From Falsiroseomonas frigidaquae (GTDB lineage Bacteria; Pseudomonadota; Alphaproteobacteria; Acetobacterales; Acetobacteraceae): DNA of 64,000 bases. Location of the stretch: NCBI RefSeq assembly GCF_012163145.1, contig NZ_JAAVTX010000001.1, forward strand, positions 806,001 through 870,000, read 5' to 3'. Positions 1 through 64,000 of the stretch are shown here, one piece after another. How positions within the stretch are numbered: position 1 is the stretch's first letter; each line of letters begins with the position of its first letter. Under the pieces are notes generated by a model, which saw only the letters and a list, made by a program, of their open reading frames with translations, ran no database searches and was not told where the DNA came from. Both the position numbers and the translations under genes were made by a program.

Positions 1-148
1 GAACCGTCACGCGATTCCTATTCTTCGAACAGCCAGAGCTGCCCATTGGCTGCGCTGATCCGGCATGGTCGCTCGTGCCGAGGCGGCGCGGCGAAACGCT
101 GCGCGCGGCGGTTGGCGGCGTCGCGCACGATGTCACGCAAGAAGGGCA

Positions 149-1738
149 TCACCGTGGTCCAGGTGAGCACGGTCGACCTGAACTGCTCTGGGTGGTGAGC
201 CGCCTGATCTCCCCGATGACGCGTACACGGATACGGCGTGCGTTGCCGGGAAGATAAGCGATCGGGATGTCTTCCACGTCCAGCGTCTGCACGCTGCTCG
301 CCTCGGCGCCGGCCTCGATCGCCCGCCGCGTTGCTTCGCGGCTTGCCCGATCCAGCGCGGTCTCACGCTCGACGCCCGAGAAGATCCGGTCCACTTCGCC
401 ACTGACCTGCGCGATGGCCGCGCCGACGGCATTGGCCACCGCATGGTGTTCGATGCGCACCACCTCGGAAATCCCTTCCATGTGGTCGGGTACGAGAAAG
501 CTGCCGCCGCCCACCGCGATCAGGGGCATTGGCGCGGCGTCGGTCTTCATGCGATCCACCACCTCGGCAACCATGCGCTCCATGCGGGCCAGGCTGTCGC
601 GAACCAGCGCCGCGGGTAGCGCGCGCACGCGTCGAGGATCCCCCAGCGCGAGGCGCCCTGCCGCCACTGCGATATCCGTGGCAGTCAGCGTATCCCCGCC
701 GAAGCACAGCGCTTTCTCCGGCAGTCGGAAGCCAACGCTGCCCGGCCCGATCCGGCGACCTCCCTCGCCGACTTCCGTGCCGCCGCCGAGGCCGATGGAG
801 ATCAGGTCCGGCATTCGGAACAGTGTGCGCACACCGCCGATCTCGACGGTCGCATTGGCCTGGCGCGGAAAGCCGCCCTTGAGGCAACCGACATCGCTTG
901 TCGTCCCGCCCACATCGACCACCAGCGCATCGCTCAGGCCCGAAAGAAAGGCCGCGCCACGCATGCTGTTGGTGGGGCCCGAGGCGAAGCAGTAAACCGG
1001 GTGGCGCTCCGCCACCGCGCCCTGCACGATGGTGCCGTCATTCTGGGTCAGATACAGCGGCGCGGCGATGCCGCTGTCGCGCAGCGCGCGCCGGAAGGCC
1101 GCCGTTGTGCGCTGCGCGAGACCCTGCAGACCCGCATTCAGCAACGCTGCATTCTCACGCTCGAGCATCCCGATGCGACCGATCTCGTGAGACAGCGTGA
1201 TGCGGACATCGGGCATGACCTCCCGCACGACCTCCGCGGCCTCGCGCTCACATTCATCGGTGAGCGGGGAAAAGACGCTGGTGATGGCCATGGCGGTGAT
1301 GCCGCTGTCTGCGATGCGGTGCGCCTCACTGCGCACGGCCGCGCGGTCGAGCGGCACCAGGATCCGCCCGTCATACTCGTGCCCACCGCGCAGCATGTGG
1401 GTGCTGCCGCGCATCACGCCCGCCAGATCCTTCGGCCAGCCGATGAAAGGCGGGAGCCCGGCATTGGCAGGCAGGCCGACTCGCAGTGCGGCGACGCGGT
1501 CGAGATGCCGGCGTTCGATCACGGCATTGGTGAAGTGGGTGGTGCCGATCATCACCGCCTCGATGCGCTCAGCCGCCGGCAGGCCGGCAGCCGCGGCGAG
1601 CAGATCGGCCAAGGCCTGACGGACGCCGTCGGCGACATCGGCGGTGGTCGGGCTCTTCACCGCGGCGAGCACCTTGCCGTCCTCCAGCAGCACGGCATCG
1701 GTGTTCGTGCCGCCGACATCGATTCCGATGCGGCTCAT
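149..1738 (-). CDS. Hydantoinase/oxoprolinase family protein (HyuA-type subunit)
   Basis: 529 residues. The N-terminus carries the ASKHA-type phosphate motif GIDVGGTNTDAV (residues 4-15), and a second nucleotide-binding motif VVDVGGTTSDVG lies mid-protein, as in HyuA/oxoprolinase proteins that open cyclic amides with ATP. The length fits the short HyuA form that pairs with a DUF917 protein. Its ATG overlaps the stop of the upstream DUF917 gene by 4 bp (ATGA), so the two are almost certainly translated together. The true substrate is unknown. The last 15-20 residues (a Ser/Pro/Arg-rich tail after VRVIGEIRR) look unlike the family and may be a replaced C-terminus. Confidence 0.85.
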   Translation of the reverse strand: MSRIGIDVGGTNTDAVLLEDGKVLAAVKSPTTADVADGVRQALADLLAAAAGLPAAERIEAVMIGTTHFTNAVIERRHLDRVAALRVGLPANAGLPPFIGWPKDLAGVMRGSTHMLRGGHEYDGRILVPLDRAAVRSEAHRIADSGITAMAITSVFSPLTDECEREAAEVVREVMPDVRITLSHEIGRIGMLERENAALLNAGLQGLAQRTTAAFRRALRDSGIAAPLYLTQNDGTIVQGAVAERHPVYCFASGPTNSMRGAAFLSGLSDALVVDVGGTTSDVGCLKGGFPRQANATVEIGGVRTLFRMPDLISIGLGGGTEVGEGGRRIGPGSVGFRLPEKALCFGGDTLTATDIAVAAGRLALGDPRRVRALPAALVRDSLARMERMVAEVVDRMKTDAAPMPLIAVGGGSFLVPDHMEGISEVVRIEHHAVANAVGAAIAQVSGEVDRIFSGVERETALDRASREATRRAIEAGAEASSVQTLDVEDIPIAYLPGNARRIRVRVIGEIRRLTTQSSSGRPCSPGPR

Positions 1739-2823
1739 GCCGGATGCTCCTCGAAGACGCTGCGGAAATCGATGTCATGGCCGAAGGCGCGCGGACCGAC
1801 ATGGCGCAGCCCTTCCTCCGTCCGATGGATCGGCTGCGATGGCAGGGCGATCACCGTCACGCGCTGGCCGTAGCGCAGGCTCTCCGTGCCGATCGCCTCG
1901 CCTGAGATGCTGTCGAGCACGCAGATCAGGTCGGGCGTGGTGACAATCACTGCGCCATCGCGGTGGCCGATGGTGAACTCATTCTGGAACTTGATCTCGA
2001 AGCGCGCGCCGGCATCAGCATCGAGCCCCGAAAGGCTGAGCGATCCGCGGAGGAAGCCCTCGGTGGTGCGGCGCTGCACATCCATCACCTTGCCCGTGAA
2101 CAGCCGCTTGCCATGGGCGGCCGCCACGGTCGCCAAGACGGGGTCCTCATGCGCCGTCCTGGCGCGGCGCACCTCGCGGCCCAGCGCGATGGCCTGCGAC
2201 AGGCTGCGCAGCACGGCGTGACGCTTCACCTCGGCCCCGGTGCGTGGTGCCTGGCAGGTTGTCGCGACCGATCCGTATTCCGTGCAGAGCTTGCGCCGGA
2301 CACGCTCCATCTCCCGCCAGCCGGAGGCGCTGGGGATGATCACGTCATTGTCGCGGATGTCCGAAACCACATGTGGGACCATCTGCAGCCCGGCGATGGA
2401 GAAGGTCTGCATCTGTGCCTCGGGATAGGCCCGGCCCATCGCGTCCGCATCAACGACCGGCAGGCCGGATGCCGCGGCGACGAGGAGGGGCTGGAAGGCG
2501 TTGCAGCCGCCGATCTCCACCGTCATCACGGCCCGGAATCGACGGCCGAGATAGGCCTCCATCATCCGCACCGGCTTGAGTGCGAAGGCGGCGTCGGTCA
2601 TCCGTTCCTGGAAGACCAGCGGCGCGCCCATCGTCGAGACCACGGCCACGAGGTCGTCATCGGCGAGTTCATCGGGGTCGAGAAGCGCGATGCGGCCGCC
2701 ATCCTCGTAGAATTGCCGGGCGACGAGATGGGAGGCATAGGGCGAACCGCCGCCACCGGTTCCCAGAATCCAGGCGCCGATGGACAGAAGATCAAGCTCG
2801 TCAGCGTCGATCAGCCGCGACAT
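1735..2823 (-). CDS. DUF917 domain-containing protein
   Basis: 362 residues from the ATG at 2823, which is preceded by a GGAAGGA ribosome-binding site 5-6 bases upstream; an in-frame ATG at 2841 has no such site. The N-terminus LSIGAWILGTGGGGSPY is the family's glycine-rich signature. DUF917 proteins are usually encoded next to HyuA-type hydantoinases, as here, where the stop overlaps the HyuA start. The biochemical role is not established; a shared role in hydantoin or related cyclic amide use is inference from pairing. It is the first gene of a two-gene minus-strand operon. Confidence 0.85.
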   Translation of the reverse strand: MSRLIDADELDLLSIGAWILGTGGGGSPYASHLVARQFYEDGGRIALLDPDELADDDLVAVVSTMGAPLVFQERMTDAAFALKPVRMMEAYLGRRFRAVMTVEIGGCNAFQPLLVAAASGLPVVDADAMGRAYPEAQMQTFSIAGLQMVPHVVSDIRDNDVIIPSASGWREMERVRRKLCTEYGSVATTCQAPRTGAEVKRHAVLRSLSQAIALGREVRRARTAHEDPVLATVAAAHGKRLFTGKVMDVQRRTTEGFLRGSLSLSGLDADAGARFEIKFQNEFTIGHRDGAVIVTTPDLICVLDSISGEAIGTESLRYGQRVTVIALPSQPIHRTEEGLRHVGPRAFGHDIDFRSVFEEHPA

Positions 2824-2914
2824 GGTGGTCCTTCCTCTCACAGCCTGCTCGTCGTCCTAAAGCGCTCCCCGGTCTGCTCGTGCCTGGCCCGCTCGTAGCC
2901 ATGCCCGTCCCGAT

Positions 2915-3490
2915 CTACATCGATCTCAGCGCCCGCAATGCGGCGGCGAGTCCGCGCGTCGGCATCTGGAACACGATCGGCGCGCCATCGGCGTTGCGGT
3001 ATTCCAGCCGCATCGTCTCGGCGCGGCCGGCGGCGGCCATCTGTGTCTCATCCTGCTGGCCTTCGGCAAAGCAACCCTGCGGTACGCAGCGTTGGAAGGG
3101 CAGCGTGGCGGCAGCGGTATCCTCGACCACCAGCCGCGCCGGCTCGGATACGGTCACGCTGACACCGACCTGGACGGAAACGCCAAGGTTGGTCGTATTC
3201 GTGCCCTGCCGCATCAGGAGCTGTACGAGAGGCTGTGCCCGCTGGTCGATGATGGTCAGCGACACATCGCAACTCCGCCCCTCGGCACCCGTCGTCTGGC
3301 AGCGCAGCATCCACTCCCCGTACTGGGCCGTCGTGCGATCCGGCTGGAGGGTGGTCGCCGTCTGTGGTGTGGCGGGTGCCACGGACCTTGGCACCTGGGC
3401 CATCGCCATGGCCGGCATGGCCGCGAGCGCCGCAATGACCGCCACGCCACGCGGCCATGCCCCGCGCGCCACGCGTTCTTGCCTCGGCAT
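2915..3490 (-). CDS. Invasion-associated locus B (IalB) family secreted protein
   Basis: 191 residues with an N-terminal signal peptide (hydrophobic VAVIAALAAMPAMAMAQ, likely cleaved near residue 32). The mature part has the IalB pattern: YGEWMLRCQTTG near residue 67, a second cysteine in the RSCDVS stretch, and the late pair RCVPQGCF, suggesting disulfides in the periplasm. The family is named for a Bartonella factor but is widespread in free-living alphaproteobacteria with no proven function. AAGGG lies about 9 bases before the ATG. It starts 26 bp after the stop of the giant autotransporter on the same strand, so co-transcription is plausible. Confidence 0.85.
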   Translation of the reverse strand: MPRQERVARGAWPRGVAVIAALAAMPAMAMAQVPRSVAPATPQTATTLQPDRTTAQYGEWMLRCQTTGAEGRSCDVSLTIIDQRAQPLVQLLMRQGTNTTNLGVSVQVGVSVTVSEPARLVVEDTAAATLPFQRCVPQGCFAEGQQDETQMAAAGRAETMRLEYRNADGAPIVFQMPTRGLAAALRALRSM

Positions 3491-3516
3491 CGTCGTAACC
3501 CTTCTTGGCTGTTTGA

Positions 3517-6500
3517 TCAGAAGCGATATGCGACGCGCGCCATGCCGGTATGGGCGGCAAATCCATCACCGATATCCGCACTGTATTGCACGCGAATCGC
3601 CAGGTTGCCGGTGGTGTAGAGGTTCGCGCCGAGAGCGAACCGCCCGAGCATGTCGGGGATCGGTGTCGTCGCCCGGAAGTTGCTGGTGCCCGCCGGTGCT
3701 GCGGCAAAGCGTGCGTCCGCCGCCCAGCCGTCGTTGCCGTACAGGCTGAGCCCGGCGCTTGCGAAAAGATGCAGCGTGCCCGTCTCGCCAAGGTTGATCC
3801 GCGTCCCGAGCTCGAGCGCGCCGGTCCCGGCGACCGTGGTGCTGGAGGCCGAAGACACCGCCAGGTTGAACGGCGCCGCGCCCGTCTCGGTGTACCCGCT
3901 ATTGGCGACGTTGATCAGCCGCAGCTCGGCCATCGGGCGCAGATAGAAGCCGTCGAACGCCGCCTGGTAGCTGGCCCGCAGCGTTCCCCCAACATGCCAG
4001 GCGTCAGGCGAAGCCGTCGCGGTCTGCACGAAGTCCCCGACCTCGACCTGGCGGGAACTGCTATAGTTGCCGAAGCCCGCATCGATCGCGCCGGTGAACA
4101 GCCAGTTGCCCGGATTGTACTTCACCGCCAACCCGCCAACCCAGCCATTGCCGGTGACACGCGACGTGCCCTGCTCGCCCGAGAAGCGGGTGTTCTCATA
4201 GGCCGCCGAGGCGCCTATGAACCAGTCGGGGGCGAATTCCCACTGCCCGCCGAGCTGCACCGTCTCGGTGTTCACGCGATAGCCCAGCGCACCGTCCAGC
4301 GCGTTCTGCGTGGCGGTGCTGCCGGTCGCGCGAACCCAGCTGCAGTTCTCCTCGCGCAGCACCAGGCTCTCATTCACGAAGGTCGGGCAGCTCTGCATGT
4401 TGTTGACGAAGGTCTGGCTGCTGGCGAAGCGCCAGGCGGCGATGGCCCCGAGGGTCTGGCCCGAAAGCGTGTCCATCGCCCTTCCATAGGTGGCGCCATC
4501 GTCGATGCCGGCAAGCAGCGTGAAGCCGTTGTCGCCAAGCGAGCCACCGCTGTCCCAGACCTGCTGCAGGTGCCCCGCGATCGGGGCCTGCGCGGCGCCA
4601 AGGCCGCTGGCGACATTCACGAAGTCGGCGCGCGGGTGGATGCGCAGGCTGGTGCCGTCGCTCAGCGGCTGGAAGTTGAAGGCCGCGGTCCGCGTGGCGG
4701 TGGTTGCCGGGTCGAGCGTGACGCCTCCGGTTGCGGTCAACACGGTGACGGGTGCGTTGGCCACGCTGGCCGGACGGGTCTCGACCCGGCCGGCAATGGT
4801 GGCCGCCCCATGCACGGTCAGCAGGTCGCCACGCCGCGCCGCGTGGTCGGTGTCCACCACCAGGCGGCCGCCCGCGCTCTGCGTCAGCGAGCCGGTCAGC
4901 GTCGTCCCCGCCATGGAGCGGCCATGGCCGACCTCGAGCGTGCCGGCATTGTTCACCCGCCCGGCGGCGCCGAGATCCACCACGGGACCCATCTGCCACT
5001 GGCCGCCGCCGGCATTCGTGAAGACGCTGGCATCGCCGAGCACGGCGGACCCCATGATGCCGCCGTAGTTGACGATATGGGCCGTGGCCCGGGTGTTGGC
5101 GGAGTCGGCCCAGGTGGCGAAGGCCAGCCCGGCCGCCTGGGCGTTGATGATGCCGTAGTTGTTGACGGCATTGGCATCCGCGCCGCCGATGAAGACCGCG
5201 CCCGCCGCATTGACGTCGGTCGCGATCCAGCCGCCCGGGCCGACATTCAGCGTCGTGTTGTTGGTGCCGCTCGGGTTGCCCTGGCTGATCATCGCGATGC
5301 CATAGGCATTGGCGCCGTGGACGAAGATCGTGCCGCCATCGTGGTTCACCGTCACCTGGCCGACGCTGGCGCAATCACTGCCGCAGCTTCCCGCCGAGGC
5401 CGCCGTGACCAGCGTGCCCGGCGTACCGACGGCCGGGCCGAAGGCGCCGCCGAGCGCGGTGCTCTGCGCGAAGATGCCATGCGCATAGGCGCCGCTGACA
5501 TGAATGTCGGCGCTGTTGTTGACGGTGACGGTGCCGCCATAGCTCTGCGCCTGGTAGTTCACCGTCCGGTAAGTCATGGCGACGCCGTCCATGCCACCGA
5601 CGATGCCGCCGCCGGCGACGCTCTGCGCGAGGATGCCGACCGCGCCGTCGCCGGTCGTGGTGATCACCGAGGGGCCGACCGTGGTGACCGTGACGGCGCC
5701 GGCATTGCTGCCCGCCACCGCGAGCTCCGGCGCAATGAAGTTCGCCATCGCGTAGGGGGTGTAGTCGGTGATGGCGATGCCGCCGCCATTGCCGACTGAC
5801 TGGGCCAGGATGCCGTAGGAATTCTGCCCGCCGGTCGAGATGTTCCCCCAGCTTATCCCGTTCGGCTGCAGCGTGACATTGACCGGCCCGCCCGTGGAAC
5901 CGGCCGGGGCATTCGCCATGAAGCGGAAATCGACCCATTGCGGGCTGTCCGCCGGCAGGCTGTTCAGCGCGCTGGTCCAGCCGCCGGTCCGCGGGTTGTA
6001 GACACCCGACATCGCCGCGGCGATGCCGCCGCCGCCGCCGACGCTCTGCGCCAGCACGCCCGGCGATTCATCGCCCGTGGTCGTGACGTTGCTGGTGGTG
6101 ACGGCGACCGGGCCGCCGGCCGGGGCGTTCCAGGCCGCGCGGCCATTGCCGGTGCGATCCATGCCCAGCGTGACGGTGCCGAGAAGCCCCGAACCGTCGG
6201 TGGTGTTACTCGCGCCCATCATGGTGACGCCGCCATGGCCGCCACCGCCACCGATGCTCTGCGCCAGGATGCCCGGCGAGGCGTCGCCGCCGGTCACGAT
6301 GACGCCGCTGACGGTGACCCCGACACGGCCGCCGGATCCGCTCAGGCCGTTGGCGCCGCCCAGGCTCATGGACAGGGTCACCTTGCTGCTGCTGATCTGC
6401 GCCTGGTCCATCGCCGGGTTGGAGGCGCCGCCGAGGCCGCCGCCGCCGCCGATGCTCTGCGCGAAGATTGCCGGCGAGAGCGGCCCTGCGGTCGTGATGC

Positions 6501-9500
6501 TGCCGGCATTCAGGACGGTCACCTGACCGCCATTGCCCGCCCCGCCGCCGCTGCCGGAGAGCCCGGCGCCGAGGTTGACGGTCAGGCTGCTCTCGGAGGA
6601 TTCGGGCGTCTCCGGCTTGGCGGCCGCCATGTTGCTGTCGATGTAGGCGTTGACGACGGCGCTCAGCGTGCCGGGCTGGTCGAAATAGCCGGCGACCTGG
6701 CCGGTCCATTGGTAGACGCCGTCGACCACCTGCGTAACCTCGCCGTTCAGGCCGAGGCCCTGCTGCATCAGCGTATTGACGGTGAAGTTCGGGTCGTCGT
6801 CGCCGCTTTGGCCGCCATTGCCGCCGCGGCCGCCGCCGCCGCCGACGCTCTGCGCGAAGATGCCGGCGGAATGGCCACCGAGCGTCTGGATCGTGCCGGT
6901 GCCGTTGTCCACGGCAACGGTGTGGCCACTGCCGCCGGAGCCGCCATTGGCACCCAGGGAGATATTCAGGATGACCGTGCCGCTGCCACCATTCGCGCTG
7001 GCGTTGCCGCCATTGCCGCCGCCGCCGCCGATGCTGTGGGCATAGATGCCATCGGACCCGTCGCCCATCGTCGCGATCGCGCCGGCGCCGTAGCCCCCCG
7101 CGCCCGTCGGGTCGGGCGTATTGGCCGCCGTGACGTAGTTGGTGACGGTGACGTTGCCGCCTTCGCCACCCACGCCGCCGGTGCCGCCCAGGCTGACATT
7201 GACGGCGAGCCCCGTGCCCTCGCGGTCGGTGTAGTTGTCCGCGCTCGCATTGCCGTAGCCGCCGGTGCCGCCGCCGCCGCCGATGCTCTGCGCGGAGATG
7301 CCCGGCGCCAGCCGGTTCAGCGTCCAGATCAGGCCGCTGTTGTTGACGTTCACGCTGCGGCCATCGCCGCCGCCGGCGCCACTGCCGCCGATCGCGGTGG
7401 TGATGCTCAGGCTGGAGGGCGTGATCGAGCTGGTGGTGGCGGTCGAATCGCCGCCGGTGCCGCCGCCACCGCCGATGCTCTGCGCGATGATGCCATGCGC
7501 GCCGACGCCCTGGGCGATGACCATGCCGGCATTCAACACGGCGACCGGCCCGCCATCGCCGCCGCGGCCGCCATTACCGCCGATCGAGGCGGTGAGCTGG
7601 ATCGTGGGTGTTTCCTCCGGCGAGAGGTTGACCATCAGGTTCTCGGCGACGCTGGCGCCGCCATGGCCGCCGCCGCCGCCGATGCTCTGCGCGCGGATGC
7701 CATGCGCGTCGCCGCCCATGGTCAGGACCTGGCCGTAGTTCAGCACCGTGGCCGTGCCGCCGGTGGGGCAGGCGCCGTTCGGGGTGCAGCCGCCACCGGT
7801 GCCGCCCACGGCGGCCGCCGCGCTCAGGTTGATCACGCCGCTGGCGCTGATATTGTAGGCATGCGCCGCGCCGCCATTGCCGCCGCCGCCGCCGATGCTC
7901 TGCGCGTCGATGCCCACGGCATGCAGGCCGGTGGTCTGGACCACGCCGAAATTGGTCACCTCCGCCAAGCCACCGGCACCGCCGGTGCCGCCATTGCCGC
8001 CGATCGCGAAGGCGCCCACGCCGAGATCGGCGGTGTTGGCGTCGCCGCCGCGACCGCCGCCGCCGCCCACGCTCAGGGCGGACAGGCCCCGCGCCCTGCT
8101 GCCGGTCGTCGAGACGACGCCGCCCGGAAACAGCCCTTCGCTGAAGAGGCCGTTGAAGACCATGGCCGTTCCGCCATCGCCGCCGTTGCCGCCGTGGCCG
8201 CCGAACGCCAGGGACATGCCCAGACCGCCGCCCTCGACGTCGCCACCGATGCCGCCGCCGCCGCCCACGCTCAGCGCAAGCACGCCATCGGCATGCCGGC
8301 CCGTCGTGGTGAGGATGGTGCCGTCGGTCACGGTGATGGTCGAATCGAGGCCATTCCCGCCCGTGCCGCCTGCGCCGCCGCTCCGGCTCCAGACGGCACC
8401 GGCCTCCCCGCCCGTGCCACCGGCCGCGCCGGCGCTGACCGCCACGAGGCCCATGGCGCCGTAGCCGGTGGTCTGGATGCGGCCGCCATCCACGTTGATC
8501 TGCACGGACCCGCCATTGCCGCCGGCTCCGCCATTGCCGCCATGCGATACGATGTTGCCGTTCGCCACGTCGCTGTATCCGCCGAGCCCGCCGATGCTGG
8601 CCGCGGACATCGCGGCCGTCATGACCGAGGCGTTGGCCGTGGTCGATCCGTTGGTGCCGGCATCGACGGTGATCTGGCCGCCGGTGCCCGGGCCGCTGGC
8701 CCCTTGCGCGGTGACGCTGGCCCCCTCCAGGTTCAGGATGATGAGCCCGCCCAGGCCACCGGCGCCACCGGTGCCGGCGGTCACGGAACCGATTTCCGAA
8801 CCCGCCTCGGCACCCCAGCCGCCGTTGCCGCCCCGGCTGATGGCGACGATGCCGGAGCCGGCGGAGGTGATCGTGCCCCCGATCGGGGTCGCCGGTGTCT
8901 GGATGGCACCGCCGGACTGGCCCGACGCGCCGTTCGGGCCATAGGCATGATCGATGTGGGTGACGGTGCCATCCCCGCCATTGCCGCCATTCCCGCCGCT
9001 GGACTGCAGGATGATGGCGGGCGTGCCGGGGGCGGTGGCCGCGACGCTCGCCCCGGCGACCATGCCGAAGGTGATCGAACCGGCGCTGCCGGATGTGCCG
9101 GCCCGACCGCCGGTCCCGCGATTGGCCGGGTTCCCGCCGGTGCCACCCGATCCGCCATTGGCGACGATCGCGATAGCCGGGCCGGCGCCCTGGTTGGTGA
9201 TCGAGCCCGGCTGGGCCGGCGAACCGCCGATCTGCAGCGTCGCGCTGCCGGCGCCTAAGCCGGCGCCGCCATCACCGCCGTTCTGGTAGGCGCAGGTGTC
9301 GCAGTCGCTGGTGCCCCCCCGGCCGCCATTGCCGCCGGAGGTGTCGAGCCCGATCAACGGCCCGGCGCTGTTGGACTGCCAGGTGACGCCGGCGGGCACC
9401 GTGATGTCCACGGCCGTGCCGGCACCGCCGGGGCCGCCTGAAGTCGGCGGATTGCCTTCGTTCCCTGGCGTGCCTGCCGTGCCGGACAGGTGCGGCACGT

Positions 9501-9783
9501 AGGGCAGGCTCTGGTTGGGCGGCAGCACGGTCTGCGCGGTCGCCACGCCCAACAGGGCAAAGGCCACGAGCCCGCTGGCCGTGGTCAATGCCGTGGTGGT
9601 GCGCAGATGGCGCAGCCAGGTCGCCCGACCCGGCAGAGGCTGTGCCGTCGGGCCGGGACGCTGGAGGCGGATGGCATCCGCCACCCGCTCGCGGTCGGCG
9701 CGACGCGCCGCGCCGCGCCGGTGCGCCTTCTCGGTGGTGCCTCGATGCGGGGCGGCCGACGGCGCTGGGATGATGTGCAGCAT
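3517..9783 (-). CDS. Giant glycine-rich autotransporter (type V secretion) adhesin
   Basis: 2,088 residues from the ATG at 9783, which has AGGCGAGGA upstream; an in-frame ATG at 9861 lacks a clear ribosome-binding site. The N-terminus is a long, basic extended signal with a hydrophobic segment around residues 68-84 (TTASGLVAFALLGVATA). The passenger is built of recurring blocks of about 60-90 residues, each with an AQSIGGGGGxGG-type motif and GGNGG/GGAGG clusters, as in Gly-rich beta-helix adhesins. The last roughly 280 residues form an autotransporter beta-barrel ending in VAYRF with a terminal Phe, the usual outer-membrane assembly signal. Surface adhesion is inferred from architecture. The repeats make it prone to assembly error and recombination. 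Confidence 0.9.
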   Translation of the reverse strand: MLHIIPAPSAAPHRGTTEKAHRRGAARRADRERVADAIRLQRPGPTAQPLPGRATWLRHLRTTTALTTASGLVAFALLGVATAQTVLPPNQSLPYVPHLSGTAGTPGNEGNPPTSGGPGGAGTAVDITVPAGVTWQSNSAGPLIGLDTSGGNGGRGGTSDCDTCAYQNGGDGGAGLGAGSATLQIGGSPAQPGSITNQGAGPAIAIVANGGSGGTGGNPANRGTGGRAGTSGSAGSITFGMVAGASVAATAPGTPAIILQSSGGNGGNGGDGTVTHIDHAYGPNGASGQSGGAIQTPATPIGGTITSAGSGIVAISRGGNGGWGAEAGSEIGSVTAGTGGAGGLGGLIILNLEGASVTAQGASGPGTGGQITVDAGTNGSTTANASVMTAAMSAASIGGLGGYSDVANGNIVSHGGNGGAGGNGGSVQINVDGGRIQTTGYGAMGLVAVSAGAAGGTGGEAGAVWSRSGGAGGTGGNGLDSTITVTDGTILTTTGRHADGVLALSVGGGGGIGGDVEGGGLGMSLAFGGHGGNGGDGGTAMVFNGLFSEGLFPGGVVSTTGSRARGLSALSVGGGGGRGGDANTADLGVGAFAIGGNGGTGGAGGLAEVTNFGVVQTTGLHAVGIDAQSIGGGGGNGGAAHAYNISASGVINLSAAAAVGGTGGGCTPNGACPTGGTATVLNYGQVLTMGGDAHGIRAQSIGGGGGHGGASVAENLMVNLSPEETPTIQLTASIGGNGGRGGDGGPVAVLNAGMVIAQGVGAHGIIAQSIGGGGGTGGDSTATTSSITPSSLSITTAIGGSGAGGGDGRSVNVNNSGLIWTLNRLAPGISAQSIGGGGGTGGYGNASADNYTDREGTGLAVNVSLGGTGGVGGEGGNVTVTNYVTAANTPDPTGAGGYGAGAIATMGDGSDGIYAHSIGGGGGNGGNASANGGSGTVILNISLGANGGSGGSGHTVAVDNGTGTIQTLGGHSAGIFAQSVGGGGGRGGNGGQSGDDDPNFTVNTLMQQGLGLNGEVTQVVDGVYQWTGQVAGYFDQPGTLSAVVNAYIDSNMAAAKPETPESSESSLTVNLGAGLSGSGGGAGNGGQVTVLNAGSITTAGPLSPAIFAQSIGGGGGLGGASNPAMDQAQISSSKVTLSMSLGGANGLSGSGGRVGVTVSGVIVTGGDASPGILAQSIGGGGGHGGVTMMGASNTTDGSGLLGTVTLGMDRTGNGRAAWNAPAGGPVAVTTSNVTTTGDESPGVLAQSVGGGGGIAAAMSGVYNPRTGGWTSALNSLPADSPQWVDFRFMANAPAGSTGGPVNVTLQPNGISWGNISTGGQNSYGILAQSVGNGGGIAITDYTPYAMANFIAPELAVAGSNAGAVTVTTVGPSVITTTGDGAVGILAQSVAGGGIVGGMDGVAMTYRTVNYQAQSYGGTVTVNNSADIHVSGAYAHGIFAQSTALGGAFGPAVGTPGTLVTAASAGSCGSDCASVGQVTVNHDGGTIFVHGANAYGIAMISQGNPSGTNNTTLNVGPGGWIATDVNAAGAVFIGGADANAVNNYGIINAQAAGLAFATWADSANTRATAHIVNYGGIMGSAVLGDASVFTNAGGGQWQMGPVVDLGAAGRVNNAGTLEVGHGRSMAGTTLTGSLTQSAGGRLVVDTDHAARRGDLLTVHGAATIAGRVETRPASVANAPVTVLTATGGVTLDPATTATRTAAFNFQPLSDGTSLRIHPRADFVNVASGLGAAQAPIAGHLQQVWDSGGSLGDNGFTLLAGIDDGATYGRAMDTLSGQTLGAIAAWRFASSQTFVNNMQSCPTFVNESLVLREENCSWVRATGSTATQNALDGALGYRVNTETVQLGGQWEFAPDWFIGASAAYENTRFSGEQGTSRVTGNGWVGGLAVKYNPGNWLFTGAIDAGFGNYSSSRQVEVGDFVQTATASPDAWHVGGTLRASYQAAFDGFYLRPMAELRLINVANSGYTETGAAPFNLAVSSASSTTVAGTGALELGTRINLGETGTLHLFASAGLSLYGNDGWAADARFAAAPAGTSNFRATTPIPDMLGRFALGANLYTTGNLAIRVQYSADIGDGFAAHTGMARVAYRF

Positions 9784-9949
9784 GGGAAGATCCTCGCCTT
9801 GCGTTCGGTGTGCGAAGCTTCCCGCAGCATTCGGGTCCGGCTCATGCCCAGAACTCGTCATCGCGAACGAATTCGCCGGGGGCCTGCCGCGCCTGCTGCG
9901 CGAAGCGGAATTGCCGGCGTCGGGGCATCGCGATCCTGCCTCAGCGCTG

Positions 9950-10497
9950 TCGCGCTCCGCGCTGGCGCTGCGCTCGCAGTCGATGGACGCACGAAGGCGG
10001 CGGCGGAGGAGGCACGCCTGGCCTTCGATTCAGCGCCGTGACGCAGCACGGTACGCGGACGGCCTATGCCGAAGCCCTGGTCGTGGCTGGCCCCGCGGGA
10101 GGCCGTGGAGGCGATGCGGGAGACGCTCGCCTTCGATCCGCACTGCCCGCCGCGCACGCGCGCCGTTCTGGGCCGCTCATTGCTGCTGGCGGATCAGCCC
10201 GAGGATGCGTTGCGCCAATTGCATCTCTGCGCCGCGCAGATGCCCGATTTCGCGCCCTGCCAGGGCACCATCGTGGTCGCGGCGATCGAGACAGGGCTGA
10301 TCGAGGAAGCGCGCGTGGCGCTCGCGCAGATGCGGCGGTTGCACCCGGAATGGGCAGCCGGCGGGAAGCCCTTCCCCCGGTTCCTGCGCCGGCCGGAGGA
10401 CATATCTCGATTCGAGAAGGCGTTCAGCCTGGCCAGGCGCCTCGATTCAGTAGCCGCCGCCGGTGGGCTGATGACGCCGAGCGCCACGGCATCCTGA
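9950..10497 (+). pseudogene. Decayed TPR-repeat protein gene
   Basis: The only intact stretch is 10066-10497 (143 codons), which reads as TPR helices: EAVEAMRETLAFDP, RAVLGRSLLLADQPEDALRQL, and a tail with FLRRPEDISRFEKAF. Upstream, other frames contain matching TPR-like text: KAAAEEARLAFDSAP ends at a TGA at 10039-10041, and TAYAEALVVAG lies in a third frame at about 10059-10095. The ATG at 10066 has no ribosome-binding site. The simplest reading is one TPR gene broken by at least two frameshifts and missing its 5' part. It is divergent from the autotransporter. Confidence 0.55.
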
Positions 10498-10515
10498 GCG
10501 GTTGCCCCCGCGCGA

Positions 10516-11727
10516 TCACGAGCCGGCCACGCTTCGCGTCGTGTGGTTTGCGCCAACGGCCGCGAGCGTCGCCAGGACCCGCTCAAGATCCCGCAGATTG
10601 GCGACTTCGGATTTTCGCAGGATGGCGCGGATCTGGTTCCTGACCGTGTCGAGCGAGACGGCACGGCGCTGCGCCACATCCTCCGCGCTCGCACCGCCGA
10701 TGAGCCGGATCGCCACCTCGGCCTCGGTCGGGCTCAGTTCAAAGAGGTCGCAGAGCATCGCCGCCGGCGGCGATGCCCGGCGCACCAGATCCTCGATGAC
10801 GACCAGCGCGAGGCCAGCCGACTCGCGCGTCGCCGGATCGGCATCGACCAGCAGCGATGCTGGCACCGGCGAGATGAGGGCCGCCTGCATCGGGGCCAGA
10901 TCGCCGCCGTCGTCGCGCGGTCGGATGCGCAGCGACCCGCCCGCCCCGCCTTGCGCCGCCGAGGTGACCAATTGCCGCAGAGCCCGCGCATCGTCACGGT
11001 GCAGCGCGGTGAGGTGAGTGCTGCCTTGCTGAATGTGCGGTCCCGAAGCGAGCATCGCCAATCCCGAGCCTGGTCGCGACAGCGCATGCCGGCTCGCGGC
11101 ATTGGCGAAGCGCACCCGCGATCCGGCATCGACGATCACCACGCTGGTCGGCAACGCGTCGAGCGTGCTGACCGTCATGCGGAGGGAAGTATCCTGCGCC
11201 GCCAATCGTTCCCGCAGGTCGAGCGCCCGTTGTACATGTGGCAGCAGCATCTCGAGCAGGCGACAATCCTGGGCCGTGAAGGGGCAGGAGGTCTCGGCGC
11301 GATGCAGGCCGATCGGCGTAGGATGCTGCCCGCCCACCATGCCGCCGACCAGGTAGCGCCGGCCATGGTGGCGTGCGTAGTCGGCGTAGTATTCGCTTCG
11401 CAGGAATTCGTGTTCGGGCACGATCTCCGCGCTGAGCTTGGCCCGCAACAAATGATGCTGCCGCGCCTGGGCGAAATCCCGTCCCGCTTGGCGCCGGATC
11501 GGATCCACGCTGTGAAAATAGGCGGCATAGGCGGCCTCGGCCTCGCCCAACGGGGCCAGCAATTCCCGAGGCGCCCCGATGGCGCCGGGGACGATCAGGC
11601 TGGCACGATCAGCGGCGAAGAGCCGACGCATCTGCGACCCGACATCGAGCCATGCCACGCTGCCGGATGCGGCGTCATAGATGGTCCCGATGCATGCCAT
11701 GACTGCGCCATGCGGGTCCCGCGCCAT
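10516..11727 (-). CDS. LuxR-type helix-turn-helix transcriptional regulator
   Basis: 403 residues from the ATG at 11727, where CAGGA lies just upstream. The reading frame is open to 11949, but the extra Arg/Pro-rich N-terminus looks non-coding. The C-terminus has a LuxR/GerE HTH: LSPTEAEVAIRLIGGASAED, then VSLDTVRNQIRAILRKSEV, around residues 333-388. The central part (VSTLDALPTSVVIVDAGSRV, then FANAAS) resembles a PAS fold. The N-terminal third is a sensory region of unknown ligand. It lies between the TPR remnant and padC; control of the decarboxylase region is only a guess. Confidence 0.85.
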   Translation of the reverse strand: MARDPHGAVMACIGTIYDAASGSVAWLDVGSQMRRLFAADRASLIVPGAIGAPRELLAPLGEAEAAYAAYFHSVDPIRRQAGRDFAQARQHHLLRAKLSAEIVPEHEFLRSEYYADYARHHGRRYLVGGMVGGQHPTPIGLHRAETSCPFTAQDCRLLEMLLPHVQRALDLRERLAAQDTSLRMTVSTLDALPTSVVIVDAGSRVRFANAASRHALSRPGSGLAMLASGPHIQQGSTHLTALHRDDARALRQLVTSAAQGGAGGSLRIRPRDDGGDLAPMQAALISPVPASLLVDADPATRESAGLALVVIEDLVRRASPPAAMLCDLFELSPTEAEVAIRLIGGASAEDVAQRRAVSLDTVRNQIRAILRKSEVANLRDLERVLATLAAVGANHTTRSVAGS

Positions 11728-12212
11728 GTTCCTGCCCACCGAAGGTGCACGGCTGTTACAATACCGGGGGGGCACCGACGCCGCAATGCGATAATCCGCG
11801 GCGGAGCGCCCGCGCCGCCTGCCTGCCGGCGACTGGCCGCTCCCGGGCGCTGGCACTGCCTGGGGCTCAGCGCTGGGCATGGTGCTGGCGCATCGCATCC
11901 AGCGCCGCACAGGCCGGCGCCTGTCCAGTAGCGGCGAGCGCCTGCGCAACCGGGGCTGGCGACCGAGCGGCCTCGACGATCGGTGGGTTGCCGGCGGAAG
12001 CGGGACCGGCGGCGAGGGCGAGGCAGGGCTTCATTGCAAGGGCGCTCCGGAAGGGTCGCTCAGGGGCCGCCACGCGGCGCAGGCATCCTCGCCCGCCCGG
12101 CAGGCCCGGCGCATGGCCAGAATTGGTCATGCCTGCGCCGCCGCGCCTGGTGCACCCATGGTGCCGCAACGGCCCGGTATCCTGCCGCGCGGCGCATTGC
12201 ACGGAGATCAGG
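11728..12212 (+). other. 485-bp divergent intergenic region
   Basis: This lies between the divergent LuxR-type regulator and padC starts. It must carry both promoters, but I see no clear sigma-70 boxes. Several short open frames cross it on both strands; none has a convincing start, ribosome-binding site or recognisable protein. Confidence 0.4.
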
Positions 12213-12731
12213 ATGTCTGACCCCCTCGCCTCCACAAGACCTGCCGAGATCGCGCCGTTTGTCGGCAAGCACTACATCTACACCTACGACAATGGCTGGC
12301 AGTACGAGTTCTACATCAAGAACGAGCGGCGCATCGAATACCGCGTCCATAGCGGCATCGTCGGTGGGCGCTGGGTCAAGGACCAGGAGGCGCACATCGT
12401 CCGCATCGCCGACGGCGTCTTCAAGGTATCCTGGGTGGAGCCGACCGGAACCTGCGTCAGCGTCGCGGTCAACCTTGACGAGCGGCGCGTGCACGGCGCC
12501 ACCTTCTTTCCACGCTGGGTGGTGGACGGACCACAGAAGATCGTCTGCTTCCAGAACCCCCAGATCGAGCTGATGCAGCGTTACCGCGATGCGGGGCCGA
12601 CCTATCCGACCGAACTTGTCGACGAGTTCGCCGACATCACCTTCATCGAGAATTGCGCGCGCGACGACGAGACGGTGATCGCCTGCGGCCCGGAGGCCCT
12701 GCCGATCGGCTATACGGCCCGACGCAACTGA
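12213..12731 (+). CDS. padC: Phenolic acid decarboxylase (PadC family)
   Basis: 172 residues from the ATG at 12213, with GGAG 7-10 bases upstream. The sequence is highly typical of the small beta-barrel phenolic acid decarboxylases: FVGKHYIYTYDNGWQYEFY (residues 12-30), HSGIVGGRWVKDQEAHIVR, TFFPRWV, then RDAGPTYPTELVDEFADITF. These cofactor-free cytosolic enzymes convert p-coumaric, ferulic or caffeic acid to the vinylphenol using the conserved Tyr/Arg/Glu set. It sits upstream of an M20 hydrolase and UbiX/UbiD genes, which suggests a plant-phenolic utilisation or detoxification cluster. Confidence 0.92.
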   Translation: MSDPLASTRPAEIAPFVGKHYIYTYDNGWQYEFYIKNERRIEYRVHSGIVGGRWVKDQEAHIVRIADGVFKVSWVEPTGTCVSVAVNLDERRVHGATFFPRWVVDGPQKIVCFQNPQIELMQRYRDAGPTYPTELVDEFADITFIENCARDDETVIACGPEALPIGYTARRN

Positions 12732-12732
12732 G

Positions 12733-13005
12733 ATGTCCGTGCTTGGGCCGCGCCGCGCCGGTGCGCAGCAATCACAGGGGTCGTGCAGGTGGTGCGGCGA
12801 CGCAAAGGCCACACACGGTCGAGACCGCCAGCGGATCACGCAGCTCCTGGCGCTCATCGAACATCCCGACGCACTGCCCGCAGACCTTGCACTGCGTCTT
12901 GGAGCGCTGCTCCTGGCGCTGACGCATGACGGCAGGCCCGCGCAGAGGTGCGACGTCCTACCGCAGCCAACCCGTCACCCCCTGACCTTTGGACGACAGT
13001 CATGA
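12733..13005 (+). CDS. Possible small hypothetical protein
   Basis: A 90-codon frame starting one base after the padC stop. The middle (RITQLLALIEHPDALPADLA, followed by LRLGALLLALTHD) looks like amphipathic helices and could be real, and the position suggests translational coupling. There is no recognisable domain and no strong ribosome-binding site. It overlaps the start of the next gene by 4 bp. It could equally be spacer between padC and the M20 gene. Confidence 0.3.
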   Translation: MSVLGPRRAGAQQSQGSCRWCGDAKATHGRDRQRITQLLALIEHPDALPADLALRLGALLLALTHDGRPAQRCDVLPQPTRHPLTFGRQS

Positions 13006-14285
13006 CCACTGGCGCACCCGGACCGCATCTGCGGCTCTCGACGCCGGCACTCCTGGCCGAGGTCGAGACCGTCTACCGCGATCTGCACGCGCATCCCGAG
13101 CTGTCGATGCAGGAGAAGCGGACCGCCGGCATCGCCGCCGACTGGCTCCGGACGGATGGCTATGAGGTTGCCACCGGCATAGGCGGCACCGGCGTGGTGG
13201 GCCTGTTGCGCAATGGCGACGGGCCGGCTGTTCTGCTGCGCGCCGACATGGACGCCCTACCAGTCAAGGAGACCACCGGCCTCGACTATGCCAGCAGCGC
13301 CACCGGCACCGACCGCTTCGGCCAGCCTGCGGCGATTGCCCATGCCTGCGGCCATGACATGCATGTCGCGTGGCTCATGGGCGCGACGCGGATCCTGGCC
13401 GAGCAGCGCGAGACCTGGCGCGGCACCGTCATGGCGGTCTTTCAACCCGGCGAGGAAACCGCCCAGGGAGCCCGCGCCATGATCGAGGACGGCATGGTCC
13501 ACCGCTTCCCGAAGCCCGATGTGGTGCTTGGCCAGCATGTCGTGCCCGCGCCGGCGGGCAGCATCGGCTGGCGCAGCGGCATCGTCATGGCCGGCGCCGA
13601 CAGCCTGGAGGTCACGTTGTTCGGTCGCGGCGCGCATGGCTCCATGCCGCAGCGGAGCATCGACCCGGTGGTGATGGCCGCCGCGACCGTGATGCGCCTG
13701 CAGACCGTGGTTTCGCGCGAAGTGGCGATGGCCGATTCCGCGGTGCTCACGGTAGGCACGCTGCAGGCCGGTCGCACCGAGAACATCATTCCCGACGACG
13801 CGCTGCTGCGGCTCAACGTCCGAACCTTCAATGCTGAAGTGCGCAGCCGCGTACTCGCCGCAATCCGTCGGATCGTCGCAGCCGAGGCGGAGGCCTCCGG
13901 TGCACCGAAGCCGCCCGACATCCAGACGCTGGGCCAGCATCCGATACTCAGCAATGACGATACGGCGACGCGCCGGGTGGTGGCCGCCCTGACGCAGCAT
14001 TTCGGTGCGGAGCGGATTCAAGAAATCCTGCCAGCCTCGGCCAGCGAGGATTTTGGCCTGTTCGGCGCCGCCTGGGGCGTGCCATCCGTCTATTGGTTCA
14101 TCGGCGGCATCGATGCGAAGGTCTTCGAGGCGGCGATCAAGGCAGGCAAGATCGATGCGCTGCCGGTGAACCACGCGCCCGACTTCGCGCCGGTGATCCA
14201 TCCGACGCTGGGCGCCGGTATCGAGGCTCTGGTGACCGCGGCCAAAATCTGGCTCGCCACGGATGCGGCCTCGGCCCTGCCCTGA
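13002..14285 (+). CDS. M20 family amidohydrolase (hippurate/N-acyl amino acid hydrolase type)
   Basis: 427 residues from the ATG at 13002. It has the M20D layout: HPELSMQEKRTA (31-42), ADMDALPVKE (81-90), the metal-binding HACGHDMH (114-121), FQPGEETAQGARAMIEDG, a lid domain with GRGAHGSMPQRSIDPVV, and a late ASEDFG. These cytosolic enzymes use two metal ions and a catalytic Glu to hydrolyse N-acyl amino acids, hippurate or similar amides. An in-frame start at 12948 would only add unconserved sequence. Next to decarboxylases, it may release aromatic acids from conjugates (inference). Confidence 0.9.
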   Translation: MTTGAPGPHLRLSTPALLAEVETVYRDLHAHPELSMQEKRTAGIAADWLRTDGYEVATGIGGTGVVGLLRNGDGPAVLLRADMDALPVKETTGLDYASSATGTDRFGQPAAIAHACGHDMHVAWLMGATRILAEQRETWRGTVMAVFQPGEETAQGARAMIEDGMVHRFPKPDVVLGQHVVPAPAGSIGWRSGIVMAGADSLEVTLFGRGAHGSMPQRSIDPVVMAAATVMRLQTVVSREVAMADSAVLTVGTLQAGRTENIIPDDALLRLNVRTFNAEVRSRVLAAIRRIVAAEAEASGAPKPPDIQTLGQHPILSNDDTATRRVVAALTQHFGAERIQEILPASASEDFGLFGAAWGVPSVYWFIGGIDAKVFEAAIKAGKIDALPVNHAPDFAPVIHPTLGAGIEALVTAAKIWLATDAASALP

Positions 14286-14513
14286 TCAATACGATGCCCA
14301 TGGTTCGGCCTGGCAGCGCTGGCAGGCGCCATGCACGTCGCCCTTGGTCAGTGCGCCGGGATGCCAAGCCTGCCGATGGCGGCGGCTTGCCACCGCCTTC
14401 GGAGGGCACGGGAAGATCAATGCGGCCGACCGCTGATCATGACGATTTCTGGCCATGCGTCCCCCAGCGAGGGGGGGCAGGGTGCGCGCATGCAACTCGC
14501 CCCAGGAGGCCTC

Positions 14514-15158
14514 ATGCAGAAACATCTTTTCACGCAGCCGCGCCGCCGCATGATCGTCGGCATCAGCGGGGCGACCGGCGTCGTCTACGGGCTGCGCCTG
14601 CTCGAATCGCTGCGCAGGTCGGGCATCGAGACGCATCTGGTCATGACCAAGGCGGGCGAGCGCACCCTGGCCTATGAGAGCGGCCACACGGTGCGCGAGG
14701 TCCGCGCCATGGCCGATCACTGGTATCCGGATGCGGATATCGGCGCGACCATCGCCTCCGGCTCCTTCCGCACGATGGGGATGGTGGTCGCACCCTGTTC
14801 GGTGCGAAGCCTCTCCGCCATCGCGACGGGCAACACCGACGGCTTGCTCACGCGCGCCGCCGATGTCTGCCTCAAGGAACGGCGCCGCGTCGTGCTGATG
14901 CTGCGCGAAACGCCGCTGCATGCCGGGCATATTCGCTCCATGGCCGCGGCCACCGACAACGGTGCGATCGTCTTCCCGCCCGTGCCGGCGTTCTACGACC
15001 GCCCTGCGACGATCGAGGACATGGTCGATCACACCGTCGGCCGCGTGCTGGACCTCTTCGACATCGAGGCGGGGCTCGTGCGCCGGTGGTCCGGCGGTGC
15101 GGCGCTTGTTGCGATGTCCTGCGCCACCGCTGACGAGGAGGTCGTGGCGTGTCGCTGA
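14514..15158 (+). CDS. UbiX-family flavin prenyltransferase
   Basis: 214 residues from the ATG at 14514, preceded by a consensus AGGAGG five bases upstream. GISGATGVVYGLRLLE (16-31) is the FMN-binding signature, followed by SGSFRTMGMVVAPCS (the prenyl-acceptor flavin site) and LMLRETPLHAGHI. UbiX enzymes join dimethylallyl phosphate to FMN to make prenylated FMN, the cofactor of UbiD decarboxylases. The last codons overlap the UbiD gene by 10 bp, so cofactor maker and user are coupled. Confidence 0.93.
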   Translation: MQKHLFTQPRRRMIVGISGATGVVYGLRLLESLRRSGIETHLVMTKAGERTLAYESGHTVREVRAMADHWYPDADIGATIASGSFRTMGMVVAPCSVRSLSAIATGNTDGLLTRAADVCLKERRRVVLMLRETPLHAGHIRSMAAATDNGAIVFPPVPAFYDRPATIEDMVDHTVGRVLDLFDIEAGLVRRWSGGAALVAMSCATADEEVVACR

Positions 15159-16642
15159 CCGATTTGCGTGCCTACATCGAACACCTGCGCGGCCTGGGCG
15201 AGATCCAGGACGTCGCGGCGCCTGTCGCGCTCGACCTGGAACTCGGCGCCATCGTCCGGCGCTGCTACGAAACCCGGTCGCCGGCGCCGCTTTTCACCGC
15301 CTTCTCGGACCACCCGGCGGGGTTCCGGATCCTGGGTGCGCCGGCCGGCCTCGGCCGTCAGCCCGGGCGGCAGCTCATCCGCGTTGCGGCGTCGCTGGAC
15401 ATGCCTTTGGACAGCACGGGCCATGACATCGTCAGCGCCCTGGCCGGGAGCCTCGACCTGCCGGCGATCGATCCGGTGATCGTGGACACCGCGCCGTGTT
15501 TCGAGAATGTCACCATCGGCGATGCCGTGGACCTGACGCGGCTGCCCGTCCCGCTCCTGCATTGCGGCGATGGCGGGCGCTATCTCAATACCTGGGGCTG
15601 CATCGTCGCACGCACGCCGGACGGATCCTGGACCAACTGGTCGATCGCCCGGATGATGCTGCTCGACGGCCGCCGCATGACCGGCCTCGTCGCGGCCGAG
15701 CAGCATGTCGGCATGGTGGCCAGGCGCTGGGCCGATCTCGGCAAGCCGATGCCCTTCGCGCTGGCGCTTGGCGTGGAACCGTCCATCCCCTTCATCTGCG
15801 GCATGCCGCTGCCGGCGCAGGTCAACGAAGCCGGGCGGCTGGGCGCCTTCCTGCAACGCCCGCTGCGCACGGTACGTTGCCGGACCGTCGACCTCGAGGC
15901 GCCGGCCAGTGCCGAGATCCTCATCGAGGGCCATCTGCATCTCGACGAGATGGCCGAGGAGGGACCGATGGGCGAGTTCGCAGGCTATCTCTGGTCCGGC
16001 GGCGCGATGAAGCGGCCGGTCTACCATGTCTCGGCGCTCAGTCACCGCAACGACGCCATCCTGCCGGTCGTCGTCGCCGGCGAACCTGTGGAGGAGAACC
16101 ACACCGCCTGGGGCATCCCGACCGCCGCGGTCATCCTGCACGACCTGCGCGTGGCGGGCCTGCCGGTGACCACCGCCTGGTGCCCCTTCGAAGCGGCGCT
16201 GCACTGGCTGGTCGTCACCGTCCCGCGCGACTGGCGCCGGCGCAGCGGCGCCGAAGGCGGGCAGCAATTCTGCCGCCGGATCGGCGAGGTGGTGTTCGGC
16301 AGCAAGGCCGGCGCGCTCATCCCAAAGGTCATCGTCGTGCCCGATGACGTGGATCCGACGGACACCAAGGAACTGGTCTGGGCCTTCGCCACGCGCTGCC
16401 ATCCGCTCGAAGGCCATGCGACCTTCGAGCACATCGCCGCCGCGCCGCTTCTCGCCTATCTGCGCACCAGCGAGAAGATCTCGGCCAGCACGGGCAAGAT
16501 CGTCTACAACGGCCTGCCGCCCGACGAATGGGGTGAGATGCTGCCGATCCGCGCCTCCTTCCGCCATGGTTATCCGGCAGAGATCGTCGCGCGCGTCACG
16601 GATCGCTGGCAGGAGTACGGCTTCGATCCCGTAGGTCCGTGA
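15149..16642 (+). CDS. UbiD-family prenyl-FMN-dependent decarboxylase
   Basis: 497 residues from a GTG start at 15149, with GAGGAG upstream inside the ubiX end. Motifs include LPVPLLHCGDGGRYLNT and the catalytic region EMAEEGPMGEFAGYLWSGG near residue 270, with the conserved acidic residues of the family. UbiD enzymes reversibly decarboxylate aromatic or unsaturated acids. The genomic setting (PadC, M20 hydrolase) argues for a phenolic/hydroxybenzoate substrate rather than ubiquinone synthesis, but the exact substrate cannot be read from sequence. Its 3' end lies just before a truncated EamA gene. Confidence 0.92.
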   Translation: MSLTDLRAYIEHLRGLGEIQDVAAPVALDLELGAIVRRCYETRSPAPLFTAFSDHPAGFRILGAPAGLGRQPGRQLIRVAASLDMPLDSTGHDIVSALAGSLDLPAIDPVIVDTAPCFENVTIGDAVDLTRLPVPLLHCGDGGRYLNTWGCIVARTPDGSWTNWSIARMMLLDGRRMTGLVAAEQHVGMVARRWADLGKPMPFALALGVEPSIPFICGMPLPAQVNEAGRLGAFLQRPLRTVRCRTVDLEAPASAEILIEGHLHLDEMAEEGPMGEFAGYLWSGGAMKRPVYHVSALSHRNDAILPVVVAGEPVEENHTAWGIPTAAVILHDLRVAGLPVTTAWCPFEAALHWLVVTVPRDWRRRSGAEGGQQFCRRIGEVVFGSKAGALIPKVIVVPDDVDPTDTKELVWAFATRCHPLEGHATFEHIAAAPLLAYLRTSEKISASTGKIVYNGLPPDEWGEMLPIRASFRHGYPAEIVARVTDRWQEYGFDPVGP

Positions 16643-16651
16643 CGTCACGAG

Positions 16652-17218
16652 ATGCTGCTTGCCCGCGGTGCCGCCACCCTGTGGGCGTTCCTCGTCCTCG
16701 GCCTGGTCGGCATCACGCTGAACCAGGCGCTGCTTTTCGCTGCGCTGAACCTCACTGCCGCGGTGAACAGCGCGGTGATCATGGCGCTGACGCCGCTGCT
16801 GACCATGATCGGCGCGGCCATCTGGCTCGGCGAGCCCATCGGCATCCGGGCGCCGATCGGCCTGGCGATCTCGCTCGCCGGCGCGCTGCTCGCCGTGCTC
16901 GGCGACGGGCCGCGGGGCATTGCCGGCTTCACGCCGGATTGGGGCGAGCCGCTGGCGCTGCTCGCTGCCGGGACGATGGCCTTCTACACCGTCGCCTCAC
17001 GGCGCCTGCTGCCGCCCGAGTTGCCGGTGCTGCCCAGCACAACGGCGATCACCGGGATCGGAACCATCTTCCTGCTACCCCTGCTGCTGGAACCGATGCC
17101 GCCGGGAATGCCGCCGGCCAATGTCGCCGTCGCGTGGGCAGGGCTTTCGCTGGGCGCGACGGTCTTCGCGCTGCTCGCCTGGATGTACCCGACCCGGGTG
17201 CTCGGGGTCGGCGAGTGC
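16652..17218 (+). pseudogene. EamA/DMT-family transporter fragment (both ends missing)
   Basis: An open frame of 200 codons (16652-17254), of which about 189 are EamA-like. It begins directly in the third helix region (VGITLNQALLFAALNLTAAV, then IMALTPLLT) and continues through the second EamA repeat to LLAWMYPTRVLGVGE. The family is usually near 300 residues with ten helices; the first two and the last two or three are absent. From about 17,215 the frame runs into sequence that belongs antisense to an amidase fragment. It is probably a non-functional deletion remnant. Confidence 0.75.
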
Positions 17219-17219
17219 C

Positions 17220-17531
17220 GGGCGCGTCCTCGCTCCAGGCCTTGTCCGGGTTGATGGTGCGGGAGCCAGACAGTGTCGGCCAGCCGATGGTCAGCGCATT
17301 GTCCTTGATCGTCGTTGGCACGCCATTCACCGGGCCGAGCGGCGCGCCACGCTGCCAGCGCGCCTCCGAAGCGCGCGCCTGGACCATCGCGCCGTCCTCC
17401 TCGAGATGTTGGAAGGCGTTCAGTCCTGGGTTGGTGGCGGCGATGTGGGCGACCTCGACGGGGGACAGGCGCCTGTCGCGGAACGCTTGCATCAACTCGG
17501 TGGCTGCGAGGCGCAGGAGATCCTTGCTCAT
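17220..17531 (-). pseudogene. Amidase (amidase-signature family) N-terminal fragment
   Basis: About 104 residues are clearly amidase: SPVEVAHIAATNPGLNAFQH, then GPVNGVPTTIKDNALTIGWP with the catalytic Lys of the Ser-Ser-Lys triad, then DKAWSEDAP. After DAP the frame loses all similarity; the expected GSS/serine region and the remaining 350 or so residues are missing. The ATG at 17531 overlaps the stop of the upstream MFS gene by 4 bp, so transporter and amidase once formed a two-gene operon. The truncation point coincides with that of the EamA fragment. Confidence 0.8.
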
Positions 17532-18826
17532 GATGGACTCCGCGCAGAGACGCCGTGTGTCGTGATCGGCTTGTCAGTGCCGGGCCGAGCCATGATCAAC
17601 ACAACGATCGCCAGCACCATGATCGCCACGGTGAGGCCCATCGTCAGGCCATAATCGCCATTCAATCGGCCTGCGAGCCAGATCTGAATATTGGCATTGG
17701 CGGCCGCGAGGAAGTTCCCCGCCTGGTACACGACGCCGGGAAGCGTGGCGCGCACCGGCGGTGGCGACAATTCGTTGAGGTAGATCGGGACCACGCCCCA
17801 AGCGCCCTGCACGCAGAACAGCAGCAACGCGGCGGTGACGCCGAGGCCGAGCGGCGTGGCGGCACCGACCCATGCCGGCAGTACGATCAACGCCAGCGCC
17901 ACCGCCACGAGAATGGACCGCGGCCGGCCGATCCTGTCGGACAGGACACCAAAGGCCACGCCGCCGAGAAGCGCGCCGAGATTGGCCGCAATCATGATGA
18001 GCGAGATCGTGCTTGTCCCAAGGTGATGCTGGATGCCGAGGACGGCGCTCGGATAGAGGTCCTGCGATCCGTGGCCGAGAAAATTCAGCGCTGTCATGAG
18101 GAGGATCGCAAAGACGGCCAGCCGCCAATGCTCTCGCAGGATGGGCCACAAGCCGGTGCGCCGTTCCTGCTCGCTACGCGCCAGCCAGTCCGGGCTTTCC
18201 GGCACACTTCGGCGGATATAGAGGGCCAGCAGCGCGGGCAGGATGCCCACCATGAACAACCCGCGCCAGCCAAGCCATGGCTCGGCCAGGTACAGCAAGG
18301 AGGCCAGGAGGTAGCCGGTCGGATAGCCGGCCTGCAGAACGCCGGAGGCAAGGCCCCGCTGCCCGGGCGGAACACTCTCCATCACCAGCGAAGCGGCGAC
18401 GCCCCACTCACCACCCATGGCTACGCCGAACAAGGCACGTAGCACCAGAAAGGCGCCGAGCGACGGGGCGAGGCCGGACGCGAAGGCCAATACCGCGAAT
18501 GCGACGACGTTGAGCATCAGGACTGGCCGTCGGCCGAAGCGGTCGGCCAGGCGGCCGAAGAGCAGCGCACCGATTGCGCGGCACGCCAAGGTCAATGTGA
18601 TGGCCATGGCAACGCTGTCCAGTGTCGCGTCGAAACTCGCCGCAACCTGGCGCAGGACGAACACCATGACGAAGAAGTCGAAGGCGTCCAGCGTCCAGCC
18701 GAGGTAGGCGGCGGCAAGTGCATGCGCGGACCCAGGCCATCGAGACCCGGCCTCCGGCGGCCCGAGGTTGTGCGGGACGGCGGCTTGGTCTGGCAAGCAT
18801 AGGCGGTGCTGTCCGGCGGCGGTCAT
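17528..18826 (-). CDS. MFS transporter
   Basis: 432 residues from the ATG at 18826. It has about twelve hydrophobic segments, the first at LAAAYLGWTLDAFDFFVMVF, and MFS motif A twice: LFGRLADRFGRRP after helix 2, and FGVLSDRIGRPRS in the second half. The pattern resembles the sugar-acid/aromatic-acid:H+ symporter group, so an aromatic acid or sialate-type carboxylate is plausible in this setting (inference). The in-frame start at 18925 would add a poorly conserved leader. It is followed with a 4-bp overlap by the truncated amidase. Confidence 0.88.
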   Translation of the reverse strand: MTAAGQHRLCLPDQAAVPHNLGPPEAGSRWPGSAHALAAAYLGWTLDAFDFFVMVFVLRQVAASFDATLDSVAMAITLTLACRAIGALLFGRLADRFGRRPVLMLNVVAFAVLAFASGLAPSLGAFLVLRALFGVAMGGEWGVAASLVMESVPPGQRGLASGVLQAGYPTGYLLASLLYLAEPWLGWRGLFMVGILPALLALYIRRSVPESPDWLARSEQERRTGLWPILREHWRLAVFAILLMTALNFLGHGSQDLYPSAVLGIQHHLGTSTISLIMIAANLGALLGGVAFGVLSDRIGRPRSILVAVALALIVLPAWVGAATPLGLGVTAALLLFCVQGAWGVVPIYLNELSPPPVRATLPGVVYQAGNFLAAANANIQIWLAGRLNGDYGLTMGLTVAIMVLAIVVLIMARPGTDKPITTHGVSARSPS

Positions 18827-19056
18827 GTCTGCGGTCCCGGCCCCTGAGGAGCCGATCCCATAGCAATCCGGCAATCGGGGAGCATGACCAGTACTGGGCA
18901 TGCACCTTGGGGTGGTCGCGGCCAATACTGCGGATCGTCAGCCGCTTCCGAAGAAGGTGCGCGCCAACTCCGGCAGCATCCCGACCATCACCCGGCGGCC
19001 AGCCATGCCGCCGGCGCCCACCCCCGCCCTAGACGGGCCCTTTGGAGTTTGAATCC

Positions 19057-19539
19057 ATGACCATCTCCTTCCTTCATTCCCGCGGGACCGAACCCGCCAT
19101 CAAAATCCCCGCCATCGGGCTCGACCTGTTCGTCCGCATGCCGCCGGCGGCGAGCGACGGGGAGTTCTGCCTCGTCGAGACGATCAACGCGCCCGGTAAA
19201 GGTCCGCCGCGGCATCGCCACCATGAGGCGGAGATCTTCCGCGTGCTCGAAGGGCGCTATCTGTATGAAGCGGACGGGCGGCGCTTCTACGCCGAGGCGG
19301 GCGACGTGGTGAGCATTCCGGGCGGGGTGGAGCATGGCTTTGTCAACGTCACCGACAAGCCCGCCAGGCAATTCATCATCATTGCCCCGGCTCTCGATGC
19401 TGCAGCTTTCTTCACGGAGCTTGCGGCGACCATGCATGACGGCATCCCCGACCAGGTCGCGCTCAACGCGTTTGGCGTCAAATGGGGTGTCGAGTTTCTC
19501 GGTCCTCCGGTGAGTTCGAATGAGCTGCCCACCGAATGA
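19057..19539 (+). CDS. Cupin domain-containing protein
   Basis: 160 residues from the ATG at 19057, with TTGGAG about nine bases upstream. A single cupin barrel: motif 1 PPRHRHHEAEIFRVLEGRYL supplies the His/His/Glu metal ligands, and motif 2 AGDVVSIPGGVEHGFVN supplies the final His. Single-cupin proteins act as dioxygenases, isomerases or small-molecule binders; nothing here decides the substrate. It stands alone, divergent from the MFS gene and just before the mobile region. Confidence 0.85.
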   Translation: MTISFLHSRGTEPAIKIPAIGLDLFVRMPPAASDGEFCLVETINAPGKGPPRHRHHEAEIFRVLEGRYLYEADGRRFYAEAGDVVSIPGGVEHGFVNVTDKPARQFIIIAPALDAAAFFTELAATMHDGIPDQVALNAFGVKWGVEFLGPPVSSNELPTE

Positions 19540-19709
19540 GGCACGGCCCCATGGTCGAGCGCTCGCGCATGATCAAGCACGCAGGCACAGGAGGTGACAG
19601 GTGACAGGTATAGGCCCGCAAGACTGTGGTGATGCGGATGCCGGTGGAGCAGTGAGCCCGCCCCCTTAACACCCCGACACGGTCTCGCACTTCCGTAAGG
19701 GGTAGGCGT

Positions 19710-19872
19710 ATGACTTTGTCTATGACTGACAGTCCGCCCAAGGTGGAGGTCATGGCCTCCGTCCAGCGCCGTCGGAGATGGTCGGCGGCCGAGAAGATGC
19801 GCATGGTCGAGGCGACTTACGCGCCGGCTGCCTCGGTGTGCTCGGTGGCCCGCCAGCACGGGGTGAAGGCGG
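19710..19872 (+). pseudogene. Truncated IS transposase OrfA (helix-turn-helix N-terminus)
   Basis: About 54 codons match the N-terminus of the HTH protein of IS3/IS66-type elements: RRRRWSAAEKMRMVEATYAP, then SVCSVARQHGVKA. The usual continuation (NQLFxWRR) is missing. Instead the frame runs straight into tyrosine-integrase sequence, giving a chimeric 156-codon frame (19710-20180). I could not identify the terminal inverted repeats of the IS. Confidence 0.65.
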
Positions 19873-20631
19873 CGCCCAGCGACATCGCACTGGCCATGTC
19901 GCTGCTGCTTTACACGGTGCAGCGCCCCTCGGATGTGCGGCACATGACCGCGGGGCAGGTTCGGGAGATGCACGACCGGCTCTGGCTCGTGCTGCGCCAG
20001 GAGAAGACGAACGAGCTGGTTGCCGTGCCCTGCCACCGCGCTCTCGAAGGCCCCCGCGGAGTCGTCTTGCCGAAATCCAGAGCGCGGAGGAGCCCGTTCA
20101 GGAAAACCCCGGCGCGCAAGCCAGCGGTCCAGCCTGCTCCTGGTGCCTGGTCCGGACGGGCGCGCCTGGACTCAGCGTAGCTTCGCCACCGCCTAGAACA
20201 GGGCACTGAGGCGCGCCAACCGCCAGATCGCGCGCGACGCCCTGCGCGGGCAGCCGCTCCCTAAGCCAAAGCGGGCGCGACAGCGGGAGGCGGCGAAGCG
20301 GGCGAGCCGCGCGCGCCTGCTCAGCGGCCTGCAGGGACGGGACATCCGGCGGACCGGCATGGTGCAGCTGGCTCTGGCCGGCGCGACGATCCCGCAGATC
20401 GCGGCGCTCTCAGGCCAATCCATCGCGGAGACCTCTGTGCCGCGCCGGGCCGACATCGCCCTGGCCGGTGTCGAGGCGTGGGAGTTGCGGGAGCGGGATG
20501 TCCCGTCGTCCCTGGCCGAGGACCTAAAGCAATCTCCCGGAAGCAACGAACACAGCCCGAACCAAAATCAACAGAAGAACGCAGCCCAACAGGCCACCAA
20601 CCCGAAAAATGCAGATTTAACAGGGGTATAG
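19873..20631 (+). pseudogene. Tyrosine-recombinase integrase, degenerate
   Basis: Pieces of one phage-type integrase appear in order but in different frames. They are ALAMSLLLYTVQRPSDVRHM (with the first catalytic Arg); LLVPGPDGRAWTQRSFATA followed by an in-frame TAG at 20194-20196; then ALRRANRQIARDALRG; and finally MVQLALAGATIPQIAALSGQ at 20359-20420. The N-terminal DNA-binding part is replaced by an IS fragment, and indels lie between about 20,050 and 20,130. The C-terminal frame stops at 20629-20631, immediately before the tRNA-derived 47-bp repeat. That is the usual place of an integrase relative to its attachment site. It is not functional as it stands. Confidence 0.8.
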
Positions 20632-20678
20632 TGGTGCCGACACCCGGGATTGAACCGGGGACCTACTGATTACGAATC
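20632..20678. repeat. 47-bp direct repeat of the tRNA-Thr 3' half (attachment-site copy)
   Basis: Identical, in the same orientation, to 34039-34085. It covers the CCA end, acceptor 3' strand, T arm and the anticodon arm through the anticodon, and then diverges. The D arm and 5' acceptor strand are missing, so it is not a tRNA gene. This is the expected footprint of integrase-mediated insertion into a tRNA 3' end. Confidence 0.92.
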
Positions 20679-20807
20679 TAGTGTATTTTATGCAAATTCA
20701 ACGATGGTGCAACTCAGTGGCCCGTTGCCCTGGGGGAAATGCTTAGCTTACCAGCATCGGCGCACTTGGGCTCCCATGGCTAAGCCTTGGATGACGCACC
20801 ACCTCGT

Positions 20808-21734
20808 TCACACCGGCACGGGTACAGTCCGCAGGAAAGTTGTTAAGCAAGAGGGGGCATCCGCTATTGTCGTGAGTGTGCGGATTGTATCAGTCCGCGG
20901 ATTGAACTTCATCTTGACATGCTCAGCGAATATCTGAGGTTTCCTTGTCCCCCTATCGGTCCTTAGCGCATCAAGAAAATCGATAAATAATCGAAATAGA
21001 ATTTTCCCGCGCCAGCGCTGGAGTGGTTCTAGTTTCTCAAATTCATCTCGACTCTTGGCGATTTCGTCTGCCGACAGTGGAGACGCCTTGGGAATGGCTA
21101 TCAGCAACTCCTCGGAATCCACAATCCACTTGATCTTGAAATTCTGCAGCCTGAGCCGGGGCGAAATCACCTCATCGAGCGGATTAACTGAGACTTGGTT
21201 TTTTACGCAATAATAAATTATTTGGTTGAGATAGCCAAGCTTTTCCTTATAATCTTCAATGAATTCAGAAAAAATCTTCTTGATTTTAATGAGATCATCC
21301 ACTCCTTCAGCACCATGGCACCGATACTCGCCCTGGAGTAGCGCTTCCAGCGCGACATCAGAGACCAAGATGTTTTCAAATGAGTAGGTGGGCGTTACCC
21401 AAATTTTGCGATGCGGCTCACGACCGCGGAGATCATCATAATCTCGGTCTACAAAAAACCAAACATCATCGATCGAAAGCTGTCGATTTTCCTCAACTAG
21501 ATCAACTAGAGTCAAAACGTTACTCTTGCCTTTACAATTAAAAAATCCTATCGCTCGTGAAATCTGCGAGTGTACCTTTGACACAACCGTCTGCAGAAAA
21601 GTAACATCATCATGACCCTCCACAGCAAACACGTACGGCTTTTCTGACTTCCCTCTAAACTTGATGTAACTTAGGAGGATGGCTTCTGCAGCAGACGCGG
21701 CAGCGCTCAGCTTGTCGACGCGAGAAATTTCCAT
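20808..21734 (-). CDS. ariB: AriB-like DUF4435 (TOPRIM-type) effector of a PARIS-like defence pair
   Basis: 308 residues. YVFAVEGHDDVTFLQ places the conserved Glu at residue 39, and VWFFVDRDYDD (91-101) gives an Asp pair, the acidic constellation of TOPRIM/OLD-type nucleases; the region matches DUF4435. In characterised PARIS systems AriB is held by the ATPase AriA and, once released by a phage anti-restriction protein, acts as a tRNA-cleaving toxin. Here it follows the ATPase gene with a gap of about 10 bp on the same strand. The base composition is far more AT-rich than the surroundings, indicating acquisition from elsewhere. The function is inferred from domain pairing, not shown. Confidence 0.75.
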   Translation of the reverse strand: MEISRVDKLSAAASAAEAILLSYIKFRGKSEKPYVFAVEGHDDVTFLQTVVSKVHSQISRAIGFFNCKGKSNVLTLVDLVEENRQLSIDDVWFFVDRDYDDLRGREPHRKIWVTPTYSFENILVSDVALEALLQGEYRCHGAEGVDDLIKIKKIFSEFIEDYKEKLGYLNQIIYYCVKNQVSVNPLDEVISPRLRLQNFKIKWIVDSEELLIAIPKASPLSADEIAKSRDEFEKLEPLQRWRGKILFRLFIDFLDALRTDRGTRKPQIFAEHVKMKFNPRTDTIRTLTTIADAPSCLTTFLRTVPVPV

Positions 21735-21744
21735 CGCCAGCGCC

Positions 21745-23172
21745 TCAGATAAGGGACAGGGTTTTGTGGCGACGGACAGTTATCGGCCCCGCAAAAGGCC
21801 TTAGCTCGTTTTTAAAAATAAACGGAGAGTGGGTGATGGCGATAAGCTGCGAACAACTGGGCGCGCGCGCTATGTCCGGCAGAAATTTTTGCTGCCACTC
21901 CATAGACAGCGATAGCTCAGGTTCATCGATCAGAACGATAATTTTCTGCTCAGGCTCCAAGTAGAGGCGAGCAAAGATACTGATAATTTGTTTTTCACCG
22001 GACGACAATGCCTCAAGCGGCAGCGTTCCGCCGGTATAAAAATTAACAACCCGCGCCTCCGCAGAGGCCTTGTCGAACTCGAATTTCTTTTCGCTGCCGT
22101 CCTCATCCCAGTACGAGTTAACGGCGCGAATGAAATTCTCAATACGAGCTTCTCGATCTTGGGTCGAGATATATGTTTGCAGAAGCTGGTTTAAGAAACT
22201 CTTGAGGTAGATATTATCTTCGTTGTTGATTTCACCACTATTAATCAGACGTTCAATTCGCTGTTTTGTCTCCGGATTGTCACGCCCAAGCCGCCCCAAA
22301 ACCACCTGCAAAGACGCAGCGTCGATCGGGCTTGTGCTTTTTATGTCCTGCTTATAATGACCAAAGAGGAGGTCGTCGAGCGTACGTCCATTTATCGAAG
22401 AAAACGCCTGAACCGTGGATCTCCTGATTTCTTCCGCCATTTCGAATAATTTAGACTCTACGTCCTGCAATCCGAAGTGAATGAGCTGATCAGTAGCCCA
22501 CGAGTTCTTGTATATCCTACGATGGCGCTGCGAAGTAGTCCTGAATTGGTATTCAGGCAAGGAAGCCTCGATGCGCCGGTACGTAGGGAGATAAAGGACT
22601 GTGTAACCCGCCAGAGCCGCCGCAACCTCCGATGAGAATTTGAGAAATTTCTGACGGCGATCAAGATACATAGTTTGGATTTTTTTATCCAGAATGTCAT
22701 TTAAGGCAGATTTTATATACTGCGGAGGGATGCGCATCTGCACAATATCTCGGGCGAAGTATTTAGTTTTTGAAACACTATTTTCTTCGCCGTCGGCTAT
22801 GGCCGCTATCAGTTCTTCAGCCTCTAATTTGGTAGGTATTGGAAGATCCAGTTTAAGCCAACGCGCAGGTTGCAGAACCTTGTCGTACTCCTGCGAAGCA
22901 ATTGAGAATTCGTCCCTTCTTTTCTTCCAAGAGTGCCCGCCAATTTCAAGCTGCAGAGTGGAAAATTCCATTGAAACTAAAGAACTGTGGTTACCGGTCA
23001 GAACAGCATGAAGAGCATTGAATAGTGTTGTTTTTCCGGCACCGTTTTCGGCAACAAGAATTTTTACGTGGCTGTCAGTTGAAAACTCGATATCTTTGTA
23101 GCCATTTGCGAGTTCTAGAGCGAATCTCCTGATTAACGGCTGCTGACCCGGGGAGGGGCTGGTAAGGGACAT
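21745..23172 (-). CDS. ariA: AriA-like AAA/ABC-type ATPase of a PARIS-like defence pair
   Basis: 475 residues from the ATG at 23172, which has GGAGG seven bases upstream; the frame is open to 23322 but without a ribosome-binding site. It has SMC/OLD-type ABC ATPase motifs: Walker A AENGAGKTT (41-49), signature LSSGEKQ (389-395), Walker B IIVLIDEPELSL (about 411-422) and the switch His in AITHSPF (about 446-452). Proteins of this kind paired with DUF4435 are the AriA sensors of PARIS, which form a multimeric scaffold that captures AriB. The gene lies downstream of phage tail genes on the same strand. Other AAA+DUF4435 pairs exist, so the subtype is uncertain. Confidence 0.75.
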   Translation of the reverse strand: MSLTSPSPGQQPLIRRFALELANGYKDIEFSTDSHVKILVAENGAGKTTLFNALHAVLTGNHSSLVSMEFSTLQLEIGGHSWKKRRDEFSIASQEYDKVLQPARWLKLDLPIPTKLEAEELIAAIADGEENSVSKTKYFARDIVQMRIPPQYIKSALNDILDKKIQTMYLDRRQKFLKFSSEVAAALAGYTVLYLPTYRRIEASLPEYQFRTTSQRHRRIYKNSWATDQLIHFGLQDVESKLFEMAEEIRRSTVQAFSSINGRTLDDLLFGHYKQDIKSTSPIDAASLQVVLGRLGRDNPETKQRIERLINSGEINNEDNIYLKSFLNQLLQTYISTQDREARIENFIRAVNSYWDEDGSEKKFEFDKASAEARVVNFYTGGTLPLEALSSGEKQIISIFARLYLEPEQKIIVLIDEPELSLSMEWQQKFLPDIARAPSCSQLIAITHSPFIFKNELRPFAGPITVRRHKTLSLI

Positions 23173-23349
23173 GAAAAATCCTCCACGGACCAATGCGTTA
23201 CAACAACCATATTGGGTGCAGCGCTCGAATTTCGCTTTTACGCCAGCTAACACGTCGTGAACAGGATACGACGGCGCCATGAAAGACGGCAACCGTGGGA
23301 CCTTGATTGATCGGACAAACACCTTCCTGGTGCTCGCTGGTCACGCAGG

Positions 23350-23586
23350 CTAGCCTTCAGTTAGTCTCGTGTGCTGCAACCCTGCCGCGATTTCTGCAGT
23401 CAGCGCCTCGGCCAACGGGAAGTCCGCACCCGCCTCTCCCGCTGGTTCGGCTGGAAGCAGGCTGGACGACAGGATGTTCCCCTCGTCGTCCAGCACCAGC
23501 ACAGCGCGCACCACATGCGCCCCGCTGATGGTGCCATCCGGCCGCCAGCGGATCAGGACCTCATAGGGTCGAACAACGGTCTGCAT
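23350..23586 (-). CDS. Small phage-type hypothetical protein
   Basis: 78 residues with AGGAGG eight bases before the ATG. The N-terminal half reads VVRPYEVLIRWRPDGTISGA, then HVVRAVLVLDDEGNIL: beta strands with an Asp/Gly turn, of the kind encoded next to tail-fibre genes. There is no named domain. It follows the tail spike by 11 bp on the same strand and probably belongs to the same late operon. Confidence 0.6.
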   Translation of the reverse strand: MQTVVRPYEVLIRWRPDGTISGAHVVRAVLVLDDEGNILSSSLLPAEPAGEAGADFPLAEALTAEIAAGLQHTRLTEG

Positions 23587-23597
23587 CGGCCAGCCTC

Positions 23598-25508
23598 CTA
23601 GCTCACGATCGCGCGGTCGGTGACCCGGCGCCAGTTGGTGCCGTCCGAGAAGGCGAGCACCGCGCCGCCGCTCTCGTTGTTCACATAGGCGGTCTGCCCG
23701 CCCGGATTCGGCGTCGGCACAGTCGCCACCGTGTAGCCAGGGTGCTGCAGCCGGCTCACCGCCCAGAGGTGCGACACGTTCACCCGCAGGCTGGAATCGC
23801 GCTGAACAGACAGCGCAGCGCCCAGCGCCGCCCCGGCATCGCTGAAGGCCTCAACCACCAGCAGAGATCCGGAGTTGGAGCCAGCTTCCGACGTCGTGTC
23901 CCGCGCCAAGCGCCAGCGCAAACCACCGGCGCGACGGAACTGCAGCTCCGCGGTCTGGGCTGCCTCGCTGTCCAGATTAACCAGCGCCGGCACGCCAGGT
24001 GGCTGGGCACTGCGCAGCTGGCCAACGTCGGTGACGCCCTGGTTCCGGTGCTCGAAGACGACCAGGCCGGCGGAGACGCCCGGCACCTGGGGTATGCCGG
24101 AGCCGAACTGCGCGCTGCCGGAGAAGATCAGCGGCCCGGCCAGGAAGCTGGCGGCGATGCAGTTGGTGGTGCCGTCATTGCCAGAGATCGCCGGGTTGGC
24201 GTTGGTCGCCCCCCAGACAAAGACGCCGGACAGCCGGTTGCGATTGGCCCCGGCGCCGGCCACGGCCGAGTCATCCGCTCGGATGCAGCTGTTCACCACC
24301 TCGATGTCGCAGCAGAAATCGTTCCCGAAGGTGTAGCCCGACAGGCGCAGCCCCCGCGCCGCGTTGCCCGCCGCCAGCAGCCCCGTGCAGAACTGCACCC
24401 CGAAGAGCTGGATGGCGTCCCCGATGCCGCACCCGCCATTGTTGGCGACGATGTTCAGCTGGCTCTGCAGGACGCCGTTCATGCGCAGCGCCGCGATGCC
24501 GGCGGAGCTGACGTTCTGGACCACCAGCCCCGTGAAGCTGCAGGAATTCAGGAAGTCCGGGTACCGCGTGCCGTCCCAATCCTGGCCGAGCTGGGCGCCG
24601 ATGCCGGTGGTGTTGCAGCGGATGCCGAAGTCCCGGAAGTGCCAGAAGAAGGCCGCGCCGGTGCTGTCCTTGATGCGGAACTGCGGCGTGCCGCTGCAGC
24701 TCCGCACATCGATGATGCTGGTCTGCCCGCCGCAGCCGAACATGACCCCGCCGCGGCGCGACAGGAAGGCGCCGAGGCCACCCAGGTCGAGATCCAGCCT
24801 GGTGCCGCTGTAGATGAAGCGGCCGGGCGGCAGGAAGGCGGGCCGCCCGGTCAGCAGCCAGGCCAGGAACCACAGGTCGATCGCGGCCGTGTCGTCGGCC
24901 ACCCCATCGCCGACGCCGCCGAAGTCATGCAGGTTCAGGATGTCGCCGGCGCGCTGCGCCAGGCTTCGCGCGGCGGTCGTGCCGTCGGCCAGCACGGTGT
25001 CCGCGCTGCGGTCGAGCACCGGATAGACGATCGGCTTGCCGAAGGCGTCGAAGCCCAGCAGCTTCCCCGCACGCTGCGCCAGGGGCGGCAAGGTCGGATC
25101 CAGGTTCGGCTCGATCGCTGGGATGCTGATGGCGCGGCCGACGTCGCGCGCCTGCTGCTGCAGCACGATGTAGAGCCGGTTGAAGTCGGCATTGAGGCCC
25201 GCGGCCGGGAGGTCTCCGCCGTCGCTGAAGGCGCTGGTCCGGCCCGCCGGCATGGCGCTTTCCAGCAGCAGGACATCGCCGGCCAGGGCGCCGCTGGCCA
25301 GGACGACGGCGCCGCCGGCCTGCTCGCCGGCGCCGGTCACCGCATAGTCCACGCCCAGCGCCAGCGTCACGGTCGCCCCCGCCCGGGTCCGCACCACGCG
25401 GATGTCGCTGGCGGCATAGAGCGGGAAGTCGAAGGGGAACACCGTCTGCGCGGCGCTGGCCGTGAACATCTCGCGCCGGTCATTGGCGGGAATGGTGCTG
25501 ATGGTCAT
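23598..25508 (-). CDS. Phage tail spike/fibre with pectate-lyase-like beta-helix
   Basis: 636 residues from the ATG at 25508, which overlaps the upstream stop by 4 bp. The N-terminal roughly 130 residues look like a virion-attachment domain (FPFDFPLYAASDIRVVRTRA, then LNADFNRLYIVLQQQ). The next part begins with NLHDFGGVGDGVADDTAAID, the classic start of a pectate-lyase-3/tailspike beta-helix. A C-terminal domain (AYVNNESGGAVLAFSDGTNW) is often seen at the end of tail fibres. It would bind or degrade a surface polysaccharide of the host. An ORF frame continuing upstream to 26066 is a shadow of the neighbouring gene. Confidence 0.85.
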   Translation of the reverse strand: MTISTIPANDRREMFTASAAQTVFPFDFPLYAASDIRVVRTRAGATVTLALGVDYAVTGAGEQAGGAVVLASGALAGDVLLLESAMPAGRTSAFSDGGDLPAAGLNADFNRLYIVLQQQARDVGRAISIPAIEPNLDPTLPPLAQRAGKLLGFDAFGKPIVYPVLDRSADTVLADGTTAARSLAQRAGDILNLHDFGGVGDGVADDTAAIDLWFLAWLLTGRPAFLPPGRFIYSGTRLDLDLGGLGAFLSRRGGVMFGCGGQTSIIDVRSCSGTPQFRIKDSTGAAFFWHFRDFGIRCNTTGIGAQLGQDWDGTRYPDFLNSCSFTGLVVQNVSSAGIAALRMNGVLQSQLNIVANNGGCGIGDAIQLFGVQFCTGLLAAGNAARGLRLSGYTFGNDFCCDIEVVNSCIRADDSAVAGAGANRNRLSGVFVWGATNANPAISGNDGTTNCIAASFLAGPLIFSGSAQFGSGIPQVPGVSAGLVVFEHRNQGVTDVGQLRSAQPPGVPALVNLDSEAAQTAELQFRRAGGLRWRLARDTTSEAGSNSGSLLVVEAFSDAGAALGAALSVQRDSSLRVNVSHLWAVSRLQHPGYTVATVPTPNPGGQTAYVNNESGGAVLAFSDGTNWRRVTDRAIVS

Positions 25509-28500
25509 GGCGTTGCGCCTCCGATGGCGGCGGGCAGGCTGGGCGCGCGCTCCGGCGAGGTCTCGCCGGGCGCCCACCAGAAGCGCTGGTTGGTCTGGTC
25601 GATGCTGCGGCGCTCGAGCTCGCGCCAGCGCTGCGCCGCCTTGGGATCGAGGAGGTACTGCAGCCGGTCCCAAAGCAGCCGGTCCATGGCCAGGCGCCCA
25701 TACCAGAGGCTGCTGCCCGGCGTGTTCTTCTGGACGAAGCGCGCCAGCTCGCGGCCGAAATTGGTGTCCTTGTCCTCGACCAGGCCCTGCAGATTGCCTC
25801 CGGTCAGCTTGGCGATGTCGTCCATCAAGCCGCCGGTCGGCCCGCCGAAGCTGGTCATCCAGAAACCGCGATCGGCCCGGTTCAGGCCGGCGTTGAGGAA
25901 GTCGCCGAGGATGCCGGCGCCACCGCCCTGGAAGAAGGCGGCGCCCCAGAAGCTGGGCGAGGTCATGTCGCGCGGATCCTTCCCCTGCGCGATCGCCTTC
26001 AGCTGCATGGCCACGGCGCCCATCACCGTGAGCGACACGGCCGTGGTCGCGAGGTAGCGCCCCCAATCGCCGCCGCGGATCTGCTCGATACCGCGCATCA
26101 GGTGGCGCGACATCATGGCGACGGGGAAGGATTTGTATTGCGCGGTGGCGCGGCGGAACTCGCCGCCGGCGGTCCCGGGGCGGGAGCTGCCCAGCATCAC
26201 CGCCCTCTCCAGGTTGCCTGGCTCCACCACGGCGAAGCTGGTCTCACCCTGGATCATCTCCAGAAGGCGGGACGTGGCCTGGCGGGCTGCAGCCTCGGCG
26301 GCTGGCTCTACTTCGGCGGAACCACGCCCCGGCGCCGCAGCTCCTCCATCACCCGCTTGTGCCCCTTCGCCCGTTCCTCGCGGTCGATCGCCTCGAATTC
26401 CGCGTGGGTCGGGTTCGGCTGCGAGGATGTCGGTTCCGTCGAGGAAGCGGGCCGGTTGGCCTCTTTCGACGTCGGTGCTGTATCGGGCATAGGTCGCGGC
26501 CTCTCCTTTGATGGCCTCGAAGTTCGCGCCAGGTCGATCGCCGACCTGGTTCACGATGTAGTCCAAGGGAACGTAGCGGCCGGTTTCGCGAAAGCGGTTG
26601 ATCGCGCGGTTCACCGCCTTATCAAGCGGGAGATCGGCAAGGACTACATGGATCATGTAGCCTGCCTCCTTCAGCTCTTCAACATCCTGGCGCAAACCGG
26701 CCAGGTCCCGGCCAACCATTGGCAGGGCGACGCGGTCGCCGCGGATCTTAGCCTCCTCCAGGATCTCGGCGGCCAGGCGCGAGCTCTCCCGGTGCACGGC
26801 ATTGGCGCCGATGCCGCCGCGAAACTCCGGAATGCGTGCCTTGATGTCGTCGGCGTCCACCAGCAACGCTCCCATGCGCTGCGCCAGCGGCTCGATGACG
26901 GTGGACTTCCCGGAGGCCGGTGCGCCGAGAACGATCCAGGCTTGGCGGTCCTGCCTGATCTCCGGCACCTGCGCACGGCGCTCGGCCTCAACCTCCGCCT
27001 TCCACTGCGCCCGCTGCGCCTGGCGCTCGGGGGTCTCGATGGCATGCGTCGGCGGATGCCGCGCCGGGTCCAGCGCCTCCTGCTCCACCCGGGCGATATC
27101 CTCCGGCACCGGGTCACCGCGCTGCCAGGCGCCGGCTGGCGGTTCCGCCTGCGCCAGATCCTCACCACGCTGGCGCCACCCCTCGCCGGCTGCCAGCTCC
27201 TCCGGCGACCTCGGCGCGGGCGGCTCCGCCGGTCGCCCCACAATCTGCTCCGGCAGGATGAAGCGAACCCCGTCCTGATCCCAGACGCCGGCGGTGCGGA
27301 TGATGTCCCAATCCTCGGCCGTGATGCCATACCGGGCAAAGCTCTGCTGCAGCTCCGGCTCCAACTGGTCGAGCGTCCGGCCGGCGCGGTCTGCAAGGTG
27401 GGCGGAGAACTCCATGCCGAAGGCCCATTTCGCCGCCTGGGTATGCGCCGACATGCCGGAGACGCGCATGGTGAAATCGGCGATGCGGCCCGGCAGGTCG
27501 CGGCCGACGATCTCCGCCTGGTGACGGGTCATCCCCAGCGCCCGCTGCGTCCAGCCCTGGGCGATCAGGCCCAGGCGCACGGCCGTCTTGCGGTCCTCGG
27601 CATTGGCCGGGTTCAGCAGGGAGACGTAGCGCCGCAGCACATCCGTCACCGGCAGGCCGTTCCAGTCGGCCGCCTTCTGCAGGGTGGCGAAGTCCGTCAC
27701 GCTGGACAGCACCGCGCTGCCGAGCTGCGCGCCCATCAACCAGCTGCGGATATTGCGGAAGGTGGTGGCGACGCCCTCATTCACTGGGCTGTTCACCTGG
27801 CCGGTCGTGTGGTTCCAGAGATTGCCGAGGAAGTGGACGGCGGTATCGCTCGCCTCCGCCTTGCGCGCCTGGTCCATCAGGACGCGCGCCTGGTGCACCG
27901 GGTTCGGGCCGAGGATCTCCAGCATGGCGATGTCACGCGCCATGCCCTTCACATGCCCGGTCAGCAGCTCGAAGAGCCCGGCATCGCCGACGCCGAAGCG
28001 GTCGTTGAACTTCAGGTAGGCCTCGGCCGAGGTCCATTCGAAGGCGCGCGGCTGCGCCCGGCGATTGGCCAGCGCCACGCCGCCGGGCTGCCCCGGAACC
28101 AGGTCGGACACGCCATTGCTGCTGATGCTCTGCCAGGCGTCGTCGATCACGGCGGCGGCGCGGTCGGCGGCCAGCGGGTCGCCGGTATCGAAGTCCACCA
28201 TGCGGAGATCTCCGCGGGCGATGGCGTCCTGCATGAAGGCGGTCCAGTCGCCCCGCCCTGCCCGCTTAACCAGGTCGCGGTCCCATTCCTGCGGCAGGCG
28301 CCAGGTGTCACGCCGCGGCAGGTTGCCGCCGGCGGCGTTGAAGCGCTCCAGCAGGCTGTCCGTCACGTCGTTCCACGCGCGAGCAAAGCCGCCGGCGGCC
28401 GCGTCACGGGTGTCGCCATAGAGCGCCGAGACAAAGCGCCGCAGCCCAGGCAGGTCCTGCTTGAAGCCCAGCGCCTTGGACCGGTAGGCGTCCAGCAGGT

Positions 28501-28858
28501 TCACCAGCCGGGCATGGGCGCCGGCCTCGATGGCGGCGGCACGGCCCTCGATGTTGGAGTGGCCGGCCAGGCCATAGGCGTCCCGCGCGAAGATCGAGGC
28601 GACGCCCGCGGCAAAGCCACGCGGATGGGCGCTGGCCTGGTCGAAGGTCCGGGCCGCCGCGATGACGCGCAGCGCCACCTGGCGCTTTCGCTGCGCGGCT
28701 GCGGCCGCCATCTCCTCCGCCGCCCTGACCATCGCCTCGCCCTCGGCCACGCCCTTGTCCAGAAGCTGCTGCACGCGGGCGCGGGCATTGGCGGCGGTCG
28801 CCTCCGAGATCTTCCCGGCGGCCACGGCATCGGCCAGGCATTTGTCAGCCCGCGTCAT
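25505..28858 (-). CDS. Large polyvalent virion-like phage protein with embedded zeta-type kinase domain
   Basis: 1,117 residues from the ATG at 28858 (GGAGGGG upstream; 4-bp overlap with the preceding gene). Residues 1 to about 560 are long helices like internal/ejected phage proteins (MTRADKCLADAV, RQVALRVIAAARTFDQASAH). After a proline-rich linker, residues about 635-815 form a P-loop domain: IVLGAPASGKSTVIEPLAQ near 640, LLVDADDIKARIPEF, and a late NRFRETGRYVP; this is the zeta-toxin/polynucleotide-kinase pattern. The C-terminal roughly 250 residues again look virion-like, with a hydrophobic stretch VSLTVMGAVAMQLKAIAQG. Such multi-domain phage proteins are known as polyvalent proteins and may be injected with DNA. 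Confidence 0.7.
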   Translation of the reverse strand: MTRADKCLADAVAAGKISEATAANARARVQQLLDKGVAEGEAMVRAAEEMAAAAAQRKRQVALRVIAAARTFDQASAHPRGFAAGVASIFARDAYGLAGHSNIEGRAAAIEAGAHARLVNLLDAYRSKALGFKQDLPGLRRFVSALYGDTRDAAAGGFARAWNDVTDSLLERFNAAGGNLPRRDTWRLPQEWDRDLVKRAGRGDWTAFMQDAIARGDLRMVDFDTGDPLAADRAAAVIDDAWQSISSNGVSDLVPGQPGGVALANRRAQPRAFEWTSAEAYLKFNDRFGVGDAGLFELLTGHVKGMARDIAMLEILGPNPVHQARVLMDQARKAEASDTAVHFLGNLWNHTTGQVNSPVNEGVATTFRNIRSWLMGAQLGSAVLSSVTDFATLQKAADWNGLPVTDVLRRYVSLLNPANAEDRKTAVRLGLIAQGWTQRALGMTRHQAEIVGRDLPGRIADFTMRVSGMSAHTQAAKWAFGMEFSAHLADRAGRTLDQLEPELQQSFARYGITAEDWDIIRTAGVWDQDGVRFILPEQIVGRPAEPPAPRSPEELAAGEGWRQRGEDLAQAEPPAGAWQRGDPVPEDIARVEQEALDPARHPPTHAIETPERQAQRAQWKAEVEAERRAQVPEIRQDRQAWIVLGAPASGKSTVIEPLAQRMGALLVDADDIKARIPEFRGGIGANAVHRESSRLAAEILEEAKIRGDRVALPMVGRDLAGLRQDVEELKEAGYMIHVVLADLPLDKAVNRAINRFRETGRYVPLDYIVNQVGDRPGANFEAIKGEAATYARYSTDVERGQPARFLDGTDILAAEPDPRGIRGDRPRGTGEGAQAGDGGAAAPGRGSAEVEPAAEAAARQATSRLLEMIQGETSFAVVEPGNLERAVMLGSSRPGTAGGEFRRATAQYKSFPVAMMSRHLMRGIEQIRGGDWGRYLATTAVSLTVMGAVAMQLKAIAQGKDPRDMTSPSFWGAAFFQGGGAGILGDFLNAGLNRADRGFWMTSFGGPTGGLMDDIAKLTGGNLQGLVEDKDTNFGRELARFVQKNTPGSSLWYGRLAMDRLLWDRLQYLLDPKAAQRWRELERRSIDQTNQRFWWAPGETSPERAPSLPAAIGGATP

Positions 28859-29964
28859 GCCGCCCCTCCGATGAGGCACAGCATGGCCTGGCCGGCCTGC
28901 TCGCCCTCCGCTTCGGCCTCGTCCAGCAGATCGCGCGCGCCACGCGTGGGCTGCGCCGCGCCGTCGGCAGAGATCTCGCCAACCGGCACCGGCACATCCC
29001 GCTCCGCCGCGATGCGCTGCGCCTCCAGCAGCTCGGCCGTCGCCACCTGCTGCGGCGCCGGGCGGGCGGCGGCCTCGGTCTCGGTCGCCTCGCGGATCGC
29101 GCGCTGGCGGGCGGCCAGGATGTCCACCGCCTCCTCGCCGAAGTCGAAGGCGGCCGCGGGCGCGGCCTCCTCCGCGACGGGTGCTGCGGGCGGCGCCTCG
29201 CGCAGCCGGGCGCCCTCCAGGATCTCCGCCGGGCGCAGCGGCGGCGCGCCGAACAGGTCGCGGCCGGGCGGCTGAACCTTCAGCGCCTCCTCCACATAGG
29301 CATCCAGCCGGGCGGCGATCGCGGCCCGGGCGGCGGTGCGGCGGCTGGGATCGCCCTGGTCGAAGAAGCTGGCCAGCATCTTCTGGCCAGCCTCGGTCAG
29401 CGGCGGCCGGTCCAGATCAGTCTGCAGTAGCAACTCCGGCACAGCCACCTTCAGGCGTCGCGCCTCGTCCAATGTGCGCAGCGCGCCAATGAGGTCGGCC
29501 GTCACATCCATGCCGGCATCCACCTCGCCCGCCATCACGGCCTGGCGCAGCTGCGCCCAGCGGGCGGAGACATCGGTCAGCGCGCCGGCGACGCCGCGCA
29601 GCCCGGCGGTGTCGCCCTCCAGCAGCCGGTCCAGCAGCGGGCCCAGCTCGTCGCCATAGGCGCGCGCCAGCACCGCGGCGCGTAAGCGGGCCGCACCCTC
29701 CGCGGCCAGGCGGCCGTCCCTGGTGATCAGGCTGCCGCGCTCCTCCGGCGTCAGGCGCAACAGGAAGGCGCGGACGAAGCCAGCATTGTCGGCGCTGTCC
29801 ACGTCGCCGCCGCGCCACAGCGGCAGCGCATCCTCCAGCCGCTCCGCATCGGCCCGCGCGCGTTCGCCGACGCCCTGCGCCAGGGTCGCGCGGCCATTGG
29901 CTTCCGCGACGAAAGCGCGGCGCTCCTCCGGCGACAGGGCGCCGATGCGCCGCGAGACCAGCAC
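28855..29964 (-). pseudogene. DdrB-like polyvalent phage protein, N-terminally truncated
   Basis: The readable frame begins with PVLVSRRIGALSPEERRAFV and continues with RAFLLRLTPEERGSLITRDG, then LARAYGDELGPLLDRLLEG. I recognise this as the DdrB-like region that normally follows a ParB-like nuclease domain in phage/plasmid proteins. The ParB part is missing. The nominal start is a GTG at 29964 inside the conserved text, with no ribosome-binding site. Immediately upstream the sequence becomes a DUF3987 gene on the other strand. The stop overlaps the next gene's ATG by 4 bp, so the late operon downstream is intact. The family name is from memory and moderately certain. Confidence 0.55.
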
Positions 29965-29966
29965 AG

Positions 29967-31250
29967 GGTTGCAGGCGCAGCGGGACGTGGCGCTGCCGGG
30001 TAGCGGGCAGAAGCCGTTGACCGGCCTGTTCGTTTCCGTGGCCGAGAGCGGCGAGCGGAAATCCTCTGTAGATCGGGTGGCGCTGGCGGCGGTCTATCGG
30101 ACCGAAGAACGGTGGCGGGGTGAAAAACGGCGCGTTGGTTGATCGCTTCCGGGCCGACCTCGCGGCCCATAAGGAAGCAACAGAACAGATCAAGAAAAAG
30201 GCCAAAGGTGACCGTGGCCTAATCCGCGACAACCTCCTGAGTCTGGGTTCTGAACCGAAGCCCCCGCCGCACCCGATGCTGCTAATCGCGGACCCGACGC
30301 CGGAGGCGCTGGTGCTGCACCTGGCCGAAGGCCGCCCATGGGCGGGTGTGTTCACGGCCGAGGGCGGCGTGCTTATCGGCGGGTCCGCTTTCAACGATGA
30401 AAGCCGGATGCGGACCGGCGCGTTGATGAACACACTCTGGGACGGCGATCCGATCCGCCGCCGCCGGGTGCTGACTGGCGCCACCTTCCTGCCGGGCCGG
30501 CGGTGCAGCGCGCATATCATGATGCAGGCCGTGGTGGCGGACCGGCTGTTCGGTGACGCCACGCTCGACGGCATCGGGATGCTGGCGCGGGTGCTGTTGG
30601 TGGCGCCGGAGAGCACGGCAGGAACCCGCATGTTCAGCACGCCACCCGATGCCTGCCGGGCCACGCTCGACGCCTATAACGACCGCCTGACCCAGCTGCT
30701 GACCCGCCCGCCCGTCACGCGCCCGGACGCATCCGACGTGCTCGACCCGCCCGCCCTGACCCTGACGCCGGAGGCGGAAGCGTTGTGGATCGGGTTCCAC
30801 GACCACGCCGAACGCGCCATCGGTGATGGTGGCGCATGGCGCCCGATCCGCGCCTTCGGTGCCAAAGCGCCCGAGCACGCGGGGAGGCTGGCGGCGGTGC
30901 TCGCGACCTATGCCGACCCGGACGCAATGGAAATCGGAGCCGAGCATGTGGCATGCGGCATAGCGCTGGCGCAGCACTACGCCGCCGAGATGATGCGCTT
31001 GATCGGTGCCGCCAGCGTCACGCCGGAATTGCGGCAGGCGGCGGCGCTGCTGCGGTGGTGGCAGGACCGGCGGGACCCGCAATGCCACCTCGCGCAAATC
31101 TACCAGACCGGACCCGGCGCCATCCGGGCCGCTGCGGCGGCACGCGCTGCGGCTGCTACACTTGAAGATCACGGGTGGCTGCGGCGGTTGCCGGCCGGAA
31201 GTGAGGTGGATGGTGCGAGCCGGCGGGAGGCCTGGGAACTGGTGGCGTGA
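29967..31250 (+). pseudogene. DUF3987 (YfjI-type) mobile-element protein, 5'-truncated and frameshifted
   Basis: The family text starts abruptly with LQAQRDVALPGSGQ, then TGLFVSVAESGERKSSVDRV and ALAAVYRTEERWRGEK, ending at a TGA at 30140-30142. It resumes one base out of phase from about 30,120 with ALVDRFRADLAAHKEATEQI and runs to 31250. Known family features present include PMLLIADPTPEALVLHLAEG and GVFTAEGGVLIGG. The shift lies at a short G/A run near 30,116-30,127. DUF3987 proteins are primase/helicase-associated components of prophages and integrative elements. With its start missing, it is presumably inactive. Confidence 0.75.
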
Positions 31251-31741
31251 GCCAACCGGCTTTCGATCCCTGGGCCGCGCTGGCGAAAATTCGGGCCGAA
31301 GGGTCCGCCCCTGCTAATGTTGCTAATGCTGCTAATTCGGTGCTGCCGATTAGCAGCCTTAGCAGGATTAGCAGGAGGCCACCCTGGCCACCGGAAAACT
31401 GGGATGCCGCCGCCAAGCCTGCGGCGCGCAACGCCGAGGCGCGCGGCGACTTGGGGCGGCCCGTGCCAGAGGGGGACCAACGGGCCGCCGTGGCGAGCTA
31501 TCTTGCGGCCGGGCTGCAACGACCGCCGTCATGGTCCGGCCCGACGCCACCATCGCCCGGTGCCTGGTGTTCGTGCTGCGGCCGAGCGGACCGGCGGGCC
31601 GGGCGGTGGTGGACGGAAGCCCGCGACCCGCGCGGCTGGCGCTGCTGCACCTGCCACCCGCCGCCGCCGGGGCTGGCGGTGGTGGAGCTGGGAGCGGGGA
31701 GCAGCGTTCACATGCCAACCCGCACTAGAGATGCAGGCTAA
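31247..31741 (+). CDS. Small cysteine-rich protein downstream of DUF3987
   Basis: 164 residues from a GTG that overlaps the DUF3987 stop (GTGA), an arrangement often seen in integrative elements. It begins FDPWAALAKIRAEGSAPANV and ends with a zinc-knuckle-like part: WCSCCGRADRRAGRWWTEAR followed by WRCCTCHPPP. The Ala/Asn/Ser-rich middle (residues 22-43) is encoded by the GCTAAT repeat array. The role is unknown; co-occurrence with DUF3987 suggests replication or regulation of the element. Confidence 0.6.
   Translation: MSQPAFDPWAALAKIRAEGSAPANVANAANSVLPISSLSRISRRPPWPPENWDAAAKPAARNAEARGDLGRPVPEGDQRAAVASYLAAGLQRPPSWSGPTPPSPGAWCSCCGRADRRAGRWWTEARDPRGWRCCTCHPPPPGLAVVELGAGSSVHMPTRTRDAG
31311..31375. 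repeat. GCTAAT direct and inverted repeat array
   Basis: Three GCTAAT hexamers at 9-bp spacing (31313, 31322, 31331) are followed by inverted copies (ATTAGC at 31349 and 31367, with TTAGC near 31359). The halves can pair into a long imperfect hairpin (GCTGCTAAT against ATTAGCAGC). It lies within the small gene after DUF3987. Confidence 0.7.
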
Positions 31742-32115
31742 AGCTGCTGCGGACGTCCTTCGCGGTCAACGGGGCGCCAACCCTGCTCCATCAGGCAGCC
31801 CTGCACTCCGCGCGCCCTCACCGCATCATTTCTGTCAATATTCATGAAGCTTGGCGGAATATACTGTCCGCCCGTTGTATAGCACTGGACACTATAGCCG
31901 CTTGGGTAACAGCTTGTTTGCATCGGCGTCGTGTAGCTAGACGAGATCTGAACCCGGTCCATAGCTGGCGGAAACTGGGCGAATGATCGTGCTTGGCACT
32001 GCGCTTCCGTTGCCCGGAACTCCTCTTGAGTACCGCCGGGTTTCGCCCACCTCTGGGCACAGCCACTAAGGATCGCGCTCGTACAGAGCGCGATCAAAAT
32101 TATCTTTACCGACAT
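31738..32115 (-). CDS. Small hypothetical lipoprotein
   Basis: 125 residues. The N-terminus MSVKIILIALCTSAILSGCA is a lipoprotein signal with lipobox LSGC (Cys 19). The mature part has GGTQEEFRATEAQCQARSFA, which resembles small envelope lipoproteins of alphaproteobacteria, and cysteine pairs around SCYPSGYSVQC. It likely sits on the outer membrane facing the periplasm. It ends 4 bp into the convergent upstream gene and belongs to the cargo of the integrated element. Confidence 0.65.
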   Translation of the reverse strand: MSVKIILIALCTSAILSGCAQRWAKPGGTQEEFRATEAQCQARSFAQFPPAMDRVQISSSYTTPMQTSCYPSGYSVQCYTTGGQYIPPSFMNIDRNDAVRARGVQGCLMEQGWRPVDREGRPQQL

Positions 32116-32595
32116 TTACTTGCCCACCTGCTGGCGCAACGCTGTCCGGGGGATGCAGGATGCGTCTCCCGGATCAACAGTCACGGAACCGATAGTTGAG
32201 CGCAACATCTCAAGCAGGTCACAAGATCGCCACGACACACAGGGTCTCGCTCGGGAGATGGTGAAAGGCGCAAGCGGCGCCGCCGCTGCGCTGATGATGC
32301 ATCCACACCCCCCGGGGGGGGGGCAGGCGCCTCGAAGTCGCAGCACGCTGTGGACCGGCGGGAAAAGCAAAACATCCGCATCCACATTTCCAAGCGCATG
32401 GATGGGGGGAGGCGAAGTCTCGAGCGGCTTGCCTTCGGGACCGGCGCAGGGTCCGCACCGCCAACGCTAACACTGAAAAACACGCGCGCGCGATGGGAGG
32501 CGCAGCCAAATCATGCCGGCGCGCCAAATGCGGACCGCAGTAAACATGCCGTAACCGCGAACCCTGAAGCTTGGGTCTTCCCTAGTGGCTTTAGC
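32116..32595 (+). other. 480-bp region without a supported gene
   Basis: Open frames on both strands lack starts with ribosome-binding sites and look compositional. It contains a run of six C followed by ten G at 32308-32323, which is unusual and prone to slippage. A promoter for the minus-strand lipoprotein should lie at its left end. Confidence 0.4.
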
Positions 32596-33219
32596 TCAAT
32601 CCTTAAGCGCTCCCGCTGGGACGTCAAAAGGGGTGCTTGTGGCGCTGCCTTGTGCCCCAGGAACTCGACCAGCATCAAATGGGCGCGTGCCTTGGTTCAG
32701 ACGCTGAATACAACTACTCATAGTTGAAGTTGCGGCATTGCTGCCAGCGAGGCTGATCCGCCACGACCCTTCGTTGCCAGTCAAGAAAATCAGGCGCCCT
32801 GTGCTGGCTTGGCGGAAAGCGGTCCAGAATTCTCCAGAACCTTCAAACAAGACCGAGAACTCGACCCGCGCAGGGAGAAGGTCTTCGCGGGGATGACCGA
32901 TCGCTTGCAAGTCAGATGACCTGTATGTCGAACCCAGCTCAACCGCCACGCGCACATTTACCTCGCTCGGTATAGTCCAGGCGGCATTATAAATCTGGAA
33001 GCTAAACGTATTGTTGCCCTCGAAATACTTTATGAACATCGATCTTGAAGAGATACCGCCGGATCTTATGCCGCACATCCGGTCGCCCTGACTCGAGCGT
33101 CCTTCGTAATTAATCCAGTCGCCAGACCGCGCCACTTCTACAACCTGCGCCTGACTTGGCCGGCCGAGAAGGCAGAAAGCGGCAAGCGCACCCAAAACAA
33201 GCAGCCGAAGCTGGTTCAT
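32596..33219 (-). CDS. Secreted hypothetical protein
   Basis: 207 residues with a clear signal peptide (LLVLGALAAFCLLGRPSQAQ, cleavage near 24-25). The mature chain (DWINYEGRSSQGDRMCGIRS, MFIKYFEGNNTFSFQIYNAAW) has a beta-rich pattern and two cysteines (one at about 49, one in STMSSCIQRL), loosely like IalB-type periplasmic proteins. I do not recognise a named family. It is more AT-rich than the chromosome, consistent with cargo of the element. Confidence 0.6.
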   Translation of the reverse strand: MNQLRLLVLGALAAFCLLGRPSQAQVVEVARSGDWINYEGRSSQGDRMCGIRSGGISSRSMFIKYFEGNNTFSFQIYNAAWTIPSEVNVRVAVELGSTYRSSDLQAIGHPREDLLPARVEFSVLFEGSGEFWTAFRQASTGRLIFLTGNEGSWRISLAGSNAATSTMSSCIQRLNQGTRPFDAGRVPGAQGSATSTPFDVPAGALKD

Positions 33220-33590
33220 GCAGCTGCCCTCGTGTTGCGCTTAAACAGCGGGTTCAAGGCGCGGCCGGAACGATTGGAGAGGCCACAATCAGCCCGCTAT
33301 GACCATATCGAACTGGATCATGCCTAGCCAGATGCTAGCAGCGTAGATCGGGCCCATGCGAAGCGGGTAACGCGCCAATCGCGCGACAACCACAAACAGT
33401 GAAATTTTAGCGGTCCGCACGCGCCGGGTCCCTCTCGGGCAGTGGCGCCGGAGCGGTTGGGACGGCGGCACGGCGCTAGTGGCGCACGAACTGACAAGGT
33501 TCCTCATCCTCTGCGCGCGAGGGTCACTGCCATTTGACCAGAGGGGGCCGACAGGCTTCCGCTCCTAGGGCGTGGCGGTATCCTCTCCTA
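33220..33590 (+). other. 371-bp region without a supported gene
   Basis: This lies between two divergent small genes and should contain their promoters. A 72-codon minus-strand frame (33289-33507) has a hydrophobic C-terminal half but no ribosome-binding site or recognisable motif, so I do not call it. Confidence 0.35.
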
Positions 33591-33995
33591 ATGCCTCGCC
33601 ATCTTGAGCCGGAGTCGCGCCGCCTGGATGATCTTGCTGCCGATGGGTATGTCCGGATCGGGCGCCAGCTTGCCAATGCTGACCGAACGTATTTCACCAT
33701 CCACTGTGCAGGCGCGGTGGGGTGCCACAGGCTGCGCCCGCTATCGGTGCGGGCAGCCTTTCACCTGCTAGGTGACGACCCGCGCTTGAGCGTGAACGCC
33801 CTGCGGCGCCGGCTGGCATGTTCAGCCTGTGGCGGGAGACACATCGTAATCGACCTGCGGGCAGACGCCCGGCCCTGGGAACTGTTCGTGCAGCAGGGAC
33901 CGCTGCCGGAGACACTGGCGGACCTGACCAGCGCGCCAAGTGATGCAGCTGTTCATCCCGGCGGGTCCGCCAGGGGTCCGCAAGCCACGAAATAG
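33591..33995 (+). CDS. Small zinc-ribbon-like hypothetical protein
   Basis: 134 residues from the ATG at 33591; the frame is open upstream to 33534. Cysteine pairs in YFTIHCAGAVGCHRLRP and LACSACGGRHIVIDLR suggest a zinc-binding fold. It is the last gene before the tRNA-Thr attachment site, the place where an integrase would be expected. It shows no recombinase motifs. Function unknown. Confidence 0.55.
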   Translation: MPRHLEPESRRLDDLAADGYVRIGRQLANADRTYFTIHCAGAVGCHRLRPLSVRAAFHLLGDDPRLSVNALRRRLACSACGGRHIVIDLRADARPWELFVQQGPLPETLADLTSAPSDAAVHPGGSARGPQATK

Positions 33996-34038
33996 GCCCG
34001 CTTCGGATCGTTTCAGGCAGCTAAGTCATTGGGAAATA

Positions 34039-34113
<75 letters not shown>

Positions 34114-34214
34114 GTACCCACAGCGCGGCCGTATAGCCGCCCGCGCGCCCGCCGACAACCCGCCTCTGAACCCTCCCATGACCCGCCGGCCCGAAGCTGC
34201 TACCGTGCCGCGAG

Positions 34215-35285
34215 ATGCGCCGCCTCCTCCTCCTTCTCGCCATCCTCCTCGTGGGCGGCATCGCGGCTTGGCTCCGGTTCGGATTGCCACCGCGCGTCGC
34301 CATCGCCCTGGCCACCCAGGGCATGGCGCTGGAGGCGGTCTACGCGACCGGGACGGTGGAGCCGGAGCAATGGGCCCGCATCGGTCCCGCCATCCGCGGC
34401 CGGCTGACGGAGGTGCTGGTCGAGGAAGGCCAGCGCGTCACCGAGGGCCAGCCCCTGGCCCGGCTGGATGACCGCCAGGCCCGCTCCGCGGCGACGGAGG
34501 CCGAGGCCCGCGCCCGCTTCGCGACCGAGGATCTGGCCCGCACCCGTACCCTGGTGGCGCGCGACATCTCCGCCCGCGCCACGCTGGAACGCGCCGAGCG
34601 CGATGCCCAGGCCGCCCGCGCCTTCGCCGATGCGGCGAACCAGCGGCTGGATGACTATGTCGTACGCGCCCCCACCTCCGGCCTGGTGCTGCGCCGCGAT
34701 GCGGAGGTGGGAGAGGTGGTGGACACCCCCGCCGCCCTGTTCTGGGTCGGCGAGCCGCGCCCGCTGCGAATTACGGCCGAGGTGGATGAGGAGGATATCG
34801 CCCGCATCGCCCCCGGCCAGCGCGCCCTGCTGCGCGCCGATGCCTTCCCCGGCCGCGCCATGACGGCCGAGGTCGCGCAGATCACCCCGAAGGGCGATAC
34901 AGTCCGCAAGGCCTATCGCGTGCGCCTCGCGCTGCCGGATGACACGCCGCTGCGCATCGGCATGACGGTGGAGGCCAACATCGTGCTGCGGGAAACGCCG
35001 GACGCCGTGCTGGTGCCGCCGGCGGCCGTGGTGCTGCCGCCGGCGCCGCGCGATGCCTCCCCCACCGCGCCGCCCGCCGCCCCGCCCGGCAGTACTCGCC
35101 GCGCCACGATATGGGTGGTGGAGAAGGAGGTGGCGGAACAGCGGGAGGTGGAGATCGGCGTCCAGGCGCCACGCAGCATCGAGATCCGCCGCGGCCTGGC
35201 GGCAGGCGAGGCGGTGGTGCTGAGCCCGCCGGAAGGCCTGAATGATGGCGCACCGGTGCGGCTAGAGGCCCGGCCCACGCCATGA
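34215..35285 (+). CDS. HlyD/MacA-type periplasmic adaptor of an efflux ABC transporter
   Basis: 356 residues with an N-terminal membrane anchor (LLLLLAILLVGGIAAWLRF). It shows the adaptor order: barrel/lipoyl half GRLTEVLVEEGQRVTEGQPL, a short helical hairpin (EAEARARFATEDLARTRTLV), the second lipoyl half YVVRAPTSGLVLRRDAEVGE, then a beta-barrel with GMTVEANIVLRE. It bridges the inner-membrane permease to the periplasm or an outer channel. Its stop overlaps the permease ATG (ATGA), and the ATPase follows, so this is a three-gene exporter. The substrate is unknown. Confidence 0.88.
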   Translation: MRRLLLLLAILLVGGIAAWLRFGLPPRVAIALATQGMALEAVYATGTVEPEQWARIGPAIRGRLTEVLVEEGQRVTEGQPLARLDDRQARSAATEAEARARFATEDLARTRTLVARDISARATLERAERDAQAARAFADAANQRLDDYVVRAPTSGLVLRRDAEVGEVVDTPAALFWVGEPRPLRITAEVDEEDIARIAPGQRALLRADAFPGRAMTAEVAQITPKGDTVRKAYRVRLALPDDTPLRIGMTVEANIVLRETPDAVLVPPAAVVLPPAPRDASPTAPPAAPPGSTRRATIWVVEKEVAEQREVEIGVQAPRSIEIRRGLAAGEAVVLSPPEGLNDGAPVRLEARPTP

Positions 35286-36526
35286 GGCTGCTGCTGGACC
35301 TGGCGCGCGGCATGCTGACGCGGCGGTTGCGGCAGACCCTGGTTTCCGTCACCGGCATCGCCCTCGGCGTGGCGTTCTTCATCGCCACCGCGGCCATCAT
35401 GCGCGGCTTCCAGACCTATTTCGTCACCCAGATCATCGATGTCTCGCCGCATATCACCATCAAGGACGAGACCCGCCGCCCCACCGCGCAGGCGGCGGAG
35501 CTCGCGCATCCGGACGGCGCCGTGCTGGTGCATGGCGTGAAGCCGCGGGACCGGGTGCGCGGCATCCGCAATGCCGGGCAGAAAGTGGCGATCCTGGAGG
35601 CGATGGAGGGGGTGGCCGCAGCCCCCGTGCTGCAGGCGCAATCCTTGCTGCGCTACGGGTCCCGCGATGTCTCCGCCGTGCTGACCGGGCTGGAGCCGGA
35701 TCGGCACCGCCGCGTCTCCAACATCGAGGAGGACATGATCGCCGGCACGCTGGACGACCTCCGCCGATCCGCCAACGGGATCATCGTGGGGGAGGCGCTG
35801 GCCTGGCGGCTCGGCATCGGCATGGGGGATACGCTGTCCGCCGTGGCGCCCAGCGGCACGGTGCTGTCGATGAAGGTGGTCGGGCTGTTCCGTACCGGCA
35901 TCCAGGCGGTGGACCAGGGGCACGGCTTTGCGCTGCTGAAGGTGGCGCAGGTGCTGGCGGATCGGCCCAATGTGGTGAACCAGATCCTGATCCGGCTGGC
36001 CGACGTGACCCAGGCCGAGCCCCTGGCCCGCCAGATCGAGGCCCGCTTCGGCGACCGCACCGAAAGCTGGGAGGAGCAGTCGGCCAATATCCTGACCGTC
36101 TTCGTCATCCAGAACGCCATCATGTTCTCGGTGACAGGCGCCATCCTGCTGGTCGCCGCCTTCGGCATCTACAACGTGATCTCCACGGTGGTGATCGAGA
36201 AGACGCGCGACATCGCCATCCTGAAGTCGCTCGGCTTCACGGAGGGCGATATCCAGCTGCTGTTCCTGGTGCAGGGCATCGTCGCCGGGCTGCTCGGCGC
36301 GCTCGTCGGTTGCGCGCTGGGGGCGCTGATGATCGAGGGGCTGGCGCTGGTGCGCTTCGGCGTGAACACGCCCTCCGGCCAGGGCCAGTTCCTGCTGGAC
36401 CGGGATATCCGCGTCTATCTGCTGGCCAGCCTGTTCGCCATGATCGCGGCCGCCCTGGCCTCCGTCATCCCGGCGCGGCGGGCCAGCCGGCTGGACCCGG
36501 TGCAGGTGGTGCGGGGCGCCGCGTGA
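35282..36526 (+). CDS. FtsX/MacB-family ABC transporter permease
   Basis: 414 residues. One hydrophobic segment lies near the N-terminus (LVSVTGIALGVAFFIATAAI), followed by a large periplasmic domain, and three membrane segments lie in the last third (SVTGAILLVAAFGIYNVIST; VQGIVAGLLGALVGCALGAL; YLLASLFAMIAAALASVIPA), the MacB/FtsX/LolC topology. VIEKTRDIAILKSLGFTEGD is the family's conserved cytoplasmic segment. These permeases work by mechanotransmission rather than by a transport channel. It is coupled on both sides by 4-bp overlaps. Confidence 0.9.
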   Translation: MRLLLDLARGMLTRRLRQTLVSVTGIALGVAFFIATAAIMRGFQTYFVTQIIDVSPHITIKDETRRPTAQAAELAHPDGAVLVHGVKPRDRVRGIRNAGQKVAILEAMEGVAAAPVLQAQSLLRYGSRDVSAVLTGLEPDRHRRVSNIEEDMIAGTLDDLRRSANGIIVGEALAWRLGIGMGDTLSAVAPSGTVLSMKVVGLFRTGIQAVDQGHGFALLKVAQVLADRPNVVNQILIRLADVTQAEPLARQIEARFGDRTESWEEQSANILTVFVIQNAIMFSVTGAILLVAAFGIYNVISTVVIEKTRDIAILKSLGFTEGDIQLLFLVQGIVAGLLGALVGCALGALMIEGLALVRFGVNTPSGQGQFLLDRDIRVYLLASLFAMIAAALASVIPARRASRLDPVQVVRGAA

Positions 36527-37245
36527 CCCCGATGGCCGCGTCCGGCGGCGTGCCGCCGCTGCTGGAAGCACGCGGCGCCACCCGCCGGCTGCCGGATGGC
36601 CCGGTGCTGGTGCGGGACGTGAACATGATCGTCCGGGCCGGCGAGTTCATCGCTGTCACCGGCCCCTCCGGCTCCGGCAAATCCTCGCTGCTGTACCTGC
36701 TCGGCCTGCTGGACCGGCCGAGCGAGGGGCACGTGCTGCTGGAGGGGCAGGACACCGCGCGGCTGCCAGCCTCGGAGCTGGCCGGGCTGCGGCTGGCGCG
36801 GCTCGGCTTCGTCTTCCAGTTCCACTTCCTGCTGCCGGAATTCACCGCGCTGGACAACGTGCTGATCCCGATCCGTCGCCGCGGCCTGCTGCACGGCGCC
36901 GCGGCGCGCAACCGGGCGATGGCGTTGCTCGATGCCTTCGGCCTGGCGCCGGCGGCCCAGAAGCTGCCGGAACAGCTTTCGGGCGGCATGCGCCAGCGCT
37001 GCGCCATCGCCCGGGCGCTGGCCAACGACCCGGCGCTGATCCTGGCGGACGAACCGACCGGCAATCTGGACAGCGTGAACGCCGCCGCCGTCTTCGACAT
37101 CTTCAGCCGCCTGACGCGGGAGGAAGGGCGGGCGGTGGTGGTGGTGACGCATGATGCGGCGCTGGCGGCCCGGGCCAGCCGGCGCGTGCATCTGGTGGAT
37201 GGAGTGGTCGTGAGCGACGCGGCGCAGGCGGAAGCGCCGTCTTAA
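36523..37245 (+). CDS. LolD/MacB-type ABC transporter ATP-binding protein
   Basis: 240 residues from the GTG at 36523, which overlaps the permease stop; an ATG three codons later at 36532 is an alternative. Walker A GPSGSGKSS, signature LSGGMRQR, Walker B LILADEPTGNLDS and the H-loop VTHD are all present. The LDRPSEGHVLLEGQD stretch is typical of the MacB/LolD group. It energises the adjacent permease/adaptor pair. It is followed by a strong inverted repeat. Confidence 0.9.
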   Translation: MTPMAASGGVPPLLEARGATRRLPDGPVLVRDVNMIVRAGEFIAVTGPSGSGKSSLLYLLGLLDRPSEGHVLLEGQDTARLPASELAGLRLARLGFVFQFHFLLPEFTALDNVLIPIRRRGLLHGAAARNRAMALLDAFGLAPAAQKLPEQLSGGMRQRCAIARALANDPALILADEPTGNLDSVNAAAVFDIFSRLTREEGRAVVVVTHDAALAARASRRVHLVDGVVVSDAAQAEAPS

Positions 37246-37258
37246 GCCCCCACCCCGA

Positions 37259-37320
37259 CCCTCCCCCGCTTCGCAGGGGAGGGAGACAAGTTTATCCCTC
37301 CCCTGCGAAGCGGGGGAGGG
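37259..37320. terminator. Perfect 26-bp inverted repeat between convergent genes
   Basis: Arms 37259-37284 and 37295-37320 are exact reverse complements separated by 10 bp (gacaagttta). The arms (CCCTCCCCCGCTTCGCAGGG and onward) form a very GC-rich hairpin without a T run. The place, between the ABC ATPase stop and the convergent HemY_N stop, suits a bidirectional terminator, or it is a dispersed REP-like element. Confidence 0.75.
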
Positions 37321-37361
37321 TGGCCGCGCAGCGGCCGGGTGGGAGCTCTAACCCACCGCCC

Positions 37362-38633
37362 CTACCCCACCGTCGCCGGCAGGGTCTGCGGGCTGGCCCA
37401 GTTGATGGTGCCGACCGCCTGGCATTTCGGGCAGACCGGCGCCCATTGCTCCTGGTCCGTACCGCAGGATGCGCAGCGCCAGCGCGGCTCGGGCGCGGCG
37501 GTGGCGGCCTGGCGCAGCCAGCGGGCCTGGGCGGCGCGGCCTTCGGGCGTCTCGCCGTGCTCCGCCTCCTCCAGGTCGCTCAGCGCCAGGAAGGCGCGGC
37601 GATCGGCATGACCGGAGGCGACCAGTGCGTCCAGCTCCTGCCGCGCCCGGCCGGTCAGCCCGGCCTCCAGCGCCGCGCGGCCGACCAGAAGCCGGCTTTC
37701 GGCGTGGCGCGGGCTACCTTTCACCAGCATCTCGGCGGATTTCATCCGCGCCAGCGCATCGACATCGTCATGAAGATAATCGAGCGCCAGGTCCGGATGC
37801 GGCTGCGCCGTCCAGGCCTGTTCCAGCACGGCCTTGGCGCGGCGCGGGCTGCCGCCCTCCTTCAGCCGCCGCGCATGCGCCAGCGCCACCGGGGCGAAGG
37901 CCGGATCGGCGGCGAAGCCCTGGCGTTCCAGCTCGGCGGCCCGGGTCACATCCGGCTCCTGCCCCGCGGCGGCCAAGGCGAGTGCGGCCTGGCCGGCGCC
38001 GGGCGGAGCGAGGGTCAGCGCCTCGCGCCAATCGCGCATGCGCAGCGCCAGCGTCTCGCGTTCCTGGCGTAGCCAGGCGGCGCCGGGCTGGGCGGCCTCG
38101 GCCTCCCGCGCCAGACGCTGGGCGGCGGGCCAATCCTCGCGCTGGATCGCCTGCCGCAGCAGGCCACGCAGGCCGAGGAAGCGGGCATCGGGCATCGCGG
38201 CGAGTTGGCGGAACACCTCCGTCGCCGCCTCCTCCCGCCCCGCCAGCCTTTCGGCCTCGGCGGCCAGCAGCAGCGTCTGCGGCGTGTCTCCCAGGCCCTT
38301 GCGGGCGCGCTTCACCTCGATGCGCGCGGCGTCCGGCGTACCGGCGGCCAGCGCCACCAGCGCGCGGGTCAGCGCGGCATCGCCCTCGCCGCGGCGGCGG
38401 GCGGCCCTGCGGTCGCGCATCCGGCCCGGCAGGCGTCGCAGCGCGGAAAAGAACACCAGCAGCAGGTGCAGCAGCAGGAACAGCACGGCCAGCAGCAGCA
38501 GCGCCACCGGCAGGCCGACCAGCACCTCCGCATCGCCGACGCGGATTTCGACCGCGCCGCCGACCTGGGCGATCCACAGGATGCCGGCGATGCCGGCGGC
38601 GAGAAGAACCAGATAGATCAGGGCGCTGCGCAT
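37362..38633 (-). CDS. HemY N-terminal domain TPR protein with C-terminal zinc ribbon
   Basis: 423 residues. Two N-terminal membrane helices (LIYLVLLAAGIAGILWIAQV and LPVALLLLAVLFLLLHLLLV) are followed by TPR-like helices throughout, as in HemY_N proteins of haem clusters. The C-terminus CASCGTDQEQWAPVCPKC is a rubredoxin-like ribbon of the type also found in LapB/YciM. It is not protoporphyrinogen oxidase despite the HemY name; the role is thought to be scaffolding at the inner membrane. It starts 10 bp after the preceding gene of the hem cluster. Confidence 0.85.
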   Translation of the reverse strand: MRSALIYLVLLAAGIAGILWIAQVGGAVEIRVGDAEVLVGLPVALLLLAVLFLLLHLLLVFFSALRRLPGRMRDRRAARRRGEGDAALTRALVALAAGTPDAARIEVKRARKGLGDTPQTLLLAAEAERLAGREEAATEVFRQLAAMPDARFLGLRGLLRQAIQREDWPAAQRLAREAEAAQPGAAWLRQERETLALRMRDWREALTLAPPGAGQAALALAAAGQEPDVTRAAELERQGFAADPAFAPVALAHARRLKEGGSPRRAKAVLEQAWTAQPHPDLALDYLHDDVDALARMKSAEMLVKGSPRHAESRLLVGRAALEAGLTGRARQELDALVASGHADRRAFLALSDLEEAEHGETPEGRAAQARWLRQAATAAPEPRWRCASCGTDQEQWAPVCPKCQAVGTINWASPQTLPATVG

Positions 38634-38643
38634 GATCCGGCCC

Positions 38644-39924
38644 TCAGCCCGCGGCCAGGGAGCGGAGCGCGGCGCGGGCGGCGATCAGCGCCTCCGCCTG
38701 CGTGACCCAGGGCTGCATCGCCGCCTGCGCCGGCGGCGAAAGGCGGCGCAGCGGCGGCAGGCTGCCTTCCAGGTCGCCAGCCTCCAGCGCGCGGCGGGAT
38801 TTTTCGATTTCCGCGGCGGCGGCATCACCCCACAGAACCTCCTCCCCACGCCGCACGGTCACCAGGCTGGAGAGGCGCGAGACGGCGGAATCGAGCACGC
38901 CCTGGCCCTCACGCGCCGGGTCGCTGGCGGCACGGGCGGCGCGGGCCGCATCCTCGAAGGTCAGGCGCAGCCCCGCCTCGGTCGGCGGCGCGGATTCGGC
39001 GAAGCGGGTCAGCGCACCGGGCGGGTCACGCAGCGTGGACAGTGCGCCGCCCAGCGGCTGCCCGGCTTCCAGCGCGGCGCGCAGCTGGTCCAGCGTCGCC
39101 AGGCGGCCGGCGCGGCCTTCCAGCGCGGCGAGGCGCTGCGCCTGGCCTTCCAGTTCCTGGATGCGCTGCGCCTGCGCGTTGATCTCGGCCCGGCGCTCGG
39201 ACAGTGCCGATTCCAGCGCGGAAAGCCGCTCCGTAAGACGGGTCTCCAGGGCGCCGATCCGCTCGCTCGCCTGCGATTGCGCCTGTTCGGCGGTGCCGAG
39301 GCGCGTTGCCAATTCGCGGGCCACGCCCTCGATGCGGGCGGAGCTGGCGGTGGCGCGGGCTTCCTCCTGCCGGATCGCGGCCTCGGCGCGCTGCGCCAGT
39401 CCATCGACGCGCTGACCGAGCGACTCCACCACCGCACGCGGTGCGAGATTCTCCAGCGCGCTCCGCGGCGCGAGGCTTTCCAGCGCGCTCCGCGGCGCGA
39501 GGCTTTCCAGCGCGCTCCGCGGCGCGAGGTCCTCCAGCGCGCTCCGCGGCGCGAGGTCCTCCAGCGCGCTCCGCGGCGCGAGGCTCTCCAGCGCGCTCCG
39601 CGGCGCGAATTCGCTCGTATCCACCGCCGGCCTCGCCGCGGCTTCCCGCGCCGCCTGCTCGGCGGCTGCGAGGCGTGATTCCAGCGGCGCGAGGTCCGGG
39701 GCCGCCCGTCCCTCCAGCGCCGCCAGCCGCGATTCCAGCTCCGCGACCTGGCCGGCCGATGCCGCGTTCGGCGTGCGGGCGGCCTCCTGCGGCAGCGGCC
39801 GGGCCAACAGCCAGATGACGGCACCCACGAGCACGATGGCCGCGACCAGGATGGGCAGGGCGGCCGGGTCCAGGCGGAAGCGGCGGAGCCGCTCGGCGAA
39901 GGAAGGGGGCGGGGTCTGGCTCAT
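38644..39924 (-). CDS. Mitofilin/HemX-like coiled-coil inner-membrane protein
   Basis: 426 residues, AGGAG just before the ATG. One N-terminal membrane segment (LPILVAAIVLVGAVIWLLA) is followed by a long Ala/Glu/Arg-rich coiled coil and a C-terminal helical domain (LSSLVTVRRGEEVLWGDAAA), the usual layout of the COG4223 mitofilin-like proteins encoded between hemD and the HemY_N gene in alphaproteobacteria. Seven copies of a nine-residue repeat (APRSALESL and variants) interrupt the coiled coil near residues 106-168. The function is poorly defined. Confidence 0.82.
   Translation of the reverse strand: MSQTPPPSFAERLRRFRLDPAALPILVAAIVLVGAVIWLLARPLPQEAARTPNAASAGQVAELESRLAALEGRAAPDLAPLESRLAAAEQAAREAAARPAVDTSEFAPRSALESLAPRSALEDLAPRSALEDLAPRSALESLAPRSALESLAPRSALENLAPRAVVESLGQRVDGLAQRAEAAIRQEEARATASSARIEGVARELATRLGTAEQAQSQASERIGALETRLTERLSALESALSERRAEINAQAQRIQELEGQAQRLAALEGRAGRLATLDQLRAALEAGQPLGGALSTLRDPPGALTRFAESAPPTEAGLRLTFEDAARAARAASDPAREGQGVLDSAVSRLSSLVTVRRGEEVLWGDAAAAEIEKSRRALEAGDLEGSLPPLRRLSPPAQAAMQPWVTQAEALIAARAALRSLAAG
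39421..39609. repeat. 27-bp tandem repeat, seven copies, in coding sequence
   Basis: Encodes APRSALESL with E/D/N variation at position 8; the last copy (APRAVVESL) is diverged. In-frame units keep the reading frame, so copy number could vary without breaking the protein. Confidence 0.85.
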
Positions 39925-39945
39925 GGGTCTCCTGGCGCGGCTAGG

Positions 39946-39989
39946 GCATTTTCAGCCCCGGCGAAGCCACCGGAGACGGCTGAAAATGC
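39946..39989. other. 12-bp inverted repeat between hemD and the mitofilin-like gene
   Basis: GCATTTTCAGCC (39946-39957) and GGCTGAAAATGC (39978-39989) are perfect reverse complements separated by 20 bp. It may be an intercistronic hairpin or a protein-binding site; there is no U run. Confidence 0.55.
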
Positions 39990-40043
39990 AACAGAACAAA
40001 GGTCCAGGGCCGCCCTGCCATGCCGGAGCATGACGGAACAGCC

Positions 40044-40814
40044 TTAGGGTCTGGCTACCCGGTCCCGCGGAGCGGGGCCGAGCAGCGCCAGCAAGGCATT
40101 CTCGGTCGGCCGCGCCGCGACGCGCAGGTCACGCCATTGCAGCGGGGCAAGCGCCGTCCGGGCTGCTTCCGCAACCCGGGGGCTGATCACCAACGCCGCC
40201 ATCCGCGCGATCGTCTCCGCATGCCCGGCCTTCCGGAACAAAGTGATGGCACAGCCCGCCGACCGAGGCGAGTGGAACAGGATTCTGGCCGGCGCGTCGC
40301 TGGCCTGCGGATCGGCCAGCGCCGCCAATACCGGCGCGGGCAGTGCCAGGGCAGGCCGCGCGGCATAGGCGATGCGGCGCAGCACGCCGAAGCCGCGACC
40401 ACGCAGATCGGCCGCCAGGTCCAGCGCATAGCCCTGCCCCACCAGCAGCAGCAACGGCCCCGCCTGCGGGTCCAGCCGCGCCGTGGCGAGCCGGGCGAGG
40501 TCCGCCGCCGTGCCCTCTGCCGCCTCGGCCTGCGCCCAGCCGGCCGCGCGTGCCGCCTCCGCCGTCGCCTCCCCCACCGCCAGCAGCGGCAGATCGGCGC
40601 AGGGCTGCTCCTTGGGGGGTGGCAGGGCACGGGCGGCGGCGCGGCTGGTCAGCAGCACGGCCTGGCAGGGCGGCAGGGCGAAGCGGCGCGGCGCCAGCAC
40701 CAGGGCGGGTGCCAGCAATGGCCGCCAGCCCAGCGCTTCCAGCCGCGCGGCGGTCTCCGCCCCGCCCGGCTCCGGGCGGGTCACCAGGACCGTGGGGGAG
40801 TCGGCCGGTGGCAA
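40044..40814 (-). CDS. hemD: Uroporphyrinogen-III synthase
   Basis: 256 residues from a TTG start at 40814, 7 bp after the hemC stop; no ATG fits. TVLVTRPEPGGAETAARLEA begins the first domain. The internal ILFHSPRSAG and the C-terminal ARPTENALLALL match the weakly conserved HemD family. The cytosolic enzyme closes hydroxymethylbilane to uroporphyrinogen III with ring D inversion. Position directly after hemC supports the call despite low family conservation. Confidence 0.88.
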   Translation of the reverse strand: MPPADSPTVLVTRPEPGGAETAARLEALGWRPLLAPALVLAPRRFALPPCQAVLLTSRAAARALPPPKEQPCADLPLLAVGEATAEAARAAGWAQAEAAEGTAADLARLATARLDPQAGPLLLLVGQGYALDLAADLRGRGFGVLRRIAYAARPALALPAPVLAALADPQASDAPARILFHSPRSAGCAITLFRKAGHAETIARMAALVISPRVAEAARTALAPLQWRDLRVAARPTENALLALLGPAPRDRVARP

Positions 40815-40821
40815 GAAGCTG

Positions 40822-41850
40822 TCAGGCGAAGATGTCGGCGGGGCTGTCGCGGCGCAGGCTCTCGCCCAGTTCCCGGCCGAGCGCCGCCGCCTCCGCCACC
40901 GCGCCCAGGGCGCTGCGCTTCAGCAGGAACGACCCGTCGGCGCGGGCCACCAGGCCGGTCAGGTGCAGGCGGCCATCGCTCAGCAGCCGGGCATGGCCGC
41001 CGATCGGCGTGCGGCAGGACCCGTCCAGCGCCGCCAGCAGGGCGCGTTCGGCCTGGCTGACCGCCGCCGCCTCCCGGTCCTCGATGGCGGAAAGCAGCTC
41101 GTGCAGTTCCACATCATCCGCCCGCACCGTGACGCCGACGATGCCCTGGCCGGCGGCCGGCACCATCGCATCCGGGTCCAGGATGACGGAGGCTCGGTCC
41201 TCCATCTCCAGCCGCCGCAGTCCGGCGAGGGCCAGCAGAGTCGCCGCCGGGCCGCCTTCCGCCGCCAGCTTCGCCAGCCGGGTCTGGACGTTGCCGCGGA
41301 TCATCTCGATCCGCAGGTCGGGCCGCCCATGCAGGATCTGGCTCTGCCGGCGGACGGAGGCAGTGCCGATCACGGCGCCGGCAGGCAGCGCGGCGAAGGG
41401 GTCGGAGGGGTCCGGCGTGCCGCAGCTCGGGCCGAGGATCAGCGCGTCCCGCGCATCCTCCCGCCGCAGGGTGCAGGCCAGGACGATGCCGGGCGGCAGT
41501 TCCGTCTCCAGATCCTTCAGGCTGTGGACGGCGAAATCAATCCGGCCATCCAGCAGCGCCTCATGGATCTCCTTGGCGAACAGGCCCTTGCCGCCGATAT
41601 CGGCCAGGCGCTTGTCCTGGATCCGGTCGCCGGAGGTGGCGATGGCATGTTCCTCGAAGGCCTTGGCATCGCGCAGCACCGGGCAGAAGCGGGTGATGAT
41701 CGACAGGAAGTGCCGCGTCTGCCACAGCGCGAGCGGCGAGCCGCGGGTGCCGACGCGGAGCGGCAGGCTGCGGAAATGCGGCCGGATGGGGTTCGGCGCC
41801 TGGCGGGCATGCGGCCCGTCATAGGGCTGGGCAGGATGAACGGCGGACAT
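40822..41850 (-). CDS. hemC: Hydroxymethylbilane synthase (porphobilinogen deaminase)
   Basis: 342 residues from the ATG at 41850; the frame is open to 42066 without conservation. [19 protein letters not shown] starts the domain, then [40 protein letters not shown] with the catalytic Asp region, [20 protein letters not shown], and [11 protein letters not shown], where the Cys carries the dipyrromethane cofactor. It polymerises four porphobilinogen molecules. First gene of the minus-strand haem cluster, divergent from tsaD by about 70 bp. Confidence 0.95.
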
Positions 41851-41923
41851 GCCGCCTATTAGGCCCCACGGGCTGACGTTGAAAGATCCGGCGTTGAAAG
41901 ATGCGGCTGATGAAGGGGTCGGG

Positions 41924-42982
41924 ATGATGGAGCCGATGCGAAGCCTGCAAGACGACGAATTGGTGCTCGGACTCGAATCCTCCTGCGACGAGACCGCCGC
42001 CGCGATCCTGCGCGCCGATGGCACCATCCTGGCCGAGGCGGTGCTGTCCCAGCTCGCGGAACACACCCCCTATGGCGGCGTAGTGCCGGAGATCGCGGCG
42101 CGGTCCCACCTGGCGCATCTGCCGGCGCTGGTGCGCCGCGTGCTGGACCAGGCCGGCACCACCCCCGCCGGGCTGGCAGCCGTGGCGGCGACGGCCGGGC
42201 CGGGCCTGATCGGCGGGCTGATCGTCGGGGCCACATTGGGGAAGGGCATCGCCATCGCCCAGGGCATCCCCTACCTGGCCATCAACCACCTGGAGGGCCA
42301 CGCGCTGACGCCGCGGCTGCCGGGGGTGCATCCGGGCGGATTGGCCTTCCCGTACCTGCTGCTGCTGCTGTCGGGGGGGCATTGCCAATGCGTGCTGGTG
42401 GAGGGGGTGGGCCGGCATCGCCGCCTGGGCACCACGCTGGATGACGCGGTGGGCGAGGCCTTCGATAAATCCGCCAAGCTGCTCGGCCTGCCCTGGCCCG
42501 GCGGGCCGCATCTGGAAAGGCTGGCGGCCACAGGGGATGCGAAGCGGTTCACCCTGCCGCGGCCGCTGCTCGGCCGCGCCGGCTGCGACTTCTCCTTCAG
42601 CGGATTGAAGACGGCGGTGGCGAATATCGTGGCCAAGGGGCTGGACCCGCAGGGCCGCGCCGATCTCGCCGCCGGCTTCCAGGCCGCCGTCTCCGCCACC
42701 CTGGCCGATCGCGCGGCGCATGCGCTGGCGATGGCCCCGGGGGCGACGGCGCTGGTGGTCTCCGGCGGCGTCGCGGCCAATCAGGGGATCAGGACCGCCC
42801 TGGCCGGGGTGGCGGCCCGCGCCGGGCTGCCGCTGGTGGCGCCACCGATCCGGCTATGCACGGACAATGCGGTGATGATCGCCTGGGCCGGGATCGAGCG
42901 GCTGCGGGCGGGGCTGACGGAACCGCTGGACCACGCACCCCGGCCGCGCTGGCCGCTCGGGGAGCTGGTCGCGGCGGGCTGA
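41924..42982 (+). CDS. tsaD: tRNA N6-threonylcarbamoyladenosine transferase TsaD
   Basis: 352 residues from the ATG at 41924, with AAGGGG upstream. It has the complete family set: [26 protein letters not shown], the metal-binding [65 protein letters not shown]. With TsaB/E it transfers threonylcarbamoyl to A37 of ANN-decoding tRNAs in the cytosol. In many relatives gpsA follows directly; here four small or unrelated genes intervene. Confidence 0.96.
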
Positions 42983-43010
42983 AGCCGGGAGCCGTGCCGG
43001 GAGACATATA

Positions 43011-43050
43011 GTTGACAAGGAAACTTCCGGGAGATAGTTTCCTTCTCAAC
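43011..43050 (+). promoter_or_regulatory. Palindromic operator overlapping the marR promoter
   Basis: Inverted repeat of 15-bp arms with one mismatched pair: gttgacaaggaaact (43011-43025) and agtttccttctcaac (43036-43050), spacer 10 bp, centred about 30 bp before the MarR start. TTGACA at 43012-43017 could be the -35 box, with a weak -10 near 43034. The layout fits autoregulation by the MarR protein. Confidence 0.7.
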
Positions 43051-43061
43051 AAGGATTGCCC

Positions 43062-43523
43062 ATGTCGCCCACCCCGCCCCCTTCCGACCTCCACGACCAT
43101 CTCGGCTACTGGCTGCGAATGGTCTCGAACGCCGTCTCCCAGGACTTCGCCCGGGAAATCGAGGGCCAGGGCGTGACGGTCGCCGAATGGGTCTTCCTCC
43201 GCGCGCTCCACGACGCGGATTGCCTCGCGCCATCCCTGCTGGCGGAGCGGATGGGCATGACCAAGGGCGCGATCTCCAAGCTCGCCGATCGCCTGTCCGA
43301 GAAGAAGCTGGTGCAGCGCGCGCCCAATCCGGAAGACGGGCGGGGACAGATGCTCAGCCTTACGCCTGCCGGCCGCGCCCTGGTGCCGGAACTGGCGCGA
43401 ATCGCCGACGGGAACGACGCCGCCTTCTTCGACACCCTCGCCCCGGCGGAGCGGGACCATCTCGGCGCGCTGCTGCGGAAGATCGCCCGGGCGCACGAAC
43501 TCACCAGGGCCCCCGTCGACTGA
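43062..43523 (+). CDS. MarR-family transcriptional regulator
   Basis: 153 residues from the ATG at 43062, with AAGGA seven to eleven bases upstream; an in-frame TTG at 43056 is less likely. The winged-helix pattern is clear: VAEWVFLRALHDADCLAPSL, the recognition helix in RMGMTKGAISKLADRLSEKK, and the wing RAPNPEDGRGQMLSLTPAGR. It probably binds the palindrome upstream and controls itself and perhaps the following DUF1398 gene 46 bp downstream. The effector is unknown. Confidence 0.92.
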   Translation: MSPTPPPSDLHDHLGYWLRMVSNAVSQDFAREIEGQGVTVAEWVFLRALHDADCLAPSLLAERMGMTKGAISKLADRLSEKKLVQRAPNPEDGRGQMLSLTPAGRALVPELARIADGNDAAFFDTLAPAERDHLGALLRKIARAHELTRAPVD

Positions 43524-43569
43524 CGTCGAAGGCGGCCCCGCACCTCAGCCAATGGACAAGGAGAGCGCC

Positions 43570-43971
43570 ATGGACGCGCAACGGATCAGCCTCGCGCAAC
43601 GCTGCCTGGATGCGGCCTATGACCGGACGATGTCCTTCCCGGAGATCATCGGCACCCTGGTCCAGGCGGGCTTCGAGGGCTATGCGACCGATTACCGCCG
43701 CAATACGACGACCTATTTCCTGCCGGATGGCGACAGCGCCGTGCTGCAGAACCGCGCCTGCCCGGACGAGGTTGCGGCGGTCTTCGACGGGGCGGGCGTG
43801 GCGGCGCAGATCCGCTGGGCGCAGTCCGACGCGCCGGATTATGCCTATGCGGCGTTCTGCGAGAAAGTGAAGGCACTCGGCTGTGCCGGCTACATCGTCT
43901 CCTTCCTCGGGCGCCGGGTCCTTTACTACGGGCGGACGGCGGAGACGCATGTCGAGCATTTCCCCCGCTAG
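43570..43971 (+). CDS. DUF1398 family protein
   Basis: 133 residues from the ATG at 43570, which has AAGGAG at a good distance; an in-frame ATG at 43552 lacks one. The text GTLVQAGFEGYATDYRRNTT, then YFLPDGDSAVL matches DUF1398, small cytosolic proteins of unknown function. It follows the MarR gene on the same strand and may be its target. Confidence 0.8.
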   Translation: MDAQRISLAQRCLDAAYDRTMSFPEIIGTLVQAGFEGYATDYRRNTTTYFLPDGDSAVLQNRACPDEVAAVFDGAGVAAQIRWAQSDAPDYAYAAFCEKVKALGCAGYIVSFLGRRVLYYGRTAETHVEHFPR

Positions 43972-44074
43972 GCCGAGGCACCCGCGGCAGAACCATTTCG
44001 ATCCGCTCCGGAGCGCCGGAACCTCCCTCCCTCCCACCGCGTTCCCCGAGTAGGACCACATTGGAGGACGCCGC

Positions 44075-44293
44075 ATGACAATGATCCCTCGCCTCGCCGC
44101 CGCCCTGGTTCTGACCGCCGCCGTCGCCGCATGCGGCCAGACGCCCGGTCAGCGCGCAGTTTCCGGCGGCCTGCTTGGCGCCGGCACGGGTGCCGCCGTG
44201 GGCTCCCTCTCCGGCAATGCCGGCACCGGCGCGCTGATCGGTGGCGGCGTGGGTGCCGTGGGCGGCGCCGCGACGGCGCCCCGCCGCTACTAA
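44075..44293 (+). CDS. Small glycine-zipper lipoprotein
   Basis: 72 residues; GGAGGA precedes the ATG at 44075. Signal and lipobox LTAAVAAC (Cys 20) are followed by GLLGAGTGAAVGSLSGNAGT and GALIGGGVGAVGG, a glycine zipper as in small outer-membrane lipoproteins of the entericidin/OsmB/SlyB type. Envelope localisation is expected. A single gene. Confidence 0.8.
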   Translation: MTMIPRLAAALVLTAAVAACGQTPGQRAVSGGLLGAGTGAAVGSLSGNAGTGALIGGGVGAVGGAATAPRRY

Positions 44294-44350
44294 GCCGTTC
44301 CCTGCTACGGCGGGTTGCGCCGCCCCACCGGTGGCGCTACCCGCTGCGGC

Positions 44351-45178
44351 GTGAATTACCGACACGCCTTTCACGCCGGCAACGCCTGCGACGTCGCCAA
44401 GCACGCGCTGCTGGTGGCGCTGCTGCAGGCCCTGCGCGGCAAGGACAAGCCGTTCCGGGTGCTGGACACCCATGCCGGTCTCGGCAGCTATGTGCTGGCC
44501 TCCACCGAGGCGGAGCGCACCGGCGAATGGCGCCAGGGCATCGGCCGCGTCGCCGATGTCACCGAAGGCCCGCTGGCGGACTACACCGCCCTGGTCCGCG
44601 CCGCCGGTTTTCCGGACATCTACCCCGGCTCCCCCGACCTCGCCCGCGCTATGCTGCGGCCGGATGACCGCCTGGTGCTGTGCGAGCTGCACCCGGAGGA
44701 CCACGCCACGCTCCGCGCCCGCTACAGCCGTGACCGCCAGGTCGCCGTGCATCTGCGCGATGCTTGGGAGGCGGTGGAGGCGCTGACGCCCTTTCCCGAG
44801 CGCCGCGGCCTGGTCCTGATCGACCCACCCTTCGAGCAGCCCGGCGAGTTCGAGCGTTGTGCCGCCGCCCTCGCCCGGCTGCGCCACCGTTTCCGGGCGG
44901 GCATCATCGCCGCCTGGTATCCCATCAAGCACCGCGCCCCGGTCCGCGCCTTCCACACCGCGCTGCGCGATGCCGCCGTGCCGGACTGCATCACCGCCGA
45001 GCTGCTGCTGCGCGAACCCACCGACCCCACCCGGCTGAATGGCTGCGGCCTGCTGGTCGCCAATGCGCCGCACGGCTTCGCCGAACAGGCGGAGGCCATC
45101 CTGTCCGCGCTGCTGCCGCATCTGGCGGCCGGTGAGGCGGGGGCGGCCGTCCTGGTCCAGCGCATCACCCCGGAATAG
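44351..45178 (+). CDS. rlmJ: 23S rRNA (adenine(2030)-N6)-methyltransferase RlmJ
   Basis: 275 residues from a GTG start at 44351, so that the protein begins (M)NYRHAFHAGNACDVAKH, the canonical RlmJ N-terminus; the upstream ATG at 44315 would add unrelated residues. FRVLDTHAGLGSYVL is the SAM-binding motif and LVLIDPPFEQPGEF holds the catalytic DPPF. It methylates 23S rRNA before subunit assembly. The gene sits between the lipoprotein and gpsA, 11 bp from gpsA. Confidence 0.92.
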   Translation: MNYRHAFHAGNACDVAKHALLVALLQALRGKDKPFRVLDTHAGLGSYVLASTEAERTGEWRQGIGRVADVTEGPLADYTALVRAAGFPDIYPGSPDLARAMLRPDDRLVLCELHPEDHATLRARYSRDRQVAVHLRDAWEAVEALTPFPERRGLVLIDPPFEQPGEFERCAAALARLRHRFRAGIIAAWYPIKHRAPVRAFHTALRDAAVPDCITAELLLREPTDPTRLNGCGLLVANAPHGFAEQAEAILSALLPHLAAGEAGAAVLVQRITPE

Positions 45179-45189
45179 GAAGCCTGGCC

Positions 45190-46179
45190 ATGGCGCGCGC
45201 CAATCGCATCGCGATCCTCGGCGCAGGCGCCTGGGGCACCGCGCTCGCCCTGCAGGCGGCGCGCGCCGGCAATGTGGTGGCGCTGTGGACGCGCGACGCC
45301 GCCCGCGCCGCCGCCATGGCGGAGGCGCGGGAGAATGCGCGCTACCTGCCCGGCCAGCCCCTCCCCGCCGCCATCACCGTGACCGCCGATGCCGCCGCCG
45401 CGCTGCAGGGCGCCGCCTTCGCCCTTGCGGTGGTGCCCGTGCAGCATCTGCGCGGCGTGGTCGCCGCCCTGCCGCCCGGCGGCTGCCCGCTGGTGGTCTG
45501 CGCCAAGGGGGTGGAGCGCGGCTCGCTATGCCTGCCGCTGGAAATCCTGGCGCAGCTTCGCCCGCAGGCGCATGCCGCCGTGCTCTCCGGCCCGAATTTC
45601 GCGCATGAAGTGGCGCGCGGCCTGCCGGCGGCGGCCGTCATCGCCAGCCGCGACGCGGCGCTGCGCGGGCTGGCGGCGGATCTGCTCGGCACTTCCGGCT
45701 TCCGCCTGTATGGCGGCGACGACCCGCTGGGCGTGCAGGTCGGCGGCGCCGCCAAGAACGTGATCGCGATCGCGGCCGGCGCGGTGATCGGCGCCGGGCT
45801 GGGGGAGAATGCGCGTGCCGCGCTGGTCACCCGCGGCCTGGCCGAGCTTTCGCGCCTGGTGGTGGCGCTGGGCGGGCGGGCGGAGACGGCGGCGGGGCTT
45901 TCAGGCCTGGGCGACCTGCTGCTGACCACGACCGGGCCGGGCAGCCGCAACACCTCGCTCGGCATGGAACTGGCGCGCGGCACGTCGCTGGAAGCTGTGC
46001 TCGCCAGCCGCGCCGGGGTGACGGAGGGGGTGGAGACGGCGCCCGCCTTGGTGGCACGCGCCGCCGCGGCGGGGGTTGAACTGCCGGTCTGTGCCGCGGT
46101 GGCGGATCTGTTGGCCGGAGGGCTGACCATCGATGCGGCGATCGGCCGCCTGCTGGCCCGGCCGCGGCGGGACGAGTAG
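45190..46179 (+). CDS. gpsA: Glycerol-3-phosphate dehydrogenase [NAD(P)+]
   Basis: 329 residues. The N-terminal Rossmann motif IAILGAGAWGTALALQAARA (7-26), then LSGPNFAHEVARGLPAA, the catalytic Lys in GGAAKNVIAIAAG, and the C-terminal LSGLGDLLLTTTGPGSRN are all present. The cytosolic enzyme makes sn-glycerol-3-phosphate from dihydroxyacetone phosphate for phospholipid synthesis. It likely shares transcription with rlmJ. It is followed by a GC hairpin. Confidence 0.96.
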   Translation: MARANRIAILGAGAWGTALALQAARAGNVVALWTRDAARAAAMAEARENARYLPGQPLPAAITVTADAAAALQGAAFALAVVPVQHLRGVVAALPPGGCPLVVCAKGVERGSLCLPLEILAQLRPQAHAAVLSGPNFAHEVARGLPAAAVIASRDAALRGLAADLLGTSGFRLYGGDDPLGVQVGGAAKNVIAIAAGAVIGAGLGENARAALVTRGLAELSRLVVALGGRAETAAGLSGLGDLLLTTTGPGSRNTSLGMELARGTSLEAVLASRAGVTEGVETAPALVARAAAAGVELPVCAAVADLLAGGLTIDAAIGRLLARPRRDE

Positions 46180-46198
46180 GGGGCGGCCTGCCCCCTTT
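46178..46198. terminator. GC hairpin between convergent gpsA and aminoacylase genes
   Basis: GGGGG and CCCCC arms around a 7-base loop, with the 3' arm followed by TTT, immediately after the gpsA stop. It is a short intrinsic terminator candidate that serves gpsA. Confidence 0.5.
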
Positions 46199-46227
46199 CC
46201 CCACCCCCCGGCCGGGGGAGACTGGCT

Positions 46228-47940
46228 TCAGGCCCGGACCAGCTTGCCCGGGCGCGCGCCCGTCTCCTGCCCGCGTTCCATGATCGGCTGGCCCGACACG
46301 ATGGTCATGTCGTAGCCCTCCACCCGCTGCACCAGGCGACGGCCACCGGCGGGCAGGTCGTAGATCATCTCCGGGTGGTGCAGGCGCAGCGCCTCGAAAT
46401 CGATGACGTTGACGTCCGCCTTCTTGCCGGCCTGCAGCCGGCCGCGATCGGTCATGCCGAAGAAATCCGCCGTCTCGCTGGTCTGCCGCTTCACGGCGAA
46501 CTCCAGGGAGACACGGTCGCCCCGCGCGCGGTCGCGCACCCAATGGGTCAGCATGAAGCTGGGCATGGAGGCGTCGCAGATCACGCCGCAATGCGCGCCG
46601 CCATCCGAAAGCCCGTTCACCGTATGCGGGTGCAGCATCATGTCATGCACGACGGACAGGTCGCCGCCGACATAGTTCACCACGGGGAAGTACAGCATCC
46701 GCCCGCCATCATCGGCAGTCAGGTAGTCGTAGCAGAAGGCCGCCGGGTCCTGGCCGGCCTTGGCGGCGAGCGCCGCGATGGAACGCTCCGGCGGCGGCTC
46801 GTAGTCCGGCGGATCGCCCAGGGCGAACATGTTGTCCCAGCGCGTCGCGATCTGCCGCGACAACGGCGGCACCACATGCAGCAGCCGCGCGGAGGCTTCC
46901 TCCGCCAGGATCTTTTCCCGAACCGCCGGCTCCCGCAGTTTCGCGAGCTGTTCCTTCGGCGGCAGCGCGGCCAGCTCGTGGAAACCCTCGCGCAGGGCAA
47001 AGGGGTTCAGGGACGTCGTCAGGCCGAGGATCAGCCCGACCGGGCGGCAGGCCACCTGCGCGGATAGCGGCAGGCCATCGGCCCGCGCCGCATCCACATT
47101 CGCCATCAGCCGGCGCCAGCGCTGCGGGTCGTAGTTACGATCCGTCAGCAGGAACCACACCGGGCGGCCGGAGATGGTGGACAGCTCCCGCATCCAACGG
47201 AAGTCAGCCGCCTCATCCTCGAAATCCGACAGCATGCCGAAGGTGCCGCGGCCGGCGCGGCCCATGGCGCGGCCGATCGCCAGCAGTTCCTTCTCCTCGG
47301 CATAGCGGCCGGGCACCAGGTCGCCGGTCGGCGTCTTGTGCTGGTCGGTGCGGGAGGTGGTGAAGCCGAAGGCGCCGGCACGGAGCGCATGCTCCGTCAG
47401 CGTCGCCATCTCCTCCATGTCATCCGCCGTGGCGGCCTGGCGGTTCAGCCCGCGCTCGCCCATCACATAGACCCGCAGCGGGTGGTGGGCGATCTGCGCG
47501 CCGATATCGATGGTGCGCGGCATGGAGCCGAGCACATCCAGATATTCCGGGAAGCTCTCCCAATTCCACTTCAACCCCTCGGTCAGGGTGATGCCGGGAA
47601 TATCCTCCACCCCTTCCATCAGGTCGATCAGGGCCTTGTGGTCGCGCTTGCGGACGGGCGCGAAGCCGACGCCGCAATTGCCGAACAGCACGGTGGTGGC
47701 GCCATGCCAGACGGAAGGCGCCAGCACCGGGTCCCAGGTGGCCTGGCCGTCGTAGTGGGTGTGGACGTCGACCCAGCCGGGCGTCACCAGCCGGCCCTCC
47801 GCCGGCACATCGCGCCTGGCCGGGCCCGCCTTGCCGCCGACCTGCGTGATGTGGTCTCCGTCGATCGCCACATCCCCGGTGAAGGCCGGCTGGCCGGTGC
47901 CGTCGACGATGGTGCCGCCGCGGATGACCAAATCGTGCAT
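46228..47940 (-). CDS. N-acyl-D-amino-acid deacylase-type amidohydrolase
   Basis: 570 residues from the ATG at 47940; the open frame upstream to 48132 overlaps the divergent gene and is a shadow. It has amidohydrolase features: DLVIRGGTIVDGTGQPAFTG, the metal motif VDVHTHYDGQATWDPVLAPS, GNCGVGFAPV with the family Cys, and a late DGGAHCGVICDAS, then FGMTDRGRLQAGKKADVNVI. The group includes D-aminoacylase and related amide hydrolases; the substrate is not decided. It is divergent from a peptide ABC transporter, which suggests uptake and hydrolysis of N-acylated or D-amino-acid peptides. Confidence 0.85.
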   Translation of the reverse strand: MHDLVIRGGTIVDGTGQPAFTGDVAIDGDHITQVGGKAGPARRDVPAEGRLVTPGWVDVHTHYDGQATWDPVLAPSVWHGATTVLFGNCGVGFAPVRKRDHKALIDLMEGVEDIPGITLTEGLKWNWESFPEYLDVLGSMPRTIDIGAQIAHHPLRVYVMGERGLNRQAATADDMEEMATLTEHALRAGAFGFTTSRTDQHKTPTGDLVPGRYAEEKELLAIGRAMGRAGRGTFGMLSDFEDEAADFRWMRELSTISGRPVWFLLTDRNYDPQRWRRLMANVDAARADGLPLSAQVACRPVGLILGLTTSLNPFALREGFHELAALPPKEQLAKLREPAVREKILAEEASARLLHVVPPLSRQIATRWDNMFALGDPPDYEPPPERSIAALAAKAGQDPAAFCYDYLTADDGGRMLYFPVVNYVGGDLSVVHDMMLHPHTVNGLSDGGAHCGVICDASMPSFMLTHWVRDRARGDRVSLEFAVKRQTSETADFFGMTDRGRLQAGKKADVNVIDFEALRLHHPEMIYDLPAGGRRLVQRVEGYDMTIVSGQPIMERGQETGARPGKLVRA

Positions 47941-48047
47941 GGGAAGCCTTTCTGCCTGGCGCGCCCTGGAAGGGCACTTGCATCCCAGTCTTGATATATT
48001 TGCCGGAAGCGGTGTCAATGCGCGCGGGGCGAACGGGGACCGAATTG

Positions 48048-49631
48048 ATGACCATTGAACGGCGCGACCTTCTGCTGGGCACCGCGGCACTGGCCGCGGG
48101 ATCGTCGCTCGGCGCCCCCGCGGTGCTGGCACAGCGCGGCGGCCGGACCCTGCTGCTGGCCGCGCCCGGCGCGCCGGAAGGGTTCGACGGCGACGCGCTG
48201 CGCCCCGGCACCCAGGAAACCGTGGTGCAGGTCTATGAGGGCCTGACCCGCTACGGCCGCACCGAACGCGATGGCCGCCCCTATCTCAACCCGGACGTCA
48301 TCGAGGGCCATCTGGCCGAAAGCTGGACCAGTTCCGAGGACGGCAAGAGCTGGGTCTTCAAGCTGCGACCGGGCGTGAAAAGCTTCTACGGCAATGAGCT
48401 GACGGGCGAGGATGTGGAGTGGAGCTGGGCGAAGTCCTTCGCGCAGCGCCGCACCGGCAACTTCATCGCCAACGTCGCCAACGTCACCGCCGTGAAGGCG
48501 AAGTCCCGCTACGAGGTGGAGTTCACGCTTTCCGCCCCGAGCCTGATCCTGCTCTCGGCGCTGACGCTGTACGTGCCCGGCATCTACGACTCGACCGAGG
48601 TGAAGAAGCACGCGACCACGGAGGACCCCTGGGGCCTGAAGTGGATGGAAACCCACACCGCGGGCTTCGGCGCCTACCACCTGGATTCGGTACGGTCCGG
48701 CGAGCAGGCGGTGTTCATCGCCAACCCGAACTACTTCCGCGAGCAGCCGCACTTCAACCGCGTGATCTTCCGGGCCGTCCCTTCCGCTGCATCCCGCATC
48801 ACCCTGCTGCGCGGCGGCCAGGTGCAGTGGATCCATCGCCCGCTGCTGCAGCAGGTGGCCGAGCTTCGCGCGGATCGGCGGGTGAAGACGCAGGACAGCT
48901 TCGGCCGCACCATCTCCTCGCTGCGCATGAACCTGCGCTTCCCGCCCTTCGACAACAAGCTGGTGCGGCAGGCCTTCAACTATGCCGTGGACAAGCAGGC
49001 GCTGATTCAGGGCGTGTTCTTCGGACTGGCCGAGCAGGCCCGCTCCATCATCCCGCCCATCGTCGCCGGCTACGACCCCAGCGCCTTCAAATACGACCAC
49101 AATCCGGAGCAGGCGAAGGCGCTGCTGGCGCAGGCCAATTTCGACTTCAACCAGGATGTCGAGATCCTCTACAGCCAGATCTTCAACTGGGAGGAGGCGC
49201 TGTCCATCCAGGTGGCCTCGCAGCTGCAATCCATCGGCGTGAAGGCCCGCGCCGTGCGGATCAGCGACAGCGACATGCGCGCCCGCGGCGCCCCCGCCCG
49301 GCAGGACATGCCGTTCTTCGCCTTCGAGGATGGCGGCATCGTGCTCGACCCGGTCTACACCACCTATCTGCTGGCGCATTCGCGCGGCGTCTCCAACCGC
49401 GCCCGCTTCGCCGACCCGCGCATGGATGCGCTGATCGATGAGGCGCGCACCAGCCTCGACGTGCCGCGCCGCAACGAGCTGATGCGCCAGGCCCAGGCGC
49501 TGTGGATGGAGGAGGCGCCCTGGATCGCCACCGTCTATCCGAGCGTGTGGGAGGCGATGGCACCCAACATCTCCGGCTGGTGCCCGCATCCGGATGATCA
49601 TGAGCGCTGGTACGACCTGAAGGTGGGCTGA
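48048..49631 (+). CDS. Peptide-type ABC transporter solute-binding protein
   Basis: 527 residues from the ATG at 48048. The Tat-like signal ERRDLLLGTAALAAGSSLGA contains RR. The SBP_bac_5 fold shows LAESWTSSEDGKSWVFKLRP, EDVEWSWAKSF, and VRQAFNYAVDKQALIQGVFF, as in dipeptide/nickel/oligopeptide binders. It leads a run of genes with 1-8 bp overlaps (two permeases, two ATPases). The ligand is unknown. Confidence 0.9.
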   Translation: MTIERRDLLLGTAALAAGSSLGAPAVLAQRGGRTLLLAAPGAPEGFDGDALRPGTQETVVQVYEGLTRYGRTERDGRPYLNPDVIEGHLAESWTSSEDGKSWVFKLRPGVKSFYGNELTGEDVEWSWAKSFAQRRTGNFIANVANVTAVKAKSRYEVEFTLSAPSLILLSALTLYVPGIYDSTEVKKHATTEDPWGLKWMETHTAGFGAYHLDSVRSGEQAVFIANPNYFREQPHFNRVIFRAVPSAASRITLLRGGQVQWIHRPLLQQVAELRADRRVKTQDSFGRTISSLRMNLRFPPFDNKLVRQAFNYAVDKQALIQGVFFGLAEQARSIIPPIVAGYDPSAFKYDHNPEQAKALLAQANFDFNQDVEILYSQIFNWEEALSIQVASQLQSIGVKARAVRISDSDMRARGAPARQDMPFFAFEDGGIVLDPVYTTYLLAHSRGVSNRARFADPRMDALIDEARTSLDVPRRNELMRQAQALWMEEAPWIATVYPSVWEAMAPNISGWCPHPDDHERWYDLKVG

Positions 49632-50641
49632 TGACCGGGCTTCTCGCCCGGCGCATCCTGCTGGTCGTGCCGCTGCTGGCGGTGATCCTGCTGTTCACCT
49701 TCCTGCTGGTGCGGATCAGCGGCAGCGATCCGGTGGGGCTGCTCGCCGGTCCCACCGCGACGACGGAGGAAATCGCGCTGGTCCGCGCCTCGCTCGCCTT
49801 GGACCAGCCGATCTGGGTGCAGTTCGGCGTCTATTTCGGCAAGGTCCTGCAGGGCGATCTCGGCAATAGCTGGCTGAGCAACCGGCCCGTGCTGGCGGAA
49901 ATCCTGGACCGCGCGCCGGCGACCATCGAACTGCTGTTCTGGGGCGTGCTGATCGGCGCCGGCCTCGGCATTCCCGCCGGTCTGCGCGCCGCCCTGCGCC
50001 CCGATGGCGGCTTCGACCAGGTCACGCGCTTCCTGTCGCTGCTTGGCTTTTCCGTGCCGACCTATTGGCTCGGCCTGATCATGCTGTTCGTGTTCTTCTA
50101 CCTGCTGGGCTGGGCGCCGCCGGGCATGGGCCGCATCGACCTGTTCCTGACGCCACCGGACCGCATCACCGGCAGCTACCTGATCGACGGGCTGCTGGCC
50201 GCGGATTGGGAAGCCGCCGGATCCGCCTTCGGGCAATTGGTGCTGCCGGTGCTGTGCGTGGCGATCATCTCCGCCGCGCCGATCATCAAGCAGACACGGG
50301 CGATCGCGCTGGAGGTGCTGGCCTCGGACTACATCCGCTACGCCCGCGCGCAGGGGCTGCCGCATAGGCAGATTCGCGCCATGGCACTGCGCAACAGCAT
50401 GACGCCGATCGTCACCTTCATCGGCACGGAGATCACCGGGCTGGTCGGCACCACCTCCCTCATCGAATACGTCTTTGCCTGGGGTGGCCTCGGGCAATAC
50501 GGGCTGTCGGCCATCATCGCCGGGGATTTCGCGGTGGTGCAGGGCTATGTGCTGGTGCTGGCGCTGTTCTCCGTGATCGTCTTCCTGGTGGTGGATGTCT
50601 TCGTCATGCTGACCGAACCACGCGCCGGGGCGGCACCATGA
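49631..50641 (+). CDS. ABC transporter permease (DppB-type)
   Basis: 336 residues, with its ATG sharing one base with the preceding stop. Six hydrophobic segments start at ILLVVPLLAVILLFTFLLVR. The N-terminal GSDPVGLLAGPTATTEEIAL and the cytoplasmic EAA loop LASDYIRYARAQGLPHRQIR are typical of DppB. It forms the inner-membrane channel with the next gene product. Confidence 0.93.
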   Translation: MTGLLARRILLVVPLLAVILLFTFLLVRISGSDPVGLLAGPTATTEEIALVRASLALDQPIWVQFGVYFGKVLQGDLGNSWLSNRPVLAEILDRAPATIELLFWGVLIGAGLGIPAGLRAALRPDGGFDQVTRFLSLLGFSVPTYWLGLIMLFVFFYLLGWAPPGMGRIDLFLTPPDRITGSYLIDGLLAADWEAAGSAFGQLVLPVLCVAIISAAPIIKQTRAIALEVLASDYIRYARAQGLPHRQIRAMALRNSMTPIVTFIGTEITGLVGTTSLIEYVFAWGGLGQYGLSAIIAGDFAVVQGYVLVLALFSVIVFLVVDVFVMLTEPRAGAAP

Positions 50642-51513
50642 GCGCGACCGTCGCGCCGCCGCCACGCTGGGCGCTGCGTGTCGCCGGAATCACGCGGCGC
50701 AGCCCGACGCTGGCCATCGGTGCGGCCATCATGCTGGTCTTCGCATTGATGGCGATCTTCGCGCCCTGGCTCACGCCCTACGACCCCATCATGGCGCAGC
50801 CGCGCAACGTGCTGGCGGCACCGAGCACCGCGCATCCCTTCGGCACCGATGGCAACGGCATGGACGTGCTGTCCCGCGTCATCGCCGGCGCCGGCTGGGC
50901 CTTCGGCATCGCCATCCCCGCCGTGCTGGTCGGGCTGCTGGCGGGCGTGCCGCTCGGCCTCTACACCGGCTATCGCGGCGGCTGGCCGGATGAGATCATG
51001 ATGCGCGGCTTCGATGCGCTGCGCGTCTTTCCCTCCATCATCCTGGCACTCGCCGTGGTGGCAGCCGCCGGCCCGTCGCTGCTGAACGTGGTGCTGGTGA
51101 TCGGCTTCCTGGACAGCCCGGTCTTTGCGCGCGTCGTGCGGGCGGAGGTCATCGCGCTGCGCGGTTCCACCTTCGTCGAATCCGCCGTCGCCGCCGGCAA
51201 TCCCACTTGGCGAATCCTGTTCGTGCATATCCTGCCCAATGCCATCCAAGGCGCCATGGCGCAGACCGCGGTGCGGGCTGCCTGGGCCGTGCGCATCTCC
51301 GCGACGCTGGCCTTCCTCGGCGTCGGCATCCAGCCGCCGACGCCGGAATGGGGCGCCATGATCCGCCAGGGCGCCGAGTATCTCGTCACCGGGCAGTGGT
51401 GGGTCGGCATCTTCCCGGGCCTGGCGCTGATCCTGATGGTGCTGGGGCTGAACATGCTGGGCGACGGGATGCAGGACATGCTCGATCCACGCCGAAAGGC
51501 CGCCACACGGTGA
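50638..51513 (+). CDS. ABC transporter permease (DppC-type)
   Basis: 291 residues, ATGA overlap with the DppB-type gene. DppC features: SPTLAIGAAIMLVFALMAIF, FAPWLTPYDPIM, HPFGTDGNGMDVLSRVIAGA, an EAA loop around ESAVAAGNPTWRILFVHILP, and a C-terminal LNMLGDGMQDMLDPR. Second half of the translocation pore. Confidence 0.93.
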   Translation: MSATVAPPPRWALRVAGITRRSPTLAIGAAIMLVFALMAIFAPWLTPYDPIMAQPRNVLAAPSTAHPFGTDGNGMDVLSRVIAGAGWAFGIAIPAVLVGLLAGVPLGLYTGYRGGWPDEIMMRGFDALRVFPSIILALAVVAAAGPSLLNVVLVIGFLDSPVFARVVRAEVIALRGSTFVESAVAAGNPTWRILFVHILPNAIQGAMAQTAVRAAWAVRISATLAFLGVGIQPPTPEWGAMIRQGAEYLVTGQWWVGIFPGLALILMVLGLNMLGDGMQDMLDPRRKAATR

Positions 51514-52481
51514 CGCTTCTTCGTGTCGAAGACCTGCACACCCACTTCATCTCGCGCGACCTGGACAACCAGATCCGCGTGGCGCGCGCGCTGAATGGCG
51601 TGTCCTTCGCGCTGGAGCCCGGCCGCATCCTCGGCCTGGTGGGGGAGACCGGCGCCGGCAAGTCGCTGACGGCCACCTCCATCATGGGCCTGCTGCGCCC
51701 ACCGGCCCGTGTCGTCGGCGGCCGCGCGCTGTTCGAGGGACGCGACCTGCTGGCGATGCCGGAGGCCGAGGTGAATGCCCTGCGCGGCCGCGACATCTCC
51801 CTGGTGGTGCAGAGCCCGAAATCATCGCTGGACCCGCTGACCCGCATCGGCGACCAGCTCATCCGCATTCATCGCGCACACCGCAAGGCCAGCGAGAAGG
51901 CGGCGCGGGAGAGGGCGGTAGAGATGCTGGCCTCGCTCGGAATCCCGGACCCGGCACGGCGCATGGCCGCCTGGCCGCATGAACTTTCGGGCGGCATGGC
52001 GCAGCGCGTGCTGATCGCTCTCGCCTTGATGAACGCGCCGCGGCTGCTGATCGCGGACGAGCCCACCACGGGACTGGATGTGACGGTGCAGGCGCAGATC
52101 CTGGACCTGCTGCGCGACCTGGTGCGGCGCACCGGCATCGGCGCCATGATCATCACACATGACCTGGGCGTGGTGGCGCATTACTGCGACGAGATGGCGG
52201 TGATGTATGCCGGCGCCATCGTCGAATCCGGCCCGGTGCGCCAGGTCTTCGCCAATCCGTCGCACCCCTACACCGCGAACCTGATCGGTGCGACGCCGGA
52301 GCGGCTGCGGCTCGGCGGGCCACGCACCGTGGGCGGCCCGCCACCCAACCTGTTCCGCCTGCCGGAGGGCTGCGCCTATCGCGACCGCTGCCCGCAGGCG
52401 GGCGCTGATTGTGCGACGCCGCCGCCGGATGTCGCGCTGGGCGCCGGGCATGTGGCACGCTGCCACCGGGTGGCCGCATGA
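51510..52481 (+). CDS. ABC transporter ATP-binding protein (DppD-type)
   Basis: 323 residues from the GTG at 51510 (GTGA overlap with the permease). Walker A GETGAGKSLT, Q-loop SLVVQSPKSSLDPLTRIGDQ, signature LSGGMAQRVLIA, Walker B LLIADEPTTGLDVT, H-loop ITHDLGVV, and a C-terminal oligopeptide-type cysteine cluster in YRDRCPQAGADC. A longer upstream frame from 51207 is a shadow of the permease. Confidence 0.93.
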   Translation: MTLLRVEDLHTHFISRDLDNQIRVARALNGVSFALEPGRILGLVGETGAGKSLTATSIMGLLRPPARVVGGRALFEGRDLLAMPEAEVNALRGRDISLVVQSPKSSLDPLTRIGDQLIRIHRAHRKASEKAARERAVEMLASLGIPDPARRMAAWPHELSGGMAQRVLIALALMNAPRLLIADEPTTGLDVTVQAQILDLLRDLVRRTGIGAMIITHDLGVVAHYCDEMAVMYAGAIVESGPVRQVFANPSHPYTANLIGATPERLRLGGPRTVGGPPPNLFRLPEGCAYRDRCPQAGADCATPPPDVALGAGHVARCHRVAA

Positions 52482-53467
52482 ATCCCGTGCTGCAGGTCGA
52501 GGATCTGAAGAAGCACTTCCCGGCGCAGGGCGGCCGGACGGTGCATGCGGTGAATGGCGTGTCCTTCTCCATCGCGGCTGGGGAGACGCTGGGCGTGGTC
52601 GGCGAGAGCGGCTCCGGCAAATCCACCATCGGCCGCGCCGTGATCCGCCTGCTGAAGCCCACCGCCGGCCGCATCCGCTTCCAAGGCCGCGACATCACGC
52701 ATCTGCCGGAATCCGCCTGCCGCCCGCTGCGCGCCGAGATGCAGATGGTGTTCCAGGACCCGTGGAGCGCGCTGAACCCGCGCGTCCGCATCGGCGACCT
52801 GATCGCGGAACCGCTGCTGCTGCACACGAAGTCTTCCCGCAGCGAACGCCAGGACCGCGCCGAGCATCTGGCGCGGCGCGTGCGGCTGACCACCGAACTG
52901 CTCACCCGCTACCCGGCGGAACTGTCCGGCGGCCAGCTCCAGCGCGTCTGCATCGCGCGTGCCATCGCCACCCAGCCGAAGCTGATCGTGCTGGATGAAC
53001 CGACCAGCTCGCTCGACCTGTCGGTGCGCGCCGGCATCCTGGAATTGCTGGCGGAGCTGAAGGCGGAGACCGGCGTGGCGATGATGTTCATCAGCCACGA
53101 CCTCGGCACGGTGAAGCTGATCTCGGACCGCATCATGGTGCTGTATCTCGGCGGCATGGTGGAATACGCGCCCGCCGCGCGGGTCTTCGCGCAGCCGGCG
53201 CATCCCTATTCGCAGGCGCTGATGTCCGCGCATCTGCCGGCCGACCCGGAAGCGGTGCTGCGGCGGCATGTGCTGGAGGGCGAGATCCCCTCCCCCATCG
53301 CATTGCCGCCCGGCTGCCACTTCGCCAGCCGCTGCCCGGTGGCCGTGCCCGCCTGCCAGGAAACCGCGCCGGAGCTGCGGGCGGTGCACGGCGATGCGCA
53401 ACACCAGGCCGCCTGCCTGCGCATCGCGGAAGGCGCCAACCGCATTCCGGAGACGGCGCATGGATGA
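52478..53467 (+). CDS. ABC transporter ATP-binding protein (DppF-type)
   Basis: 329 residues from the ATG at 52478 (ATGA overlap). Walker A GESGSGKST, QMVFQDPWSALNPRVRIGDL, signature LSGGQLQRVCIA, Walker B LIVLDEPTSSLDLS, and the C-terminal peptide-transporter tail with FASRCPVAVPAC. It pairs with the DppD-type ATPase. Its last 8 bp overlap the class II aldolase gene. Confidence 0.93.
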   Translation: MNPVLQVEDLKKHFPAQGGRTVHAVNGVSFSIAAGETLGVVGESGSGKSTIGRAVIRLLKPTAGRIRFQGRDITHLPESACRPLRAEMQMVFQDPWSALNPRVRIGDLIAEPLLLHTKSSRSERQDRAEHLARRVRLTTELLTRYPAELSGGQLQRVCIARAIATQPKLIVLDEPTSSLDLSVRAGILELLAELKAETGVAMMFISHDLGTVKLISDRIMVLYLGGMVEYAPAARVFAQPAHPYSQALMSAHLPADPEAVLRRHVLEGEIPSPIALPPGCHFASRCPVAVPACQETAPELRAVHGDAQHQAACLRIAEGANRIPETAHG

Positions 53468-54185
53468 GCTGAAGCGGGAGGTGCTGGCCGCCTACCACAT
53501 CCTCGACACGCACGGCCAGAATGCCGGCATCGCCGGCCACCTGACCGCCCGCGCACCGGGCGCCCAGGACTTCTGGTGCCACGGCTACGGCCAGGGCTTC
53601 GAGGAAGTGCGCGCGGCGGACCTGCACAATGCCGACATGACGCTGCGCGTGCTGTCGGGCCCCGGCCGCGTCAATCCTTCCCTGGTGATCCACGCCGCCC
53701 TGTATCGCGTGCGCCCCGACATCGGCTGCGTCATCCACACCCACAGCCCGAGCGCCGTGATGCTGACGGCGACAGGCTGCGAGCTGCTGCCGCTGTTCCA
53801 ATCCGCGCTGATGTTTCACGAGGATTGCGCACTGCACGCCGAGTATGAGGGCATCATCGATACGGCGGAAACCGGTGCGCTGCTGGCAGCGGCACTCGGC
53901 CCGCGCCGCGCCCTGCTGCTGGCCAACCACGGCACGCTGGTGGTCGGCCGCAATGTGCGGGAGGCGGTGCACTGCGCCATCATGCTGGACGAGGCCTGCC
54001 GCATCCAGCTCGGCGCCATGGCCGCCGCCTGCGGGCGGCCGCTGCACCAGGTGGATGCGACGACGGCCTCCGACGCCAAGCGCTTCCTGCTGTCCGACCA
54101 GGTGCTGGCACTGCGCTGGCACCATTACCTGCGCCACACCATCGCCGTGCGTCCCTGGCTGGCGGAGGAACTGGCGAAGCTGTAG
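53460..54185 (+). CDS. Class II aldolase/adducin family protein
   Basis: 241 residues from the ATG at 53460. Zinc-site histidines in VIHTHSPSAVMLTATG and LLLANHGTLVVGRNVREA, with GNAGxxGHLT-like NAGIAGHLTARAPG near the N-terminus. Family members cleave sugar phosphates or act on related carbonyl substrates; the motif FHEDCALHAEYEG is common in the unclassified group. It is translationally coupled to the transporter, so it may process the imported compound (inference). Confidence 0.88.
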   Translation: MDELKREVLAAYHILDTHGQNAGIAGHLTARAPGAQDFWCHGYGQGFEEVRAADLHNADMTLRVLSGPGRVNPSLVIHAALYRVRPDIGCVIHTHSPSAVMLTATGCELLPLFQSALMFHEDCALHAEYEGIIDTAETGALLAAALGPRRALLLANHGTLVVGRNVREAVHCAIMLDEACRIQLGAMAAACGRPLHQVDATTASDAKRFLLSDQVLALRWHHYLRHTIAVRPWLAEELAKL

Positions 54186-54267
54186 CGCCGCGGCGCCATG
54201 AAACCGTCACGTGACGGCCCGTTCCGGCTGCGCCATCAAGCCGCGCGGAACGCCCGGAGCCGCCACG

Positions 54268-55299
54268 ATGAACCGCCGCACCCTGACCGCCACCGCCCTC
54301 GCGCTGGCCTGCACCCTGTTGCCGCCCCAGGCCGAGGCGCAGCAGCGCACGCGCCTCACTGTCTACACGGCGCTGGAGAATGAACAGCTCGCCCCGTTCA
54401 AGCGCGCCGCCGAGGCCGCTGTGCCCTCGATCGAGATCGCCTGGGTGCGCGACTCCACCGGCATCATCACCGCCCGGCTGATCGCCGAGCGCCAGAACCC
54501 GCGCGCCGACATGGTGTGGGGCCTGTCCGTGTTCTCGCTGCTGCAGATGGAAGCGCAGGAGATGCTGGAGCCCTACACCCCGCAGGGCGCGGATGCGCTG
54601 CGACCGAACTTCCGTTCCGACCGCAGCCCGATGACCTGGACGGGCATGGATGCCTTCGTCTCCGCCATCTGCTTCAACACGGTGGTGGCGCAGCAGCGCA
54701 ACCTGCCGCGGCCGAGCACCTGGGCGGATCTGCTGAACCCGGCCTATCGCGGCCAGATCGTCATGCCGAACCCGGCTTCTTCCGGCACCGGCTTCCTGAC
54801 CGTGGCCGGCTGGCTCGGCGCGCAGGGCAATGACGCGGCCTGGACCTACATGACCAACCTGCACGAGAACATGCAGGTCTATACCCACAGCGGCAGCGCC
54901 CCCTGCAACAACGCCGCCCGCGGCGAATACGGCCTGGGCATCTCCTTCGACATGCGCGCGGTGACGCTGCGCAACCAGGGCGCGCCGATCGAGATCATCG
55001 TGCCGACCGATGGCGTCGGCTTCGACCTGGAGGCGACGGCGCTGATGCGCGGCAGCCGCAACCTGGAAGCGGCGAAGCGCCTGGCCGATTTCGCGGTCAG
55101 CCGCCCGGCAATGGAGCTGTATGGCCGCTACTACGCGCTGGTCGCCCTGCCGGGCGTGCAGCCGGCGGTGCAGAACTACCCGGCCGAGTTCGAGCAGCGC
55201 CTGGTCAGCCAGAACTTCCGCGACGTGGCGCTGCGCCGGGATGCGATCCTGCGCGAGTGGTCCGGCCGCTTCGACAGCAAGTCGGCGCCGCGGAACTGA
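54268..55299 (+). CDS. ABC transporter solute-binding protein (2-aminoethylphosphonate type)
   Basis: 343 residues from the ATG at 54268. Signal peptide TATALALACTLLPPQAEAQ is followed by TRLTVYTALENEQLAPFKRA, then IEIAWVRDSTGIITARLIAE, the pattern of the SBP group assigned to 2-aminoethylphosphonate and of Fe3+-type binders. PNPASSGTGFLTVAGWL is the conserved ligand loop. It starts 82 bp after the aldolase gene. The stop overlaps the next ATG by one base. The phosphonate assignment rests on family resemblance. Confidence 0.8.
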   Translation: MNRRTLTATALALACTLLPPQAEAQQRTRLTVYTALENEQLAPFKRAAEAAVPSIEIAWVRDSTGIITARLIAERQNPRADMVWGLSVFSLLQMEAQEMLEPYTPQGADALRPNFRSDRSPMTWTGMDAFVSAICFNTVVAQQRNLPRPSTWADLLNPAYRGQIVMPNPASSGTGFLTVAGWLGAQGNDAAWTYMTNLHENMQVYTHSGSAPCNNAARGEYGLGISFDMRAVTLRNQGAPIEIIVPTDGVGFDLEATALMRGSRNLEAAKRLADFAVSRPAMELYGRYYALVALPGVQPAVQNYPAEFEQRLVSQNFRDVALRRDAILREWSGRFDSKSAPRN

Positions 55300-56405
55300 T
55301 GAGCGCGCAGCTGGCCGCGGCACCGGCGACGGACACCGCGGCCGCGGCACCGCCCTATCTGGTGGTGGAACAGGTGTCGAAGCATTTCGGCACCACCATC
55401 GCCCTGGAACGCGCCAGCCTGACGGTGGCGGCCGGGGAGTTCGTGAGCTTCCTCGGCCCCTCCGGCTGCGGCAAGACGACTTTGCTGCGCGCCATCGCCG
55501 GGCTGGACCCGGCGACCAGCGGCCGCATCCTGCAGGATGGGCGGGACATCACCTTCCTGCCGCCGGCGGCGCGGGATTTCGGCATCGTCTTCCAATCCTA
55601 TGCCCTGTTTCCCAACCTGACCGTGACCGACAATGTCGGCTACGGCCTGCGCGGCCGCGCCTGGCCGGCCTCGCGCCGCACCCACCGCGTGGCGGAGCTG
55701 CTGGGCCTGGTCGGCCTTGCCGAACACGCCCGAAAATATCCGGCGCAGCTTTCCGGCGGCCAGCAGCAGCGCGTGGCGCTGGCCCGCGCCCTGGCGGCGG
55801 AACCCGGCCTGCTGCTGCTGGACGAGCCGCTCTCGGCGCTGGATGCCCAGGTAAGGCAGCACCTGCGCCAGGAACTGCGCGCGCTACAACGCCGCCTGGG
55901 CGTCACCACCGTGATGGTGACGCATGACCAGGAGGAGGCGATGGGCGTCTCCGACCGCATCGTCGTCATGTCCCGCGGCCTGATCGAGCAGATCGGCACG
56001 CCGGAGACGATCTATCGCCACCCCGCCAGCGCCTTCGTCGCCGGCTTCGTCGGCCATGCCAGCCGCTTCAACGCGGTGGTGGATGCGCCACCCGGCACGC
56101 TGGTGGCGGATGGGCTGACGCTGCCCTGCCTGGGCGCGCGGCGCATGCTGTATGGCGCGCCGGTGCAGGCCTTCATCCGGCCGGAGGATGTCGCCCTCGG
56201 CCCCACCGCCACGGCGCTGGAGGGGAATTTCGCGGCGCGGGTGATGCACCATGAATTCCTCGGCCCGGTCTGCCGCGTGACGCTGCAGGCGGGCCGTCTG
56301 CAGCTGGAGGCGGATGTGAACCCGGCCGTCGCACCCGCGATCGGGGAGGTGCTGCTGGCCGCCCTGCCAGCGGAACGGCTGATGGTGTTCCCGCGGGATG
56401 TCTGA
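55299..56405 (+). CDS. ABC transporter ATP-binding protein (2-aminoethylphosphonate type)
   Basis: 368 residues from the ATG at 55299; an in-frame start at 55257 lies inside the previous gene. Walker [11 protein letters not shown]-loop [20 protein letters not shown], signature LSGGQQQR, Walker [18 protein letters not shown]-loop VTHDQEEAM, and a C-terminal TOBE-like domain ([20 protein letters not shown]). It belongs to the CUT1/Fe/AEP class of importers and overlaps the permease gene by 8 bp. Confidence 0.88.
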
Positions 56406-58110
56406 CGCCACGCTGCCTGCGCAGGCCCCCGCCCAGGCCGCCATGCAGCCCATCGTGCCGCTGGAGGCGCGGCTGCTGCGCCTCGGGCTGCTGCTGGCGC
56501 TGGCGGTGCTGGTGGCGGGGCTGGTGCTGCCGCTCGGCACGCTGCTGCTGCGCGCCTTCCAGGATCCCGATGGCGGTTTCGTGGGCCTGGCCAATTTCGC
56601 CGCCTATGCCACCACGCCCAGCCTGCGCCTGGCCGCCTGGAACAGCGTCTGGACCGCAGCGCTGACCACGGCGCTGGTGGTGCCGCTGGCCTTCGGCTTC
56701 GCCTATGCGCTGACGCGGTCCTGCATCCCGGCCAAGGGCTTCTTCCGCGCCGTGATGCTGCTGCCGGTACTGGCGCCCTCCCTGCTGCCGGCGCTGGCGC
56801 TGATCTACCTGTTCGGCAACCAGGGCATGCTGCGCGACCTGCTGTTCGGCCACAGCATCTATGGCCCGATCGGCATCATCGTGGCGCAGGTCTTCTATTG
56901 CTTCCCGCATGCCGCGCTGATCCTGGCCGTTGCGCTGTCCACCGCCGATGCGCGGCTGTATGAGGCGGCGACGGTGCTGCGCGCCGGACATCTCCGCATC
57001 TTCGCCACCGTCACCCTGCCGATGGCGCGTTACGGGCTGGTGTCCGCCTGCGTCGTGGTCTTCACCCTGGTGGTCACGGATTTCGGCATTCCGAAGGTGA
57101 TCGGCGGCCAGTTCCCGGTGCTGGCGACGGATGTGTACAAGCAGGTCGTCGGGCTGCAGAACTTCAACATGGGCGCGGTGGTGGGGCTGGTGCTGCTGCT
57201 GCCGGCGCTGCTGGCATTTGCTGCGGATCGCTGGGCGCAGCGGCAGCGTAGCGGCCTGCTCTCCGGCCGCGCCGTGCCCTATCTGCCGCGGCCGCGCCGC
57301 GCCCGGGACCTGCCGCTGCTGGTGCTGTGCCTGCTGGTGGCGGGGGCGCTGGTCTCGCTCGTGGCAGTGGCGATCTGGGGCTCGCTGGTCACCTTCTGGC
57401 CGTACAACCTGGCCCTGACGCTGCAGAACTACGATTTCGACCGCTTCGACACATCGGGCTGGGCAGCGCTGTGGAATTCGGTGCGCATCGCCGCCACCGC
57501 CGCCATCTGCGGCACCGCGCTGGTCTTCACCACGGCCTGGCTGCTGGAGCGTGGGTCGCCGGGCGGGGCGGTGGCCGGCGCGGTGCGCTTCATCGCCGGC
57601 GTGCCGCTGGCGGTCCCCGGACTGGTGCTGGGCCTCGCCTTCATCCTGTTCTTCAACCACCCAGCCAATCCGCTCGGCTTCCTCTACGGCACGCTGGCGA
57701 TCCTGGTGCTGAACGGCGTGGTGCATTTCTACACCGTGATGCATCTGACTGCGGTGACCGCGATCCGCCAGCTCGACCCGGAATTCGAGGCGGTGGGTGC
57801 ATCCCTGAAGGTACCGGCGGTGGTGACCTTCGGGCGGGTGACGGTGCCGATCTGCCTGCCGGCGATCCTCGACATCGCCGTCTACGCCTTCGTCAACATC
57901 ATGACCACGGTCTCCGCCGTGATCTTCCTGTACGGCCCGGACACCAAGCCGGCCTCCGTCGCCGTGGTGCATATGGATGAGGCCGGGCAGTCCAGCGCGG
58001 CGGCCGCGATGGCCGTGACCATCCTGGCCATCACCGCATCCGTGAAGCTGCTGCAGCTCGCCACCGGCGGGCTGGTGGCGCGCGCCACGCAGGGCTGGCG
58101 GCAGCGGTAG
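56398..58110 (+). CDS. ABC transporter permease, fused double-domain (2-aminoethylphosphonate type)
   Basis: 570 residues with about twelve membrane segments: two fused permease units, as in FbpB and phosphonate-type importers. Each unit has an EAA loop: EAATVLRAGHLRIFATVTLP in the first half and FEAVGASLKVPAVVTFGRVT in the second. The N-terminal segment is LLLALAVLVAGLVLPLGTLL. It ends exactly next to the convergent aldo/keto reductase stop, with no intergenic base. Confidence 0.88.
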   Translation: MSDATLPAQAPAQAAMQPIVPLEARLLRLGLLLALAVLVAGLVLPLGTLLLRAFQDPDGGFVGLANFAAYATTPSLRLAAWNSVWTAALTTALVVPLAFGFAYALTRSCIPAKGFFRAVMLLPVLAPSLLPALALIYLFGNQGMLRDLLFGHSIYGPIGIIVAQVFYCFPHAALILAVALSTADARLYEAATVLRAGHLRIFATVTLPMARYGLVSACVVVFTLVVTDFGIPKVIGGQFPVLATDVYKQVVGLQNFNMGAVVGLVLLLPALLAFAADRWAQRQRSGLLSGRAVPYLPRPRRARDLPLLVLCLLVAGALVSLVAVAIWGSLVTFWPYNLALTLQNYDFDRFDTSGWAALWNSVRIAATAAICGTALVFTTAWLLERGSPGGAVAGAVRFIAGVPLAVPGLVLGLAFILFFNHPANPLGFLYGTLAILVLNGVVHFYTVMHLTAVTAIRQLDPEFEAVGASLKVPAVVTFGRVTVPICLPAILDIAVYAFVNIMTTVSAVIFLYGPDTKPASVAVVHMDEAGQSSAAAAMAVTILAITASVKLLQLATGGLVARATQGWRQR

Positions 58111-59115
58111 TCAGCGCGCCACGCGGCCTTCCAGCGGATAGGCCGGGTCGTTGTAGCCGGGGGTGGAGGGGTGGCCGGCAGCGACCAGCCCATCCACCAG
58201 CGCCTCATCCTCCGCCGAAAAACGAAAATCCAGCGCGCCGATGTAGCCCGCCCAATGTGCCTCCGTCCGCGGTCCGACGATGGCGCCGGTGACCAGGCGG
58301 TTGTGCAGCACCCAGGCGAGGGCGAATTGCCCGGCGCTGATCCCCCGCTCCGCCGCGCGCGCCGCCATCTGCGCGGCAATGCGCAGGCTTTCCGGGCGCC
58401 ACTCCGTCTCCATCATGCGCTTGTCCTGGCGCGCGGCGCGGGTGCCTTCCGGCGGCGCCGCATCCGGCTTGTACTTGCCGGTCAGCACGCCGCGCGCCAG
58501 CGGCGAATAGGGGAAGACGCCGAGGCCGAGTTCGGCGCAGGCCGGCAGGTGCTCCACCTCCACCATCCGGTTCAGCGCATTGTACAGCGGCTGGCTGACC
58601 ACCGGCCGGTCGATGCCCGCCAGATCACACAGCCGGCAGATTTCCGCCACGCGCCAGGCGCGATGGTTGGAGACGCCGAAATGCCGGATCTTCCCCGCGC
58701 GGACCAGGTCGGCCATGGCGCGCACGGATTCCGCCAGCGGCGTGCGATGATCCTCCTTGTGCCAGTACAGGATATCGATGCAGTCCGTGCCCAGCCGCTT
58801 CAGGCTGGCCTCGACGGCGAGGAAGGCGTAGCGCCGCGACAGCCCGCCGCCATTCGGCCCGGGCATCACCGGGTTGGCCAGCTTCGTCGCCAGCACCCAC
58901 CAGGCGCGATCGGCGGCGATGGCGCGCCCCACCACCTCCTCCGACGCGCCGCCATTATAGCCATCCGCGGTGTCGATGAAGTTGATGCCCTGGCCGCGCG
59001 CCGTATCGATGATGCGGCGGCTCGTCGCCTCATCCGTGGCGCCACCGAACATCATGGCGCCGAGGCAGAGCGGCGAGACGCGCAGGCCGCTGCGGCCCAG
59101 ATTGCGGTATTCCAT
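58111..59115 (-). CDS. Aldo/keto reductase
   Basis: 334 residues from the ATG at 59115 (GGAAG upstream). MEYRNLGRSGLRVSPLCLGA is the classic N-terminus. Catalytic residues: Asp in FIDTADGYNGGASEEVVGRA with the Tyr of DGY, Lys in WVLATKLANPVMPGPNGGGL, and His in DILYWHKEDHRTPLAESVRA. NADPH-binding C-terminal part GAIVGPRTEAHW. A cytosolic oxidoreductase, substrate unknown. Convergent with the permease gene. Confidence 0.92.
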   Translation of the reverse strand: MEYRNLGRSGLRVSPLCLGAMMFGGATDEATSRRIIDTARGQGINFIDTADGYNGGASEEVVGRAIAADRAWWVLATKLANPVMPGPNGGGLSRRYAFLAVEASLKRLGTDCIDILYWHKEDHRTPLAESVRAMADLVRAGKIRHFGVSNHRAWRVAEICRLCDLAGIDRPVVSQPLYNALNRMVEVEHLPACAELGLGVFPYSPLARGVLTGKYKPDAAPPEGTRAARQDKRMMETEWRPESLRIAAQMAARAAERGISAGQFALAWVLHNRLVTGAIVGPRTEAHWAGYIGALDFRFSAEDEALVDGLVAAGHPSTPGYNDPAYPLEGRVAR

Positions 59116-59185
59116 GGCGTTTCCTTCCCTGCCGGCGGCCGGCGCAGACCTTCGGGCCATTCGGCCCTGCGGTCATCGGACGGCC

Positions 59186-60487
59186 TCACCCCGGATTGTG
59201 CAAATTCTCCCGCAATGTAGCGCCGGCATAGGCGGTGCGGAACAGGCCGCGGCGTTGCAGTTCCGGCACCACCATGGTGCCGAATTCCTCGAAGCTGGTG
59301 GGGAAGGTGGTGGGCGGCAGGATGAAGCCATCGCAGGCGCCGGACCGGTACCAATCCTCGATGATATCGGCGATCATCATGGGCGTGCCGGCCGTCAGGT
59401 CGCGCGGGCGGCGCACGGCCTCGGCGAAGCTGATGCCCTTGGCCTTGGCCACCTGCATCATGCGGTCCCGGTGGCCCTGGACGCCCTGGTTGCCGCCCTG
59501 TCCCTCGATCGCCTCCGGCGTCTCCAGCAGGCTGAGATCGGCCGCGACGGCCCAGGAACTGGCGGCGAGCACCAGCTCCGGATCGGCGAGGGAGGCGTAG
59601 AGCGCCGCCTTCTCCTTCGCGATCGATTCCGTTTCGCCGATTACCAGTTGCAGGGTCGGCAGCACGGCGCATTCGTCGGGATTGCGGCCGATCGCTTCCA
59701 TTCGCCCGCGGATGTCGCTGCGATAGGCGATGGCGGCGGCCTTGGTCGCCGGCGAGCAGAAGATCATCTCCGCCCAGCGCGCCGCGAATTGCCGCCCGCG
59801 CTCGGAGGAACCGGCCTGCATGATGACGGGCCTCCCCTGCGGGCTGCGCGGGATGGAGAGCGGTCCGCGCGAGGAAACATGCTGGCCGGCATAATTGGCG
59901 TAGCGGATCTTCGTAGCGTCGGCGAAGACGCCGCTGGCCTTGTCGAGCACCAGCGCATCCGCATCCCATCCATCCCACAGCGCGCAGCAGGCTTCCAGGA
60001 TCTCATCCGCGCGGTCGTAGCGCGTCTCCTTCGGCGGCAGTGATTCGGGGCCGCAATTCTGCGCCTCGAACTCCCGCGCCGTGGTCACCACGTTCCACGC
60101 CACGCGCCCCTTGCTGATCAGGTCGAGCGAGCCCAGCGCGCGGGCCAGGTTGTAGGGATTGTGGAAGGTGGTGGACAACGTGGCGCCAAGGCCGAGATGC
60201 TGTGTGACGCGCGCCATCAGCGGCAGCACCACCATCGGGTCCAGCATGCTGGTCTGCCCGCCGCGCCCCGCATAGTCCGCGAAGTGATTCTTGTAGTTGT
60301 CCGGCAGGCCGAGCCCATCGGCGAAGAAGCAGGCGTCGAAGCAGGCCGCCTCCAGCACGCGGGCGATATGCTCGTAGCGGGACGGCTCGAACAGGTCGTG
60401 CAGCGTCGCCGTCGGGTGGCGCCAGCTTCCGGGGTAGCTGGCACTCGGCCCGGTCTTCAGATAGGCGACCAGGTGCATCTTCTTCAT
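59186..60487 (-). CDS. NtaA/SnaA/DszA-family flavin-dependent monooxygenase
   Basis: 433 residues from the ATG at 60487; an alternative ATG at 60505 overlaps the upstream stop. Family text: KMHLVAYLKTGPSASYPGSW, HIARVLEAACFDACFFADGL, STTFHNPYNLARALGSLDLI, SKGRVAWNVVTTAREFEAQN, and a late GACDGFILPPTTFPTSFEEF. These enzymes take FMNH2 from a partner reductase to oxidise organosulfur or nitrilotriacetate-like compounds. It lies directly after the cytosine-deaminase-like gene on the same strand; the two may degrade one nitrogen compound. Confidence 0.9.
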   Translation of the reverse strand: MKKMHLVAYLKTGPSASYPGSWRHPTATLHDLFEPSRYEHIARVLEAACFDACFFADGLGLPDNYKNHFADYAGRGGQTSMLDPMVVLPLMARVTQHLGLGATLSTTFHNPYNLARALGSLDLISKGRVAWNVVTTAREFEAQNCGPESLPPKETRYDRADEILEACCALWDGWDADALVLDKASGVFADATKIRYANYAGQHVSSRGPLSIPRSPQGRPVIMQAGSSERGRQFAARWAEMIFCSPATKAAAIAYRSDIRGRMEAIGRNPDECAVLPTLQLVIGETESIAKEKAALYASLADPELVLAASSWAVAADLSLLETPEAIEGQGGNQGVQGHRDRMMQVAKAKGISFAEAVRRPRDLTAGTPMMIADIIEDWYRSGACDGFILPPTTFPTSFEEFGTMVVPELQRRGLFRTAYAGATLRENLHNPG

Positions 60488-60497
60488 CGGCGTGGCC

Positions 60498-61880
60498 TCA
60501 CACATCCATCCAGTTCAGCTTGCGCGGCGGCGGCAGGTCCGGATTGTTCGCCAGCATGCGCGCCCATACCGCCTTGGTCACCGCCTGCGCTTCCTCCAGC
60601 AGGGCCAGCTCATCCGTCACCAGGACCTTGCCGTCGCGCAGCACGAACTCGCCATCCACCATCACGGATTCCACCGTGCCCGGATGGCCGTAATGCACGA
60701 TGTTGCCTATCAGGTTCGTCACCGGCCGCAGCGCCGGCGTGTTCAGGTTGAGGAAGGTGAGGTCGGCCTTCTTGCCGATCTCCAGGCTGCCGATGTCGTC
60801 CTGCCGCCCGATGCTGCGCGCGCCGTTGCGGTTGCAACTGTCGAAGATGTCCTCCGGCTGCGGCTCCGTGCCCTGGGTGCCCTCCGCGCCGCGATGCACG
60901 ATCAGGCCGATCTTCATGGCGTGGAACATGTCCTCCGTCATGTTGTCGGTGCCGAAGCAGATGTTGATGCCGGCGCGGCGGATGGATTTCGCCAGCACCG
61001 GATGCGGCCCGCGACGAGACCCGTTGGCCGGGCAATGCACCATCTGCATGCCGCGCTCGCCGAGCAGCGCGATGTCGCGCTCCGTCAGATAGGTCCAGTG
61101 CGCGCCGACAACATCGGGCTCCGCCCAGCCGTGCCGCGCCAGATACTCCGCGGGCGTGCAATCGTACTTCTCCCGGATCACCCGGATTTCCTCGACGGAT
61201 TGCGCCAGGTGGATGGTGCGCGGCATGTTGTGCTGGCGCGCCAGGTCGGTCAGCTTCTCCAGGTATTCCGGCGTGCAGTTATCCGTCGCATGCGCCGCGA
61301 TCTGGATCTGCAGCCGCCCCTCATGCGTGTTGTGGAAGCGTGCGATGCCGGCGCGCGTGCGTTCGAGGAAGCCTTCGCCGAAGGCCGGGTCCTGCGACCA
61401 GTCGCCATGGCGGATCTTCAGCGTGTTCACATCGGCACAGTTCTCGCTCAGCACCAGGCGCACGCGCAGCGACGCCATGGCATCGGCGTAGTCCGGCACA
61501 TGGCGGAACGGGTCGACGAAGGTGGTGGTGCCGGAACGGATCCCCTCGACGATGCCGAGCATGCCCATCACCGCGCGCTCATGCGGCGTCATCGTGTACG
61601 AAACGGGCGACATGTAGCCGTATACGGCGTTGCCCGACCAATCCTCCACCGTCGCGCGCAGCACGGTCAGGATCGTATGCGTATGGGCATTCACGAAGCC
61701 GGGCAGCACTGCCTTGCCGCGCCCGGCCATGCGCGGCAGGTCCGGATGCGCTGCTTCCAGCCTTGCGGTTGGACCGATATCGGCAATCCGGTCACCGCGG
61801 ATCGCGATCGCTCCCCGATCAAGAATCGTGCGCTCTGCATCCTGCGTGACGATCACTGCATCGGTGACGAGCAAATCCAT
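60498..61880 (-). CDS. Amidohydrolase (cytosine deaminase/AtzA-SsnA-like)
   Basis: 460 residues from the ATG at 61880; the longer frame to 62069 overlaps the divergent gene. Metal motifs: GFVNAHTHTILTVLRATVED, HLAQSVEEIRVIREKY, and ICFGTDNMTEDMFHAMKIG, with the C-terminal IGSLEIGKKADLTFLNLNTP. Family members deaminate or dechlorinate aminated heterocycles or open amidines in the cytosol. It is divergent from a peptide-type binding protein and in tandem with a flavin monooxygenase. Confidence 0.87.
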   Translation of the reverse strand: MDLLVTDAVIVTQDAERTILDRGAIAIRGDRIADIGPTARLEAAHPDLPRMAGRGKAVLPGFVNAHTHTILTVLRATVEDWSGNAVYGYMSPVSYTMTPHERAVMGMLGIVEGIRSGTTTFVDPFRHVPDYADAMASLRVRLVLSENCADVNTLKIRHGDWSQDPAFGEGFLERTRAGIARFHNTHEGRLQIQIAAHATDNCTPEYLEKLTDLARQHNMPRTIHLAQSVEEIRVIREKYDCTPAEYLARHGWAEPDVVGAHWTYLTERDIALLGERGMQMVHCPANGSRRGPHPVLAKSIRRAGINICFGTDNMTEDMFHAMKIGLIVHRGAEGTQGTEPQPEDIFDSCNRNGARSIGRQDDIGSLEIGKKADLTFLNLNTPALRPVTNLIGNIVHYGHPGTVESVMVDGEFVLRDGKVLVTDELALLEEAQAVTKAVWARMLANNPDLPPPRKLNWMDV

Positions 61881-61914
61881 CGGTGTGACTTCCCCTGGCG
61901 AAATGACAAGGCGG

Positions 61915-61943
61915 TTGCGGTCGCTTTGTGCGAACAATACGAT
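61915..61943 (+). promoter_or_regulatory. Candidate sigma-70 promoter for the solute-binding protein gene
   Basis: TTGCGG (61915-61920) and TACGAT (61938-61943) are separated by 17 bp and lie about 30 bp before the ATG at 61975. This is a fair match only. Confidence 0.35.
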
Positions 61944-61974
61944 GCGTGGCACGAGCATGTCCGGGGAGATACCC

Positions 61975-63537
61975 ATGCACAAGACCCTGCTGGCCGCAAC
62001 CTTCCTGGCGACCTTCGCTACAGGCGGGATGGCGCAGACGCTGAGCATCGGCGTTGGCGGCGCCTTCACCTCGATGGACCCGCACTACCACACGCTCACG
62101 CCCAACAACGCACTGAACAAGCACATTTTCGACCGGCTGGTCGGTACGGATGAGGATTTCCGCCTGCGCCCCGGGCTGGCCGAATCCTGGACCTCGATCA
62201 GCCCCACCGTGTGGGAGTTCAAGCTGCGGCAGGGCGTCACCTGGCACGACGGCACGCCCTTCACGGCGGAGGATGTCGTCTCGACCTTCGCGCGCGTGCC
62301 GAATGTGCGGAACAGCCCGGGCAGCTTCACCATCTACACCCGCCAGGTGCAGCGGCTTGAGGTGGTGGATGACCACACCATCCGCATGCACACCGCCGCG
62401 CCGAACCCGCTGGTGCCGAACTGGATGAGCGGCATCTCCATCATCAGCCGGAAGCTCGGCACGGATATCGACACCTCGGATTTCAACAACGGCCGCGCCG
62501 CCATCGGCACCGGCCCCTATCGCCTGGTGTCCTACAGCCCAGGCACCGAGGCGGTGATGGAGCGCAACCCGGCCTGGTGGGGTCCGGCGCAGCCCTGGGC
62601 ACGGGTGAACTACCGCATCATCGCCAATGACGCGTCGCGCATCGCGGCGCTGCGTGCGGGCGATGTGCAGGCCATCGATGCCGTCTCGACGCGGGATGTC
62701 GCGACGCTGCGGGGCGATCCGAACATCCGCATCGCCAGCCGCGCCGCGCTGCGGAACATCTACCTGTATCTCGACCACCAGCGCGACGACACGCCGGGCG
62801 TCTCCGGCCCGAATGGCGAAAGGCTGGAGCGCAGCCCGCTGCGGGACAATCGCGTTCGCCAGGCGCTGTCCATCGCCATCAATCGCGACGCCATCGTCAG
62901 CCGCGTGATGGGCGGCTTCGCCTCACCTTCCGGGCAGTTCCTGGCGGAGGGCGTCATGGGCCACGACCCGACGCTGAAGCCGGCCAGCTACGACCCGCCG
63001 CGGGCGCAGCAATTGCTGCGCGAGGCCGGCTTCCCGAACGGCTTCCGCGTGCTGCTGGCCGGCCCCAACAACCGCTACGTGAATGATGAGCAGATCATCC
63101 AGGCGGTGGCACAGATGTGGGCGCGCATCGGCGTGCGCGCCGATGTGCAGGCGATGCCGTCCAACGTCTATTTCAGCCGTTCCGCCCGCAACGAATTCCC
63201 CATCGGCCTGTCCGGCTGGGGCACCGGCACCGGCGAGCCGGACAGCCCGATGGTGGGCCTGATCGCGACCCCGAACCGCGAACGCGGCCGCGGCACCTCC
63301 AACCGCTCGCTCTATTCCAACCCGGAATTCGACGCGCTGCTGGAACGCGCCCTGACCACCATCGACGTGGAGCAGCGGGAGGAGCTGTATCGCCAGGCGA
63401 CGCGCGTCGCCATGGCCGACCATGCCATCATCCCGCTGCACCACCAGGTGAACATCTGGGCGTCCCGCCGCAACGTCGAAGTTCTCGCGCGCAATGACGA
63501 GGAGACCTACGCGATGTCGATGAAGCCGGCGCAGTAG
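61975..63537 (+). CDS. Peptide-type ABC transporter solute-binding protein
   Basis: 520 residues from the ATG at 61975, with GGGGAGA upstream. Signal peptide KTLLAATFLATFATGGMAQ; mature SBP_bac_5 fold with TSMDPHYHTLTPNNALNKHI, LRPGLAESWTSISPTVWEFK, QGVTWHDGTPFTAEDVVSTF, and VRQALSIAINRDAIVSRVMG. No permease follows within the window; the next gene is convergent. It may use a transporter elsewhere, or have been separated from its own. Its stop codon lies in the first unit of a 33-bp tandem repeat. Confidence 0.9.
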   Translation: MHKTLLAATFLATFATGGMAQTLSIGVGGAFTSMDPHYHTLTPNNALNKHIFDRLVGTDEDFRLRPGLAESWTSISPTVWEFKLRQGVTWHDGTPFTAEDVVSTFARVPNVRNSPGSFTIYTRQVQRLEVVDDHTIRMHTAAPNPLVPNWMSGISIISRKLGTDIDTSDFNNGRAAIGTGPYRLVSYSPGTEAVMERNPAWWGPAQPWARVNYRIIANDASRIAALRAGDVQAIDAVSTRDVATLRGDPNIRIASRAALRNIYLYLDHQRDDTPGVSGPNGERLERSPLRDNRVRQALSIAINRDAIVSRVMGGFASPSGQFLAEGVMGHDPTLKPASYDPPRAQQLLREAGFPNGFRVLLAGPNNRYVNDEQIIQAVAQMWARIGVRADVQAMPSNVYFSRSARNEFPIGLSGWGTGTGEPDSPMVGLIATPNRERGRGTSNRSLYSNPEFDALLERALTTIDVEQREELYRQATRVAMADHAIIPLHHQVNIWASRRNVEVLARNDEETYAMSMKPAQ

Positions 63538-63681
63538 CCGCCGGCGGGGTCGATGAAGCCGGCGCAGTAGCCGCCGGCGGGGTCGATGAAGCCGGCGGAA
63601 TAACCGCCGGCTGGGTCGATGAAGCCGGCGGAATAGCCGCCGGCGGGGTCGATGAAGCCGGCGGAATAGCCGCCGGCCGGG
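63517..63681. repeat. 33-bp tandem repeat, five copies, containing stop codons and hairpins
   Basis: Units start at 63517, 63550, 63583, 63616 and 63649. The first contains the last six codons and stop of the solute-binding protein gene; each later copy repeats that end and a stop (TAG, or TAA in copy 3). Each unit can form a GC hairpin, e.g. GCCGGCGG-AATAG-CCGCCGGC. The array fills the gap to the convergent glutamine-synthetase gene and may act as a multiple terminator. Confidence 0.9.
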
Positions 63682-63684
63682 CTG

Positions 63685-64000
63685 TCAGAACAGCTCGAAA
63701 TACTCGCGGTGTTCCCACTCTGACACCTCGCCCTCGAAGCGCGCGATCTCGGCGCGCTTCAGCCGGGCGAAGTAGTTCACGAAGGTATCGCCGAAGGCGG
63801 CCCGCGCCGTGGTGCTCTCCTCCAGCGCCGTCACCGCTTCCGCCAGGCTGCGCGGCAGCAGCGGCGCCTCGGTCTCATAGGGCGTATCGGCGGGCGGGCC
63901 AGGGTCGCGCTGCGCGGCGATCCCTTCCAGCCCATAGGCGAGCTGCGAAGCCAGATACAGATACGGGTTGGCCGCCGGTTCGCCGACGCGATTCTCCAGC
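63685..64000 (-). CDS. Glutamine synthetase family protein, C-terminal part (runs off window)
   Basis: The C-terminal 104 residues on the minus strand, open at the right edge. It begins LENRVGEPAANPYLYLASQL, the conserved substrate-binding Arg and helix of glutamine synthetases, and ends in SEWEHREYFELF. The tail matches the non-canonical GS-like enzymes (gamma-glutamylpolyamine synthetase type) more than GlnA, which usually ends near an adenylylation-type loop and TP(H)PxE sequence. Substrate undecided. Confidence 0.85.
   Translation of the reverse strand, partial: LENRVGEPAANPYLYLASQLAYGLEGIAAQRDPGPPADTPYETEAPLLPRSLAEAVTALEESTTARAAFGDTFVNYFARLKRAEIARFEGEVSEWEHREYFELF

Follow-up and report, generated by a model that had tools for sequence, protein, structure and literature searches.

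A probable PARIS pair from a branch distant from the solved AriA and AriB structures, carried by a decayed prophage in an Acetobacteraceae genome

Introduction

PARIS is a known family of two-gene phage defence systems, in which a hexamer of the ATPase AriA sequesters the effector AriB, whose nick in tRNA falls between positions 40 and 41. In the literature covered, this tRNA-cutting mechanism rests on one E. coli pair. According to the available text of PMC9122126, a two-gene system is scored as PARIS when one protein reaches at least 32 bits with AAA_15 or at least 27 bits with AAA_21 and the product of a neighbouring gene reaches at least 27 bits with DUF4435. The same text reports PARIS in 5.2% of genomes and a second pair tested, from E. 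coli 042 (written O42), which is called a distant homolog. For E. coli AriB, the text available of PMC12409363 states that the substitution E26A kills cutting and that R236 is modelled touching the tRNA D-loop, while K60 and K64 of a small helix are modelled holding the anticodon loop and are required for defence, a grip established for this one AriB only. It also states that GajA and OLD nucleases cut DNA, and it raises as a question whether different PARIS systems cut the same tRNAs. A Salmonella PARIS homologue did not respond to Ocr or to a homologue (PMC11341690, in the part available).

Here we describe a gene pair found in a stretch of 64,000 nucleotides of the Falsiroseomonas frigidaquae genome (the window; contig NZ_JAAVTX010000001.1, positions 806,001 to 870,000). 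The PARIS family is known; what is new is an Acetobacteraceae pair from a branch distant from the solved structures. Among the papers listed by literature searches, which covered mostly work outside subscription journals, none dealt with this locus or with an Acetobacteraceae PARIS pair.

Results

An intact ariA-ariB pair of low GC content

The ariA-like gene (21745..23172, minus strand, ATG at 23172) encodes an OLD/ABC-type sensor ATPase of 475 aa, and the ariB-like gene (20808..21734, minus strand) encodes a DUF4435/Toprim nuclease of 308 aa. Both ORFs are intact and 10 bp apart, and a purine-rich stretch can be seen by eye before each start. Their GC contents (47% for ariA, 46% for ariB) lie far below those of the window (69%) and of the adjoining phage genes (71%), in agreement with the AT-richer two-gene operon of a preliminary description of this DNA. 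The ABC-type ATPase motifs named in that description (Walker A, LSSGEKQ, IDEPEL and an H-switch) could all be located in the ariA ORF, as ENGAGKTT at residues 42-49, LSSGEKQ at 389-395, IDEPEL at 415-420 and H448. E417 aligns with E. coli E393, and the Walker A motif, signature and Walker B glutamate of the OLD/ABC-type ATPase, a feature of PARIS, are thus present. K47, LSSGE (389-393), D416-E417 and H448 are invariant in 35 rows of the clade described below.

Profiles and folds point to PARIS

AriA scored 62.5 bits with Pfam AAA_21 (cut-off 27) and 49.5 bits with AAA_15 (cut-off 32.1), and AriB scored 77.5 bits with DUF4435 (cut-off 27). Because these scores pass the published thresholds, the pair is PARIS by the rule of PMC9122126, the Pfam release used here being different from the one used there. 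With NCBIfam, AriB had no match and the matches of AriA, among the best 25 listed, all fell far under their cut-offs. The PADLOC AriB model matched AriB at 4.7e-23. An HMM search had been proposed in the preliminary description, and its outcome is favourable to PARIS: DUF4435 was found, and the PADLOC AriA model (1.4e-33, 114.5 bits) beat the best PtuA model (71.6 bits). Numerous PtuA profiles also match AriA, and the protein might be read as a PtuA, the ATPase of Septu or retron systems, working with a different nuclease. This reading is very improbable, being largely contradicted by the adjacent partner gene, which encodes a DUF4435/Toprim protein where Septu has an HNH PtuB.

Structural comparison matched the folds of both subunits to solved AriA and AriB, at structural-alignment identities to the E. 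coli chains of 19-21% for AriA and 14-16% for AriB. The window AriB has diverged too far for a plain sequence search to place it. With phmmer, no AriB chain was found, and a 13-row AriB profile reached 8ux9_A at E 0.16 only. Foldseek gave nothing at E<=1e-3 for AriB, with OLD chains first and 8ux9_A absent among the best 50 matches listed; further structural comparison ranked 8ux9_A first. A second alternative is an OLD-like ATPase/Toprim pair that has the AriA/AriB folds but, unlike PARIS, cuts DNA. The ATPase fold is related in Septu and retron PtuA and in OLD and Gabija GajA, and Toprim occurs in OLD and Gabija. These systems differ from the window pair by lower profile and structure scores and by another effector or a fused architecture; ATPase and Toprim are fused in OLD and Gabija, whereas the window has two separate ORFs. 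We consider a DNA-cutting pair unlikely.

The catalytic residues of AriB are kept and the lysine grip is not

An AriB alignment was made of 78 clade members together with the E. coli reference and two proteins related to it. Window residues E39, D96, D98, E120 and R242 align with E. coli E26, D88, E90, E122 and R236. Within the clade these columns are kept in 77/78 (E39), 78/78 (D96, D98 and E120 each) and 71/78 (R242) members, and R242 is followed by G243-K244. A Toprim effector with a catalytic glutamate (E26 in E. coli) and an acidic pair, a further feature of PARIS, is therefore present as E39, D96 and D98, the TOPRIM-like set to which the preliminary description had drawn attention.

The columns of the E. 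coli tRNA-gripping lysines K60 and K64, which form no part of the published PARIS rule, hold G63 and C67 in the window AriB. In the predicted model, a strand (62-66) leads through a three-residue loop (67-69) into a helix (70-82). Judged from alignment and model, catalysis appears conserved in the window AriB but the K60/K64 grip does not. K68 and K70 are possible substitutes for it.

The window AriA belongs to a separate clade

AriA relatives were recruited with a five-row AriA alignment. Since this query was window-like, the size of the resulting clade is biased. The scan gave at least 79 loci in genome contigs (among the best 80 of 252 matches) and 52 in viral contigs. An AriB-like ORF lies directly downstream in 75 of the 77 loci whose AriA scored at least 180 bits, and is absent at L059 and L083. 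A quick AriA tree was made of 115 rows, taking only pairs with both genes. In it, 79 rows including the window (one record, from Pantoea, appears twice) formed one side of a branch with support 97. This side spans Pseudomonadota, Cyanobacteriota, Bacillota, Bacteroidota, a Leptotrichia plasmid and a Frankia-titled record, and it contains an E. coli pair (L175) in a P2-like prophage.

A careful tree of 50 rows chosen from the quick-tree rows gave support of 100/100 both to the window's clade, with 29 rows, and to that of the E. coli reference, with 3. A grouping of the window's subclade (6 rows) with the E. coli reference, chosen for the AU test after inspection of the quick tree, was rejected (p-AU 0.0012). 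The window AriA thus falls outside the clade that holds the solved E. coli protein; to require membership of that clade would define PARIS more narrowly than the published rule does. This bears out the suggestion in the preliminary description that the pair might be a divergent subtype.

In 2958 of 3003 pairs AriB was the more diverged of the two proteins, AriA the more conserved, and the distances of the two proteins correlate (r 0.88), which reflects their common inheritance and is no proof of contact. In the window's clade the best-scoring Pfam ATPase model was AAA_21 in 4 and AAA_15 in 7 of the 11 proteins tested, against 2 and 1 of the three tested in the other clade, the lead of one model over the other being in several cases about 1 bit or less. 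The best model does not follow descent, so that subtype names based on it, PARIS I and II, may mislead.

Beyond the window's own genome, 99 relatives were searched with AriB and 3 of them matched: among 15 genomes of the same genus a single one did so, at 50% identity, and the other two, of the same family, matched weakly. In a class-wide draw of 385 genomes, the own one included, only the own genome matched. The PADLOC AriB model matched 34 of 398 genomes of a phylum draw, the own one included. Among the loci of that draw (L012-L041), other AAA + DUF4435 arrangements were seen: short ATPases, some 355-390 aa long, that have a partner, and single proteins of about 530-560 aa with both a P-loop and a DUF4435-type match. 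A single-protein pattern scan of genome contigs with AriB gave 91 matches, none of them confirmed. Searches with AriB gave no match in phage records and three plasmid records; with AriA, eight phage records were found, none covering 80% of the protein.

Comparison with E. coli pairs and close relatives

The reference pair (L178) comes from a P4-like element of E. coli 504838, and its proteins equal the solved AriA and AriB chains almost residue for residue over their full length. We take the solved proteins to be the B185 pair. The window pair shares with this system (PDB 8ux9, 8v45-8v49) the ariA-ariB order, the ATPase and Toprim folds, the catalytic acidic set, the R-G motif (R236 there, R242 here) and carriage on an integrated phage-type element. 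It differs in having D98 where E. coli has E90, in offering no counterpart of K60/K64, in its separate AriA clade and in the low identities given above. The carriers differ as well: a P4-like element at ssrA in E. coli, a decayed prophage in tRNA-Thr in the window. As a separate observation, the solved-type E. coli AriB (L178, 5348-6274) has no Pfam match at E<=0.01 and a PADLOC AriB match at 4.6e-9; the current Pfam DUF4435 would therefore miss the reference AriB.

The AAA + DUF4435 pair of E. coli B7A (L175) resembles the window pair in belonging to the same AriA clade, in its DUF4435 score (53.6 bits) and in being phage cargo, located between portal and replication genes; the label P2-like for its prophage is our reading of the annotation. 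Its best Pfam ATPase model is AAA_15 whereas that of the window is AAA_21, and host and carrier are other ones. This pair was found in 3 of 5426 E. coli genomes.

Nearer to the window, a same-genus pair (G001) with identities of 71% (AriA) and 50% (AriB) has the same gene order, but its neighbours are ORFs that by eye are mutL-like on one side and MBL-fold on the other, and no tRNA element was noticed at that locus. The closest viral relative (L121, 1559-3990, on a 12.9-kb contig) also keeps the gene order, at identities of 59% (AriA, 59-61% over the comparisons made) and 40% (AriB), and is adjoined by ORFs that by eye resemble a phage repressor and a ParB-like protein.

A decayed prophage remnant at tRNA-Thr carries the pair

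The preliminary description had placed the pair in a tRNA-Thr element, and the ends of such an element could be identified. An exact 47-bp direct repeat occurs at 20632-20678 and 34039-34085, 13,407 bp apart. The outer copy is part of an intact tRNA-Thr(CGU) gene found by ARAGORN (34039..34113, minus strand), which is the attachment gene and carries U36AAUCA41 in its anticodon arm. The inner copy (20632..20678, minus strand) consists of the 3' 47 nt of this tRNA and lies 129 bp past the ariB stop codon. Thirty-one bases of the repeat match twice in the window, where none would be expected by chance.

Upstream of ariA, a small ORF of 78 aa (23350..23586, minus strand) with no PHROG match at E<=0.01 is preceded by a phage tail protein/tail fibre gene (23598..25601, minus strand; phrog_1640 tail protein, 6.4e-26) and by a gene for a virion structural protein of 1124 aa (25505..28879, minus strand; phrog_684, 3.3e-160). 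The latter contains an internal Zeta_toxin-like kinase domain (residues 643-779, 53.2 bits). Viral contigs related to it match over mostly about 2.4 kb or about 3.4 kb, as if only some related virion proteins carried this domain. The last recognisable late gene (28855..29964, minus strand) encodes an N-terminally truncated phage structural protein, matching just residues 459-772 of a 794-aa homologue and 601-931 of a 935-aa one. Also inside the 13.4-kb interval is a DUF3987 ORF (30120..31250, plus strand; 219 bits) that lacks the start of the profile (75-363 of 364).

No integrase was recognised among the ORFs scanned inside the att interval. Integrase-like fragments lie just outside the inner att copy (19710..20631, plus strand): 19710-20180 gave 17.0 bits with Phage_integrase, below the cut-off of 27.1, and 5e-4 with phrog_1 integrase, while 20359-20631, which ends at the inner att copy, had no Pfam or PHROG match and is integrase-like by eye. 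They are perhaps the relic of another element at the same site. One ORF in this region joins a transposase helix-turn-helix to a weakly tyrosine-integrase-like piece. A truncated late gene, together with integrase-like sequence seen only in fragments and beyond the inner att copy, marks the carrier as the remnant of a decayed prophage. The pair does lie behind phage late genes, with the tail gene on one side of it and the inner repeat on the other, as the preliminary description held; its picture of stored cargo needs the qualification that the carrier has decayed.

Nine same-genus stretches could be compared, from 11 relatives matching the tRNA and its neighbour gene at length; two of them extend just 2.9 and 5.9 kb past the tRNA. 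In all nine, similarity coming from the right stops at window 34020-34039, the end of the tRNA, and to its left only the 47-bp repeat is found, plus a few distant pieces in two. Since the relatives' similarity breaks at this point, the tRNA-Thr gene looks like a recurrent integration site. In one same-genus genome (G004, L208) a second copy of the tRNA-Thr end, 89% identical, lies 7.6 kb away (2036-2082 and 9664-9709). The element might have brought in a tRNA half that resists cleavage, but this idea was rejected, since the two att copies are identical and the relatives' tRNA loci match the 47 bp exactly in five of nine and at 89-96% in the other four. AriA/AriB-like ORFs were found in none of the stretches examined of 18 viral contigs with a related virion protein, which gives no sign of a hotspot for the pair in this phage family. 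Elsewhere in the window, a 27-bp tandem repeat array was noted in high-GC DNA (39383-39635).

Discussion

Intact adjacent genes, family profiles, catalytic residues, folds, co-inheritance and an att-adjacent position together lead us to regard AriA and AriB of the window as probably a PARIS system, whose clade is remote from the one with solved structures. The PARIS homologue of the preliminary description is thereby upheld by profile scores, catalytic residues and fold matches to solved AriA and AriB. PARIS is found in 5.2% of genomes (PMC9122126, in the text available); the pair is real, ordinary in kind and useful for comparison.

The scheme of the E. coli system most likely applies; the trigger by anti-restriction proteins and the action of AriB on tRNA, as given in the preliminary description, are taken over from it. 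By analogy, AriA would form an ATP-binding sensor assembly that holds AriB silent, and a phage protein, not necessarily Ocr, would bind AriA and release AriB. Freed AriB would dimerise and nick host tRNAs with a two-metal Toprim site (E39, D96, D98), which would stop translation so that the infected cell would fail before new phages are set free. A trigger of the anti-restriction type is conceivable, because the genome has one N6_Mtase match, a family that includes restriction-modification methylases.

Expression of the pair is uncertain because its carrier has decayed, and a once-functional PARIS pair may now be silent cargo of a dead prophage. The truncated late gene and the fragmentary integrase-like sequence would fit silence, as would a same-family MAG that holds a broken relative (L086, Acetobacteraceae palsa_925, 1445-4103: AriA of 405 aa, AriB in two pieces). 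Against it, both window ORFs are intact with conserved active-site and ATPase motifs, and comparison with the same-genus pair gives pN of 0.19 and 0.32 against pS of 0.87 and 0.79, figures that average over the whole divergence and in which pS is saturated. We hold silence to be possible, yet rather unlikely.

Given the missing K60/K64 grip and the weaker conservation of AriB relative to AriA, the tRNAs cut may well differ from those of E. coli. U36AAUCA41 is present in 3 of the 44 tRNAs found in the genome, Lys(CUU), Lys(UUU) and Thr(CGU), and not in Thr(UGU); this set is incomplete, with Ala(UGC) and Ile(GAU) missing, and a motif count shows no cutting. The three would be the targets if specificity were as in E. 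coli, which the lost grip makes uncertain. That the carrier's tRNA-Thr is one of them may be chance.

The window's clade (29 of the 50 chosen tree rows) forms an independent lineage in which the catalytic residues are the same and the K60/K64 grip is missing. We tentatively suggest, as an idea with appreciably less than even prospects, that it is a second PARIS lineage of wide distribution, in which AriB grips tRNA with a rebuilt loop (C-K-G-K, 67-70) and cleaves another set of tRNAs, in this host tRNA-Thr(CGU) among them. If true, the target would be the same gene that lodges the carrier element, and one could test directly whether effector specificity has changed from one PARIS lineage to another. 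With an E. coli member (L175), this clade would allow the conservation of tRNA targets across PARIS to be tested.
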